46,081 nucleotides of DNA. Origin: Bacteroidaceae bacterium. Lineage in GTDB: Bacteria; Bacteroidota; Bacteroidia; Bacteroidales; Bacteroidaceae. Each line of letters opens with the position of its first letter. The stretch's first letter is position 1. Under the pieces are notes generated by a model. The model ran no database searches. It was not told the origin of the DNA and worked only from the letters and a program-made list of their open reading frames with translations. Of this stretch, positions 1 to 46,081 are shown piece after piece. Location of the stretch: NCBI GenBank assembly GCA_017466325.1, contig JAFTUK010000011.1, forward strand, positions 1 to 46,081. Direction: 5' to 3'. Both the position numbers and the translations under genes were made by a program.

Positions 1-232
1 ATCAAGTCATTCTTCTAAAGATCCTCTTCGCCCACCTGTCTCAGGGGGACAATCGGCTGGCGCGGTGATCTTCTGTAGTAACTGACTCTCCCCCTGAGAC
101 AGGGCGAATAAGGCCTTTAGAAAAATGACTCAATGTCATTTTGTGCCTTATGAGGGTTAAACTCCCCAGTTTAACGTCGGGCTCGGAGAGAGTACCCCGC
201 AGGGGGGAGGGGGTGGATAAAACAGAGAATGG
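1..232 (-). repeat. Dispersed element, copy A (left window edge)
   Basis: Read on the minus strand this region contains CCCTCCCCC, then about 60 bp later TGACATTGAGTCA, TCTAAAGGCCTT, TTCGCCC and GTTACTACAGA. The same blocks occur in the same order on the plus strand at 9013-9222. Copy A also carries the extra inverted arm at 2-49 and may run off the left edge. Family membership is seen directly from the two copies; mobility is inferred. Confidence 0.65.
2..133. repeat. Long imperfect inverted repeat
   Basis: Arms 2-49 and 89-133 are reverse complements with few mismatches. Both contain the TTCTAAAG-like core, then TTCGCCC and CTGTCTCAGGGGGA. The loop is about 39 bp. The right arm is the start of the larger dispersed element described at 1-232. 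No gene lies in 1-358; this stretch holds only repeat DNA and a promoter. Confidence 0.75.
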
Positions 233-291
233 AAAACACCCTCCCCATACAAGCAACTTTCCTTGGAATAAGTCAGTTTCCGATAGGAAAT

Positions 292-323
292 GTTGCTTTT
301 TTCATTTCATTACGTTATCTTTG
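292..323 (+). promoter_or_regulatory. Bacteroidetes-type promoter for the DUF3791 pair
   Basis: The -7 box TATCTTTG lies at 316-323 with a -33-like GTTG at 292-295, spaced 20 bp. Expected transcription start is near 330, which excludes the upstream in-frame ATG at 290 as start and supports ATG 359. Confidence 0.6.
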
Positions 324-358
324 CATGGAATTATAGGCAAATAAATAGCGATAATAGC

Positions 359-577
359 ATGGGAGACAAGTATCAGATACCTTATACCAACGCATGCATC
401 AGGGCATTTGCCAAGCGCTTCAACCTCTCTGTCAAGGTGGCGTTTGATTACCTGTATGCATTCAAGGGAATTGACTTCCTTGTCGAGTTTTACGAGATAG
501 AACACTTGCAATCCATAGACGATGCCGTAGACGACCTAATTGTATGTTGTGCCAATAACGGAGGAACACTAAGATGA
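359..577 (+). CDS. DUF3791 family small protein
   Basis: This 72-residue protein matches the remembered DUF3791 pattern: an N-terminal helix, then FAKRFNLSVKVAFDYLYAFK, KGIDFLVEFYEIEH and a C-terminal DAVDDLIVCCANNGG. The start at 359 was chosen because the promoter -7 box ends at 323. The gene overlaps the next one by 4 bp (ATGA), so translation is probably coupled. DUF3791 genes in Bacteroidetes and Firmicutes are commonly found beside DUF3990 genes and have been suggested to belong to toxin-antitoxin-like modules. No DUF3990 partner is visible here, so the pair may be an orphan. The function is unproven. Confidence 0.75.
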   Translation: MGDKYQIPYTNACIRAFAKRFNLSVKVAFDYLYAFKGIDFLVEFYEIEHLQSIDDAVDDLIVCCANNGGTLR

Positions 578-786
578 TAACCACTGCTCAGAGAAACTTC
601 CTGGTAAACCATGCCGTTGACCAACTCACGGAATCTGTCATAAAGGACAATGGTTCTGACTTGACCTCAGCACTGAAAACTGTTTACGACTCCAAAGTGT
701 ACAGATTGCTGCAGGATAACGAGGGCGAACTTTACACGCAAAGCCCATCCTATCTATATGAACTATTGAGGCAGGAGATACAATAA
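574..786 (+). CDS. Small partner protein of DUF3791, unknown function
   Basis: This encodes 70 residues with no signal peptide or membrane segment. Predicted helices dominate, and the C-terminal part (YTQSPSYLYELLRQEIQ) looks like a short helical binding module. The ATG overlaps the stop of the DUF3791 gene (ATGA at 574-577), so the two are almost certainly co-translated. Small proteins of this length and style accompany DUF3791 genes in gut Bacteroidales, which suggests a two-protein unit. I do not recognise a catalytic motif and assign no activity. Confidence 0.65.
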   Translation: MITTAQRNFLVNHAVDQLTESVIKDNGSDLTSALKTVYDSKVYRLLQDNEGELYTQSPSYLYELLRQEIQ

Positions 787-842
787 ACCATTTCGCCGGT
801 TTATCTCCGCACCCAAAATACACCTTATATAATATATTACAC

Positions 843-1580
843 ATGCGATATATACACCTTTTGATTCTGATGCTCGTGTCCATGATGGGCATGGCGCAGA
901 CGATGCCATCGCTGAGGCCTGAGGTGACGTACACCAATCCCGAGGGTGAGGTGCTGACGGGCAGTTACCCCGATGACCTGCAACTGACGGAGATACAGAA
1001 CGCTCCGCTCAACGGCATCTTCCTGGCCAATCCCCAGGATATGGACGGTTGGGACGTAACGTACGACTGGGTGGTGATGGTGGATACCGTTACCGGTTCC
1101 ATGGGCAACAACTTCTTTGAACTGGTGCACCGCTTTGAAGAAAATCTCGACTATGACTTCATACACAAGGGAACCTACAAGGTGCGCCTGAAGGCCACCT
1201 TCACCAATGGTGAAATGACGTGGGAATATCCCTCGGAGGACATGGATTCCATCATCTTCACCCTGCAGATAAGCGGCAGCAAACTCGAGTTCCCCAACAC
1301 GTTCACTCCCAACGGCGACGGGCAGAACGATGTGCTCAAGGCCAAGGAGTACCAGAGCATAGTGGAGTTCCATGCCGCCGTGTTCAACCGTTGGGGCCAG
1401 CGCCTCTACCAGTGGGACGATGTAGCCGAAGGCTGGGACGGACGTGTAGGAGGCAACTATGTGCGCAACGGCGCCTATTACCTTGTGGTCAATGCCAAGG
1501 GAGCCGACGGCACCAAGTACCGCCTGAAGAAGACCATAAATGTGTTCACGCACAAGAACCAGGACTTTGTGGAGGAGTGA
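843..1580 (+). CDS. Secreted protein with T9SS type B (gliding-motility-associated) C-terminal domain
   Basis: This 245-residue protein has an N-terminal signal peptide (about residues 1-19, ending MGMAQ), a PKD/Ig-like beta region and a C-terminal CHU_C-type domain. That domain is marked by FPNTFTPNGDGQNDVLK, FNRWGQRLYQW, GWDGRVGG and NGAYYLVV. Such domains direct export through the type IX secretion system and attachment outside the outer membrane. The protein is small for the family and is little more than the sorting domain plus one Ig-like module. Its stop is 12 bp before the uvrA start, so the two genes are probably cotranscribed; the functional link is unknown. Confidence 0.85.
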   Translation: MRYIHLLILMLVSMMGMAQTMPSLRPEVTYTNPEGEVLTGSYPDDLQLTEIQNAPLNGIFLANPQDMDGWDVTYDWVVMVDTVTGSMGNNFFELVHRFEENLDYDFIHKGTYKVRLKATFTNGEMTWEYPSEDMDSIIFTLQISGSKLEFPNTFTPNGDGQNDVLKAKEYQSIVEFHAAVFNRWGQRLYQWDDVAEGWDGRVGGNYVRNGAYYLVVNAKGADGTKYRLKKTINVFTHKNQDFVEE

Positions 1581-1592
1581 GGGGGCTTACTT

Positions 1593-4412
1593 ATGTCAAA
1601 CACCAAAATCATAGTTGAAGGCGCCAGGGAACACAACCTGAAGAACGTGGACGTGGAGATACCCCGCGGCTCGCTCACCGTGATAACGGGACTGAGCGGG
1701 TCGGGTAAGTCCAGCCTTGCCTTCGATACCATATACGCCGAGGGTCAGCGTAGGTACATAGAGACCTTCTCGGCTTACGCACGCAATTTCCTCGGAGGCA
1801 TGTCGCGCCCCGATGTGGACAAGGTCAGCGGTCTCTCGCCCGTCATCAGCATAGAGCAGAAGACCACCAACCGCAATCCACGCTCCACCGTGGGCACCAC
1901 CACCGAGATTTACGACTTCCTCCGTCTGCTCTATGCCCGTGTGGGCGAGGCCTACTCCTATGTTAGCGGAGAGAAGATGGTACGCTACACCGAGGAACAG
2001 ATTGTGGCCCTTCTGCTGGAGAGGTACGAGGGACGGCGTGTCTACATCCTTGCCCCTGTGGTGCAGAACCGCAAGGGACACTACCGCGAACTTCTGGAGA
2101 GCGTGCGCAAGAAAGGCTACCTCTATGCCCGCATTGACGGGGAGATGGAGGAACTCCTGCCCGACATGCAACTGGACCGCTACAAGAACCACGACATAGA
2201 GGTGGTGGTGGACCGCCTGCGTGTTGCCGAAAAGGACGGCGACCGTCTGCGCCAAAGCGTGTCCACCGCCATGCAGCAGGGTGGGGGGCTCATCATGGTC
2301 TTCGACATGGAAACGGGCGAGGTGCGCCATTATAGCCGCCGCCTCATGTGTCCCACCAGCGGCATAGCATACCGCGACCCTGCTCCGCACGACTTTTCGT
2401 TCAACTCCCCCCAGGGTGCCTGCCCCCGATGCAAGGGTCTTGGCATGGTGTCCCTCATTGACGAGGAAAAGGTATTCCCCGACCCGAAACTGAGCGTCCG
2501 CCAGGGAGGCATAGCCCCTCTGGGCAAGGCACGCCAGGCCATGATATTCTGGCAGATTCAGGCTGTGCTGGAAAGATACGACGCCACGCTGGACACCCCC
2601 ATAGGGCAGTTGCCGCGCGAGGCCGTGGACGAGATACTGAACGGCAGTCCCGAGCGTCTCCGTATTCCGGCCTCCGTGGCACGCACCTCGAGCGACTATT
2701 TCACCGACTACGACGGCCTCGTGAAGTATATCCGACAGATGCTGGACTCTGACATGAGCGCATCGGCACAGAAGTGGGCCGACCAGTTCAACCGTACAGC
2801 ACAATGTCCCGAATGTCACGGACAGCGCCTCAGAAAGGAATCCCTGCATTTCTTCATTGCCGGCAAGAACATTGCCCAACTGGCAGAGATGGACCTGGGC
2901 GAACTTTACGAATGGCTCATGTCGCTGGACAAGCACCTCAACGACCACCAGCGCAAGATAGCGCCCGAGGTACTGAAGGAACTCTGCACACGCCTGCGCT
3001 TCCTTCTGGACATAGGTCTGGAATACCTGTCGCTTTCCCGTTCGAGCGTCTCGCTCAGCGGTGGAGAGAGCCAGCGCATACGTCTGGCCACACAGATAGG
3101 TTCGCAACTGGTGAACGTGCTATACATTCTGGACGAACCCTCCATAGGCCTTCATCAGAAGGACAACAGCCGCCTGATTGCCTCGCTGAAGTCCCTGCGC
3201 GACATCGGCAACTCGGTCATCGTGGTGGAGCACGACCAGGAGATGATGGAGAATGCCGACTGGATAGTGGACATAGGTCCGCGTGCCGGACGTGCCGGCG
3301 GACATGTGGTGTATCAGGGCACTTATCCCGATATGCTCAAGGCAGACACCCTGACCAGCGGCTACCTCTCCGGCAGACTCCGCATAGAGGTTCCTGCCGT
3401 GCGCCGCGAGGGCAACGGAAAGAGCATCACCATACACGGGGCTCGTGGCAACAACCTGAAGGACGTTACCGCCACCTTCCCCCTGGGCAAACTCATCTGC
3501 ATCACAGGCGTGAGCGGTTCGGGCAAGAGCACGCTCATCAACGATACCCTGCATCCCATCCTCTCGCAGCACTTCTACCGCTCGCTTACCGACCCCTTGC
3601 CATACGACTCGGTGGAGGGACTGGAGAACGTGGACAAGGTGGTGGACGTTGACCAGACTCCCTTGGGACGCACCCCGAGGAGCAACCCTGCCACGTACAC
3701 CAACGTGTTCAACGACATACGCAACCTCTTCGTGGACCTCCCCGAGGCAAAGATAAGGGGTTACAAGCCAGGACGCTTCTCCTTCAACGTGAAGGGCGGA
3801 CGGTGCGAGACCTGTTCGGGCAACGGATACAAGAGCATAGAGATGAACTTCCTGCCCGACGTGATGGTCCCCTGCGAGGAGTGTCGTGGCAAGCGCTACA
3901 ACCGCGAGACACTGGAGGTGCGCTTCCGTGGCAAGAGCATTGCCGACATACTGGACATGACCATAAACCAGGCCGTGGAGTTCTTCGAGAACCAACCGAA
4001 CATCCTGCAGAAGATAAAGGTGCTTCAGGACGTGGGCCTTGGCTACGTGAAACTCGGTCAGCCGAGCACCACCCTGTCGGGAGGCGAGAGCCAGCGCGTG
4101 AAACTGGCCACCGAACTGGCCAAGCGCGACACGGGCCGTACCTTATACATATTGGACGAACCTACCACGGGTCTGCACTTCGAGGACATCCGCGTGCTCC
4201 TCTCCGTGCTGAACCGCCTTGTGGACAAGGGCAACACCGTGGTCATCGTGGAGCACAACCTGGACATCATCAAGGCTGCCGACCACATCATAGAGATGGG
4301 TCCCGAAGGAGGCCGCCGTGGCGGACAGATACTCTTCTCCGGCACACCCGAGGAGATGGTAAAGGCCGGCATCGGCTACACGGCACCCTACCTGAAGGAA
4401 ATGCTGAAATGA
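1593..4412 (+). CDS. uvrA: Excinuclease ABC subunit A
   Basis: This is the 939-residue, full-length damage-recognition ATPase of nucleotide excision repair. It acts with UvrB in the cytoplasm. Two ABC modules are visible, with Walker A motifs GLSGSGKSS (near residue 33) and GVSGSGKST, and two LSGGESQR signatures. Walker B segments ILDEPSIGLH and ILDEPTTGLH follow each signature. The C-terminal module carries the zinc-binding CETCSGNG...CEECRGKRYN motif, and the first module has CPRCKGLG. The start ATG 1593 gives the typical N-terminus (IIVEGAREHNLKNV). The gene is intact and shows no sign of transfer. Confidence 0.98.
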   Translation: MSNTKIIVEGAREHNLKNVDVEIPRGSLTVITGLSGSGKSSLAFDTIYAEGQRRYIETFSAYARNFLGGMSRPDVDKVSGLSPVISIEQKTTNRNPRSTVGTTTEIYDFLRLLYARVGEAYSYVSGEKMVRYTEEQIVALLLERYEGRRVYILAPVVQNRKGHYRELLESVRKKGYLYARIDGEMEELLPDMQLDRYKNHDIEVVVDRLRVAEKDGDRLRQSVSTAMQQGGGLIMVFDMETGEVRHYSRRLMCPTSGIAYRDPAPHDFSFNSPQGACPRCKGLGMVSLIDEEKVFPDPKLSVRQGGIAPLGKARQAMIFWQIQAVLERYDATLDTPIGQLPREAVDEILNGSPERLRIPASVARTSSDYFTDYDGLVKYIRQMLDSDMSASAQKWADQFNRTAQCPECHGQRLRKESLHFFIAGKNIAQLAEMDLGELYEWLMSLDKHLNDHQRKIAPEVLKELCTRLRFLLDIGLEYLSLSRSSVSLSGGESQRIRLATQIGSQLVNVLYILDEPSIGLHQKDNSRLIASLKSLRDIGNSVIVVEHDQEMMENADWIVDIGPRAGRAGGHVVYQGTYPDMLKADTLTSGYLSGRLRIEVPAVRREGNGKSITIHGARGNNLKDVTATFPLGKLICITGVSGSGKSTLINDTLHPILSQHFYRSLTDPLPYDSVEGLENVDKVVDVDQTPLGRTPRSNPATYTNVFNDIRNLFVDLPEAKIRGYKPGRFSFNVKGGRCETCSGNGYKSIEMNFLPDVMVPCEECRGKRYNRETLEVRFRGKSIADILDMTINQAVEFFENQPNILQKIKVLQDVGLGYVKLGQPSTTLSGGESQRVKLATELAKRDTGRTLYILDEPTTGLHFEDIRVLLSVLNRLVDKGNTVVIVEHNLDIIKAADHIIEMGPEGGRRGGQILFSGTPEEMVKAGIGYTAPYLKEMLK

Positions 4413-4524
4413 ACGGGTAACGGTGAGCGGATGAGCGGGAAACCGTGTAAATCTGTTGCATCTGTGCCATCAGTGTTCCATACCAACCTAAAGTAACTCT
4501 AACCGAACAGCAACATTACTAAAT
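4413..4524. repeat. Intergenic with short dispersed repeats
   Basis: The 17-mer GGTGAGCGGATGAGCGG at 4422-4438 recurs exactly, as its reverse complement, inside ygbA at 28485-28501. The following stretch (about 4443-4475) has the AATCTGT / ATCTGTG wording that also occurs near 45979. No gene is seen. Confidence 0.6.
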
Positions 4525-7407
4525 ATGAAAAGACTTGTTTCTGTTTTCCTGTCATTGACAATGCTGCTTCCTGTAATGGCGCAGGCAGAGTTCCCCGAAG
4601 AAGGGAAGTATTACCGATTGTACAATACAGTACGCAAGCAGGGCGAGAAATTGTATTGGACGGCATCGTCCACGTATGCCTATTCCGCCCCGTCGGCATC
4701 AGAGGATAATAGTCAGGTATGGCAATTCGTCCTTGCAGAGAACGCAACGGGGGATTTCAAGTATTACATCAGGAGCCACGAGACAGGCAGGTACATGGGC
4801 AATGTCTTCGGTGGCGGAAACAATGTGTCACTGAACGTGGAACTGTCATCTGCCGGAAAGTTTGCCATCACCCAGGTTTCCGGCAAGGACGCATATACCT
4901 TCCGTACCGGCGACGGTCAGGCCAACTATCTTTTCTGTGACAGCCCCGGTTCGGACGGCCACTATCGTCTGGACGGTTGGAAGGCCGACGGATGCGAGAA
5001 TTTCTATTTCGAGGTAGTGGAACCACAGGTGATTGTCTACAAGTATATCCTGTTCTCTGCCGGCATGCCCGACGGAGCGACCATCACCATAGACGGAAAG
5101 GACTACAATGGAGTGAATGCCCAGGGCAATGTTGAGGTTGAAGTGTCGCGCAAACTCACGGATGCCGACATCACGGTAACCGTGGGCGGAGGTATGGGTT
5201 ATGAAATGTCTGTGGACAATGTGAACATGCAGATCAACGTGGACTTCCGCCAAATGTTTCTTCCTGCCTTTGCCATAGACGAGGCAGAGGCCAAGGAATA
5301 CCTCATGAAGATGCCCAAGGCCTATGTGAAGACCACTGGCAGCAATATGGTTCACACCAAGAAGAAGTCCGAAGCCGACCGCTTCCTGTTCCTTGAGGAT
5401 ACAGAGAACGTAGGTCAATACTACATTTACAGCAAGGCATCCCAGAGTTATGTCTACTACACCAGTGCCGCCAACGGAGCCGTGGTGAAGCAGACTTCCC
5501 AGAGTAATGTCCGGTTCACGGCAGACAAGTCCGGCGCCAATACATGGAAAGTGGTTCTTGGCAATGATGGCGAGAGCGTTACCATAGTGCCGGGTAGTGT
5601 GGAGCGTCCCGACGGAAGTTCTCCTGCATGGAATTTTACTGGCGGTATAGAAGAAAACTGTGTGCTGAACCTCTGGACGGCAAGCGATGTGAACAGCGTA
5701 TGGAACATCATCGACCCCTCTGTGGGTACTATGGCATGTGCCACCACCTTGTTTGCCTTGCCCGGCGCAGAGTATATGCACAAACTCGTGCCCAGTGCAG
5801 GCGAGACCATCGTTGGTGTTGACTTTGGTCCTATCACCACTCTGGACTTGAAGGAGGACCGCATCTTCAAGGGCAATGCCTACAGGTATGTCTATGGCCG
5901 TGCACCTGTGGATGAGGGAGAGTATACCTATTCGGTGAAGGTAATGGATGCCGAGGGAGACATCACTGAGACAAAGGTAAGTCTTACCGTAAGCACACAC
6001 TTGCAGACTCCCACCCCAATGATGTCGTGGCTTACTTGGAACTGGTTTGACTGCAACATCTCCCACGACAAACTGATGGGCGTGCTGAGAGGCATGAAAT
6101 CCAAAGGCCTGATAGATGCCGGTTACAACACTATCGTCATCGACGACGGATGGGCAACCACCCAGATGGACAAGGCCAAGTTGACATACAATCCCGAGAA
6201 GTTCCCTGAAGGCATTACCGGTTTCATCCAGGATGTGAAGGCTCTGGACGAGCGCATGATAGTTGGCATCTACTCCGATGCCGGCACTATGACTTGTGCC
6301 CGCATCCAGCCCGGTTCCTACGGATATGAGCGCCCCCACATGGAGATGTGGGACAGTTGGGGCGTGGATATGCTCAAGTACGACTTCTGCAATAGCGAGG
6401 ATGCTGCCTATGCCAGTTACAAGATGATGGGCAAGGTGATACGGGAAGTCAATGCCCGCCGTAAGGCAGACGGACGCCGCCCCTTTGTCTTCAACATCTG
6501 CGAATGGGGTACCAACCAACCCTGGCTTTGGGGTGCCGAGGCAGGAGGCAGCAGTTGGCGTGCCACCTATGACCAGCGCGAATGTTGGGTAGGCGAGGGT
6601 CTTCTGCCCGGTGTACTCACCGGTCTTGACCAGGTCCGCGAATTGTGGATGTATGGTGGCGTGAACCGATTCAACGACATGGACATGATGGTTATCGGTC
6701 TGCATGGTCGGGGCAATCCCAGCAACATGACTCCCACGCACAACGCCAACGGTGGCATCATCCCCAGCCTCACCGACGAGCAGTACCGTTCTCAGATGAG
6801 TCTCTGGTGTATGTTGTCAAGTCCCTTGGCACTGACATGCGACTTCCGCGATACCCCTGTTGCCGATGGCAATACCAGTGCCGGCACTTTGCCCGAGCCA
6901 CTGATTACCGAAACCGACCTCAATACGATGACAAACCCCGATATCATTGCCATAAACCAGGATTCCTTGGGCCAACAGGCCGAGTTCATGGAGGCTCTTT
7001 CCACAGGCACCACGGACAATGTGGCTTCTGGCTATGACGTGTACGTGAAGGACCTCTCTGGCGGACGCATGGCCGTGGCCGTGTTCAACCGCTCCTCTTC
7101 TTCCATGAGTGTTCCAGACCTGAACCTTGCCGACCTCTACATGGATGCCAATGCCACCTATACCGCCAAGAACGTTTGGGCTGGTACCACGGAGGTTGTA
7201 ACCGGTACCATCAAGGCCGGAACTCTGGAACCGTATCAGACAAAGGTGTACATCCTCACCATCCAGGGTGGCGAGACGGGCATCCATAACGTGGAGCCTG
7301 ATGCCAGAGCAACCAACTCTCCAGTCTACAATATGGCGGGTCAGCGCATGCCCCGTGTGCAGAAGGGTGTAAGCATCACCGAGGGCAAGGTGGTGGTGAA
7401 GAAGTAA
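4525..7407 (+). CDS. Secreted GH27-type alpha-galactosidase, multidomain
   Basis: This 960-residue protein has a signal peptide (about 1-21), two beta-trefoil/lectin-like N-terminal regions (about 25-170 and 250-410), a short Ig-like stretch, and a GH27 TIM barrel from about residue 495. The barrel begins PTPMMSWLTWNWFDCNIS and includes VIDDGW. LKYDFCN supplies the likely nucleophile Asp620, and SWRATYDQRECW the likely acid/base Asp683. A beta-sandwich follows, then a short C-terminal tail (VYNMAGQRMP, then GVSITEGKVVV) of the kind common on exported Bacteroidales proteins. It probably removes terminal alpha-galactose (or a related sugar) from host or plant glycans. The sulfatase 63 bp downstream suggests a joint role on sulfated host glycans. 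Family assignment is firm; exact substrate is not. Confidence 0.88.
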   Translation: MKRLVSVFLSLTMLLPVMAQAEFPEEGKYYRLYNTVRKQGEKLYWTASSTYAYSAPSASEDNSQVWQFVLAENATGDFKYYIRSHETGRYMGNVFGGGNNVSLNVELSSAGKFAITQVSGKDAYTFRTGDGQANYLFCDSPGSDGHYRLDGWKADGCENFYFEVVEPQVIVYKYILFSAGMPDGATITIDGKDYNGVNAQGNVEVEVSRKLTDADITVTVGGGMGYEMSVDNVNMQINVDFRQMFLPAFAIDEAEAKEYLMKMPKAYVKTTGSNMVHTKKKSEADRFLFLEDTENVGQYYIYSKASQSYVYYTSAANGAVVKQTSQSNVRFTADKSGANTWKVVLGNDGESVTIVPGSVERPDGSSPAWNFTGGIEENCVLNLWTASDVNSVWNIIDPSVGTMACATTLFALPGAEYMHKLVPSAGETIVGVDFGPITTLDLKEDRIFKGNAYRYVYGRAPVDEGEYTYSVKVMDAEGDITETKVSLTVSTHLQTPTPMMSWLTWNWFDCNISHDKLMGVLRGMKSKGLIDAGYNTIVIDDGWATTQMDKAKLTYNPEKFPEGITGFIQDVKALDERMIVGIYSDAGTMTCARIQPGSYGYERPHMEMWDSWGVDMLKYDFCNSEDAAYASYKMMGKVIREVNARRKADGRRPFVFNICEWGTNQPWLWGAEAGGSSWRATYDQRECWVGEGLLPGVLTGLDQVRELWMYGGVNRFNDMDMMVIGLHGRGNPSNMTPTHNANGGIIPSLTDEQYRSQMSLWCMLSSPLALTCDFRDTPVADGNTSAGTLPEPLITETDLNTMTNPDIIAINQDSLGQQAEFMEALSTGTTDNVASGYDVYVKDLSGGRMAVAVFNRSSSSMSVPDLNLADLYMDANATYTAKNVWAGTTEVVTGTIKAGTLEPYQTKVYILTIQGGETGIHNVEPDARATNSPVYNMAGQRMPRVQKGVSITEGKVVVKK

Positions 7408-7416
7408 TGCCCTGCC

Positions 7417-7437
7417 CTCTAACCTCTAACCTCTAAC
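7417..7437 (+). repeat. Three 7-bp tandem units
   Basis: CTCTAAC is repeated at 7417, 7424 and 7431 in the gap between the alpha-galactosidase and the sulfatase. Confidence 0.8.
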
Positions 7438-7470
7438 CGAATACATTATCTATATATAATATATAAAACA

Positions 7471-9006
7471 ATGAAACAACTCTCAGTTCTCTCCATGGCT
7501 GCTATGGCGGCCCTGTCGGCACAGGCTCAGAGCCAGCGCCCGAACATCGTCTACATCATGACGGACGACCACACTGCCCAGGCACTCAGTGCATACGGCA
7601 ACAGTCACTTGCAGACCCCCAACCTCGACCGCATTGCCGAGGAGGGCGTCCTGTTCCGCAACAGTTTCGTTGCCAACAGCCTCTCTGGTCCCAGCCGTGC
7701 GTGCATGCTCACCGGCAAGCACAGCCACATCAATGGCTTTACCAACAACGAGCACGGTATCTTCGACGGTTCACAGCAGACAATGCCCAAACTCCTGCAG
7801 GCTGCCGGCTACCAGACGGCACTCATAGGCAAGTGGCACCTGGTGAGCGAACCCACAGGCTTTGACCACTGGGACATCCTCATAGGTCAGGGCGAGTACT
7901 ACAACCCTCTTTTCCACCACCAGGACGGCAGCAAGTCCATCGAAAAGGGTTATTGCACCAACGTCATCACCGACAAGGCCATCAACTGGATGGAGCAGCG
8001 CGACAAGGACCGTCCCTTCATCCTGTTCGTACACCACAAGGCATGCCACCGCAACTGGTTGCCCGAGTTGAAGTACCTGCGCGAGTATGAGGACCAGACC
8101 TTCGAGAAACCTGCCAACTTTTGGGACAACTACGAGGGACGTATTGCCGCACAGCAACAGGAAATGGCCATCGCCTCCAACCACGACATGGACCTTGCCT
8201 ACGATACCAAGGCTTATCTGCCCGGTGACCAGACACGTCTGTCCCAGGCCTATATCAACTACGTGGAGCGTCTGGAACCCGAACTGAAGAAGCAGTACTG
8301 GACCTTCTACGACAGTATTTCATGCGACTTCAAGCGTCAGAACCTCACAGGCAAGGACCTGGTGGAGTGGAAGTACCAGCGCTATATGCGCGACTATGCC
8401 AAGGTGACCCGCACTCTGGACGATAACGTGGGCCGACTGATGGACTATCTGCGCGAGAACGGTATGCTGGAGAACACCCTCGTGGTCTACACCTCCGACC
8501 AGGGTTTCTATATGGGCGAACACGGTTGGTTCGACAAGCGCTTCATGTACGAGGAGAGCCTGTCTACCCCTCTGCTCATGCGTCTGCCCGACGGTTACAA
8601 GCGTCGTGGTGAGATTACCGACATGGTGCAGAACATCGACTATGCCCCCACCTTCCTGGAAATGGCAGGCGTTAAGGTTCCCTCCGACATTCAGGGCAAG
8701 AGCCTCGTTCCCCTGCTGAAGGGCGAGAAGACCATCGGCAAGTGGCGCGATGCCATCTACTACCACTTCCACGAGTATCCCGCAGAGCATGCCGTGAAGC
8801 GTCACTATGGCGTCCGCACCGAACGCTACAAGTTGATTCACTTCTACAACGACATCGATGCATGGGAACTCTACGACCTTCAGGAAGACCCCACAGAGAT
8901 GAAGAACGTCTATGACGACCCTGCCTATGCCAAGGTTCGCAAGCAGATGCACAAGAAACTTGAGCAGATGCAGAAGATGTATAAGGATCCTATAGCGAAG
9001 AAGTAA
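7471..9006 (+). CDS. S-type arylsulfatase family protein
   Basis: This 511-residue protein has a signal peptide (about 1-20, ending ALSAQAQS). The sulfatase fold starts at RPNIVYIMTDDH, which includes the metal-binding Asp pair. The modification motif is S-G-P-S-R-A with Ser72 as the residue converted to formylglycine, so it depends on an anaerobic radical-SAM maturase. GKWHL, the metal-binding TSDQGFYMGEHGW segment and a DUF4976-like C-terminus are present. The overall wording resembles the S1 subgroup acting on N-acetylglucosamine-6-sulfate, but subgroup assignment from memory is uncertain. It likely acts in the periplasm on sulfated host glycans with the neighbouring galactosidase. No maturase gene is in the window. 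Confidence 0.88.
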   Translation: MKQLSVLSMAAMAALSAQAQSQRPNIVYIMTDDHTAQALSAYGNSHLQTPNLDRIAEEGVLFRNSFVANSLSGPSRACMLTGKHSHINGFTNNEHGIFDGSQQTMPKLLQAAGYQTALIGKWHLVSEPTGFDHWDILIGQGEYYNPLFHHQDGSKSIEKGYCTNVITDKAINWMEQRDKDRPFILFVHHKACHRNWLPELKYLREYEDQTFEKPANFWDNYEGRIAAQQQEMAIASNHDMDLAYDTKAYLPGDQTRLSQAYINYVERLEPELKKQYWTFYDSISCDFKRQNLTGKDLVEWKYQRYMRDYAKVTRTLDDNVGRLMDYLRENGMLENTLVVYTSDQGFYMGEHGWFDKRFMYEESLSTPLLMRLPDGYKRRGEITDMVQNIDYAPTFLEMAGVKVPSDIQGKSLVPLLKGEKTIGKWRDAIYYHFHEYPAEHAVKRHYGVRTERYKLIHFYNDIDAWELYDLQEDPTEMKNVYDDPAYAKVRKQMHKKLEQMQKMYKDPIAKK

Positions 9007-9012
9007 AAGAAA

Positions 9013-9222
9013 GAGGACCCTCCCCCAACCTGTCCGCGCGTCGCAATGGGGATTGCTCCCCTCACAAGGTACTGATTGACATTCAGTCAATCCTCTAAAG
9101 ACCTTGTTCGCCCTTTATGGAGGGGAGTGGTTACAACAGATATGGATAAAATAACCAATACAGATGCCTCCTCGGTACATTCTACTCCCCTCCCTTGTGG
9201 AGGGGCAAGGGGGAGGGTCCGC
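9013..9222 (+). repeat. Dispersed element, copy B, running into the sirtuin gene
   Basis: The copy starts with CCCTCCCCC after the sulfatase stop. It contains TGACATTCAGTCA, TCTAAAGACCTT, TTCGCCC and GTTACAACAGA in the same order as copy A. It ends with the palindrome-like CTCCCCTCCCTTGTGGAGGG and CAAGGGGGAGGGT next to the first conserved sirtuin codons (GTC CGC ATC). The end is therefore inside the downstream reading frame. Confidence 0.7.
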
Positions 9223-9915
9223 ATCATCGTCCTCACCGGTGCCGGCATGAGTGCCGAGAGCGGTATCAGCACCTTCCGTGATAGCGGAGGTCTTTGGGAA
9301 CAGTACAATGTGGAGGATGTCGCCACTCCCGAGGGGTGGGCAAGGGATCCCGAACTTGTCACCGAGTTCTACAACCTGCGCCGTCAGCAGATGCTCGATG
9401 CTCAACCCTGCCTGGGGCATAAGTTGCTTGCAGAGTTGGAACGTTTCCACGATGTGCAGATTATCACACAGAATGTGGACGACCTGCACGAGCGTGCTGG
9501 TAGCACCAATGTGATCCACCTGCATGGCGAGCTGATGAAGGTGACCAGTAGCAAGGCGCCCAACGCTCCCTCGCAAATCATCACCCTCACTCCCGATAAT
9601 GCCGATGTGCAGTATGGCGATGAGGCTCCCGACGGCAGTCCTCTGCGCCCCTACATCGTATGGTTCGGCGAGGAGGTGCCCAACATAGAGGTGGCGGCAG
9701 AACTCTGCATGCAGGCCGATGTGCTGGTGGTCATCGGCACAAGCCTCAATGTCTATCCTGCCGCCGGCCTTACCCGTTGTGTGCCCCACGGCACGCCCAT
9801 CTGGCTCATCGACCCCAAACCCGTGCAATGGAACTCCTCCAGCACTTTCCGCCACCTGCAGATGGGCGCATCCCAGGGCGTGGCGCAGTTCATGAAGGAG
9901 TTGTTGGAAGGGTAA
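9142..9915 (+). CDS. cobB: Sir2-family NAD-dependent protein deacylase, repeat-derived N-terminus
   Basis: This 257-residue class III sirtuin removes acyl groups from lysines using NAD. Visible motifs are GAGMSAESGISTFR (NAD binding), QNVDDLHERAG, the catalytic His in HLHGE, and GTSLNVYPAAG. The Y-N-L-R pair typical of desuccinylase/demalonylase-type enzymes is in EFYNLRRQQ. The four zinc cysteines expected between HLHGE and the WFGE motif are absent. The first good ATG is 9142; the conserved fold begins about 28 residues later, at VRIIVLTGAG. The intervening residues (including STPLPCGGARGR) are encoded by the dispersed element. No ATG or GTG sits at the usual start, so either the repeat codes for an extension or a rare start is used. 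Confidence 0.85.
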   Translation: MDKITNTDASSVHSTPLPCGGARGRVRIIVLTGAGMSAESGISTFRDSGGLWEQYNVEDVATPEGWARDPELVTEFYNLRRQQMLDAQPCLGHKLLAELERFHDVQIITQNVDDLHERAGSTNVIHLHGELMKVTSSKAPNAPSQIITLTPDNADVQYGDEAPDGSPLRPYIVWFGEEVPNIEVAAELCMQADVLVVIGTSLNVYPAAGLTRCVPHGTPIWLIDPKPVQWNSSSTFRHLQMGASQGVAQFMKELLEG

Positions 9916-9964
9916 GGATGGAAGCAGATTTGCGTATGAACTTTGATACCTCATGTGAGATAAT

Positions 9965-10969
9965 ATGATGATGCTAGGCAGACTTATAGCAATACTTCTT
10001 CTTGGTTTGAACCATTTTTCTTCCTATGCCTCAAATGAAAGCGAGGACTTCTCCATTGTGGGTGTATGGATGCTGAAAAGCGAACTTGACCCTGAAGGGC
10101 GTGAGTCCATATATGCCCAATATACCAGATGCAAAATATATGATGCCGATAGTACATATTACTCGGTGCAGCTTCATGCAGTTGGTGAAGATATGATGAT
10201 TATTGCGCATGAGATGGGACGGTATCATCTGGATGATTCGGTATACATAGAGAACGGACGTGTGATGCCGTTTCAAGTGATTAACGACTCCACCTATATT
10301 CTCGAATTTCAGGGGTACAAAGAAACCATGGTGCGTTCCAATACAATGACGGAGGAGCGCAAGGAAGAGATACGCGAACTTGTCAGAAAATATCCGAATG
10401 ACGGCGATACTCCGGTAAAGCATTTTGTACTATCTACGGGAGAGCGTAAGCTGAAGGATATTATAAGCACATACCACTACGTTTTTATAATATTGGTCCT
10501 TGTAGTTCTGCTCATTATTGCTATAGCCTTGAATATAGCATACCGCAAGCGTTTGGTTGAGCAGAGTCTCTCTGCTATCTTGGAAGAATTGGAATCTCGT
10601 CCTGCACCTGTGACCGATGCGATGAAACATGTGTCGGATAACTTTTTCATGTCTGACTATTATAATGCCATACGTCAGCGTTTAGAGGCAGGGGATAACC
10701 TGAGTGCAGAGGATTGGAGTGAAATGGAAAGTCAGTTGAATGCCGTCTACACAGGTTTCTCTCGTAAATTACGTTCGCTTCATCGTTTTTCGGAAGTGGA
10801 GTTTCAAGTCTGTATGCTCATAAAGCTGCGTATTTCTAATCGGGACATTGCAATGGTGGTAAACCGTGCTCCGGATAGTGTCTCTTCCATACGTAGCCGT
10901 TTGCATAAGAAGGTCCTGGGGTCGGATGGTGGAGCCAAGGAATGGGATGAGTTCGTTCTGTCTCTTTAA
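9965..10969 (+). CDS. Membrane-anchored regulator with lipocalin-like exterior and C-terminal HTH
   Basis: This 334-residue protein has a signal/anchor N-terminus (MMMLGRLIAILLLGLN). A roughly 140-residue beta-rich, probably periplasmic domain follows, beginning SIVGVWMLKSELDP, which is lipocalin-like. One transmembrane helix lies around residues 170-190 (YVFIILVLVVLLIIAIALNI). The cytoplasmic tail ends in a LuxR/sigma-4-like helix-turn-helix (FSEVEFQVCMLIKLRISNRD, then VVNRAPDSVSSIRSRLHKKV). The layout suggests a one-component sensor that binds DNA from the membrane. The next gene downstream encodes a thioredoxin lipoprotein, and four phased ATTGCAAG sites sit between them; these are plausible targets. 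Several ATG codons (9965, 9968, 9971) are possible starts. Confidence 0.75.
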   Translation: MMMLGRLIAILLLGLNHFSSYASNESEDFSIVGVWMLKSELDPEGRESIYAQYTRCKIYDADSTYYSVQLHAVGEDMMIIAHEMGRYHLDDSVYIENGRVMPFQVINDSTYILEFQGYKETMVRSNTMTEERKEEIRELVRKYPNDGDTPVKHFVLSTGERKLKDIISTYHYVFIILVLVVLLIIAIALNIAYRKRLVEQSLSAILEELESRPAPVTDAMKHVSDNFFMSDYYNAIRQRLEAGDNLSAEDWSEMESQLNAVYTGFSRKLRSLHRFSEVEFQVCMLIKLRISNRDIAMVVNRAPDSVSSIRSRLHKKVLGSDGGAKEWDEFVLSL

Positions 10970-11046
10970 AATTAGTAATATGTAGTAAGGATTGCTTTCA
11001 TGGGTGGAGGTAATCCTTATTTCATGTATAATAACGATTTAGAGCT

Positions 11047-11098
11047 ATTGCAAGGTTATTGCAAGCATGCCATGAGTTGATTGCAAGAACATTGCAAG
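11047..11098 (+). promoter_or_regulatory. Four phased ATTGCAAG direct repeats, candidate operator
   Basis: Exact 8-mers ATTGCAAG start at 11047, 11058, 11080 and 11091. Spacings are 11, 22 and 11 bp, so all four sites lie on one face of the helix. They end about 32 bp upstream of the -7 box at 11131. This is the layout expected for cooperative binding of a dimeric or oligomeric activator. Confidence 0.75.
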
Positions 11099-11130
11099 GA
11101 TACTTTTTAGTCGGCCATGTTAAAAGTCAG

Positions 11131-11138
11131 TATTTTTG
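11131..11138 (+). promoter_or_regulatory. -7 box TATTTTTG before the thioredoxin lipoprotein
   Basis: The box matches TAnnTTTG. A T-rich, weak -33 region lies near 11104-11110. The expected start near 11145 gives a leader of about 57 nt to ATG 11202. A poor -33 box fits a promoter that needs an activator. Confidence 0.6.
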
Positions 11139-11201
11139 CGCCATGAAACCAAGCGTCCTTTAATAGGCTTTCGTTATTAATAAAAACTTATAAGGAAAAA
11201 C

Positions 11202-12140
11202 ATGAAACGTATTCTAATTATTTTTTGTTTCTTGCCCTTGCTTATCCTTGTGGCATGTGCTCCCAAAGAGAATCGTACAATCTTGAATCCTGATTACCCC
11301 CAAAAGGATGAATATTCTCAGTTTGAAGTGACCAGGGTGGATTTGACTGACACGGCAACAGTGGTACATTTGCGTATCATCAGCTCTTATCAACCTTGGG
11401 GATTAGCCAAGGTGTGGCTTAGGTCTGAAGGTAAACAATATGCGTTTAGGTGCGGTAGGCGTATAAGTACTGATGGTGATGGAATCATTTACACGGAAGA
11501 CAGGAAACTGCCTGTTCAGACACAAAATGGTACGGAAGAATGGTTAGTTCCAATGGAGGAGCCTTTTGTAGACGGAAAGATATATATGCGTACCAGTCAG
11601 GTGGATTCCTTGGTACTCTGCTTTGAACCGTTGCCTGAAACGGCAACATCGTTTGATTTCTCCAACGACATTCAGGACATAAGCCTTATCAAATCTGCGG
11701 TTGTAGAAAACAAGGCAAGTGTTATTCCTATGCCAAATGTGACACCGGACAAGCTCTTTGAAAGTATTGTAGAGAGGTTCCCTGGCAAGGTTGTCTTTAT
11801 TGACCTATGGGCAACATGGTGTGGCCCATGTGTACAGCTAATCAATGCGATGGGACCTGTCAAGGAGGAACTTAAGGATGAAGACGTGGTATTTGTATAT
11901 CTTACCAACACAACCAGCCCTGAAGAGTTGTGGAAAAAGAAAATATCAGGCATGAAGGGATATCATCTGCGAATGGACAAGGAGTATTGGGACAGATTGT
12001 CTTCTATAGAGGAGCATAGTGGTATACCGCAGAGTTTTATATATGACAGGAATGGAATTTGTGTTTATCGTAGCATGGGGTTTGGTGAACATGTTGTCCA
12101 AGATTATAAGAATGAGATAAGGAAAGCTTTGAAAGACTAA
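11202..12140 (+). CDS. TlpA/ResA-like thioredoxin lipoprotein
   Basis: This 312-residue protein has a lipobox ending at Cys19 (LILVAC). A beta-rich N-terminal region of about 150 residues follows, then a thioredoxin domain with WCGPC at 206-210 in the context VVFIDLWATWCGPC. A cis-Pro loop is present at GIPQSFIYDRNG. The protein is probably an outer- or inner-membrane-attached periplasmic disulfide reductase. The presence of the N-terminal DUF-like domain is typical of Bacteroidales TlpA proteins. Base use is more AT-rich than in the upstream carbohydrate genes. It is probably regulated through the phased sites at 11047-11098. Confidence 0.85.
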   Translation: MKRILIIFCFLPLLILVACAPKENRTILNPDYPQKDEYSQFEVTRVDLTDTATVVHLRIISSYQPWGLAKVWLRSEGKQYAFRCGRRISTDGDGIIYTEDRKLPVQTQNGTEEWLVPMEEPFVDGKIYMRTSQVDSLVLCFEPLPETATSFDFSNDIQDISLIKSAVVENKASVIPMPNVTPDKLFESIVERFPGKVVFIDLWATWCGPCVQLINAMGPVKEELKDEDVVFVYLTNTTSPEELWKKKISGMKGYHLRMDKEYWDRLSSIEEHSGIPQSFIYDRNGICVYRSMGFGEHVVQDYKNEIRKALKD

Positions 12141-12218
12141 TCAAAGTTATTACTCAATTTAGTTGAAGAAGAACCTCTAATTTCAGAACACCTCAGTTTC
12201 ATCGTAGTTTTAGTATAT

Positions 12219-12276
12219 TGAAACTCCAGTACCAATGCACTGAAACTCCAGTGTCAGTATATTGACTTTGAGTTGG
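12219..12276. repeat. 22-bp period array (TGAAACTCCAGT)
   Basis: TGAAACTCCAGT occurs exactly at 12219 and 12241; a degenerate third copy (TGACTTTGAGTT) starts at 12263. The spacing is 22 bp. The middle unit with its flanks is a palindrome, CACTG-6 bp-CAGTG (12239-12254). This lies in the 415-bp gene-poor gap 12141-12555. Confidence 0.65.
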
Positions 12277-12475
12277 TACTGTAATTAAACATCTGGGGGC
12301 TAATCATTGCCAATTCTCTTACAGGAATAAGACAATTGAATTCTTTATAATCACCTTTGTCATCATAGCCTTCCAGATAATGGGGCATAGAGGTTTCTGC
12401 TGAGGTTAATATAAGATGGCCATAGTATCTGTAACCTTTTGTTGTCGTATCAACAGAACTTTGTTGATACGACAA
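12254..12475 (-). other. Possible small ORF or gene remnant
   Basis: An AT-rich reading frame of 73 codons runs on the minus strand from a TTG at 12475. Its first 14 codons are made of the palindromic repeat at 12440-12477. The remainder (YYGHLILTSAETSMPHYLEG, then YKEFNCLIPVRELAMISPQM) reads like protein but I do not recognise it and no ATG start fits. It may be a decayed gene. There is no promoter or ribosome-binding evidence. Confidence 0.25.
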
Positions 12476-12499
12476 CAGGGCTTTGTTGATACGACAACA
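12440..12499. repeat. Three 16-bp palindromic units at 22-bp spacing
   Basis: TGTTGATACGACAACA occurs exactly at 12462-12477 and 12484-12499. Its reverse complement TGTTGTCGTATCAACA is at 12440-12455. Spacers are 6 bp each, giving a strict 22-bp period. Each unit is itself a partial palindrome (TGTTG...CAACA), so it could bind a dimer or form hairpins. Confidence 0.8.
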
Positions 12500-12555
12500 A
12501 AAAGCAATCGCTACTGGGAACGCACGAGAGTTTCTATGTCAGCATAGTGAGCGCC

Positions 12556-14238
12556 TTACTTCTCGTGCACAAAATCATAGTTGGTGAGACCACATTCCTT
12601 GAGCATGGCGGTTAGGCGATTTATGTGCTCCTGGGGGACACCATGGCAAACGTTGATGCGTATCTGGTGGTCCTTTCTGTAGGACACGTCCTTCAGCACG
12701 TCCTTGATGTTAGAAAGTTTTTGTGTCCATGAAATATACTCGTATTCCTTGTGGGAGAAACTCTCTTTCAGGCCTTGGCTTTGGAAGATGCTGACGCGGA
12801 ACGAGGCGTCTTTGGGAGGTGTGCCGGTTAGGAGTATGGTCAACTGAGGGTTCACACTTCCCTGAATGTCCGCAGGTATCTCAACTGGTTTCGTGATGAG
12901 GTTAATCACATCCATCTCTCCCTCCTTGCTTTGCTCTATCTTCTTAAGGGCAGGTGCAGGGAGGTCGGGTACATTGTGAAGGTTGAACTCCACTCCGTCA
13001 AGAAGCATCTTTGTCCTCTTGGCAGGAATGGCAAAGGGGTATTGTGCATTTTGTCTGTCTTCTACAAATGATTTCCCCCAAGCCTCTATCCACGCCCCTT
13101 TTGTCCAGGAGATGAGGAAGAAGTCTCCTCGTTTAGACATGATGGGGTGTTTCTTCTGTTCATCGGATAGAAACCATGCGGTAACCATTTTCTGTTCTTT
13201 GCTTTTCTCCTCGTCTGCCATGCTTGGCATGGCGGGAGCACCTTGCCCGGCATTGTCCCCGACCGGCATGCCCGGCAGGTTTGCCTCTTCCGTTTTTGGC
13301 TTGGCGAATGCAACAACGGCTATGCCCATGAATAGCGGTAGGAACAGGCCTTTGAGCATGAGCAGGCCTGATGATTTAGTCTTCTTCATCATAATGATTC
13401 TGTCTTTTAGCGAACCGTGACTCAGGCTGTTTGTCACACTCTGCAAACGTGTGCCAAATGCCTTTATCACCAATAATTGTTGGTATCTCGTTGCATCGAT
13501 GCCTAAATCCAGTGCCGCCTTGTCTGCCTCATACTCGTGTACGGCTCTGAGGTCGCGTGCCAGCATCCATACGAGTGGGTTGAACCATTGTATGGTGCAT
13601 ACGGTCTCCAGCAGAAGTATGTCCCAAGAATGTCCCAGGCGGATGTGTGCCTGTTCGTGCGTGAGGATGGGATGGCGGGAGTCCTCGTAATCCTTGGCGC
13701 TCATCACAATGTGGCGGAAGAAACTATATGGTGCGAAGTTGCCTCCGCGTATGATTATGCTGTTGCCGTATTTGTCCCTTGTCTTTATACCGTGCCGAAC
13801 GTCGTGGCGGAAAGCCAGTATCTGTCTGAGAACGGAGAAAAGGTGACATGCTATCCCCAGAAAGTACAGAATATAAAGGACGGTATGCCACGGGAATGGG
13901 GTGGAGGGAGCGGGGACATGTCCGATGTGTTCTCTGTTGTCTGGTGCCATGTAGGGACGATGCCTTTCCTCTGTGCTTCCATACGTCCGTGCCTGTACCT
14001 CGGCTATGTTGTTCTCGGTTTCCGTGATACGTATCTCGCCGGGAAGAAGCACCCATTCGGGCACAAAGCGCGACCTGTCCAGCGTGATTTGCCAAGCAGG
14101 CAGCACCAGTGAGGAAACGAGTATGGCAAGCAGTACTCCACGGTTGAACCTATGGAAGGTCTCGCGGCTCAGGAGTACGAAGAAGCATCCGTATAGCACG
14201 GACAACAGTATGGCGGATTTCAGCAGGAAGTATACCAT
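12556..14238 (-). CDS. M56 family (BlaR1/MecR1-like) membrane metallopeptidase
   Basis: This 560-residue protein has transmembrane segments near residues 5-24, 34-50, 118-137 and about 295-315. The zinc-peptidase motif HEQAH is at 194-198, within ILTHEQAHIRLGHSWDILLLE. The region after the last membrane helix is a large periplasmic domain of unknown fold. In this family the integral-membrane peptidase senses an external signal and leads to cleavage of the BlaI-type repressor. That repressor is encoded 18 bp upstream in the same operon, which fits. The signal need not be a beta-lactam; no penicillin-binding sensor domain is evident at the C-terminus. Confidence 0.88.
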   Translation of the reverse strand: MVYFLLKSAILLSVLYGCFFVLLSRETFHRFNRGVLLAILVSSLVLPAWQITLDRSRFVPEWVLLPGEIRITETENNIAEVQARTYGSTEERHRPYMAPDNREHIGHVPAPSTPFPWHTVLYILYFLGIACHLFSVLRQILAFRHDVRHGIKTRDKYGNSIIIRGGNFAPYSFFRHIVMSAKDYEDSRHPILTHEQAHIRLGHSWDILLLETVCTIQWFNPLVWMLARDLRAVHEYEADKAALDLGIDATRYQQLLVIKAFGTRLQSVTNSLSHGSLKDRIIMMKKTKSSGLLMLKGLFLPLFMGIAVVAFAKPKTEEANLPGMPVGDNAGQGAPAMPSMADEEKSKEQKMVTAWFLSDEQKKHPIMSKRGDFFLISWTKGAWIEAWGKSFVEDRQNAQYPFAIPAKRTKMLLDGVEFNLHNVPDLPAPALKKIEQSKEGEMDVINLITKPVEIPADIQGSVNPQLTILLTGTPPKDASFRVSIFQSQGLKESFSHKEYEYISWTQKLSNIKDVLKDVSYRKDHQIRINVCHGVPQEHINRLTAMLKECGLTNYDFVHEK

Positions 14239-14256
14239 AAGCCATCGGAATATATA

Positions 14257-14679
14257 TTACAGGCCATCGGAAAGTGTGTCCATGCCCTCCATAGGGGACA
14301 TCCTCACCATTTGCATGATTTCCATCAGTTCCTCGTCCGTGATGTCCTCTGTGCGGATGAGGAAGGAGAAGAGTTTCTTGGTGGAATTGCCGAAGAGCGA
14401 GTCCTTGACGTCGTCCATTACATTGGCGATATATTTCTCGCGTGTGAATATGGGTGAAAAGACGAAGCATCGTTTGCTACCCTCCTTTTTGAAGTGCTCC
14501 ACATATCCCTTTGCCTCTATGATTTTCAGGAAGGTGGCAATGGTGGTGTATGCAGGACGGGGTTCTGGATATCGCTCTATTATCTCGTGTATCGTAAGCG
14601 CCTCCGTGGCATCCCATAGCACGTTCATAACCTCCATTTCGGCTTTTGTCAGAGGGCGCAGGTCATTTCTCTTCTTCAT
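14257..14679 (-). CDS. BlaI/MecI/CopY-type repressor
   Basis: This 140-residue winged-helix repressor shows LTKAEMEVMNVLWDATEALT, PAYTTIATFLKIIEAKGYV and a C-terminal dimerisation/cleavage region. It should repress its own operon until inactivated by the M56 peptidase encoded next. ATG 14679 was chosen over the in-frame ATG at 14715 because the -7 box at 14703-14710 lies between them. The expected start near 14696 leaves a 16-nt leader. Confidence 0.88.
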   Translation of the reverse strand: MKKRNDLRPLTKAEMEVMNVLWDATEALTIHEIIERYPEPRPAYTTIATFLKIIEAKGYVEHFKKEGSKRCFVFSPIFTREKYIANVMDDVKDSLFGNSTKKLFSFLIRTEDITDEELMEIMQMVRMSPMEGMDTLSDGL

Positions 14680-14702
14680 ATCCTTCGTTGGTTTTGACAC
14701 CG

Positions 14703-14710
14703 CAAATTTA
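14703..14710 (-). promoter_or_regulatory. -7 box of the blaI-type operon
   Basis: On the minus strand this reads TAAATTTG followed by C, matching TAnnTTTG. It fixes the start of the repressor at 14679. The perfect palindrome TTATTAGTAATAA at 14781-14793 lies about 70 bp upstream of the box and is a weak operator candidate. Confidence 0.6.
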
Positions 14711-14926
14711 GGCACTTCACGTCTTCCGTGCGAGAAAAAGAAGAAAAGAACCCGTGGACGATACCGTTTTTTAACGTTCGTTATTAGTAATAAGCCGTGA
14801 ATTCTTAGTAGTTAACGCTTGTCGCCCCCAACGGCAGTCAAAACAAGATGAGGTGTAAAAGCATCTTTCGGCCGGCAAATCAGAGAATACTTTGCCCTGC
14901 CCTGTGGTAATGCAACGAAAAAAGCC

Positions 14927-14934
14927 TATCTTTG
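14927..14934 (+). promoter_or_regulatory. -7 box of mntP, almost leaderless
   Basis: TATCTTTG is followed by C. The predicted transcription start near 14941 is only 1-3 nt before ATG 14943, so the mRNA would have almost no leader. Confidence 0.6.
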
Positions 14935-14942
14935 CAAACGCA

Positions 14943-15494
14943 ATGGGAATAGTAGAAGTATTGTTGATAGCCATAGGCGTTTCCATGGATGCCTTTGCCG
15001 TGTCCGTGGCCAAGGGAATATCTGCCCATAGGGTAGGGTGGAGGCATGCCCTGTTGGCAGGCTCGTGGTTTGGCGGTTTTCAGGCATTGATGCCATGTAT
15101 CGGCTATTTCCTCGGTCTTGGCTTTGCCACATTCATAGGTCAGTGGGACCATTGGGTGGCATGGTTGTTGCTGACCCTCATTGGTGCCAATATGGTCAAG
15201 GAATCCTTTTCCAAGGATGATGACGTGTCCGGCGGATGGGGATTCTGGCATATGCTCACTCTTGCCGTTGCCACCAGCATAGATGCTTTGGCCGTGGGTG
15301 TTTCCTTTGCCTTCCTTGAAATGTCTATATGGATGCCCATAATTATTATAGGTCTGACCACAATGATGTTTTCCATCGCCGGTGTACTCTTGGGCAAGAA
15401 AGTCGGCGAGCGTTTCAAATCCAAGGCAGAACTTGTGGGAGGCCTCGTCCTCATAGCCATCGGTTGCAAGATACTTTGGGAGCATACCATGTAG
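14943..15494 (+). CDS. mntP: Manganese efflux pump MntP
   Basis: This 183-residue protein has six hydrophobic segments. The N-terminal MGIVEVLLIAIGVSMDAFAV and the repeated internal VATSIDALAVGVSFAFLEMS carry the paired Asp residues (SMDAFAV and SIDALAVG) that mark the MntP/DUF204 family. It exports Mn2+ across the inner membrane. The start at 14943 gives the normal family N-terminus; an earlier in-frame ATG at 14910 lies upstream of the -7 box. The stop is directly followed by a 22-bp repeat array. Confidence 0.92.
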   Translation: MGIVEVLLIAIGVSMDAFAVSVAKGISAHRVGWRHALLAGSWFGGFQALMPCIGYFLGLGFATFIGQWDHWVAWLLLTLIGANMVKESFSKDDDVSGGWGFWHMLTLAVATSIDALAVGVSFAFLEMSIWMPIIIIGLTTMMFSIAGVLLGKKVGERFKSKAELVGGLVLIAIGCKILWEHTM

Positions 15495-15509
15495 CACCCT
15501 CCCTCTGTC

Positions 15510-15653
15510 CTTAGTAGCACCCTCCCCCCGTCCTCGGTGGCGGTAAAATTAACCGCCAGTGGCGACGATTTTTATCGCCAGTGGCGATGAGATTTACCGC
15601 CGAGGGCGATGATTTTTGCCGCCGAGGGCGCTTCGTCTTCTTCCCAGTGAGTA
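15510..15653. repeat. 22-bp period array of small palindromes after mntP
   Basis: Units related to CGCCAGTGGCGA start at 15532, 15554, 15576, 15598, 15620 and 15642, exactly 22 bp apart. A weaker unit is at 15510. The best units are inverted repeats (ATCGCC-AGT-GGCGAT). Spacers are A/T-rich (ATTTTT). The array occupies the start of the 842-bp stretch 15495-16336 that has no intact gene. Confidence 0.8.
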
Positions 15654-15902
15654 CTAATCCTGACTCTTTGTAAGTACAGAGTAAAACGCATATAGAGTAA
15701 AACGTTACATATTATTAAAAAATATTGGCATCTTGATATGTATTTTGTAAGAAAAGAAAATGCAATCCGTTTGGAGGCAAAGCAATGGTTCAAACTATCA
15801 GGGTGTTATCTTTATGGGTGAGTCTGGCTATCTCGCCGGTATGAACGGTAAGATTGAGATTACTCTTCCCGGTGCAAATGCATTTGCTCGCAATATGGCC
15901 AT

Positions 15903-15922
15903 TGACCGATTTGGGATAAAGC
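15903..15922. repeat. GACCGATTTGGG dispersed repeat, copy 1 (partial)
   Basis: TGACCGATTTGGGATAAAGC lies immediately beside the hairpin 15930-15961. Other copies are at 16203-16260, 18013-18048 (inverted) and 18130-18189. Confidence 0.7.
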
Positions 15923-15929
15923 AAAAGTT

Positions 15930-15961
15930 ACGGAGGAATCCCAAATGTGAGAAACCTCCGT
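15930..15961 (-). terminator. Hairpin, probable terminator of a decayed minus-strand gene
   Basis: Stem ACGGAGG (15930-15936) pairs with CCTCCGT (15955-15961) around an 18-bp loop. It lies downstream, on the minus strand, of the open fragment 16036-16185. Confidence 0.5.
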
Positions 15962-16035
15962 AGATAATTACTGTTTCCCTAAAAATAGGTTAAACGACTA
16001 TAGTTTCAGTATTCTTTCAAACAATTAATCCTTTC

Positions 16036-16185
16036 TTATTTGGTAATAGTGGCGTCAAACTTCTCTGCCTGAAGTTTTAGGATCTTATTCAGTTTCAGAC
16101 TTGCCTTTGCGCCAGAGAAAGACTTCTTAATGGCCTCTCTCTTTGTGTTCTCTGCCAATAGACTGCTACGTGCTAATTGAATCCC
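16036..16185 (-). pseudogene. 3' fragment of an unrecognised gene
   Basis: An open frame of 49 codons ends at TAA 16036-16038 and is bounded upstream by an in-frame TGA at 16186. There is no ATG. The text (about LARSSLLAENTKREAIKKSF, then ASLKLNKILKLQAEKFDATI) looks like a real lysine-rich C-terminus. The downstream hairpin and repeat have the same layout as behind two intact genes, so it is probably the tail of a lost gene. Confidence 0.4.
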
Positions 16186-16202
16186 TCAAAGGGTAAAACA
16201 TA

Positions 16203-16260
16203 TGTTCAAAAATAAAGGCTATTATCATATCATAACGCTAATGAACGATTGGGGATAAAA
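16203..16260. repeat. GACCGATTTGGG dispersed repeat, copy 2
   Basis: It begins TGTTCAAAAATAAAGG, continues through CATAACGCTAATG and ends with a degenerate GAACGATTGGGGATAAAA. It abuts the terminator at 16263-16302. Confidence 0.75.
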
Positions 16261-16262
16261 AG

Positions 16263-16302
16263 AAGCGGCAGGAGGGTTTGTTTCTGTTTACTCCTGCCGC
16301 TT
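16263..16302 (-). terminator. Terminator of the alkaline phosphatase gene
   Basis: A 12-bp perfect stem AAGCGGCAGGAG / CTCCTGCCGCTT encloses a 16-bp loop. On the minus strand it is followed by a CTTTTTA tract. Confidence 0.85.
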
Positions 16303-16336
16303 TTATGTTTGTCTCTTGGTGCGAGATGTGGGCGCG

Positions 16337-17737
16337 TTACTTGCTCTGGTGCTCCTTTATGCCGCAGAGGCGACGGATTTTGTTGGGGATTTCGGTGTTG
16401 TCCTGGAAACCTTGGAAGAGTTCGCTGCCTACGCCGATGGCGCATACGGGAACGAGGTCGGCGGTGTGGGAACCTGTGGTCCATCCTATGCCTGTGATGA
16501 CGTCAAGGATCTGGAATGTGCGTGCCACAAACTGGTTCAGGGAGAGGTAGAGAGTCTTTTTCTCCTGAGTGTTCTTGTCCACGAATGTGGCATGGAAAGC
16601 CTCTTGCAGGGCACGGTCGTACTTCTCATTGACGGGGATGGCTGAGTAGAGACCCAATTTGTCCTGAAGGTATTGCTTCATGAAGTCCCAGGTGATGTTG
16701 TCGCCACTCTTTATCATGCGCTGACATTCGAGTTGCATGGCTTGCATGGAGATGCGCTGGTAGTCGAAGTTCTTCATCCCCAGGGTGTACGAACCGCCGT
16801 TCACACCGGCAGCCATACCGCCCGTGTTGTGGTCGGCGGTGACTATGATGAGGGTTTCGTCCTTGTGACGCAGGTAGAACTCGTAGGCCAGACGCAGGGA
16901 TTCGTCGAAGTTCAGCACTTCCTTCACGGCAGTACCTCCGTCGTTGGGGTGCAGGGCGTGGTCGATGAGTCCGCCTTCCACCATCAGGAAGAAACGCTTG
17001 GGAGAGACCTTCTCAAGGTGCTCTATGCAGGCCTTGGTGATGAAGGGTAGGGTGAGGTTGCCCTGGATGCTGTCTATTGTGTATCCGATGTGGTCCAGAT
17101 GATAGGGAGCATTGAGCAGAACCACTTTGTCGCCATGCTTCTTCTCGTTCCACTTGGCAGGACCGTCCACTACGGAGTAGCCTGCATTGGCCAACACGGT
17201 GCGCACGTCGGGCTGTCCCTGGGGGGCATGTCCGCGCAACTTGCCACCGGCAAATATCTCGTAGTCGCTCTCTGCCATATCCTTGGCAATGTCGTAGAAC
17301 TGTCCGCGGTGGTTGACATGTGCATAGAAGGCTCCCGGTGTGGCGTCATCAGGAGCCACGGAGGTTGCTATGCCTATGCCATAGCCCTGTTGTTTCAGTT
17401 CGTATGCAATGCTCTGCACAGGTTTGGTGTCGGGAGTGACGCCCAGCATGCCGTTGTTGGTCTTGTGCCCGGTTGCCAGGGCCGTGCCGGCTGCTGCCGA
17501 GTCGGTTATGGTATTGCTGGCCGAATAGGTTGTGGACATGGACGCCACGGGGAACTGAAGCATCAGCAGGGGTTGTGTGTTGCCCAGTACGGTGCGGTTG
17601 TATGTCTCGGCACACAGTACGGGGCTCATGCCCATGCCGTCGCCAATGAAGTAGAAGATGTACTTGGGTTTCTTGGCTCCCATGGCGGTAAGCACAAGGA
17701 GCAGCATGAATAGGGTAGAGAGGATGCGGTTTTTCAT
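16337..17737 (-). CDS. Alkaline phosphatase (PhoA-type)
   Basis: This 466-residue protein has a signal peptide (about 1-20). Metal-binding Asp33 lies in YFIGDGMGMS. The nucleophile Ser80 lies in NTITDSAAAGTALATGHKT, and other metal-ligand regions are VEGGLIDHALHPND and TADHNTGG. It hydrolyses phosphomonoesters in the periplasm. The length is normal for the family. A -7 box is at 17802-17809 on the minus strand and a strong hairpin terminator lies 35 bp beyond the stop, so it is probably a single-gene unit. No PHO-box-like sequence was identified. Confidence 0.92.
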   Translation of the reverse strand: MKNRILSTLFMLLLVLTAMGAKKPKYIFYFIGDGMGMSPVLCAETYNRTVLGNTQPLLMLQFPVASMSTTYSASNTITDSAAAGTALATGHKTNNGMLGVTPDTKPVQSIAYELKQQGYGIGIATSVAPDDATPGAFYAHVNHRGQFYDIAKDMAESDYEIFAGGKLRGHAPQGQPDVRTVLANAGYSVVDGPAKWNEKKHGDKVVLLNAPYHLDHIGYTIDSIQGNLTLPFITKACIEHLEKVSPKRFFLMVEGGLIDHALHPNDGGTAVKEVLNFDESLRLAYEFYLRHKDETLIIVTADHNTGGMAAGVNGGSYTLGMKNFDYQRISMQAMQLECQRMIKSGDNITWDFMKQYLQDKLGLYSAIPVNEKYDRALQEAFHATFVDKNTQEKKTLYLSLNQFVARTFQILDVITGIGWTTGSHTADLVPVCAIGVGSELFQGFQDNTEIPNKIRRLCGIKEHQSK

Positions 17738-17801
17738 ATCTTCGCTTTGTTTAGTTGTTACAGGTAGTTTCCCTGATGATGTTTTTGCCGTTTAGCAAGG
17801 A

Positions 17802-17809
17802 CAAAGATA
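17802..17809 (-). promoter_or_regulatory. -7 box of the alkaline phosphatase gene
   Basis: The minus strand reads TATCTTTG. The predicted start near 17795 leaves a leader of about 57 nt before ATG 17737. Confidence 0.6.
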
Positions 17810-17894
17810 GTAAAAAAGAGTGTTTAATTGTAGGGACAGTGTTAGTTTTCTGTTCCTCTTGGAGCAAAAAAGCGGACAATTACGGGATATATAA

Positions 17895-17963
17895 TAGTCT
17901 TGCGCCCTTAAGTATAGTAGTCTTATGCCTGTAAGTATAATAGTCTTACGCCTATAATTATAG
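17895..17963. repeat. 23-bp period array (TAGTCTT...GCC...AAGTATA)
   Basis: TAGTCTT begins at 17895, 17918 and 17941, followed each time by GCGCC, ATGCC or ACGCC and an A/T-rich AAGTATA-like end. It lies in the 549-bp gap 17738-18286, which otherwise holds the phosphatase promoter, two copies of the GACCGATTTGGG repeat and the clpB terminator. Confidence 0.75.
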
Positions 17964-18012
17964 TATAGCGTTTTCGGTTGCTATGTAGGGCGTTTGCTAC
18001 AATGATCCTTTG

Positions 18013-18048
18013 TTAAACCCAAATCGGTCATTGACTGTTATGCGCTAA
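18013..18048. repeat. GACCGATTTGGG dispersed repeat, copy 3 (inverted)
   Basis: The minus strand of this copy reads through GCGCATAACAGTCAATGACC into GATTTGGGTTTAA. With copy 4 it forms an inverted pair about 80 bp apart. Confidence 0.7.
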
Positions 18049-18129
18049 TGCAACCGTCTTTTTGTCATCTGTTTCGTCACTTCTCGGTTACAATGGAACC
18101 CCATTGCGTCCTCAAAGTGGCAAAACACC

Positions 18130-18189
18130 TGTTCAAAAATAAAGGTCATTATCATCATAACGCTAATGACCGATTTGGGTTAAAGCAAC
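18130..18189. repeat. GACCGATTTGGG dispersed repeat, copy 4
   Basis: It runs from TGTTCAAAAATAAAGG to GATTTGGGTTAAAGCAAC and includes an internal stem GGTCATT / AATGACC. It directly abuts the clpB terminator. Confidence 0.75.
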
Positions 18190-18222
18190 AATCCCCTGCT
18201 TGCGGTGGGCAGGCAGGGGATT
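18190..18222 (-). terminator. Terminator of clpB
   Basis: A 10-bp stem AATCCCCTGC / GCAGGGGATT encloses a 13-bp loop, about 65 bp beyond the clpB stop on the minus strand. The U-tract is weak. Confidence 0.65.
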
Positions 18223-18230
18223 GAGGTTTC

Positions 18231-18266
18231 TTTAGACCCTTTAAGATTCTTAGGGTCTTTAAGGAC
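18231..18266. repeat. 9-bp period array behind clpB
   Basis: Four units read TTTAGACCC, TTTAAGATT, CTTAGGGTC and TTTAAGGAC, exactly 9 bp each. The wording is close to the array at 28783-28827. Confidence 0.65.
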
Positions 18267-18286
18267 GTTCGTCCGCTTTTCTGTTT

Positions 18287-20350
18287 TCAGTTCTTGAACT
18301 CCAGTTTGCCGTCGTTGGCGGTGACCACGATGGGGAGGGAGCGGTTCAGTGTGCCGGAGAGGAGGGTTTTGCTCAGGTCGTTGAGCAGGAGGCGCTGGAT
18401 GGCACGCTTTACGGGACGGGCACCGAAGTCGGGGTCGTAGCCTTCCTGGGAGAGGAGGCCGATGGCATCGGGACGGATGTCCAGTGTGATGTCCGTGTCG
18501 GCAAGGCGCTTCTTGATGATGTCCAGTTGCAGGCACACGATACTCTTGATCTGTTCCTCGTTGAGAGGGGTGAAGGTGATTATCTCGTCTACACGGTTGA
18601 GGAACTCGGGACGCACGGTGCGGAAGAGTTGCTCGTGGGTGTAGTTGGAGGTCATGATGATGATGGTGTTCTTGAAGTTTACGGTACGTCCCTTGCTGTC
18701 CGTCAGACGGCCGTCGTCCAGAACCTGCAGGAGGGTGTTGAACACATCGGGATGAGCCTTCTCTATCTCGTCGAAGAGCACCACACTATAAGGCTTGCGG
18801 CGTACTGCCTCGGTGAGTTGTCCGCCCTCGTCATAGCCCACATATCCCGGAGGAGCACCTATGAGGCGAGTTACGGAGAACTTCTCCTGATATTCGGACA
18901 TGTCTATGCGTGTCATCATCTGCTCGTCGTCGAAGAGATATTCCGCCAGGGCACGAGCCAGTTCCGTCTTACCCACGCCCGTAGTGCCGAGGAAGATGAA
19001 CGAACCTATGGGGCGCTTGGGGTCCTGAAGACCTGCACGGCTGCGGCGCACGGCATCGCTGACGGCCTGTATGGCGGCATCCTGACCGATGACACGCTGG
19101 TGGAGTTCGTCCTCGAGGTTCAGGAGTTTGTCGCGCTCGCTGGTCTTCATGCGGTTCACGGGGATGCCTGTCCAACGGCTTACCACATCGGCGATGTCGT
19201 CGGCCGTAACCTCCTCGCGGAGCAGTTTGGATGCGCCAAGTGAGGCGGTGCTCTCCTTCAACTGTCTGTCAAGTTCGGGCAACTGACTATAGCGTATCTC
19301 CGCCACACGGGCATAGTCGCCCTCGCGTTCGCGTTGTTCCGCCTCCTGTTTCAGGGCCTGTTGCTTGTCCTTGATAGTCTGTATGCGCTCTGCCTGGCTC
19401 TTCTCCTCCTGCCATTGCTGGCGCATGGCGGTTTCCTCCTTCTTCAGGGAGTCAATCTCGCGGGTGAGTTCTTCCATTTTGGGCTTGTCCTTCTCGCGCT
19501 TGATAGCCTCGCGCTCAATCTCCAACTGGCCAAGGCGGCGTGAGAGTTCGTCCAGTTGCTCGGGCACGGAGTCGCGCTCCATGCGCAGACGTGCGGCTGC
19601 CTCGTCCATCAGGTCTATGGCCTTGTCGGGCAGGAAACGCTCGGTGATGTAGCGGTGAGAAAGGCTTACGGCGGCTATGATGGCATCGTCCTGGATGCGC
19701 ACACGGTGGTGTTGCTCGTAGCGCTCCTTCAAGCCACGCAGGATACTTATGCTTGAAGGCACGTCCGGTTCGTCCACGCTGACCGTCTGGAAACGGCGCT
19801 CCAGAGCCTTGTCCTTCTCGAAATACTTCTGGTACTCGTCCAGGGTGGTGGCACCGATGCTGCGCAGTTCGCCACGTGCCAGGGCCGGCTTCAGTATGTT
19901 GGCGGCATCCATGGCGCCCTGTGTCTGTCCGGCACCCACGAGGGTATGTATCTCGTCTATGAAGAGGATTATCTCGCCCTGGCTCTGTGTCACCTCGGAG
20001 ATGACACCCTTCAGGCGCTCCTCGAACTCGCCCTGATACTTGGCACCTGCAATGAGAGCGCCCATGTCCAGAGAATATATCTGTTTGCCCTTGAGGTTTT
20101 CGGGCACGTCACCTCTGAGGATACGGTGTGCAAGTCCCTCCACTATGGCCGTCTTACCCGTACCGGGTTCGCCGATGAGTATGGGGTTGTTCTTTGTGCG
20201 GCGGCTGAGTATCTGCAGCACACGACGTATTTCCTCGTCTCGACCAATCACGGGATCGAGTTTGCCGTTCTTGGCATCCTCTACCAGGTTGCGGGCGAAG
20301 CGGTCGAGGGCTTTCTCCTGGTTTTGCTGATTGTTCATGTTGTTCTGCAT
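18287..20350 (-). CDS. clpB: ClpB-type disaggregase lacking the N-terminal domain
   Basis: This Hsp100 AAA+ chaperone is 687 residues long against about 860 for usual ClpB. It starts almost at once with the D1 ATPase: [20 protein letters not shown], Walker [11 protein letters not shown], Walker [12 protein letters not shown] coiled-coil M domain follows (about 280-395), then the D2 ATPase with [21 protein letters not shown] and sensor MTSN near residues 566-569. The N-terminal substrate-binding domain is missing, and the preceding gap of 85 bp cannot encode it. In D2, MTSN is followed only about 10 residues later by [10 protein letters not shown], where typical ClpB has roughly 30 more residues. 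It should act with DnaK to rescue aggregated proteins. There is no ClpP-binding loop. Confidence 0.88.
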
Positions 20351-20435
20351 AATTGTAAGTATTAAAGTTCACCGATGAATCGGCAAGGATTATGCAAGAC
20401 CTTGTAAATCAGTCAAAATGTCGGTAAAGAGGACT

Positions 20436-21299
20436 TTATGTCAGTGATTTGGCCTCGTCGGTAAGGTAGGGCATGACGATTTGTTCCGTACGTTGCCATA
20501 GTTCCAGCATCTGGGGGTGTTCGGTGTACTTCTTGCCCAGGCTGACGATACGGCGTGTACGGTTGAACGTGCCTGTCTGGCCCTCCACGTCCTCGGACAG
20601 GAGCAGGTTGATGGCCGTGTCGGCACCCTGCAGGGGAGTGCGGATGACGGGACGGAAGATGAGGTCGGTGATGGGGTCGAAGAACATCTGCATGCGTATG
20701 ATGCCGGTGTCCACTATGCCAGGGTCTACGGCATTCACGGTGATGCCCAGTTTCTTGATACGCTTGGCAAGTTCAAACGTGAAAAGTGTTATGGCCAGTT
20801 TGCTGTTGCTATAAGGCCATATGCGCATGAAGCACCCTTTGCACCCCTTCTCGAAGAAGTGGGGGAAGTTGAGCCGTCCCAAGGGATGCACGCACGAAGC
20901 CATGTTGACGATGCGTGCCCCTTCCGGCATAAGTGGGAGGAGCAGGCGGGTCAGCAGGAAAGGGCCAACGTAGTTCACGCTGATGGTACGTTCCAGTCCG
21001 TCCACGGTGAAGTGCTGTCCTGTTTCCAGTGTGCCGGCATTATTCATCAGGCGGTCAACGCGCCCGAAGCGCTCCTTTATGGTGTCGGCAAAGTTGCGCA
21101 CGGTTTGCAGGTTGGCCAGGTCGATGCCCATGACCTCTATGTTGCCATTGCCCGTTTCCTTCTTCAGTTTTTCGCACTTCTCCTGTGCCTTCTTCGGGCA
21201 GTAGCATGCCATGATGGTATGGTATCCGGCCTGTGCCATGGCACGGGTTTCCTCCATGCCCATATCTCCGTCGGCACCGGTAATGATTGCTATCTTCAT
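20436..21299 (-). CDS. Short-chain dehydrogenase, putative hydroxysteroid dehydrogenase
   Basis: This 287-residue NAD(P)-dependent oxidoreductase has cofactor motif TGADGDMG (7-14), NNAG (86-89), catalytic Ser135, and Tyr163-x-x-x-Lys167 in YSNSK. It resembles the retinol/steroid dehydrogenase branch of the family (NYVGPFLLTRLLLPLM). It follows an Old Yellow Enzyme-like gene by 54 bp and a 5-alpha-reductase-like gene, all in one direction, which suggests a steroid or bile-acid 3-keto/hydroxyl interconversion. Family is certain; substrate is inferred from context. Confidence 0.85.
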   Translation of the reverse strand: MKIAIITGADGDMGMEETRAMAQAGYHTIMACYCPKKAQEKCEKLKKETGNGNIEVMGIDLANLQTVRNFADTIKERFGRVDRLMNNAGTLETGQHFTVDGLERTISVNYVGPFLLTRLLLPLMPEGARIVNMASCVHPLGRLNFPHFFEKGCKGCFMRIWPYSNSKLAITLFTFELAKRIKKLGITVNAVDPGIVDTGIIRMQMFFDPITDLIFRPVIRTPLQGADTAINLLLSEDVEGQTGTFNRTRRIVSLGKKYTEHPQMLELWQRTEQIVMPYLTDEAKSLT

Positions 21300-21353
21300 A
21301 GGTTTATTGTATGGGGTGGGGTCTGCTGTTTTGGTGGGTCTGTTGGTTTGGGT

Positions 21354-22589
21354 CTATTTATTCTGTTCTCTCTCTATTCTTTCTATTTCCTTTTGCAGGG
21401 ACATGGGCAGAGGTTCCTCCAGATGCTTGTGGCAAGCCATGTCCAGGGTGTACATACGGCCAATGCAATAGTTGCTGTGTCCGCATCCGCAACGGTGATG
21501 GGGATCGTCCTTCAGACGGTTCACGAAGTCAGGTTCGTTAAGCAGACTTCTGGCCATTTGCACGGCCTCGAAACCATGGGAGAGCACCTCGTTTATCTTG
21601 TCGCCGGCCACCAGACCGCCAACGTAGATGAACTTCATGTCGGGCAGGGCCTGGCGGAACTTCAGTGCGTCCTCCAGGAAGAAAGCCTCCTCGTAGGGTA
21701 CGGTGGGCACCATCATCTTGCCACAGGCACGCACGCCGTATTTCAGCCACCACTTGTCCATGTAGTGTGTCATTGTCTTAATGGGCATTTCGCCACGCAT
21801 CACGTACATGGGGGTGGCGCTTACCAGTCCTCCGCTCAGCACTATGGCATGCACGCCCAGTTCCTGCAGACGCTTGGCTATCTGCAGACTCTCGTCCAGG
21901 GTGGTGCCGGGATGCTTGAGACCGTCGCGCATGTTCATTTTCACTATCACGGCCATGTCGTCCTTGGCAGCCTTCATCACCTCCTCTATGCACATGGTCA
22001 TGAAGCGCATGCGGTTTTCCAACGAACCGCCGTACTCGTCCTTGCGGTGATTGAAGTAGGTGTTCAGGAACTGGTCGATGAGGTAGCCATGTCCGCAATG
22101 TATCTCCACGCTATCGAAACCGGCTTCGCGAGCCAGGTTTACGGCGTTGCCGAACTGTCTGGCCAGCACAGGGAGTTCCTCCTTGCGGAGGCCTCGCACC
22201 AGAGTGGGGGAGTAGAGGTTGAAACCCGTGCATGCACCCACGGGGATGCATCCGCAGATGTCCTTGTGGCTCATGTTGCCGCAATGGCCCAGTTGGATGC
22301 CGGCGGCGGCACCTTCGCTATGTATGCCGTCGGTCAGTCGGCGAAGTCCGGGGATAATCTCGGGGCGCATGACCAACTGGCGGTCGAAACTAAGTCCGCT
22401 CTCAGTAACGGCGGCGTATGCCACGGTGGTCATTCCCACACCGCCACGCGCCACGCTGGTGTGGTAGTCGTAGAGTTGCTGGCTGGGTTCGTGCCCTGGG
22501 CACATGCTCTCGAAGGCCGCACTACGGATGGTGCGGTTCCTGAGGGTGAGAGGGCCTATCTGTGCTTGTTCGAAGATTTTGTTTTGCAT
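21354..22589 (-). CDS. Old Yellow Enzyme-like NADH:flavin oxidoreductase (candidate steroid 5-beta-reductase)
   Basis: This 411-residue FMN TIM barrel has IGPLTLRNRTIRSAAFE at the start, HGYLIDQFLNTYFNHR and EYGGSLENRMRF in the middle, and YVGGLVAGDK near the phosphate site. Near residues 360-385 a cysteine group (RCGCGHSNYC then MACHKH) could hold an iron-sulfur cluster, as in BaiCD/BaiH-type enoate reductases. The C-terminal FAD/NAD domain of those larger enzymes is absent. Enzymes of this class reduce the delta-4 double bond of 3-oxo steroids; its partners on both sides support this. Its leader carries a 10-bp ladder of CCTAG units. Confidence 0.82.
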   Translation of the reverse strand: MQNKIFEQAQIGPLTLRNRTIRSAAFESMCPGHEPSQQLYDYHTSVARGGVGMTTVAYAAVTESGLSFDRQLVMRPEIIPGLRRLTDGIHSEGAAAGIQLGHCGNMSHKDICGCIPVGACTGFNLYSPTLVRGLRKEELPVLARQFGNAVNLAREAGFDSVEIHCGHGYLIDQFLNTYFNHRKDEYGGSLENRMRFMTMCIEEVMKAAKDDMAVIVKMNMRDGLKHPGTTLDESLQIAKRLQELGVHAIVLSGGLVSATPMYVMRGEMPIKTMTHYMDKWWLKYGVRACGKMMVPTVPYEEAFFLEDALKFRQALPDMKFIYVGGLVAGDKINEVLSHGFEAVQMARSLLNEPDFVNRLKDDPHHRCGCGHSNYCIGRMYTLDMACHKHLEEPLPMSLQKEIERIEREQNK

Positions 22590-22612
22590 AGTTGAGGGGT
22601 TTTAGGGGGGGG

Positions 22613-22658
22613 CTAGGAAGTTCTAGGAGGACCTAGGATGTCCTAGGAAAGCCTAGGG
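22613..22658 (-). repeat. 10-bp ladder of CTAGGA units in the leader of the OYE gene
   Basis: CTAGGA (last unit CTAGGG) starts at 22613, 22623, 22633, 22643 and 22653. The ladder ends 24 nt before ATG 22589 on the coding strand. A second ladder with the same period and flanks precedes aguB at 41977-42022. Confidence 0.85.
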
Positions 22659-22670
22659 TGTTAGAGAGAG

Positions 22671-22701
22671 TTTTCCGTTTTCATCTTTCCGTTTTCCGTT
22701 T
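22671..22701 (-). repeat. AAAACGG dispersed repeat between 5-alpha-reductase-like and OYE genes
   Basis: On the coding strand it reads GAAACGGAAAACGGAAAG, ATGAAAACGGAAAACT. It begins at the TGA stop of the upstream gene. Related copies lie at 28314-28384, inside ygbA (28460-28540), and at 42032-42062. Confidence 0.75.
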
Positions 22702-23468
22702 CAATAAATAAATGGTATTATGCGCTTGCGCTTGCCTACTTGCTCGTTGCCGAATTCGGCACGGTATTTCAGGTTTATGGCATGGGCACGGGGCACGAGG
22801 TTTGCCGCCGTCCACCACACGAACATCCATGCGGCAGGGTTGCACAGGAGGATGGCAAAGCCCGTCCACTCGAGCAGTTCGCCCAGATAGTTGGCACTGG
22901 TCACATAGTCGAACATGCCTCCCTTGGGCAGATAGTGGTTGGTGTCGCCAGGCTTGCGCAGGTTGCGTATGGTGTGGTCAGCCTTCATGTGGGTGTACAT
23001 TCCCAGGAAGAAGAGCACGATGCCCACCCAGAAGTACCAGTGCTGGGCATAGTGGCAGAGGTCGGTGTAGGTGTCCTTGGGGAAGAGCACTATGCTTGCG
23101 CAAAGCAGGGAACTGTTCATGGTATTGAACCCTGCCCCCATGGCAATGATGGCCAGAGGCATCTTGCTCTTGCCCTTCAGCAGGGCGGGGAAGACGAAAC
23201 TGCGGTAGACATAGTGCAAGGCATAGAGGCTGATGAAGAGGATGGCCAGATTGCTTGGCGACAGAGCCACCAGGGTGTAGGATATGGGTATGAGGGCAGG
23301 GCATTCCATCAGCACCCAGCCCAACTTGTTGCTGACACTGTAGCCCCATTTCTTGCTACGGAACTTGCCATAACCGGCATCCACAAAGTAGAGTGCCACG
23401 AAAACGAACAGGCCCATGATGGCCATTGCACTCAGGATAGTTTGGTAGATAGAGAGATATGCGCTCAT
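22701..23468 (-). CDS. Steroid 5-alpha-reductase family membrane protein
   Basis: This 255-residue integral-membrane protein has about six hydrophobic segments. The C-terminal half carries the family signature: GGMFDYVTSANYLGELLEW, then RAHAINLKYRAEF and a terminal KRKRIIPFIY. Members use NADPH to reduce the delta-4 bond of 3-oxo steroids to the 5-alpha configuration; some related proteins act on lipids. It is the first gene of the three-gene minus-strand operon with the OYE and SDR genes. A -7 box lies at 23496-23503. The stop TGA is the first part of the AAAACGG repeat. Confidence 0.85.
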   Translation of the reverse strand: MSAYLSIYQTILSAMAIMGLFVFVALYFVDAGYGKFRSKKWGYSVSNKLGWVLMECPALIPISYTLVALSPSNLAILFISLYALHYVYRSFVFPALLKGKSKMPLAIIAMGAGFNTMNSSLLCASIVLFPKDTYTDLCHYAQHWYFWVGIVLFFLGMYTHMKADHTIRNLRKPGDTNHYLPKGGMFDYVTSANYLGELLEWTGFAILLCNPAAWMFVWWTAANLVPRAHAINLKYRAEFGNEQVGKRKRIIPFIY

Positions 23469-23495
23469 AGTTTTCTTTTGATGGTATTATCCATG

Positions 23496-23503
23496 CAAAG
23501 GTA
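23496..23503 (-). promoter_or_regulatory. -7 box of the steroid-reductase operon
   Basis: The minus strand reads TACCTTTG then C. The expected start near 23489 leaves a leader of about 20 nt before ATG 23468. This fixes the transcript 5' end ahead of all three genes. Confidence 0.6.
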
Positions 23504-23723
23504 AGTTTTTTTACCCATAACCACGTTCTTTTGCAAGAAAAAACGATATTTGCCTCGCAAAAAGTAAAGATAAACGGAAGAACAGAACAGGCGCCTATCC
23601 TCATTTGTAATGAAATTGCGTGCGAGTGCAAGTTCCTGCCTTGTGCATGAAGGATTTTAGACGTATATTTGCAATTGAAAAAAATGGAGCTCACCAGATG
23701 CCTCGCATCAATAATAATATATA

Positions 23724-24260
23724 ATGTATAGCATTCGTACCATATACCGCCTGTTTTGCGCCTTGTGCATGGGCATTATGCTCGTGTCGTGCACTCAGGA
23801 CAATGTGCATATGTCAGATATGGAAACATCCGCTGGGACTTGGGAAACCTATGCGCAGGACTTCAGTGGCGAGTTCCACACCACCGTGCCCGTGGTGCAG
23901 GAGTATCTGCAAGGTCCTGTGGTTGTGCCTACCAAGGTTCGCATAGAGAACTTCCACATTGAGCATTCGGGACATATTCGTGTGCTTACTAAAGGCTTTG
24001 CCGTGGACGACCCCTTTGTGGTGGGTATTCTGGGCATGCCCATTGAGATAGGCGACATGGTAATAGAGCAGGTAGAGTATGCCGCCTTTCCCTCTGGAGG
24101 AGGCTATCTGATGAAGAAGGACTTCGACATCCAGGCAGGAAATTACCGCACCCGTGGTTCGCTCGAAGGCACAATCAGCAAGGAAGGAACCCTCTCCTTC
24201 GTGATGAAATACTATCCAGGCACAATGCCCTTTGAGATAGTGACAGAGTTCCGTCAGTAG
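23724..24260 (+). CDS. Calycin-like lipoprotein
   Basis: This 178-residue lipoprotein has a signal ending in LVSC (Cys about 23). An all-beta domain follows in which FSGEFHTTVPVVQEYLQGPV, KVRIENFHIEHSGHIRV and a final GTLSFVMKYYPGTMPFEIVT match the Bacteroidetes calycin-like pattern. The final strand (KYYPGTMPF) is shared with the two following lipoproteins (KYGKMPF), so the three are distant paralogs. The genes lead into a HmuY-like lipoprotein and a TonB receptor, suggesting a surface or periplasmic role in haem or metal capture. Ligand unknown. Confidence 0.7.
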   Translation: MYSIRTIYRLFCALCMGIMLVSCTQDNVHMSDMETSAGTWETYAQDFSGEFHTTVPVVQEYLQGPVVVPTKVRIENFHIEHSGHIRVLTKGFAVDDPFVVGILGMPIEIGDMVIEQVEYAAFPSGGGYLMKKDFDIQAGNYRTRGSLEGTISKEGTLSFVMKYYPGTMPFEIVTEFRQ

Positions 24261-24276
24261 GGCAGAAAAAAGACAT

Positions 24277-24374
24277 CGTATTGTCTCACCTCATTCGTCG
24301 TATTGTCTGACCTCATTCATCGTATCGTCTAGGCCTTGACGTCGTATCGTCTCGATAAGGGCTTCGTAATGGAA
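24277..24374. repeat. 22-bp period array (CGTATTGTCT)
   Basis: CGTATTGTCT or CGTATCGTCT starts at 24277, 24299, 24321 and 24343, and CGTAATGG at 24365, exactly 22 bp apart. It lies between two lipoprotein genes, 44 bp before ATG 24409. Confidence 0.85.
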
Positions 24375-24408
24375 AAATAAACAATAAACAAACAAAAATA
24401 TAAAAGGT

Positions 24409-24918
24409 ATGAAAAAGTTATTTTTTGTGAGCATTGCTCTTTTGTCAGTTCTTGTATTCTCGGCTTGTTCTCAAGATGAAATAGTGACTAAGAAACCAGA
24501 AATCCAGGGAGAGCACTCTGTTAGGCGCGTGACCAATATGGTTGGTCTGCCTGCTAATGTTACATTTCAACCTTTGACAGAGTCTGTGACTTTGAAACTC
24601 GATGTCGTGACAGATGAATTAATTGACATTACTCTGCCTGCTACCACCTATAACTATAATGGCGTAGAGATGACAATACCAGAGTTTACAATCAACAATG
24701 TTCCTGTTATGACAACCTCCAATAATGAGCTTTGGATTTTTGAATTCAAGTTTGATATAAATGAGGATGGTAAGAAAGATGATTTCATAGAAGGTCATGT
24801 GCGGACAAATGGCGAGTTGAAGTTTACCGTAATCTATAAATATGGCAAGATGCCTTTTGTCATTGAACAGACCCTACAGACTCTTGATTATAATGTGATA
24901 TTTGGAGTAACCTATTAA
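24409..24918 (+). CDS. Calycin-like/DUF4840-type lipoprotein, tandem paralog 1
   Basis: This 169-residue lipoprotein has the signal MKKLFFVSIALLSVLVFSAC (Cys20). Its beta-rich body shares TTYNYNGVEMTIPEFTINNVPV and YKYGKMPFVIEQTLQ with the next gene. The DNA is more AT-rich than its neighbours. It is 53 bp upstream of its paralog and the signal peptides are nearly identical, so this is a recent tandem duplication. A HmuY/TonB locus follows. Ligand unknown. Confidence 0.75.
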   Translation: MKKLFFVSIALLSVLVFSACSQDEIVTKKPEIQGEHSVRRVTNMVGLPANVTFQPLTESVTLKLDVVTDELIDITLPATTYNYNGVEMTIPEFTINNVPVMTTSNNELWIFEFKFDINEDGKKDDFIEGHVRTNGELKFTVIYKYGKMPFVIEQTLQTLDYNVIFGVTY

Positions 24919-24971
24919 ATAGATGGGTAGAATTTCTCTTAATCGCTAAACACAAACAAAATATAAAAGGT

Positions 24972-25463
24972 ATGAAAAAGTTATTTCAATTGAGCATAGC
25001 TCTATTGTCAGTTCTTGTGTTCTCTGCTTGTTCTTCTGATGATAGCGTTGCCAAAAGAGCCGAGGGCACTTATACTGTAAAGCGTCATACTACCGTTACT
25101 ACGCCTTCAGTAATGGCCAGTTCAACTAACTCAGATATAAAATTGGTAGTCAAGGCAGAGGCAGATTATTTCGTAAAGATAGTAATTCCTACCACAAGTT
25201 ATGACCTAAATGGTCAGGAAATGATTATCCCCGAGTTTACCATCTCTGCAGTTCCTGTTGTTGACGACCTTGAAAATGGAGCGGAAATCCTAAAGCATCC
25301 ATTTATGATAGAGGGTGAAAAGAATGTCGAAGGTACCATTGTCGGTGAGTTTGAAGAGGATGGTGAGGTTGAGGTAGTCTTAGAGTATAAGTACGGCAAG
25401 ATGCCTTTTCCTATTAAGCAGACATTTATTAACCGCTGGAAAGATTTGGATTACGACAATTGA
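24972..25463 (+). CDS. Calycin-like/DUF4840-type lipoprotein, tandem paralog 2
   Basis: This 163-residue lipoprotein has MKKLFQLSIALLSVLVFSAC at its start and the same beta-strand order as the previous gene (TSYDLNGQEMIIPEFTISAV, then EYKYGKMPFPIKQTF). An acidic insertion (GEFEEDGEVEVVLE) is present. The stop TGA (25461-25463) overlaps the TTG start of the next gene, so translation coupling is likely. Function is not known beyond the probable link to haem or metal uptake. Confidence 0.75.
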   Translation: MKKLFQLSIALLSVLVFSACSSDDSVAKRAEGTYTVKRHTTVTTPSVMASSTNSDIKLVVKAEADYFVKIVIPTTSYDLNGQEMIIPEFTISAVPVVDDLENGAEILKHPFMIEGEKNVEGTIVGEFEEDGEVEVVLEYKYGKMPFPIKQTFINRWKDLDYDN

Positions 25464-26224
25464 TAAAGGTGCTAATTTCCAAATACCAATATAACCGTTT
25501 TCTTGCACTCTGTCTGGCCTCGTGCCTTCTGGCAGGGTGCAATGGCATATTTGACGGCATCTATGACGAGCCTGTGCGCGATGAGGCCTTGCAACTGGGT
25601 TTCAACCCCACGGCAGAAGAGGGCAGGTACACCCTCGTTATGGATGCACGCAACTATGACGAGTGGATATACATGGACCTGCACCGCCTCACGCTGGAGA
25701 AGTACGACATACCCACCGCCCTGACGGGAGAGTGGGACGGCAAGAGCGTGTGGGTAAGGTATAACGTGCAAGGCTCCCGCTATACCCTTCTGGAGGAACG
25801 GCAAGTGGACACACAACCCGAACCCGAGGAATGGGACTTGGCCATACACCATTTCGACGTGCGCACCAACGGCGGCCAAGTCCTGCAAACGGGATACACG
25901 TCGGTGGATGACCTGCCCGAGAGTTCCGCATCCTTTGCCTCCGAAGACTTCCGCCCCGACGAATGGACGAGCCACCAGTGCATCGTGGACTTCTCGGGCA
26001 TGTTCGACTACAACATCTGGTATCAGGCCTCGCCCGTCAATCTGGTGCTCTCGGATTGGGTAAGGATGGATTTCTCCACACCTCCGCCCAAGTACGAGGC
26101 CTCGCGCCGTGTCTACCTCCTGCGCATGCAGGACGGCACCGTGGCGGCCCTGCACATGAAGAGTTACATGAGCGAGGCTGGCACAAAGGGCATACTGACC
26201 ATCGACGTGAAATATCCATATTAA
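25460..26224 (+). CDS. hmuY: HmuY-like haem-binding lipoprotein, non-ATG start
   Basis: This 254-residue protein has a lipobox LLAGC near residue 27. The C-terminal half has HmuY-family wording: WDLAIHHFDVRTNGG, SQCIVDFSG-like strand, RRVYLLRMQDGTVAALHMKS, and GTKGILTIDVKYPY. HmuY-type proteins take haem from host proteins and pass it to a TonB receptor, here encoded 32 bp downstream. No ATG lies before the lipobox; the start must be TTG 25460 (overlapping the upstream stop) or GTG 25469. Family assignment is good; the haem ligands cannot be assigned by eye. Confidence 0.82.
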   Translation: MIKVLISKYQYNRFLALCLASCLLAGCNGIFDGIYDEPVRDEALQLGFNPTAEEGRYTLVMDARNYDEWIYMDLHRLTLEKYDIPTALTGEWDGKSVWVRYNVQGSRYTLLEERQVDTQPEPEEWDLAIHHFDVRTNGGQVLQTGYTSVDDLPESSASFASEDFRPDEWTSHQCIVDFSGMFDYNIWYQASPVNLVLSDWVRMDFSTPPPKYEASRRVYLLRMQDGTVAALHMKSYMSEAGTKGILTIDVKYPY

Positions 26225-26256
26225 GAGTCCCCTACCATCGGACATAATACAATGCA

Positions 26257-28251
26257 ATGCAGATGAAGCGCTTCCTACCAACCTTTTCTCTACTCCTGCT
26301 CCTTGGGAGTCTTTCCCCCGGCGTGTGCCGTGCAGAGACCTCAGAGGCGGATTCCGTGGCTTCCGACCATAGTATGGGGGAAGTGGTGGTGACGGCCACC
26401 AGGACGCGCAAACTCCTGAAGGACACCCCCATACTGACTCGAGTGGTGAACCGCAAGGACATAGAGATGGCCGATGCCACCGACCTGCGCGACCTGCTCC
26501 AACAGGAACTGCCCGGTGTGGAGTTCACCTATTCCATGAACCAGAAACTGAACATGAACATGTCGGGCTTTGCCGGGCAGAGCGTGCTGATTCTGGTGGA
26601 TGGCGAACGCCTGGCAGGAGAGACCATGGAGAATGTGGACTTCAGCCGCATAGACATGAACAACGTGGAGCGCATAGAGATAGTGCGCGGTGCACAATCC
26701 GCCCTCTATGGCGCCGGTGCCGTGGGTGGTGTGATAAACATCATCACACGAGGTGCCTCGCGCCCGTGGTCGCTGAACCTGAACGGACGTCTTGCCGACC
26801 ATCGCGAGCAACGCTATGGCGGTGTGCTGGGACTCAGCAAGGGCAGGGTAGGGAACATGCTGGATGTCCAGTACACCTCGGTGGACAACTATACGGTGTG
26901 CATGGATTATGCCGACGAGTGCCAGTTCCGCAATGTCTACGGCGGACGCACCTGGAACGTGAAGGACAAGTTCACATACCGCCCCACCGATGCGCTGCGC
27001 CTGACGGCACGTGCAGGGTACTACTTCAAGGAACTCACCACCGATGCGGACGTGTATGAGCGTTTCCGCGACTTCTCGGGCGGACTCCGTGCGGAGTGGG
27101 ACATTACGGGCAAGGACCATCTGGAGGTCTCCCTGTCCTACGACCAGTACGACAAATCCGACCTCCTGCGCCTTTGGGAGCGCGACGTGATGGATTATCG
27201 CAACCAGCAGATGTCCGTGCGCACAATGTACAACCGCACGTTCCGGCAGAAGGACATCCTCACCGTGGGAGGCGACTACATGCGCGACTACCTGCACACA
27301 TACCAGTTTTCGGACGGCAAGGAACGCGTGCAATACACGGGCGACCTCTTTGCCCAGTACGATTGCTTCCTGGGCAAGCGATGGGAACTGATAGGTGCCG
27401 GAAGATGGGATTACTTCTCGGATGCCAAGGGCGCTTCCCAACTGACGGGCAAACTGGCGGCACGCTACACCTTCGATTCCTTTATCCTAAGAGCAGGCTA
27501 TGCCGGCGGATTCCGTGCACCCACACTGAAGGAGAAGTATTCCTACTTCAATATGGTGGGCGACATCTACGTGAAGGGCAACGAGGCTCTGGAGGCAGAA
27601 CGTTCGCACAACTTCAACCTGTCGGCCGAATACTCGTGGCAGAACTACAACTTCTCTGCCTCCGCATCCTACAACACCATAGCCAACCGCATCACTTCCT
27701 CCGCACCCCAGCAGGGTACTATGGGCGAGTACTATGTCCAGTACATCAACCTGCCGCGTGCCCGTGTCCTCGGTGTGGAACTCCTTGCACTGGGACAATG
27801 GACCTTGCAAGGAGGGCACAAACTCAAGGCCAGGGCAAACTATGTCTACACCCGCGAGTGGGTAAGCCAGGGCGGTGCCACACCATATTGCCCTGCCCGT
27901 CCCCATTCGCTCAACCTGCGCATGGATTGGGACAAGCAATGGACCTCTTTCTACGGAACCACCCTTTCCGTCCTTGGCCGTGTGCTCTCGGCCGTGGATT
28001 ACGAGACGATACAGATGGATTATCCCTTCACTCCCCGTCAGGTGCACAATCCTGCCTACACCATCTGGAAGGTACAGTTGCAGAACCGTCTGGGCAAGGG
28101 CGTAAGGTTCAACATAGCCGTGGACAATGTCTTCAACTACTCCCCTGAGGTGTATTACTTCAACTCTCCCGTCACCTTGGGCATCAACCTCATGGCAGGC
28201 ATCAGCGTGGATGTGGACAGACTTTGGGAACGGAAATCTGCGAGTAAGTGA
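26257..28251 (+). CDS. TonB-dependent haem-type receptor
   Basis: This 664-residue outer-membrane receptor has a signal peptide (about 1-27). A plug starts at SMGEVVVTATRTRKLLKD, with ILVDGERLAGE, RIEIVRGAQSALYGAGAVGG and VINIITR. A 22-strand barrel follows with the FRAP box (YAGGFRAPTLKEKYS) seen in haem receptors, and a terminal aromatic-rich strand. It lacks the N-terminal carboxypeptidase-like domain of glycan receptors. With the HmuY-like gene it forms an uptake pair powered by TonB. ATG 26257 or 26263 is the start. Confidence 0.88.
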   Translation: MQMKRFLPTFSLLLLLGSLSPGVCRAETSEADSVASDHSMGEVVVTATRTRKLLKDTPILTRVVNRKDIEMADATDLRDLLQQELPGVEFTYSMNQKLNMNMSGFAGQSVLILVDGERLAGETMENVDFSRIDMNNVERIEIVRGAQSALYGAGAVGGVINIITRGASRPWSLNLNGRLADHREQRYGGVLGLSKGRVGNMLDVQYTSVDNYTVCMDYADECQFRNVYGGRTWNVKDKFTYRPTDALRLTARAGYYFKELTTDADVYERFRDFSGGLRAEWDITGKDHLEVSLSYDQYDKSDLLRLWERDVMDYRNQQMSVRTMYNRTFRQKDILTVGGDYMRDYLHTYQFSDGKERVQYTGDLFAQYDCFLGKRWELIGAGRWDYFSDAKGASQLTGKLAARYTFDSFILRAGYAGGFRAPTLKEKYSYFNMVGDIYVKGNEALEAERSHNFNLSAEYSWQNYNFSASASYNTIANRITSSAPQQGTMGEYYVQYINLPRARVLGVELLALGQWTLQGGHKLKARANYVYTREWVSQGGATPYCPARPHSLNLRMDWDKQWTSFYGTTLSVLGRVLSAVDYETIQMDYPFTPRQVHNPAYTIWKVQLQNRLGKGVRFNIAVDNVFNYSPEVYYFNSPVTLGINLMAGISVDVDRLWERKSASK

Positions 28252-28313
28252 GAGCAATCAAACTTGTTTGAATTGCCGAGCGGAAGCAGATTCAAGACGA
28301 CAAAGTCGGCTTA

Positions 28314-28384
28314 AAGGTGAAAACGGAAAACGGAAAACTGCGAGCATGGTAGGGACGTGATTAAATGTGAAAACGGAAACTGCA
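28314..28384 (+). repeat. AAAACGG dispersed repeat before ygbA
   Basis: GGTGAAAACGGAAAACGGAA at 28315, continuing AACT, and a shorter copy GTGAAAACGGAAACTGC at 28367, both on the coding strand just upstream of ATG 28387. The region 28252-28313 before it has no recognised feature. Confidence 0.75.
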
Positions 28385-28386
28385 TT

Positions 28387-28779
28387 ATGGGCAATATAGA
28401 GAGAGAAAAGCAGACGGTGGAGGCTATGATACGCCTTTATTGCAAGGGGAAGAGGCATGGGGAAACGGAAAACGGAGCCGCTCACCGCTCATCCGCTCAC
28501 CTTTCCGTTTTCCGTTTTCACCTTTCCGTTTTCCCCGTTCCCCCTCTCTGCCCCCAGTGCCAGGCATTGTTGGATTATGCCCTCCAGCGCTTGGAGCATT
28601 GCCGCTTTGGCGAGGATAAGCCCAGTTGCACCAGATGCCCCGTGCATTGCTATAAGCCAGCCATGCGCGAGCAGATAAGGCAGGTGATGCGCTATTCCGC
28701 TCCCCGCATGCTCCTGCACGACCCCATCCTGGCCATTGGGCACCTGTGGGACTTCCTGAGGGCGAAGGTTGGGGGGTAA
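28387..28779 (+). CDS. ygbA: YgbA family (nitrous-oxide-stimulated promoter) protein with in-frame repeat insertion
   Basis: This 130-residue protein has the YgbA pattern: IEREKQTVEAMIRLYC at the start, then CPQCQALLDYALQRLEHCRF, GEDKPSCTRCPVHCY and MRYSAPRMLLHDPILAIGH. Conserved Cys/His residues suggest metal binding; E. coli YgbA is linked to nitrosative stress. Between YCKGKRHG and LCPQC, where the family has only a few residues, there are about 28 extra (ETENGAAHRSSAHLSVFRFH and on). These are encoded by copies of the AAAACGG repeat in both orientations. The frame stays open, so the repeat has become protein. ATG 28387 fits the family N-terminus. Confidence 0.85.
   Translation: MGNIEREKQTVEAMIRLYCKGKRHGETENGAAHRSSAHLSVFRFHLSVFPVPPLCPQCQALLDYALQRLEHCRFGEDKPSCTRCPVHCYKPAMREQIRQVMRYSAPRMLLHDPILAIGHLWDFLRAKVGG
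28460..28540. repeat. AAAACGG/GAGCGG dispersed repeats inside ygbA
   Basis: The left part reads GGAAACGGAAAACGGA. A central CCGCTCATCCGCTCACC (28485-28501) follows, whose reverse complement is at 4422-4438. The right part reads TTTCCGTTTTCCGTTTTCAC and TTTCCGTTTTCC. The outer parts are inverted relative to each other, so the insert can fold as a hairpin. Its length keeps the reading frame. Confidence 0.8.
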
Positions 28780-28782
28780 AGT

Positions 28783-28827
28783 TTTAGGGTCTTTAAGGTC
28801 ATTAAAGTCTTTAGTGTCATTAAATAA
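28783..28827 (+). repeat. 9-bp period array before DUF4491
   Basis: Units TTTAGGGTC, TTTAAGGTC, ATTAAAGTC, TTTAGTGTC and ATTAAATAA follow one another without gaps, ending 10 bp before ATG 28838. Confidence 0.8.
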
Positions 28828-28837
28828 AAAAGATATT

Positions 28838-29116
28838 ATGAATCTCAGCGGATTGCTCGTGGGCCTTGCCACATTCCTCATTATAGGCCTTTTCCACCCC
28901 ATCGTCATCAAGTCGGAGTATCACTTCGGCGTACGTTGCTGGTGGGTGTTCCTGCTTGTGGGCATCGCCTTTGCCATTGCCTCCTGCTTGGTGCACGATA
29001 TTGTCATTTCCACCATCCTTGGCGTTACAGCCTTCTCCTGCTTCTGGAGCATCCTGGAACTCTTTGAACAACGCGAGCGTGTCCGCAAGGGTTGGTTCCC
29101 ACGGAAGGAGAAATGA
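28838..29116 (+). CDS. DUF4491 family membrane protein
   Basis: This 92-residue protein has three hydrophobic helices (about 5-20, 33-52 and 53-70), a basic C-terminus (RERVRKGWFPRKEK) and the family core GLFHPIVIKSEYHFG and ILGVTAFSCFWSILELFEQ. DUF4491 proteins are small inner-membrane proteins of unknown function in Bacteroidetes. ATG 28838 gives the typical N-terminus MNLSGLLVGLATFLIIGLFH. A 110-bp near-copy of its 3' half is at 39480-39592. Confidence 0.82.
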   Translation: MNLSGLLVGLATFLIIGLFHPIVIKSEYHFGVRCWWVFLLVGIAFAIASCLVHDIVISTILGVTAFSCFWSILELFEQRERVRKGWFPRKEK

Positions 29117-29310
29117 AGACTTGGGGGCATTAAGGTCCTTAGGGGGGCGCGGGTGGATGATTTATGCTCTGTTTTATCGTGGTTAGTACTTCAGTTATGT
29201 CGTGGTTCTAACCTCCCTCAGTGCCGCTGATGGGCATTGTTTTTTTGTGGGCTTTTATACGCTCTGCTAACTAAATTTTGGTATCGTTTGCATGTGTGTG
29301 CGGTGTTTGT

Positions 29311-29352
29311 GGCATTATTCCTTTTCGTAGGGGATAAATCCCGCGTAATGCC
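29311..29352. other. Nested hairpin upstream of the TonB/ABC operon
   Basis: GGCATTA (29311-29317) pairs with TAATGCC (29346-29352), enclosing the perfect small palindrome GGGATAAATCCC (29331-29342). It lies 54 bp before the -33 box at 29406. It may be a terminator for DUF4491 or a regulator-binding site. The gap 29117-29523 otherwise contains only the promoter. Confidence 0.4.
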
Positions 29353-29405
29353 CTAATCACATTTTTGTATTTTGCTTTTTGAGGGGTCTTTTTTCCTTGA
29401 TTTTG

Positions 29406-29437
29406 TTTGTTCTAAAACCCTAAATGACATATTTTTG
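29406..29437 (+). promoter_or_regulatory. Complete -33/-7 promoter of the TonB/ABC operon
   Basis: TTTG (29406-29409), a 20-bp spacer and TATTTTTG (29430-29437) fit the Bacteroidetes consensus exactly. The start near 29443 gives an 80-nt leader to ATG 29524. Confidence 0.8.
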
Positions 29438-29523
29438 CACCCCGAAAAACAGACAGGTGCTTTCCGCCTTTATTCATGACAGGAAGCAGGAAGGGTATGT
29501 AACAAATACAGAGGAAAAGGCAA

Positions 29524-32505
29524 ATGAACAGACGTGTATCTGCATCAATCTCCAAGGTTTTGCTTGTGGTTGGCATAATGCTGATTGCATGCGGAGAATG
29601 TTTTGCGCAGATTCATGCCACACTTGCCGGACGGGTAACGGATTCGCGAACAAAAGAACCCTTGCCAGGGGTGATGGTGACCACTGACCAGAAAGGACTT
29701 TGGGCAATAAGCGACGAAGACGGATATTACACCATCGCCAATCTGGACTTCCCCACGGCGGTAGTTACGTTTTACCTGCTCGGATATCAGAAGCAGAGTG
29801 TCCCCGTGAAACTTGGTGAAGGCAAGAACACACGTAACGTGGCCCTGCACGAAATGAACCTGTCGCTGGACGAGGTGGTGGTTACGGCACAGAGACGCAC
29901 GGAAAGCCTGAGCAGTTCCTATGTCATTGACCGCAATACGCTGGATCATGCACAGATAATGAACCTGAACTATGTCACCACGCTCCTGCCTGGCGGAAAG
30001 ACCGTAGGCGACCAGAACCTTGCATCCGGAGCAAAGCCGGTAGCCCTGCATGCCGGCGGTGCAAGCGAATTGGGAAATGCCTCGTTCGGCACGGCCATAG
30101 ACCTGGACGGGCAACGGTTGGAAACCAATGCGTCGCTTGGCGAAATACGTGGTGTAGACCTTCGCAATATAGGGTCGTCGAACATAGAATCCGTGGAGGT
30201 GGTGGCCGGTATCCCTTCAGTGGAGTACGGCGACCTGTCCAACGGTATGGTGAAGATAAACACCCGCAAGGGACGCACTCCCTTCGTGGTGGAACTGATG
30301 GTGGAACCCAAGACCAAGTCCATAGCCCTGAGCAAGGGTTTCTATCTTGGCCGTAGGGCAGGAACGCTGAATGTCAATGCCGAGCATACACGCTCTATTT
30401 CCAACCTGGCCTCGCCACATACGGCATACATGCGCAACAACGTGAACCTGACCTATTCCAACGCCTTCAAGGACCACATGGGGCATCCCCTCAGCCTTAC
30501 CGCATCCTTGGGAGGGAACATAGGCGGATACAACTCGGAGGCCGACCCCGACGAGTTTAAGGATACATACACAAAGACGCGCGACTACATGCTCCGTGGC
30601 AACGTGAAACTCCACTGGCTCCTGGACAAGCCATGGATATCTAACCTCACCCTGCAGGCCTCCGTGTCGTATAGCGACAAGATGAACGAGACGAACTCCA
30701 ACAAGAGTTCCGCTTCTACACAACCATACATCCATGCCACCGAGGCAGGGTATCACATAGGTGAACTCTACGTGGAGAATCCCGATGCCGACATCATCCT
30801 CGGACCTACGGGTTACTGGTATGTGCGCTCCTTTACCGACTCCAAACCTCTGGCATATTCCGTAAAGGCAAAGGCCGACTGGACAAGGCGTTGGGGCAAG
30901 ACAATGAACACCGTCCTGTTGGGAGCGGAACTTGCCGGTAGCGGAAACCTGGGACGAGGCCTCTATTACGAAGACATGAGCGTGGCACCCACATGGAGGG
31001 AGTTCCGCTATGACGGATTGCCCTTCATGAACAACGTGGCACTCTTTCTGGAAGACAAGTTCTCCATGCCCGTGGGCAGACGCTCCTCCCTGCATCTGAG
31101 GGCAGGACTCCGCTCGGACATCACCATGATAAAGGGTTCGGAATACGGCACCGTGGCAAACGTGTCTCCGCGCATCAATGCCAAGTACGTCTTCTGGGAG
31201 AACCGGGGGAAGGGAGTCAGCGACCTGTCGGTCTTCGGAGGTTGGGGAAAGTCGGTCAAGCAACCCTCCTTTACCGTCCTGTATCCAGCCACCACGTATA
31301 GCGACAAACTGGCCTTCGCACCAGGCACCACCGCCGACGGCAGGACCTTCTATGCCTACTATACACAACCTACCACACCCAAGTACAACCCCGACCTGAA
31401 ATGGCAATACACCATACAGAACGAACTGGGAGTGGAGGCGAAGTTGTGGGGCACGCGCGTATCGCTTTCCGCCTTCCGCAACAAGACCTTCAACCCCTAC
31501 ATGAGCCGAAGCGTCTATACCCCTTATACATACAAACTGACCACGCAAGCCGATATAGAGGCAGGGTGCACCATACCCACAGAGAACCGCCACTACATGA
31601 TTGACCGCCACACGGGCATCGTAACGGTGCAGGACCGTACCGGAGTCATTGCCGACCAGGTGCTGGGGTACAAGGAAAGGAACACCTACGTGAGCCAGGC
31701 GGAGTACACCAACGGTTCGCCCGTGGAAAGACGCGGTTTGGACCTGATAGTGGACTTTGCGCAGATACGCCCCATTCGCACCAGCATCCGTCTGGATGGC
31801 AACTATTACTGGTACAAGGGCCTGAACGAAACCCTCGTTGCCTCCATGGGGCAGGCATCGTCATCCATGGACGGCACGCCATACAAGTACGTGGGGTATT
31901 ATGCCGGTTCGAGCACGGCCGCCAACGGTTCGCTTTCAAGCCAGATAAATGCCAACCTGACCATATCCACGCATATCCCCAAGATACGCATGATATTCTC
32001 CCTGCGCATAGAATCCTCGCTCTACACTTACGGGCAGAACCTCTCCGAGTACGCCGACGGGAGGTTGAGAGGCTACCTCCTGGAGGCGGCAGGGGACCAT
32101 CACGGCACTCAGCAGGGGGGCATATACAACAAGGACTCCTATGTGGCCGTATATCCCGAATACTACACCGCATGGGGCAATCCCGAAGAGAAAATACCCT
32201 TCCTGGACAAGTTCGTGTGGGCAAGGGAGAACGACAGGGAACTGTATCAGGACCTCTGCAAACTGGTGGTGAAATCCAACACCACGTACTTCTTCAACGA
32301 GAACCGCATAACGGCCTACTATGCCGCCAACTTCAACGTGACCAAGGAACTGGGCAAATGGGCCTCCGTCACCCTGTATGCACGCAACTTCTTCTATCAG
32401 ATGGGCAAGGTGAAATCCTCGCAGACGGGCCTGGAGTCGTCCCTGTTCGATAGCGGTTACATCCCCAAGTTCTACTATGGCATGTCCGTGAGAATAAAAC
32501 TTTAA
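29524..32505 (+). CDS. TonB-dependent receptor with N-terminal carboxypeptidase-like domain
   Basis: This 993-residue outer-membrane receptor has a signal peptide (about 1-29, MLIACGECFAQ). A CarboxypepD_reg-like beta-sandwich (about 33-115: ATLAGRVTDSRTKEPLPGVM, then LGYQKQSVPVKL) precedes the TonB box region DEVVVTAQRRTES, the plug and a barrel ending in YYGMSVRIKL. It heads an eight-gene operon. There is no SusD gene; the partners are a DUF4876 lipoprotein, a second barrel, a PepSY protein and an ABC transporter. This composition points to a metal, siderophore or other cofactor rather than a glycan. The cargo is not known. Confidence 0.88.
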   Translation: MNRRVSASISKVLLVVGIMLIACGECFAQIHATLAGRVTDSRTKEPLPGVMVTTDQKGLWAISDEDGYYTIANLDFPTAVVTFYLLGYQKQSVPVKLGEGKNTRNVALHEMNLSLDEVVVTAQRRTESLSSSYVIDRNTLDHAQIMNLNYVTTLLPGGKTVGDQNLASGAKPVALHAGGASELGNASFGTAIDLDGQRLETNASLGEIRGVDLRNIGSSNIESVEVVAGIPSVEYGDLSNGMVKINTRKGRTPFVVELMVEPKTKSIALSKGFYLGRRAGTLNVNAEHTRSISNLASPHTAYMRNNVNLTYSNAFKDHMGHPLSLTASLGGNIGGYNSEADPDEFKDTYTKTRDYMLRGNVKLHWLLDKPWISNLTLQASVSYSDKMNETNSNKSSASTQPYIHATEAGYHIGELYVENPDADIILGPTGYWYVRSFTDSKPLAYSVKAKADWTRRWGKTMNTVLLGAELAGSGNLGRGLYYEDMSVAPTWREFRYDGLPFMNNVALFLEDKFSMPVGRRSSLHLRAGLRSDITMIKGSEYGTVANVSPRINAKYVFWENRGKGVSDLSVFGGWGKSVKQPSFTVLYPATTYSDKLAFAPGTTADGRTFYAYYTQPTTPKYNPDLKWQYTIQNELGVEAKLWGTRVSLSAFRNKTFNPYMSRSVYTPYTYKLTTQADIEAGCTIPTENRHYMIDRHTGIVTVQDRTGVIADQVLGYKERNTYVSQAEYTNGSPVERRGLDLIVDFAQIRPIRTSIRLDGNYYWYKGLNETLVASMGQASSSMDGTPYKYVGYYAGSSTAANGSLSSQINANLTISTHIPKIRMIFSLRIESSLYTYGQNLSEYADGRLRGYLLEAAGDHHGTQQGGIYNKDSYVAVYPEYYTAWGNPEEKIPFLDKFVWARENDRELYQDLCKLVVKSNTTYFFNENRITAYYAANFNVTKELGKWASVTLYARNFFYQMGKVKSSQTGLESSLFDSGYIPKFYYGMSVRIKL

Positions 32506-32537
32506 TGTTAAATAATAATACCAAACAAACAATCATT

Positions 32538-33884
32538 ATGAAAAAGTTTCTTTCAATGATGGCCGCCGTGGCCATGCTTTTTGCCTTCACGGCATGTACC
32601 GAGGAGGACGACGATTACCGCACCTATAGCGTGGCGGTGCAGTTGCTGACACCCGATGTGGCCGACGCACCTCTGGAGGGTGTTACCGTTACGGCACGTG
32701 GTGTAAGCGGTGTGGCACTTGCCGCACAGACAGACGAAGCAGGTGTAGCAACATTTGCACTGCCCGAGGACATTTACAATTTTTCAGCTTCTCACAAGTT
32801 CAATGCCGATGGTGTGGTGTACGTAGTGAACTATGTGTTGCAGAAGTCAATAGCAAGTGCCGACTTTGTAAACGCCAACACAATGAGCCTGGAGATGGAG
32901 CCTGTAGTGAGCCAGGGCAGCAAGCAGGTAATCCTGAAGGAACTGTACGTTGGCGGATGCCCCAAGGACGACGGTTCCGGCTTTTATCAGTACGACAAGT
33001 ATGTGGTCATCTACAACAACTCCGACCAGGTGGCCACAATACCCAACTTCTGTATTTCACACGTAGGCCCCTATAACGCACACGGCAATAACCAGAACTA
33101 CGTGGACGGCAAACTCTTCTATGCCGAGGAAGACTACACTCCTGCCTATTCCTTCGTGTTCTACATGACAAAGGACCTGGTGCTGGAACCCTACACATCT
33201 GCCACCATTGCCCTGTGTGGCGCTATCGACCACACTGGCACATACTCCCAATCCGTTGACCTGAGCGAGGCAGACTATGTATGCTACGACCCCGAGGATT
33301 TTGACAACCCCAACTATCACCCCGCTCCCTCCGAGAAGATTGATGCGGAGAACTATATGCCCGCTTCAAAGTTGGGACTGGGCAATGCCGCCGCATGGAG
33401 CGTGTTGTGCCCCGGCATATTCATCTTCTCAACCGGCGACAACGAACCCTTGGCCTACACTCAGGATAAGGCCAACAGCTACTACATGGGCAATAATGAA
33501 AAACCCACTAATGCCTGCGCCAAGATACCAAATCAGTGGATATTCGATGCCGTGGACATTTGGACAGAGGAGAATGAGAGTGAATCATTGCCCCGCTACT
33601 CTGCCAGCATAGAAGGAGGTCATGTTTGCATGACCAACAAATTGGGCTATTCCATCTACCGCAATGTCGACAAGGAGGCCACGGAGGCTTTGCCGGAGAA
33701 CGAGGGCAAACTGGTTTACAACTATGGCCTGGGCACAACTACCATCAATGGCGGCATTTCCACCGACCTCAGCGGCATAGATGCCGAGGCGTCCATTGCC
33801 AACGGTGCACATATTATATATATGGACACCAACAACTCCATGAACGACTTCCACCAGCGTAAGGTGGCAAGCCTGAAAAGATAA
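32538..33884 (+). CDS. DUF4876 lipoprotein
   Basis: This 448-residue lipoprotein has the signal MKKFLSMMAAVAMLFAFTAC (Cys20). A fibronectin/carboxypeptidase-like module (about 30-125: TPDVADAPLEGVTVTARGVS) is followed by a larger domain with VILKELYVGGCPKDDGSGFY, KYVVIYNNSDQVATIPNFCI and a closing FHQRKVASLKR. Lipoproteins of this family sit beside a TonB receptor and a DUF6850 barrel in Bacteroidales. It is likely a surface-exposed partner that captures the ligand. The in-frame ATG at 32505 overlaps the upstream stop and would spoil the signal peptide, so 32538 was chosen. Confidence 0.85.
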   Translation: MKKFLSMMAAVAMLFAFTACTEEDDDYRTYSVAVQLLTPDVADAPLEGVTVTARGVSGVALAAQTDEAGVATFALPEDIYNFSASHKFNADGVVYVVNYVLQKSIASADFVNANTMSLEMEPVVSQGSKQVILKELYVGGCPKDDGSGFYQYDKYVVIYNNSDQVATIPNFCISHVGPYNAHGNNQNYVDGKLFYAEEDYTPAYSFVFYMTKDLVLEPYTSATIALCGAIDHTGTYSQSVDLSEADYVCYDPEDFDNPNYHPAPSEKIDAENYMPASKLGLGNAAAWSVLCPGIFIFSTGDNEPLAYTQDKANSYYMGNNEKPTNACAKIPNQWIFDAVDIWTEENESESLPRYSASIEGGHVCMTNKLGYSIYRNVDKEATEALPENEGKLVYNYGLGTTTINGGISTDLSGIDAEASIANGAHIIYMDTNNSMNDFHQRKVASLKR

Positions 33885-33902
33885 TCCACCCCGATAGTAC
33901 GA

Positions 33903-35525
33903 ATGAGAAGAAACGTCCTCTTGCCATATCTGGTGTCTTTAGTCCTGACGGGCGGTGTTTTCCACACCGCCTTGATGGCGCAAACGGATAACACCTTCAA
34001 CTGGAATACCCTGCGCGATGTGCGCCTGGACAGGAACTGGCTCAATAGCGAGAACCCTGCCGGCCTTCATGCCTTCGGGCAGGGCACGGAATCGGAAATC
34101 GTGCTTTATGGCAAGGGGGGATATGGAGGACTGAAGGACTACTTCCTTTCCAAGAGCGAAACGGCCTTCGGGGTGGAGGCCTCTTCCATGGCAAGACTCT
34201 CCCGGCGTGTGGTGGTGGGCGGTCAGGTGGGATACCGCAACGTGTCGGCCAAGGACATTGCCGGTTCCTACTTCATCGACCCCACGCAGACACCCTTCGA
34301 CCTGGTGGAGTTTACTGACGCCAATGCCGGAGACAAGACCCTGGAGGAGTTCTCCCTGCAGGGCGGGGTGGGAGTGAACCTGGCCCGATGGGTGTCGTTG
34401 GGCGCTTCGTTGGATTACAAGGCCGCCAACTACTCCAAGCGGAAGGACCTGCGCCATGTCAATTCGCTTATGGACATGGACCTCGTTTGGGGAGGCGTGT
34501 TTCATGCTGGCGAGCGTGTGGACATAGGTCTGAACTATGTGTACCGCCGCAGGAACGAAACCCTGCTCCTGAGCACGTACGGCACACAGGACAAGACCTT
34601 CGTGTCGCTCCTGAACTACGGTGCGTTCTTCGGCAAGCAGGAAACCTTCGGCGAGATAGGTTACACGAAGGAGAACGAGAACAAACCCCTCTTCGATGCC
34701 CGTCACGGTGCAACCCTGCAGGTGGCGTGGCGCATAGGCAATGCCGAGTGGTTCAACGAGGCGGGTTTCCATACGCGTAGCGGATATTATGGCGACCCCT
34801 CGTACTCCACGGTGGTTTATTCCACCCACCGGGGGAACGGTTTCTTCTATCAGGGCCTGCTGACCTTCGCCTCGGGGAACGATGCCCATCGCTTCGGGTT
34901 GCGGTACGGACAGGAACACGTTGCGAATACCGAGAACATATATTCCTACAAGAACGAGGAAACGGGGCGCGACTACATAGAATACCTTGGCGAGCGCGAG
35001 GTGGGCGAGCGTACCCAAAGGTCGCTTGCCTTGGGCTACACGGGACGCTTCGGCATAAGGCACGGCCTTGCACGATGGGAGGCCTGGGCGGACGCATCCC
35101 TTGACAACCGCAACACGAGGGCATCCAATTATCCCGACTACAGAAGGCAGAACATATCCTGGTGGCGGCTGAAGGCCATGGGCACGCGCAACTTCCTCTC
35201 GGGCAGGAACTGCTATTCGCTCTCCGTTTCCGCCCTGTATGGGGGAGGTTCGGGAGAACCGTGCGCCGACGGACGGTACGGGTCGGACACATCGGGCGAG
35301 GCCCTGACACGCACCCGCAACGACCTGCTCATGCAGGAGTGGGAATACCTTGCCGCCTCGCAGATAGGGGCAGGCATAGGCTTTACCTACTCGCGTGCCA
35401 TGTGGAAGGGCAAGGTGCGCGGAAATGCGGGGCTTGCCTATGACATGTGCAAGGCTTTTGGCACCAGGCATCTCGATGGCACAATGCGACATACCGTGTC
35501 GCTAAGGATAGGATGCAACTTCTAA
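33903..35525 (+). CDS. DUF6850 outer-membrane beta-barrel
   Basis: This 540-residue protein has a signal peptide (about 1-26, ending ALMAQ). A long series of alternating strands (VSLGASLDYKAANYSKRK, IGLNYVYRRRNETLLLS, GIGFTYSRAMWKGKVRG) ends in HTVSLRIGCNF, a typical barrel-end signal with terminal Phe. No plug or TonB box is present, so it is a plain pore or enzyme-like barrel rather than a receptor. It is 18 bp behind DUF4876. It may serve as an exit or entry channel for the same ligand. Confidence 0.8.
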   Translation: MRRNVLLPYLVSLVLTGGVFHTALMAQTDNTFNWNTLRDVRLDRNWLNSENPAGLHAFGQGTESEIVLYGKGGYGGLKDYFLSKSETAFGVEASSMARLSRRVVVGGQVGYRNVSAKDIAGSYFIDPTQTPFDLVEFTDANAGDKTLEEFSLQGGVGVNLARWVSLGASLDYKAANYSKRKDLRHVNSLMDMDLVWGGVFHAGERVDIGLNYVYRRRNETLLLSTYGTQDKTFVSLLNYGAFFGKQETFGEIGYTKENENKPLFDARHGATLQVAWRIGNAEWFNEAGFHTRSGYYGDPSYSTVVYSTHRGNGFFYQGLLTFASGNDAHRFGLRYGQEHVANTENIYSYKNEETGRDYIEYLGEREVGERTQRSLALGYTGRFGIRHGLARWEAWADASLDNRNTRASNYPDYRRQNISWWRLKAMGTRNFLSGRNCYSLSVSALYGGGSGEPCADGRYGSDTSGEALTRTRNDLLMQEWEYLAASQIGAGIGFTYSRAMWKGKVRGNAGLAYDMCKAFGTRHLDGTMRHTVSLRIGCNF

Positions 35526-35569
35526 TGAAAACAAAAACGAATACTAACAAATAAAACATTACAGACAAG

Positions 35570-36148
35570 ATGAAAACAAGATTCATGATCATCATGGCCG
35601 CCATGGCCTTTGTGTTCACTTCATGTGGCAACAACAACACAGGTACAAACAATGCAGGGCAGGCACAGGAGGCACCAGCCGCCCTGGATATTGACCAGGT
35701 GCTGGCATCTGCCGACAGCCTTGCCAACCAGGAAATCACCATGGAGGGCATCTGCACCCACACCTGCAAGCATGGTGCAACAAAAATCTTCATGATGGGT
35801 AGCGACGACACGAAGACCATCCGCGTGGAGGCAGCCGGCCTTGGTTCCTTCGACCAGAAGTGCATCAACAACATCGTGCGTGTGAAGGGTATCCTTCGCG
35901 AGGAGCGTGTGGACGAGGCATATCTCCAGCGCTGGGAGACATCGGTGGCCGCCTCCACGGCCGAGCAGCATGGCGACGGCGAGGCAGGATGCGACACAGA
36001 GAAGGCTGCACGTGGCGAGACGGGCAACACCGTGGAGGAGCGCATTGCCGACTTCCGCCAGAAGATTGCCGCACGCAAGGAGGCTACTGGCAAGGACTAT
36101 CTCTCCTTCTACTTCGTGGAGGCATTGGCTTATGAAATTGTCGAGTAG
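35570..36148 (+). CDS. OB-fold lipoprotein with Cys/His cluster
   Basis: This 192-residue lipoprotein has a lipobox ending FTSC (about Cys19). An OB-fold-like domain follows (about 45-125). Its first strand carries GICTHTCKHGATKIFMMG, a dense C-x-H-x-C-x-H arrangement. A charged Gly-rich insertion and a helical tail end the protein. The Cys/His group could bind a soft metal such as zinc, iron or copper in the periplasm. The gene overlaps the PepSY gene by 17 bp, so they are co-translated. I do not recognise a named function; a metallochaperone-like role is an inference. Confidence 0.7.
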   Translation: MKTRFMIIMAAMAFVFTSCGNNNTGTNNAGQAQEAPAALDIDQVLASADSLANQEITMEGICTHTCKHGATKIFMMGSDDTKTIRVEAAGLGSFDQKCINNIVRVKGILREERVDEAYLQRWETSVAASTAEQHGDGEAGCDTEKAARGETGNTVEERIADFRQKIAARKEATGKDYLSFYFVEALAYEIVE

Positions 36149-36701
36149 CCAGTTGCGCATCTGGTGCCGCACCATACACCGCGACCTCTCGTTCTTCTTC
36201 TCGGGCATGGTGCTCATCTATGCTATCTCAGGCTTGGTGATGAACCATCGCGATGCCATAAATCCGCATTACTCGGTATCGCTCACTGAGATGCAGATGG
36301 ACAACCTCCCTTCGCAAGCAGAATTCAATCGCGCCAAGGTGGAGGAACTGATGCACAAGGCAGGTGTTTCAGAGGCATATACCAAGCACTATTTCCCCAA
36401 GCCAGGGCACCTGAAGGTGTTCCTGAAAGGCGGTTCTTCGCTTCAGGCAAACATTGTCACGGGGCATGTGGTGTACGAATCCCTTGCACGCCGTCCCCTG
36501 ATAAGCACCATGACCACCCTGCACTACAATCCCGGCAAGTGGTGGACGTGGTTTGGCGATGCCTTTGCCCTCTCCCTGGTGATAATTACCCTAACCGGCA
36601 TCTTTATGCTGAAGGGCAAGAAGGGGCTTTGGGGTAGGGGAGGCATAGAGTTGCTGGCGGGGATGCTCATACCGGTGCTGCTTATCTTATTCATCAAATA
36701 A
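36132..36701 (+). CDS. PepSY-associated inner-membrane protein
   Basis: This 189-residue protein has a transmembrane helix at about 18-38 (FFFSGMVLIYAISGLVMNHR), a periplasmic PepSY-like domain and two C-terminal helices (ALSLVIITLTGIFMLKG; ELLAGMLIPVLLILFIK). The first helix and following NHRDAINPHYSVS match PepSY proteins found in Bacteroidetes iron and xenosiderophore loci, where they may reduce or strip the metal. ATG 36132 gives the normal N-terminus (RTIHRDLSFFFSG). The gene is 15 bp before the ABC ATPase. Confidence 0.82.
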   Translation: MKLSSSQLRIWCRTIHRDLSFFFSGMVLIYAISGLVMNHRDAINPHYSVSLTEMQMDNLPSQAEFNRAKVEELMHKAGVSEAYTKHYFPKPGHLKVFLKGGSSLQANIVTGHVVYESLARRPLISTMTTLHYNPGKWWTWFGDAFALSLVIITLTGIFMLKGKKGLWGRGGIELLAGMLIPVLLILFIK

Positions 36702-36716
36702 AAGGTTTGTATAACA

Positions 36717-37595
36717 ATGGAAAATATAATTGAGTGCCGTAACCTGACGCACTATTATGGCAAGCGACTGATATACGACAATCTTTCGTTTGGCGTACCC
36801 CGGGGGCGCATCCTGGGACTTTTGGGCAAGAACGGTACTGGCAAGACAACAACCATCAACATACTGAGCGGTTTTCTCCAGCCCCGTAGCGGCGAGTGCT
36901 ATATCCTGGGCGAGAAGATTGGCAATATGAATCCTCTGACGCGCCGCAAGATAGGTTTGCTCATCGAGGGGCATGTCCAGTACCAGTTTATGAACATTGA
37001 GCAGATAGAGCGCTTCTATGCCTCGTTCTATCCCAACTGGAAGCGTGAGGCATACTATGAACTCATGAGCCGCCTGAAGGTGGCACCCCATCAGCGCATC
37101 AACCGCATGTCATGCGGCCAGCGTTCGCAGGTGGCGCTCGGCCTGATCCTGGCACAGGATCCAGAGGTGCTGGTGCTTGACGACTTCTCGTTGGGTCTTG
37201 ATCCTGGATACCGACGCCTGTTTGTAGATTACATGCGTGAGTATGCCAAGGCCGAGGACAAGACCGTGTTCCTTACCTCGCACATCATCCAGGACATGGA
37301 GCGCCTGGTGGACGACTGTATAGTGATGGATTATGGAAAGATACTGGTGCAGATGCCCGTGGAGGAACTCCTGGGCAAGTTCCGCCGCTACACGGCCCAG
37401 GTGAGCGAGGGTTTCCGTATGCAGGATACAGATGGCATATACACCCCCTCGGTCATACGGCAGACGTTGGAACTCTTCTCCATGCTTCCGGAAGCCGAGG
37501 TGAGAGCGCGCCTCTCCCTTCAGGGTGTTGCCGATGTGCAGGTGGAGAAGGTTGGTTTGGAGGATGCCTTCATAGGATTGACAGGCAAATACTAA
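36717..37595 (+). CDS. ABC transporter ATP-binding protein with atypical motifs
   Basis: This 292-residue ATPase has Walker A GKNGTGKTT (38-46). The signature is degenerate: RMSCGQRSQ in place of LSGGQ. The Walker B reads VLVLDDFSLGLDP, with Asp156 where the catalytic Glu is expected, and the switch His is in FLTSHI. It should pair with the permease encoded 28 bp downstream. The Glu-to-Asp change need not abolish activity but may slow hydrolysis. The direction of transport is undetermined; the single small permease suggests an exporter or a lipoprotein/metal-handling pump rather than a binding-protein importer. Confidence 0.85.
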   Translation: MENIIECRNLTHYYGKRLIYDNLSFGVPRGRILGLLGKNGTGKTTTINILSGFLQPRSGECYILGEKIGNMNPLTRRKIGLLIEGHVQYQFMNIEQIERFYASFYPNWKREAYYELMSRLKVAPHQRINRMSCGQRSQVALGLILAQDPEVLVLDDFSLGLDPGYRRLFVDYMREYAKAEDKTVFLTSHIIQDMERLVDDCIVMDYGKILVQMPVEELLGKFRRYTAQVSEGFRMQDTDGIYTPSVIRQTLELFSMLPEAEVRARLSLQGVADVQVEKVGLEDAFIGLTGKY

Positions 37596-37623
37596 TACAT
37601 AATCACACGATAGGAAAAGAATT

Positions 37624-38295
37624 ATGATAAAAGCAATATTTTACAAGGAATGGATAAAGACAAAGTGGTACCTGTTGCTTGCCTTGCTCGTATCCCTGGG
37701 TTTCTCTGCCTATGCCATGTTGCGCATTTCACGTGTGTGCTCGCTCAAGGGTGCCGAGCATCTGTGGGTGGTGATGATGCAGCGCGATGCCATATTCGTG
37801 GAACTCTTGCAATACGTGCCCCTCATCCTGGGACTTGTTTTCGCCATAGTGCAATTCGTTCCCGAGATGCACCACCGTTCGTTCAAACTGACCCTGCATC
37901 TGCCCATGCGTGCCACCAGTGCCTTGGCATCCATGCTTTCGTTTGGCATGTCCATGATGGTTCTTGTGTGTGTGCCAGCATTGCTGCTCATGTGGGTATA
38001 CCTGCAAAGCGTGCTTGCCCCCGAACTCTATTGGCACATTCTGCTCAGTGCCATGCCTTGGTATCTGGCGGGTATGGCGGCATATCTGCTCACGGCGTGG
38101 GTGGCGTTGGAACCCACATGGGGCAGAAGGGTGCTCAACCTGGTGCTCGGAGTCCTGTTGCTCAGGATATATTTCCTGGCACCGTCGCCAGAGGCGTATA
38201 ACGACTTCCTGCCCCTTCTTGCCATCATCACCCTGTGCTATAGCATATTGTCCGTATTGTCTCTGACACGCTTCCGCGATGGCAGACAGGATTAG
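37624..38295 (+). CDS. ABC transporter permease, ABC-2-like
   Basis: This 223-residue integral-membrane protein has about six helices. The N-terminus (MIKAIFYKEWIKTKWYLLLA) is the usual start of ABC-2-type permeases (KEW then a first helix). The C-terminus has a helix pair (LLAIITLCYSILSVLSLTRF). It forms the transporter with the ATPase encoded just before it. The next gene, DUF4857, starts 44 bp later. Substrate unknown. Confidence 0.78.
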   Translation: MIKAIFYKEWIKTKWYLLLALLVSLGFSAYAMLRISRVCSLKGAEHLWVVMMQRDAIFVELLQYVPLILGLVFAIVQFVPEMHHRSFKLTLHLPMRATSALASMLSFGMSMMVLVCVPALLLMWVYLQSVLAPELYWHILLSAMPWYLAGMAAYLLTAWVALEPTWGRRVLNLVLGVLLLRIYFLAPSPEAYNDFLPLLAIITLCYSILSVLSLTRFRDGRQD

Positions 38296-38339
38296 AGCAA
38301 ATCATTCATACACTCTCATACAATATAAAAAAGAAAACT

Positions 38340-39377
38340 ATGTTCAAGACAAGCAAAATATTCTTTTGTTTCTTGGTACTCTTTGTGCTCGTGTGGCAGG
38401 TGCCGGCGTGCTACAACTTCTTTATGGCAAAGTCCGTGGACACTCCATTCACCCTGTATAGTAGCATAGCAGGAGAATTTGCCACCCTGCAGGTAGACGA
38501 GGACAAGAAGATGCAATACAGGGATGCCTCGGGCAGGGAGTACACCGAGGAGCAGTTCGACTCCATACTGCCCACCTTCTACTACCGCCAGTTGATTACG
38601 GACGGCCGTTTCCCCGACACCATCTGCGGACGTGCCGTTACGCCGCGCGGCATACAGTTGTCCAATTTCAATATGCGCATTTCGCCATTGGACCTGAACA
38701 AGCCCCGATTGGGCATTCAGCAGATGCTTGAAAGCATGTCGGGACGTGTAGACCTGGAACTCCCCGATGATGTCTTCCGTATCACTCCCGAGGGTATGGA
38801 ATTCGTAAAGATGGAGACAAATGCCATTGACCATGAGAAGAGCGCACGCTTCACACAGATGATGAAGCAGAAGGGATTCCTGTTCCCTGCCGCCAACATC
38901 TCTGGCAACCCCACCGACCGCAAGGAGTACGACGAGGGTTATGTGATGCTGGATGCCGCGGGAAAACTTTTCCATGTGAAGCAGACGGTGGGCCGCCCCT
39001 ATGTGCGTGCCATATCGCTCCCCGAGGGCATGACTCCCGAGCATCTTTTCATCACCGAATTTCCCTCGCGCAAGTGGTTGTGTTTCCTTACTGATACAGA
39101 GGGACATCTATGGGTAGTGGAAAGGGAGTCCTATGCCGTCAGACGCACGGAAATCCCTCCTTTCATCCCCGAGGAGCAGTCCATGCTCATTATAGGCAAC
39201 ATGTTTGACTGGACGGTAAAGGTGAATCGTGGCACTAGCGAGTGCTACTATGCCATCTCTGCTCAGGATTACACCCTTATCGATTCCATGTCCTACCAGA
39301 CACCCAGCCATACGCTTCCTGGCCTTTCCTTCACCTCCACGAAGGACAAGTTCGTGAAACCAAGGATTGTCAGGTAG
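38340..39377 (+). CDS. DUF4857 family protein
   Basis: This 345-residue protein has one N-terminal transmembrane or signal helix (IFFCFLVLFVLVWQVPA) and a large beta-rich exterior part with FYYRQLITDGRFPDTICGRA, EEYDEGYVMLD-like strands and LFHVKQTVGRPYVRAISLPE. The family is found next to this type of ABC transporter in Bacteroidetes and has no known activity. It may be a periplasmic subunit of the transporter. It is the last gene before the strong terminator at 39389-39430, which closes the operon. Confidence 0.8.
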   Translation: MFKTSKIFFCFLVLFVLVWQVPACYNFFMAKSVDTPFTLYSSIAGEFATLQVDEDKKMQYRDASGREYTEEQFDSILPTFYYRQLITDGRFPDTICGRAVTPRGIQLSNFNMRISPLDLNKPRLGIQQMLESMSGRVDLELPDDVFRITPEGMEFVKMETNAIDHEKSARFTQMMKQKGFLFPAANISGNPTDRKEYDEGYVMLDAAGKLFHVKQTVGRPYVRAISLPEGMTPEHLFITEFPSRKWLCFLTDTEGHLWVVERESYAVRRTEIPPFIPEEQSMLIIGNMFDWTVKVNRGTSECYYAISAQDYTLIDSMSYQTPSHTLPGLSFTSTKDKFVKPRIVR

Positions 39378-39388
39378 AGAATAACAAA

Positions 39389-39430
39389 GAACCTTCCCAA
39401 ACGTCCCTTTTGGGGGGATTGGGAAGGTTC
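39389..39430 (+). terminator. Terminator of the TonB/ABC operon
   Basis: A 12-bp perfect stem GAACCTTCCCAA / TTGGGAAGGTTC encloses an 18-bp loop and is followed by GTTGTCTTTA. It lies 12 bp after the DUF4857 stop. Confidence 0.88.
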
Positions 39431-39479
39431 GTTGTCTTTATGGTATTTAAATTTGTGTATTCATAAACCTGCCTCGTGC

Positions 39480-39608
39480 ATGGTTCAGGATATTGTCATC
39501 TCCACCATCCTTGGCGTTACTGCCTTCTCCTGCTTCTGGAGTATCCTCGAACTCTTCGAACAACGCGAACGTGTCCGCAAGGGCCTTGTATATTATAGGG
39601 CACCCTAG
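39480..39608 (+). pseudogene. Truncated duplicate of DUF4491
   Basis: An ATG-initiated 42-codon frame (MVQDIVISTILGVTAFSCFW, then SILELFEQRERVRKG) repeats the 3' half of the gene at 28838-29116 at nucleotide level with a few substitutions. It diverges after CGCAAGGG into an unrelated tail (LVYYRAP). Most substitutions are silent. There is no promoter visible. It is probably a relic of recombination at this locus, though the frame is open. Confidence 0.8.
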
Positions 39609-39624
39609 CATCTATCCCCTCTTA

Positions 39625-41034
39625 TTATTTACCAGTATTTATATCTGCAACAGCTCTAATAGATGCTACAAACAAATTAGGGTCAGGATGAATGGGGCTA
39701 ATGCAAAAATCATTGACATTTGAGAATCTGCATCTATATATATCCCATGGAGTCTTTGTGTAAAGCTCTTTATTTATGATGTCTAGACAATAAACTCCTG
39801 TATGGAATCTTTCTCGGACATATGTTCCGCTGAGATATCGTGCATATTTATTTTCAAGAATCTTTTTATAGGGCTCTGGTGTTGATTTTTTGTTTGTTGT
39901 AGAGATATATAGACCACATAGTGGTAGGAGTATGTGATTACCATTAGGTCCTGTTACTTTATAACAGTATTGACCATTTACGTATGTCAGTTCCCAATTA
40001 CATTTATTTTTCAATTCGTTGAGTTCATATTCTTGTGGCATACGCCATGGGTAGCCCATATGTGCTGTGGCTGCATCCCATCTGCTATCACCATATATTC
40101 TTTCAAAGTTGCTATAAAAGTTTTTTCTTTTATTCTTTATCTCTTTGTTTTCCTTTGCACCTTGTGGATGTGTTATATCATATATATTTCCCCAAAAATA
40201 GTATTTTCCAGAATCACAAGGTTCTTCTGCTCCTAAATTAGAAGTTGCCCACATTACCGATAGTCCCAAATCCACAAATTTGTAACCATTGATACTTCCC
40301 CTGGTGCTATCCTGATATATTACTTCATAATTATCGTTTTGGGAAATTTGTCTTTGATAATTACTCTCTTCAAATGGTTCGAACCAAATTAGATGTGGGA
40401 TAAATGTCAAAATGCCAAGTATCATTGAGAAAGTGAATGTTCTTGGTAAGATGGTTTTTGGACTTCTAAAACAAAATTTTGTTCCACATATATTATTAAT
40501 GATATTTAATACAATCCAGCTTTGGGTATTTATATCTCGTTTATTTTGTTCTTTTGGTGATGAAGTGATATCAGAACAATTTTCATCACAATAATTACAA
40601 ATGTCAGGAAATGGTATGTTCTGTTTATTTCTTTTCTTTTTGTTTGTAAAAGTAATCGTGTTGTTAGTGTTAAAGACAATATCACTTATTTCGTCAACAT
40701 TAATTATTAGCCTTTTAGTATGCGAACTGTAAATTATTGTTTCTGGAGTTATTTCCAAATAATTTTTGCTAGTAATCTTTAGACGATATATGGTGTATCG
40801 TATAGCATATGTTATGGCACATAGTATTGCGCAAGAAAGAAACTCCAATAAAAGTATTCTGTATCCAGGCACTCCACTTAGAATGAATGATACTAAGTCC
40901 ATATAGAACCACATACCTACAGAAAACGATAGAGGTGTAAAAATCCATGTCATGTAGAAATGAAAAAAAATACCTCCAGTGTAATAATGTAATCTGATTT
41001 TATCCATACTGAGTGTTAAAATATTATGTGCCAT
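39625..41034 (-). CDS. AT-rich membrane protein with FISUMP-like C-terminal domain
   Basis: This 469-residue protein has two N-terminal helices (about 22-50 and 56-78), a short PH-like cytoplasmic stretch, a third helix (about 205-220) and a C-terminal domain. That domain begins NGYKFVDLGLSVMWATSNLG, continues GKYYFWGN and AAAHMGYPWRMPQEYELNEL, matching the 'major paralogous domain' found in many Bacteroidetes proteins. The DNA is much more AT-rich than anything nearby, and it sits between a terminator plus gene relic and the agu operon, which suggests recent arrival. Start may be 41034 or the in-frame ATG 41007. Function unknown. Confidence 0.7.
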   Translation of the reverse strand: MAHNILTLSMDKIRLHYYTGGIFFHFYMTWIFTPLSFSVGMWFYMDLVSFILSGVPGYRILLLEFLSCAILCAITYAIRYTIYRLKITSKNYLEITPETIIYSSHTKRLIINVDEISDIVFNTNNTITFTNKKKRNKQNIPFPDICNYCDENCSDITSSPKEQNKRDINTQSWIVLNIINNICGTKFCFRSPKTILPRTFTFSMILGILTFIPHLIWFEPFEESNYQRQISQNDNYEVIYQDSTRGSINGYKFVDLGLSVMWATSNLGAEEPCDSGKYYFWGNIYDITHPQGAKENKEIKNKRKNFYSNFERIYGDSRWDAATAHMGYPWRMPQEYELNELKNKCNWELTYVNGQYCYKVTGPNGNHILLPLCGLYISTTNKKSTPEPYKKILENKYARYLSGTYVRERFHTGVYCLDIINKELYTKTPWDIYRCRFSNVNDFCISPIHPDPNLFVASIRAVADINTGK

Positions 41035-41047
41035 AGCCCCTATAGTT

Positions 41048-41092
41048 TCTATATCTTATATACTATCTATAGCATCTATTGCATCTTAATCA
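41048..41092. repeat. 9-bp period array at the end of aguB
   Basis: TCTATATCT, TATATACTA, TCTATAGCA, TCTATTGCA and TCTTAATCA follow without gaps. The last unit includes the aguB stop codon (41086-41088 on the minus strand). Confidence 0.65.
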
Positions 41093-41961
41093 ATAAACCT
41101 GCGTGTCAGGGGGGAGAACTCCTCTATGCGGCGGTCGCGGAGGAAGGGCCACCAGCGGCGGACGTTCTCGCACCGTTGCATGTCCACGTCGATGACTTCC
41201 ACTACTTCCTCGTCCTTGGGGGCACGGTAGAGGAACTCGCCTTGGGGACCGCATACGAAACTGCTGCCCCAGAACTGTATGCCGTTTGTCTGTCCGGAGG
41301 GGTCGGGTTCGTGGCCGGTGCGGTTCACGGCAATGACGGGAAGTCCGTTGGCCACGGCATGGCCGCGCTGTACGGTTGTCCATGCTTCGCGCTGGCGTTC
41401 CTGCTCTTCGGGCAGGTCGCTGCTTTCATATCCTATGGCGGTGGGGTAGATGAGTAGTTGGGCGCCCTGCAGAGCCATGAGGCGTGCTCCCTCGGGATAC
41501 CATTGGTCCCAGCATACCTGCACGCCCAGGCGTCCCACGCTGGTGTCTATGGGGTGGAAGCCGAGGTCGCCTGGGGTGAAGTAGAACTTCTCGTAGTAGG
41601 CAGGGTCGTCGGGTATGTGCATCTTGCGGTACTTGCCGGCTATGGTGCCGTCCTTCTCCATCACCACGGCGGTGTTGTGGTAGAGACCGGGAGCACGGCG
41701 CTCGAAGAGGCTGGTGACGATGACCACGCCCAGTTCCTTGGCCAGGGTTCCGTAGAACTCGGTGCTGGGGCCGGGGATGGGTTCTGCCAGGGAGCAGAGG
41801 TCCACGTTCTCCGTCTGGCAGAAGTAGAGGGAGTTGTGCAGTTCCTGAAGTACCACGAGTTCTGCGCCTTTCTGTGCGGCGGTGCGTATGTTGTGTGCAA
41901 GTTTCTGCTTGTTGGCCTCTATGTCGGCTGAGCAGGATTGTTGGATGATGGCGATTTTCAT
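41086..41961 (-). CDS. aguB: N-carbamoylputrescine amidase
   Basis: This 291-residue nitrilase-superfamily enzyme converts N-carbamoylputrescine to putrescine, CO2 and ammonia. The catalytic triad is visible: Glu40 (VVLQELHNS), Lys113 (KYRKMHIPD) and Cys150 (GVQVCWDQWYPE). It is encoded 89 bp behind aguA in one operon, giving the agmatine-to-putrescine route. Length is normal. Its leader carries a 10-bp ladder of TAGGA units plus the AAAACGG repeat. Confidence 0.95.
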   Translation of the reverse strand: MKIAIIQQSCSADIEANKQKLAHNIRTAAQKGAELVVLQELHNSLYFCQTENVDLCSLAEPIPGPSTEFYGTLAKELGVVIVTSLFERRAPGLYHNTAVVMEKDGTIAGKYRKMHIPDDPAYYEKFYFTPGDLGFHPIDTSVGRLGVQVCWDQWYPEGARLMALQGAQLLIYPTAIGYESSDLPEEQERQREAWTTVQRGHAVANGLPVIAVNRTGHEPDPSGQTNGIQFWGSSFVCGPQGEFLYRAPKDEEVVEVIDVDMQRCENVRRWWPFLRDRRIEEFSPLTRRFID

Positions 41962-41976
41962 AGTTTTTTGAGGGGG

Positions 41977-42022
41977 ATAGGAGGGGCTAGGATGTTATAG
42001 GACTCAATAGGACTCCTTAGGA
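41977..42022 (-). repeat. 10-bp ladder of TAGGA units in the leader of aguB
   Basis: ATAGGA, CTAGGA, ATAGGA, ATAGGA and TTAGGA start at 41977, 41987, 41997, 42007 and 42017. The array ends 16 nt before ATG 41961 on the coding strand. Confidence 0.85.
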
Positions 42023-42031
42023 TTTATTTTT

Positions 42032-42062
42032 AGTTTTCCGTTTTCCGTTTTCACCTTTCCGT
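42032..42062 (-). repeat. AAAACGG dispersed repeat between aguA and aguB
   Basis: The coding strand reads GAACGGAAAGGTGAAAACGG, AAAACGGAAAACT. The TGA of aguA (42051-42053) lies inside it. Confidence 0.8.
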
Positions 42063-43040
42063 TCTCCTTGGGTACTGCATCGTGCAGCAATGCAAGCTTC
42101 CGTTCTGGGTGAGCAGGATGCGGCAATCTATGCCTATTATCTCGCGGTCGGGGAAGGCCGTTTGCAGGGCCTCCTTGGCACGGAGGTTCTCCGCCTCGTC
42201 CTCGTAGAAGGGGAGCAGTACGGCGGTGTTCATGATGAGGAAGTTGGCATAGTAGGGGGGTACGGCAATGAGCCGGTAGGGCTTGCCCTGCATGGTGCGG
42301 AAGGAGCGGAGTTCCTCCAGCATCTCGGGGCATCCCTCGCCGTAGACGATGGTGTCGTTGGGGGCGAAGCGTGCCAGGGTGTCTATGTGGGCATCCGTGT
42401 CGTCGCGCTCCAGGCCTCCGTGGTGGAGCCACAGGATGCGCTTGGCAGAGAGGCGGCGGCAGAGTTCCCCGCCTATGGCCTCTTCGGCTGATGAGGCCTC
42501 AGTAGACGTGCGGCGGTTATCGTTCAGGTTGCACTGGGCGGTGGTCAGTATGGTGCCCTCGCCGTCGCTCTCTATGGAACCGCCCTCCAGTTCGAAGTCC
42601 AGTTGGGACACGTAGAGGTTGTGCTCCGGGTCGTGTGCGAAGTTCTGGTTGTAGAACTCGCGGTTGATGGCATTGTCCAGCGATGCCTCGAACTTGCCTC
42701 CCCAGGCATTGAAGCGGAAGTCGAGCAGTTCGCGTGCCCCGTCCTCGCGGAGCAGTGTGATGAAGGCATGGTCGCGTGCCCAGGTGTCGTTGCTGGGTAT
42801 GCGGAAGTATTCTATGTTGGCCAGTGCCTTGCCGGGCAGTTCCCCCTCGAGCAGGGCGCGGACGCGCTGGGGTTGCGGGGTCACTATCCATAGTTTCTGC
42901 CTGAGGGCTATCTCGCGTGCCATGCCGATGTAGCAGCGTGTCACCTCCTCCAGCGTCTCCGCCCAGTCGGTTCCGCTATGCGGCCATGTCAGTTGTATGG
43001 CCTCCTGGGGGTGCCATTCGGCAGGTAGGTATCTGTTCAT
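42051..43040 (-). CDS. aguA: Agmatine deiminase
   Basis: This 329-residue enzyme hydrolyses agmatine to N-carbamoylputrescine. Visible family motifs are PAEWHPQEAIQLTWPH at the start, NDTWARDHAF, LEGGSIESDGEGTIL and the C-terminal catalytic Cys318 in NGSLHCCTMQ. The last residues (RRTER) and the stop codon are encoded by the AAAACGG repeat. The partner amidase gene follows at once. A -7 box at 43069-43076 lies about 29 bp upstream of the start. Confidence 0.94.
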   Translation of the reverse strand: MNRYLPAEWHPQEAIQLTWPHSGTDWAETLEEVTRCYIGMAREIALRQKLWIVTPQPQRVRALLEGELPGKALANIEYFRIPSNDTWARDHAFITLLREDGARELLDFRFNAWGGKFEASLDNAINREFYNQNFAHDPEHNLYVSQLDFELEGGSIESDGEGTILTTAQCNLNDNRRTSTEASSAEEAIGGELCRRLSAKRILWLHHGGLERDDTDAHIDTLARFAPNDTIVYGEGCPEMLEELRSFRTMQGKPYRLIAVPPYYANFLIMNTAVLLPFYEDEAENLRAKEALQTAFPDREIIGIDCRILLTQNGSLHCCTMQYPRRTER

Positions 43041-43068
43041 GTTGCTTCGTAGTTGGTTTGTTTCGGTT

Positions 43069-43076
43069 CAAAGATA
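43069..43076 (-). promoter_or_regulatory. -7 box of the aguA-aguB operon
   Basis: The minus strand reads TATCTTTG. The predicted start near 43062 leaves a leader of about 22 nt before ATG 43040. Confidence 0.6.
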
Positions 43077-43172
43077 GCAAAAAAGGGAGTCATTTTGGCA
43101 CTAAGGTGCTAAAAAACCGGCCAATAGTGGCAAAAAGGCGCATTAAGGTGGTGTGGATGCGGATATTTTTCG

Positions 43173-43180
43173 TACCTTTG
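43173..43180 (+). promoter_or_regulatory. -7 box of the Nif3-like operon
   Basis: TACCTTTG; the predicted start near 43187 gives a leader of about 34 nt before ATG 43221. It is divergent from the aguA promoter about 100 bp away. Confidence 0.6.
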
Positions 43181-43220
43181 TGCGCGGAATATTATCCACA
43201 CACACTACACACATATCACA

Positions 43221-43988
43221 ATGAGCGTGAAGGTTAAGGAAGTAATCGACGCCCTTGAACGTTTCGCGCCTCTGCCCCTTCAGGAGAGCTATGACAATGC
43301 CGGCCTGCAGGTAGGATTGACAGAGGCGGAGGTTTCAGGGGCATTATTGTGTCTGGACGTCACCGAGGAGGTGGTCAGAGAGGCCGTGGACCTGGGGTGC
43401 AACCTCATCGTCAGCCACCATCCCGTGCTCTTCCGCGGATTGAAGCAGGTGAGCGATGCCACACAGGTGCAGCGCGTGGTGCGCCTGGCCATACAGAACG
43501 ACATAGCCATATACAGTGCGCACACCAATCTGGACAAGGCCGAGGACGGAGTGAACTACCAGATGGCCGAGCGCCTGGGGCTCATAGACGTGGTGCCCGC
43601 GGGCGATTGCGGAGTGGTGGGATACCTGTCCGCCCCCATGGACGCACGCTTCTTCCTGGACAGGGTGAAGGACGTCTTCCATTGCCAGTGCCTGATGCAC
43701 AACGAGGTGCTCTCGCGCCCCATACAGAGCGTGGCCATCTGCGGAGGCGGAGGAGACTTCCTCCTGGACGAGGCCATAGCACAGGAGGCCGATGCCTTCC
43801 TGACGGGAGAGATGCGCTACCACCTGTACATGGGACATGAGCAGGAGATACAGATATGCGTGCTGGGGCACTACGAGAGCGAGCAGTACACCGTGGAACT
43901 CCTGGAGCGCCTGCTCTCCGAACAGTTCCCCCACCTGCCCCTGTACAAGACAGAAGTAAATACTAACCCAATACATTATTTATATTAA
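43221..43988 (+). CDS. Nif3-like dinuclear metal-centre protein
   Basis: This 255-residue protein has the family motifs PLPLQESYDNAGLQVG, LIVSHHPVLFRGLK (metal-binding His pair), AHTNLDKAEDGVNY and GHYESEQYTVELL. It belongs to the YbgI/Nif3 group, often mis-annotated as GTP cyclohydrolase I type 2. Members form hexamers with two metal ions per subunit; the reaction is unsettled. It lacks the insertion found in longer relatives. The next gene starts on the base after its stop, so the two are translationally linked. Confidence 0.92.
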   Translation: MSVKVKEVIDALERFAPLPLQESYDNAGLQVGLTEAEVSGALLCLDVTEEVVREAVDLGCNLIVSHHPVLFRGLKQVSDATQVQRVVRLAIQNDIAIYSAHTNLDKAEDGVNYQMAERLGLIDVVPAGDCGVVGYLSAPMDARFFLDRVKDVFHCQCLMHNEVLSRPIQSVAICGGGGDFLLDEAIAQEADAFLTGEMRYHLYMGHEQEIQICVLGHYESEQYTVELLERLLSEQFPHLPLYKTEVNTNPIHYLY

Positions 43989-44807
43989 ATGGCAAAAGTA
44001 AAAGACCCAGCAGAACTGAATGTAGAGGACAAACTGAAGAACCTCTACCAGTTGCAATCTCTCATGACCGAGATTGACCAGATCAAGACCCTCCGTGGCG
44101 AACTCCCCCTGGAGGTGAAGGACCTGGAGGACGAAATCGCAGGTTTGGAAACCCGTATCGAGAAGATAAACGAGGACATAGCCTCTGCCAAGAAGGAAAT
44201 CAACGAGCGCCAGGGCGTCATCGAGAAGAACAAGATGGACATAGAGCGCTTTGAGAACCAGATGAAGAACGTGCGCAACAACCGCGAGTACGAGAACTTC
44301 TCCAAGCAGATCGAATACCTGCGCCTGGACAACGAACTGAACCAGAAGCGCATCGGCGAGGCAAAGGACTCGCTGGAGACACGCGGCGAGGAGTTGGTAA
44401 AGTCCAACCAGGTAATCGCCGACCGCCGTACCGACCTGGACATCAAGCGTACCGAACTGGAGGAGATCGTCAGCGAGACAAAGGCCGAGGAGGAGAAACT
44501 CAAGGAGAAGGCCCACAACGTGGAGGCCACCATCGAACCCCGCCTGCTGAGCGCCTTCAAGCGCATCCGCAAGAACTCACGCAACGGCCTGGCCGTGGTT
44601 TACGTCCAGCGCGACTCCTGCGGCGGCTGCTTCAACAAGGTTCCGCCCCAGCGCCAGTTGGACATCCGCACCCGCAAGAAGATCATCGTGTGCGAGTACT
44701 GCGGCCGTATCCTCGTTGACCCCGAACTGGCAGGTGTAAAGGTGGAAGCCAAGAACCTGGAGGACAAGCCACGCCGCCGCCGTGTGGTGAAGCGCCGCGA
44801 GGAGTAA
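43989..44807 (+). CDS. Coiled-coil protein with C-terminal C4 zinc ribbon
   Basis: This 272-residue protein has a long coiled coil (about 20-185) followed by a zinc ribbon with Cys214, Cys217, Cys235 and Cys238 (CGGC and CEYC) and a basic tail (KPRRRRVVKRREE). It matches the DUF164 zinc-ribbon family, which is widespread and lies next to Nif3-like genes in Bacteroidetes. It may bind nucleic acid through the ribbon and tail. The exact role is unknown. Confidence 0.9.
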   Translation: MAKVKDPAELNVEDKLKNLYQLQSLMTEIDQIKTLRGELPLEVKDLEDEIAGLETRIEKINEDIASAKKEINERQGVIEKNKMDIERFENQMKNVRNNREYENFSKQIEYLRLDNELNQKRIGEAKDSLETRGEELVKSNQVIADRRTDLDIKRTELEEIVSETKAEEEKLKEKAHNVEATIEPRLLSAFKRIRKNSRNGLAVVYVQRDSCGGCFNKVPPQRQLDIRTRKKIIVCEYCGRILVDPELAGVKVEAKNLEDKPRRRRVVKRREE

Positions 44808-44898
44808 GGGAAAGGATTTCTCCTGACATATACAAACAACACCAGCGGCTGTGTCGCACATTGCGCGATGCGGCCCCTGAGCGTGTAGTACGCGCTTC

Positions 44899-45399
44899 TC
44901 ACTCGATGAATATGGGGCAGTGCAGATGGTTCTTGTTGATTTTGTAGATGAGGATGCGCTCGGGATAGCGGCCCAGGAGGAAGAGGGTGACGGGGCAAAG
45001 CCATATCTCCTCGGTGAAGAACTCGCTGGGGTCTTTGTAGAATGCACCGCCGGTCAGTGTGGATTGCGTCTTGTACAGCCTCATGCCGCAATAGTTCCGG
45101 TCTTCCTTCTCGTTGGCTATCTTGATTATGGCCTTTATTTCGCTTTCGCCTCGTGAGTAGTACTCCAGGAACTTGGCGGCGCCGCCCACCATGAGCGTGT
45201 GCTCGAACAACTCCTTCGGGAACCCCGGCACGTTGCAATACCACTTCCTACCTGTCTTGGTAAACGACACCTCGTAAAAGCCATCGCCTGTCAGTCTTTT
45301 AAGCAGGGCCACGAGCAGGACGGGAACGACCCTCGCATAGGCGAAACCTTTCTTCAGTACGGACACACTCTCTTTGAAGTAAGTTGTAAGTTTACTCAT
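44899..45399 (-). CDS. Small protein of unknown function (DUF6717-like)
   Basis: This 166-residue protein has one hydrophobic stretch (about 24-38, VVPVLLVALLKRL) and a compact domain with RKWYCNVPGFPKELFEHTLM, then VGGAAKFLEYYSRGESEI. The wording resembles a DUF6717-type domain, remembered only loosely. A -7 box at 45470-45477 supports its being a real single gene. No catalytic motif is evident. Confidence 0.65.
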   Translation of the reverse strand: MSKLTTYFKESVSVLKKGFAYARVVPVLLVALLKRLTGDGFYEVSFTKTGRKWYCNVPGFPKELFEHTLMVGGAAKFLEYYSRGESEIKAIIKIANEKEDRNYCGMRLYKTQSTLTGGAFYKDPSEFFTEEIWLCPVTLFLLGRYPERILIYKINKNHLHCPIFIE

Positions 45400-45469
45400 A
45401 ATGGATAGATTTTTTTTGATTAAGATAATGGGAAAAACTTTCTGTTTGCCGGAACCGATTCTGGCGGTG

Positions 45470-45477
45470 CAAAGGTA
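45470..45477 (-). promoter_or_regulatory. -7 box of the 44899-45399 gene
   Basis: The minus strand reads TACCTTTG then C; leader to ATG 45399 about 64 nt. Confidence 0.55.
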
Positions 45478-45669
45478 TGTATAAATTTTCTGTTCTTAAA
45501 ATCGGCTGGTTTTCAATATGTTGCCTGGTACTTGCATAATTCGGACTTTTTTATGGAGTTTTATGTAACACTGTTTTTATCTGTTGTCGGGTATGGCGGA
45601 CGGAGTGTGATGTACTGCCGATGTGGCCACTTGCTCGGCTGTAATCTCCCCCTCCCTTGCGGTCTTGAA

Positions 45670-45771
45670 TCTGCTCCCGCTCGGGGATGTAGGGACTCGG
45701 CATGCCGAGTCCGCTTTGCTCTTGTTATCGGACACGGCATGCCGTGTCCCTACCATGCTTCTGCTCCCGCT
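45670..45771. repeat. Paired REP-like palindromes flanked by a 12-bp direct repeat
   Basis: Two 20-bp perfect palindromes centred on CGGCATGCCG lie at 45693-45712 and 45730-45749. They differ at the positions flanking the core (ACTCGG/CCGAGT versus ACACGG/CCGTGT), with both arms changed together. The direct repeat TCTGCTCCCGCT at 45670-45681 and 45760-45771 flanks the pair. No gene is seen in 45400-46081. Confidence 0.8.
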
Positions 45772-45832
45772 TCCTGTGTCGGTTCCGTTTTTCGTTCGGT
45801 AGTGCAAAGATACGGCACAAAAATGGCGGAAT

Positions 45833-45900
45833 GCGACTTATGGTGACTTATAGTGACTTGTAGTGACTTATGGTGACTTATGGTGACTTGGAGTGAAATA
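45833..45900. repeat. 10-bp period array (GTGACTTATA)
   Basis: Units GTGACTTATA, GTGACTTGTA, GTGACTTATG, GTGACTTATG and GTGACTTGGA start at 45843, 45853, 45863, 45873 and 45883; GCGACTTATG at 45833 and GTGAAATAAA at 45893 are edge units. On the minus strand a TATCTTTG box lies at 45805-45812, about 20 bp beyond the array. Confidence 0.85.
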
Positions 45901-45978
45901 AAACGAAGAATATGCTTTGCCCCCCGAATTACCTCCGCAGCCCCCAACGAGATTGTGAGAGATGTTGTGCATCCTCCG

Positions 45979-46007
45979 TGTAAATCTGTCAAATCTGTGT
46001 CATCCTT
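45979..46007. repeat. AAATCTGT short repeats
   Basis: GTGTAAATCTGTCAAATCTG contains two AAATCTGT units about 9 bp apart, resembling 4447-4475 after uvrA. Confidence 0.5.
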
Positions 46008-46045
46008 TAGATTTGCGAAGAAAAAGAAAGGTAAGCAAAAAGTGC

Positions 46046-46053
46046 TATCTTTG
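46046..46053 (+). promoter_or_regulatory. -7 box pointing out of the window
   Basis: TATCTTTG followed by C, then AAAAAG and a purine-rich GGAGAGAGG near the edge. A gene probably starts just beyond 46081. Confidence 0.55.
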
Positions 46054-46081
46054 CAAAAAGTTAACCAAAGGAGAGAGGTGA

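Follow-up and report, generated by a model that had tools for sequence, protein, structure and literature searches.

Described systems close to the locus

Protease-associated import is represented by the Fus system of Pectobacterium and YddB-PqqL of E. coli, iron-responsive systems that, in the available portion of the source, combine cargo import with periplasmic processing (PMC6793856). A second plan is that of XusABC, in which a receptor and a surface lipoprotein are accompanied by a PepSY inner-membrane protein (excerpt of PMC13142918). A third relevant locus, BT3625-BT3633 of Bacteroides thetaiotaomicron, is induced 36.7- to 128-fold by iron depletion; the excerpted text labels it "putative fimbrillin synthesis/transport" and annotates BT3630 as a fimbrillin (PMC10434189).

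Here we describe an eight-gene operon from a 46,081-nucleotide stretch of Bacteroidaceae DNA (the window). It shares with XusABC the receptor, the surface lipoprotein and the PepSY protein, but its lipoprotein belongs to DUF4876, whereas XusB is a DUF4374 protein, and it adds a DUF6850 protein, an OB-fold lipoprotein, an ABC transporter and a DUF4857 protein (excerpt of PMC13142918). Its likeness to Fus and PqqL lies in sister loci that link related receptor modules to PqqL-like M16 proteases; the operon itself, however, shows no protease match and adds two outer-membrane parts and a back-end of OB-lipoprotein, PepSY, ABC and DUF4857 proteins. The order of products printed for BT3625-BT3633 (receptor, DUF4876, ..., PepSY, ABC ATPase, hypothetical protein, DUF4857) fits that of the window, but an extra fimbrillin-labeled gene is listed, and BT3629 and BT3631, which carry other labels in the excerpt, were matched to window genes by position only (PMC10434189). 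We made this comparison through a Bacteroides xylanisolvens locus (L066), in place of the B. thetaiotaomicron sequence. It has the eight genes of the window plus a fimbrillin-like Mfa_like_1 gene between DUF6850 and the OB-lipoprotein, and the product list in the excerpted source fits it. From receptor through DUF4857, the window operon has the full BT3625-BT3633-type gene set.

The initial annotation had called this system undescribed. That was too strong because the B. thetaiotaomicron counterpart has already been published as a locus induced by iron depletion; what stands is that no iron-uptake function is assigned to it in the excerpted text, and the link to iron that had been suggested agrees with the published induction of this homolog (PMC10434189).

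A further possible resemblance is to the NosDFYL copper-insertion unit, which consists of an ATPase, a permease, a beta-rich periplasmic subunit and a metal-binding lipoprotein. In this outline it may be similar to the inner part list of the window operon, but the window unit is attached to a TonB receptor module.

Eight genes between a promoter and a terminator

According to the ORF list of the window, the eight genes are close-packed in one direction on the + strand (29524..39377), with junctions, in order, of -1, 18, 44, -17, 15, 28 and 44 nt. A Bacteroides-type promoter upstream (29406..29437, +) exactly matches TTTG-N20-TATTTTTG, which we take to be the Bacteroides consensus. This motif has two matches in the window versus 0.21 expected, and its -7 box, TAnnTTTGC, is conserved in five aligned upstream regions; a scan for E. 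coli-type sigma-70 promoters performed no better than chance. Downstream, a terminator hairpin (39389..39430, +) was obtained by folding 39380-39450, a region with a folding energy of -32.8 kcal/mol (z -5.3) that was equaled by none of 200 shuffles; its T run is modest. A single operon with tightly spaced or overlapping genes, a consensus promoter and a strong terminator had been proposed from the letters alone, and each of these elements held up.

An HmuY gene and a TonB receptor gene form a pair immediately upstream of the operon, and the genome encodes FeoB. No empty site was found in nine same-genus stretches, in which none of the window's remaining flanking genes turned up around DUF4491 homologs.

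Outer-membrane components

The first gene (29524..32505, +) encodes a TonB-dependent receptor with an N-terminal carboxypeptidase-regulatory-like domain (CarboxypepD_reg, Plug and barrel matches in Pfam). It is followed by a DUF4876 lipoprotein (32505..33884, +; Pfam E 2.5e-20), presumed to be a surface-exposed partner of the receptor, whose family has a relative among solved structures (PDB 4q1z, E 1.2e-55). The third product (33903..35525, +; Pfam E 2.8e-36) is a DUF6850 protein, presumably a plug-less outer-membrane barrel, for which a sequence search returned no convincing solved-structure relative. Family-model scans matched neither SusD nor a periplasmic binding protein among the eight operon proteins, an absence already remarked in the initial annotation, and the receptor scored 74 bits against the SusC/RagA model TIGR04056, which has a cut-off of 368. 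With SusD absent and the SusC model below threshold, SusCD-type glycan uptake was therefore rejected.

Inner components carry conserved candidate ligands

The fourth gene (35570..36148, +) encodes a Cys/His lipoprotein with no Pfam match above cut-off; the OB fold earlier ascribed to it is supported by an AlphaFold model. Its conserved residues are C19 (lipobox), H64, C66, H68, C141 and E144, with H64 and C66 present in 85 of 85 homologs and H68 in 83 of 85, and judged from these residues the protein may bind a metal or heme. The next product is a short PepSY membrane protein, a putative heme-linked reductase (36132..36701, +; PepSY_TM_like_2, PF16357, E 2.4e-15). Its start is most likely the ATG at 36132, which gives a 17-nt overlap with the lipoprotein gene, and not the mechanical ORF start at 35907. 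His 16, 39 and 131 of the window protein are invariant (75/75) and might correspond to the heme-ligand His known from PepSY reductases of siderophores or heme such as FoxB.

The ABC ATPase is of the ABCA/PmtA-like type (36717..37595, +; ABC_tran, E 4.5e-22), and the residue following its Walker B Asp is a conserved Asp (D156), not the Glu that usually serves catalysis. A membrane permease (37624..38295, +) shows five hydrophobic segments in a simple scan and matches no Pfam family at E 0.1. The final gene (38340..39377, +; Pfam E 7.5e-108) encodes a DUF4857 protein with one N-terminal membrane helix. This protein is probably periplasmic, and the second half of its domain is predicted to be partially beta-propeller-like. 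Pfam protease families had no match among the eight operon proteins.

The gene set is conserved across Bacteroidales

A gene-neighborhood search was run on 104 DUF4857 loci from two sources (24 from one and 80 of 192, confirmed, from the other), with some genomes represented twice. The OB-lipoprotein, ATPase and permease were each present in all 47 named loci with enough flank; PepSY, DUF4876 and DUF6850 were each found in 44 of these and the TonB receptor in 43, counting receptor matches of at least 150 bits. DUF4876 and DUF6850 occur in 22 of 23 DUF4857-bearing genomes. This co-occurrence of DUF4876, DUF6850 and DUF4857 across Bacteroidales bears out the earlier proposal of one conserved system.

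Of 58 named loci with sufficient flank, five gave no PepSY match while keeping the OB-lipoprotein, and PepSY is therefore not essential everywhere. The inner cassette of L100 and L122 has no receptor module within ~10 kb, and that of L094 has at most a weak receptor match, discarded by the 150-bit threshold; in L117 the receptor falls outside the stretch taken as the locus. Second DUF4857 copies in L045 and L046 have neither the OB-lipoprotein nor PepSY nearby.

Two modules and their protease-linked relatives

The new point here is that the operon is composed of two modules, an outer-membrane front-end and an inner back-end. Our DUF6850-centered sample comprised 60 hand-picked matches, two of which are DUF4857 loci, leaving 58 (L216 overlaps L165); in these, the receptor/DUF4876/DUF6850 module is found without DUF4857. 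None of the 58 has the OB-lipoprotein, short PepSY, this type of ATPase (>200 bits), permease or DUF4857 protein. In 17 of the 58, an M16 gene in the same orientation lies no more than 400 nt away, versus none of 89 DUF4857 loci (the 104 minus 15 with neither DUF4876 nor DUF6850 in the stretch), a contrast with a Fisher p of 3e-8 across loci that overlap in part and were not randomly sampled. More distant M16 genes, at 5.9 to 11.9 kb, occur in 5 of the 104 DUF4857 loci. The one M16 protein that we compared matched solved PqqL (E 1e-69) and the putative zinc protease 6b03 (E 7e-37), which we presume to be FusC, and the HxxEH motif is kept in 22 of 22 M16 proteins longer than 800 aa. Because the outer-membrane half is common to M16-linked loci, it points toward a peptide or protein carrier. 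A search of titles and abstracts of open-licence PMC papers found no DUF4876-linked proteases.

A HEAT-repeat protein adjoins the receptor module in 18 of the 58 loci and in none of the 89. These neighbors are gingipain-like in part at most: a C25-peptidase match exceeds the Pfam cut-off in only 3 of the 18, with four more below it, and the HEAT-repeat neighbor may therefore be no protease. Another 18 of the 58 have neither the M16 nor the HEAT-repeat family, some of them ending at contig ends (L169, L211), and one non-DUF4857 locus (L170) adjoins a GH127 glycosidase; some relatives may thus import something else. These protein-family scans omitted four proteins, in L163, L161, L171 and L168.

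Receptor kinship is consistent with exchange of the two modules. Five M16-linked receptors share 46-49% identity with the window receptor, versus 24% for the receptor of a Phocaeicola vulgatus DUF4857 locus, whereas the inner proteins of the window and that same locus are 52-72% identical. M16-linked receptors are not always close, that of L163 being 26% identical to the window receptor. A first receptor tree was built with FastTree, with long rows flagged. AU tests gave p values of 4.9e-8 and 0.008, which we count for module exchange; the careful trees (LG+G4) used subsets chosen from the FastTree tree, with rows >80% identical removed.

A proposed iron-scavenging system and its alternatives

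As our leading, still tentative reading, to which we give a little under an even chance, the locus is an iron-scavenging uptake operon of two exchangeable modules, in which the cargo is an iron-bearing peptide or protein carrier and the PepSY/OB/ABC/DUF4857 back-end replaces a protease. At the cell surface, the DUF4876 lipoprotein and TonB receptor would bind a peptide or small protein that carries iron and draw it across the outer membrane, assisted by DUF6850. In the periplasm, the short PepSY protein would reduce the bound iron, at a stage for which some sister systems encode an M16 protease, and the OB-fold lipoprotein would take the metal through H64, C66, H68, C141 and E144. The ABCA/PmtA-like ABC unit, with DUF4857 as a periplasmic adaptor, could then spend ATP on clearing the stripped carrier or sending it back out, a re-export cycle of the kind suggested in the initial annotation; less likely, this unit moves something inward. 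Fe(II) would enter via FeoB.

The inner half, OB-lipoprotein through DUF4857, now appears as one unit with clear candidate metal ligands. An outer half shared with protease-linked systems, joined to a probable pump-and-reductase inner half, suggests that iron may be freed from the imported cargo by a different route. A more daring version, which we regard as speculative and rather unlikely, is protein piracy free of proteases: an intact iron protein or peptide would be imported by a receptor family that elsewhere is often paired with PqqL-like M16 proteases, its metal pulled off by the reductase and the OB-fold lipoprotein, and extraction or expulsion of the carrier driven by the ABC unit and the propeller-like DUF4857, with related receptors fitted, from lineage to lineage, with a cutting or a non-cutting back-end. 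Among gut Bacteroides, iron piracy influences colonization and competition with enteric pathogens, yet for several of the strongly iron-induced loci no mechanism has been assigned; one is now defined as a two-module system. What had been a list of unknown domains becomes a direct question: are proteins or peptides what this receptor family imports, and how is metal released without a protease?

The alternative that survives best, possible though doubtful, is a Xus-like xenosiderophore system, in which a ferric siderophore would be bound by the receptor with DUF4876 and reduced by PepSY, the ABC unit serving either to expel the emptied siderophore or to bring it in. The common plan of receptor, surface lipoprotein and PepSY protein argues for it (excerpt of PMC13142918), as does the rank of the Xus locus as the most drastically iron-regulated in B. 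thetaiotaomicron (excerpt of PMC10434189); in L166, a long PepSY_TM protein directly follows DUF6850, though a 416-aa M16 protein is also present. DUF4374, however, was unmatched in Pfam scans of the operon proteins, and both the M16 proteases beside related front-ends and the loci that retain the OB-lipoprotein without a detected PepSY speak against a siderophore cargo.

A heme or porphyrin system is an unlikely reading: heme would be taken up, and either its iron would be reduced or the ABC unit would dispose of its porphyrin, with the OB-lipoprotein as a heme chaperone. OB folds include that of the heme chaperone CcmE. The HmuY/receptor pair just upstream fits this reading, but its receptor differs in make-up, having no CarboxypepD_reg match, and HmuY was unmatched among the eight operon proteins. 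A DUF4876 gene of Porphyromonas gingivalis changes strongly with hemin availability (excerpt of PMC10470040).

More improbable still is a NosDFYL-like unit for metallo-enzyme assembly or export placed on a receptor, with ABC, DUF4857 and OB-lipoprotein serving the envelope and not an imported cargo. The similar part list, the exporter-like ATPase and the receptor-free cassettes of L100 and L122 are in its favor; the receptor-module genes in 43-44 of 47 named loci, and DUF4876 with DUF6850 in 22 of 23 genomes, are against it.

A locus for fimbrillin synthesis or transport, as the printed BT3625-BT3633 label and the BT3630 annotation (excerpt of PMC10434189) and the Mfa_like_1 gene of L066 would have it, is scarcely credible and was rejected because the window has no fimbrillin-like gene, the gap from DUF6850 to the OB-lipoprotein being 44 nt there and only 23 nt in P. 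vulgatus L067 and B. fragilis L074, while other proteins occupy the slot elsewhere (SBBP-like in L111; 1408 aa in L117). B. faecis L065 has an unscanned ORF similar in size to the fimbrillin-labeled gene. SBBP-like genes occur in 8 of the 104 DUF4857 loci, one of them adjacent (L111).

Operon structure and genomic context

All eight genes of the operon proposed in the initial annotation are present on one strand of the window (29524..39377, forward), encoding in order a TonB receptor, DUF4876, DUF6850, an OB-lipoprotein, a PepSY protein, an ABC ATPase, a permease and DUF4857, with intergenic gaps of -17 to 44 nt. A Pfam scan of the operon proteins agreed with the families named there, finding CarboxypepD_reg, Plug and barrel domains in the receptor and matches to DUF4876, DUF6850, PepSY_TM_like_2, ABC ATPase and DUF4857; the OB-lipoprotein had no family match above the cut-off, and the permease had none. 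The PepSY gene most likely starts at ATG 36132. The position usually occupied by the catalytic Glu of the ABC ATPase (36717-37595) is Asp in 87 of 87 relatives. The promoter (29406-29437) exactly matches the Bacteroides consensus, and the five aligned upstream regions all share its -7 box; the terminator hairpin following the operon is strong.

A 114-nt direct repeat (91%) corresponding to the 3' part of the DUF4491 gene flanks the operon (28978-29091 and 39470-39583), and a sister contig (L050) carries a 46-nt remnant of it after the operon. The repeat and its remnant suggest that the operon was inserted at the DUF4491 end; nine same-genus stretches around DUF4491 homologues yielded no empty site. 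HmuY-type haem uptake genes, encoding a calycin-like protein, HmuY and a TonB receptor, lie directly upstream (24972-28251). Downstream, a convergent gene (39625-41034) encodes a 469-aa protein with hydrophobic stretches, which had no Pfam match over the cut-off and no DNA match to the sister contig across the gene.

Conservation of the gene set

A sample of 301 genomes from the window's family gave DUF4857 in 23, with no match in any other genome of the window's genus. Both DUF4876 and DUF6850 occur in 22 of the 23; the exception is G077, where the end of the contig cuts DUF6850 short. Profile searches recovered the gene set at 24 fetched DUF4857 loci (OB-lipoprotein in 22, PepSY in 20) and around DUF4857 in 80 named loci, the best 80 of 192 confirmed, of which, going by record titles, 78 are from Bacteroidales and one is from Marinilabiliales. 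Among the 47 named loci with >9 kb upstream and >8 kb downstream of DUF4857, the OB-lipoprotein, ATPase and permease were each present in 47, PepSY, DUF4876 and DUF6850 each in 44, and the receptor in 43; three (L094, L100, L122) contain the inner genes with no DUF4876 or DUF6850 nearby. Of 58 named loci whose flanks were long enough, 5 showed no PepSY, and at L052 it is cleanly missing between its neighbor genes. The second DUF4857 copies of two genomes (L045, L046) lack the OB-lipoprotein and PepSY in the stretches read, place DUF4857, ATPase and permease before the receptor, and encode a longer DUF4857 (~417 aa), which on alignment shows an additional membrane region at its C terminus. Given these PepSY losses and the copies without the OB-lipoprotein, the constant core is the ATPase, permease and DUF4857, with the OB-lipoprotein nearly constant and PepSY optional.

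Exchange of modules among related receptors

The operon consists of two modules, a receptor module (front-end; receptor, DUF4876 and DUF6850) and an inner module (back-end; the other five genes), and back-ends have been swapped among related receptors. DUF6850, which scored above the cut-off in 71 of the 301 genomes, and DUF4876, found in 69, are both commoner than DUF4857. Two of 60 hand-picked stretches around DUF6850 matches were DUF4857 loci; the remaining 58 contained an M16 gene (22), a HEAT-repeat family gene (18) or neither (18), and none contained both. On the same strand and within 400 nt of DUF4876 or DUF6850, M16 genes were found in 17 and HEAT-family genes in 18 of the 58; by this measure, the 89 DUF4857 loci holding DUF4876 or DUF6850 had neither. 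Five DUF4857 loci do have an M16 gene, but at least 5.9 kb off. None of the 58 encodes the OB-lipoprotein, short PepSY protein, this type of ATPase, permease or DUF4857.

The window receptor is 46-49% identical to five M16-linked receptors (L177-L181) and 26% to a sixth (L163); its identity to DUF4857-linked receptors is 58% (L026), 38% (L066, B. xylanisolvens) and 24% (L067, P. vulgatus), and the inner proteins of the window and L067 share 52-72%. On a FastTree receptor tree, the DUF4857 label changes nine times, at least eight of them forced by starred branches. A more careful tree of the window's clade nests three M16-linked receptors among 16 DUF4857-linked ones and rejects a single clade for the latter (p-AU 4.9e-8); a second receptor clade gave the same outcome more weakly (p 0.008). 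Both values are somewhat generous, since the FastTree tree had served to pick the subsets.

The M16 label was checked by Pfam at four loci (L163, L164, L166, L178), and HxxEH is kept in all 22 M16 proteins >800 aa. The one compared with solved structures (from L178) matched 9ldy (E 3e-206), PqqL (E 1e-69) and 6b03 (E 7e-37), the last presumably FusC. A C25-peptidase match exceeded the cut-off in 3 of the 18 adjoining HEAT-family proteins and fell below it in 4 more, so these may or may not be proteases. Eight loci (L159, L167, L168, L175, L184, L185, L192, L210) have 2-4 tandem HEAT-repeat proteins after receptor-DUF4876-DUF6850, some with a C25-peptidase-like region. The protease link comes from relatives, with the M16 loci as its basis. 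With one relative (L170) adjoining a GH127 glycosidase, and 18 of 58 loci having neither M16 nor HEAT-family genes, receptors of this family may differ in the kind of cargo they take up.

Iron response and proposed function

An iron response is already in print for the counterpart operon of Bacteroides thetaiotaomicron, BT3625-BT3633, which was induced 36.7-128-fold under iron depletion and is listed again in a table for the clinical (colitis) correlation section; fold changes are also given for a second locus of that species, BT1933-BT1939 (HEAT-repeat, DUF4876 and receptor genes; 3.5-7.4-fold), and for P. gingivalis PG1019-PG1022 (DUF4876 and receptor; 20.8-214.5-fold). The part of this source considered here gives no iron-uptake mechanism (PMC10434189). 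The published BT3625-BT3633 gene list fits L066, through which, rather than the B. theta sequence, the comparison was made, with two genes matched by position only: BT3629, whose label is hypothetical or PepSY, and BT3631, whose label is hypothetical or DUF4876.

Fus and PqqL, two protease-associated import systems, are iron-responsive and cut their cargo (PMC6793856). We propose that the receptor module would import a peptide or protein iron carrier, that the inner module would strip it by reducing it and capturing the metal, ATP driving a step that acts on the carrier, and that Fe(II) would finally be taken up via FeoB, which is found in the window's genome. The analysis shows which genes make up the set, that they co-occur, that modules have been exchanged and that residues are conserved. 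This is a real, conserved and modular system, with an iron response known for a homologue and a putative mechanism. The initial annotation had put it forward as a candidate undescribed transport system; we judge it a variant of TonB-dependent iron piracy, not a separate kind. The points of interest are the inner module, as yet unexplained, and the testable prediction that this module replaces a protease.

Variation within the operon

L066 differs from the window in having a fimbrillin-like gene (5428-7050) between DUF6850 and the OB-lipoprotein. This slot, empty in the window, varies by species, holding an SBBP-like gene in L111 (4898-6763) and a gene for a 1408-aa protein in L117 (2960-7183). 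Compared with the window operon, L052 (1651-11035) is a mosaic in which the receptor, DUF6850 and OB-lipoprotein are ~98% identical, DUF4876 72% and DUF4857 80%; the surface lipoprotein DUF4876 seems, from this pattern, to have been exchanged independently.
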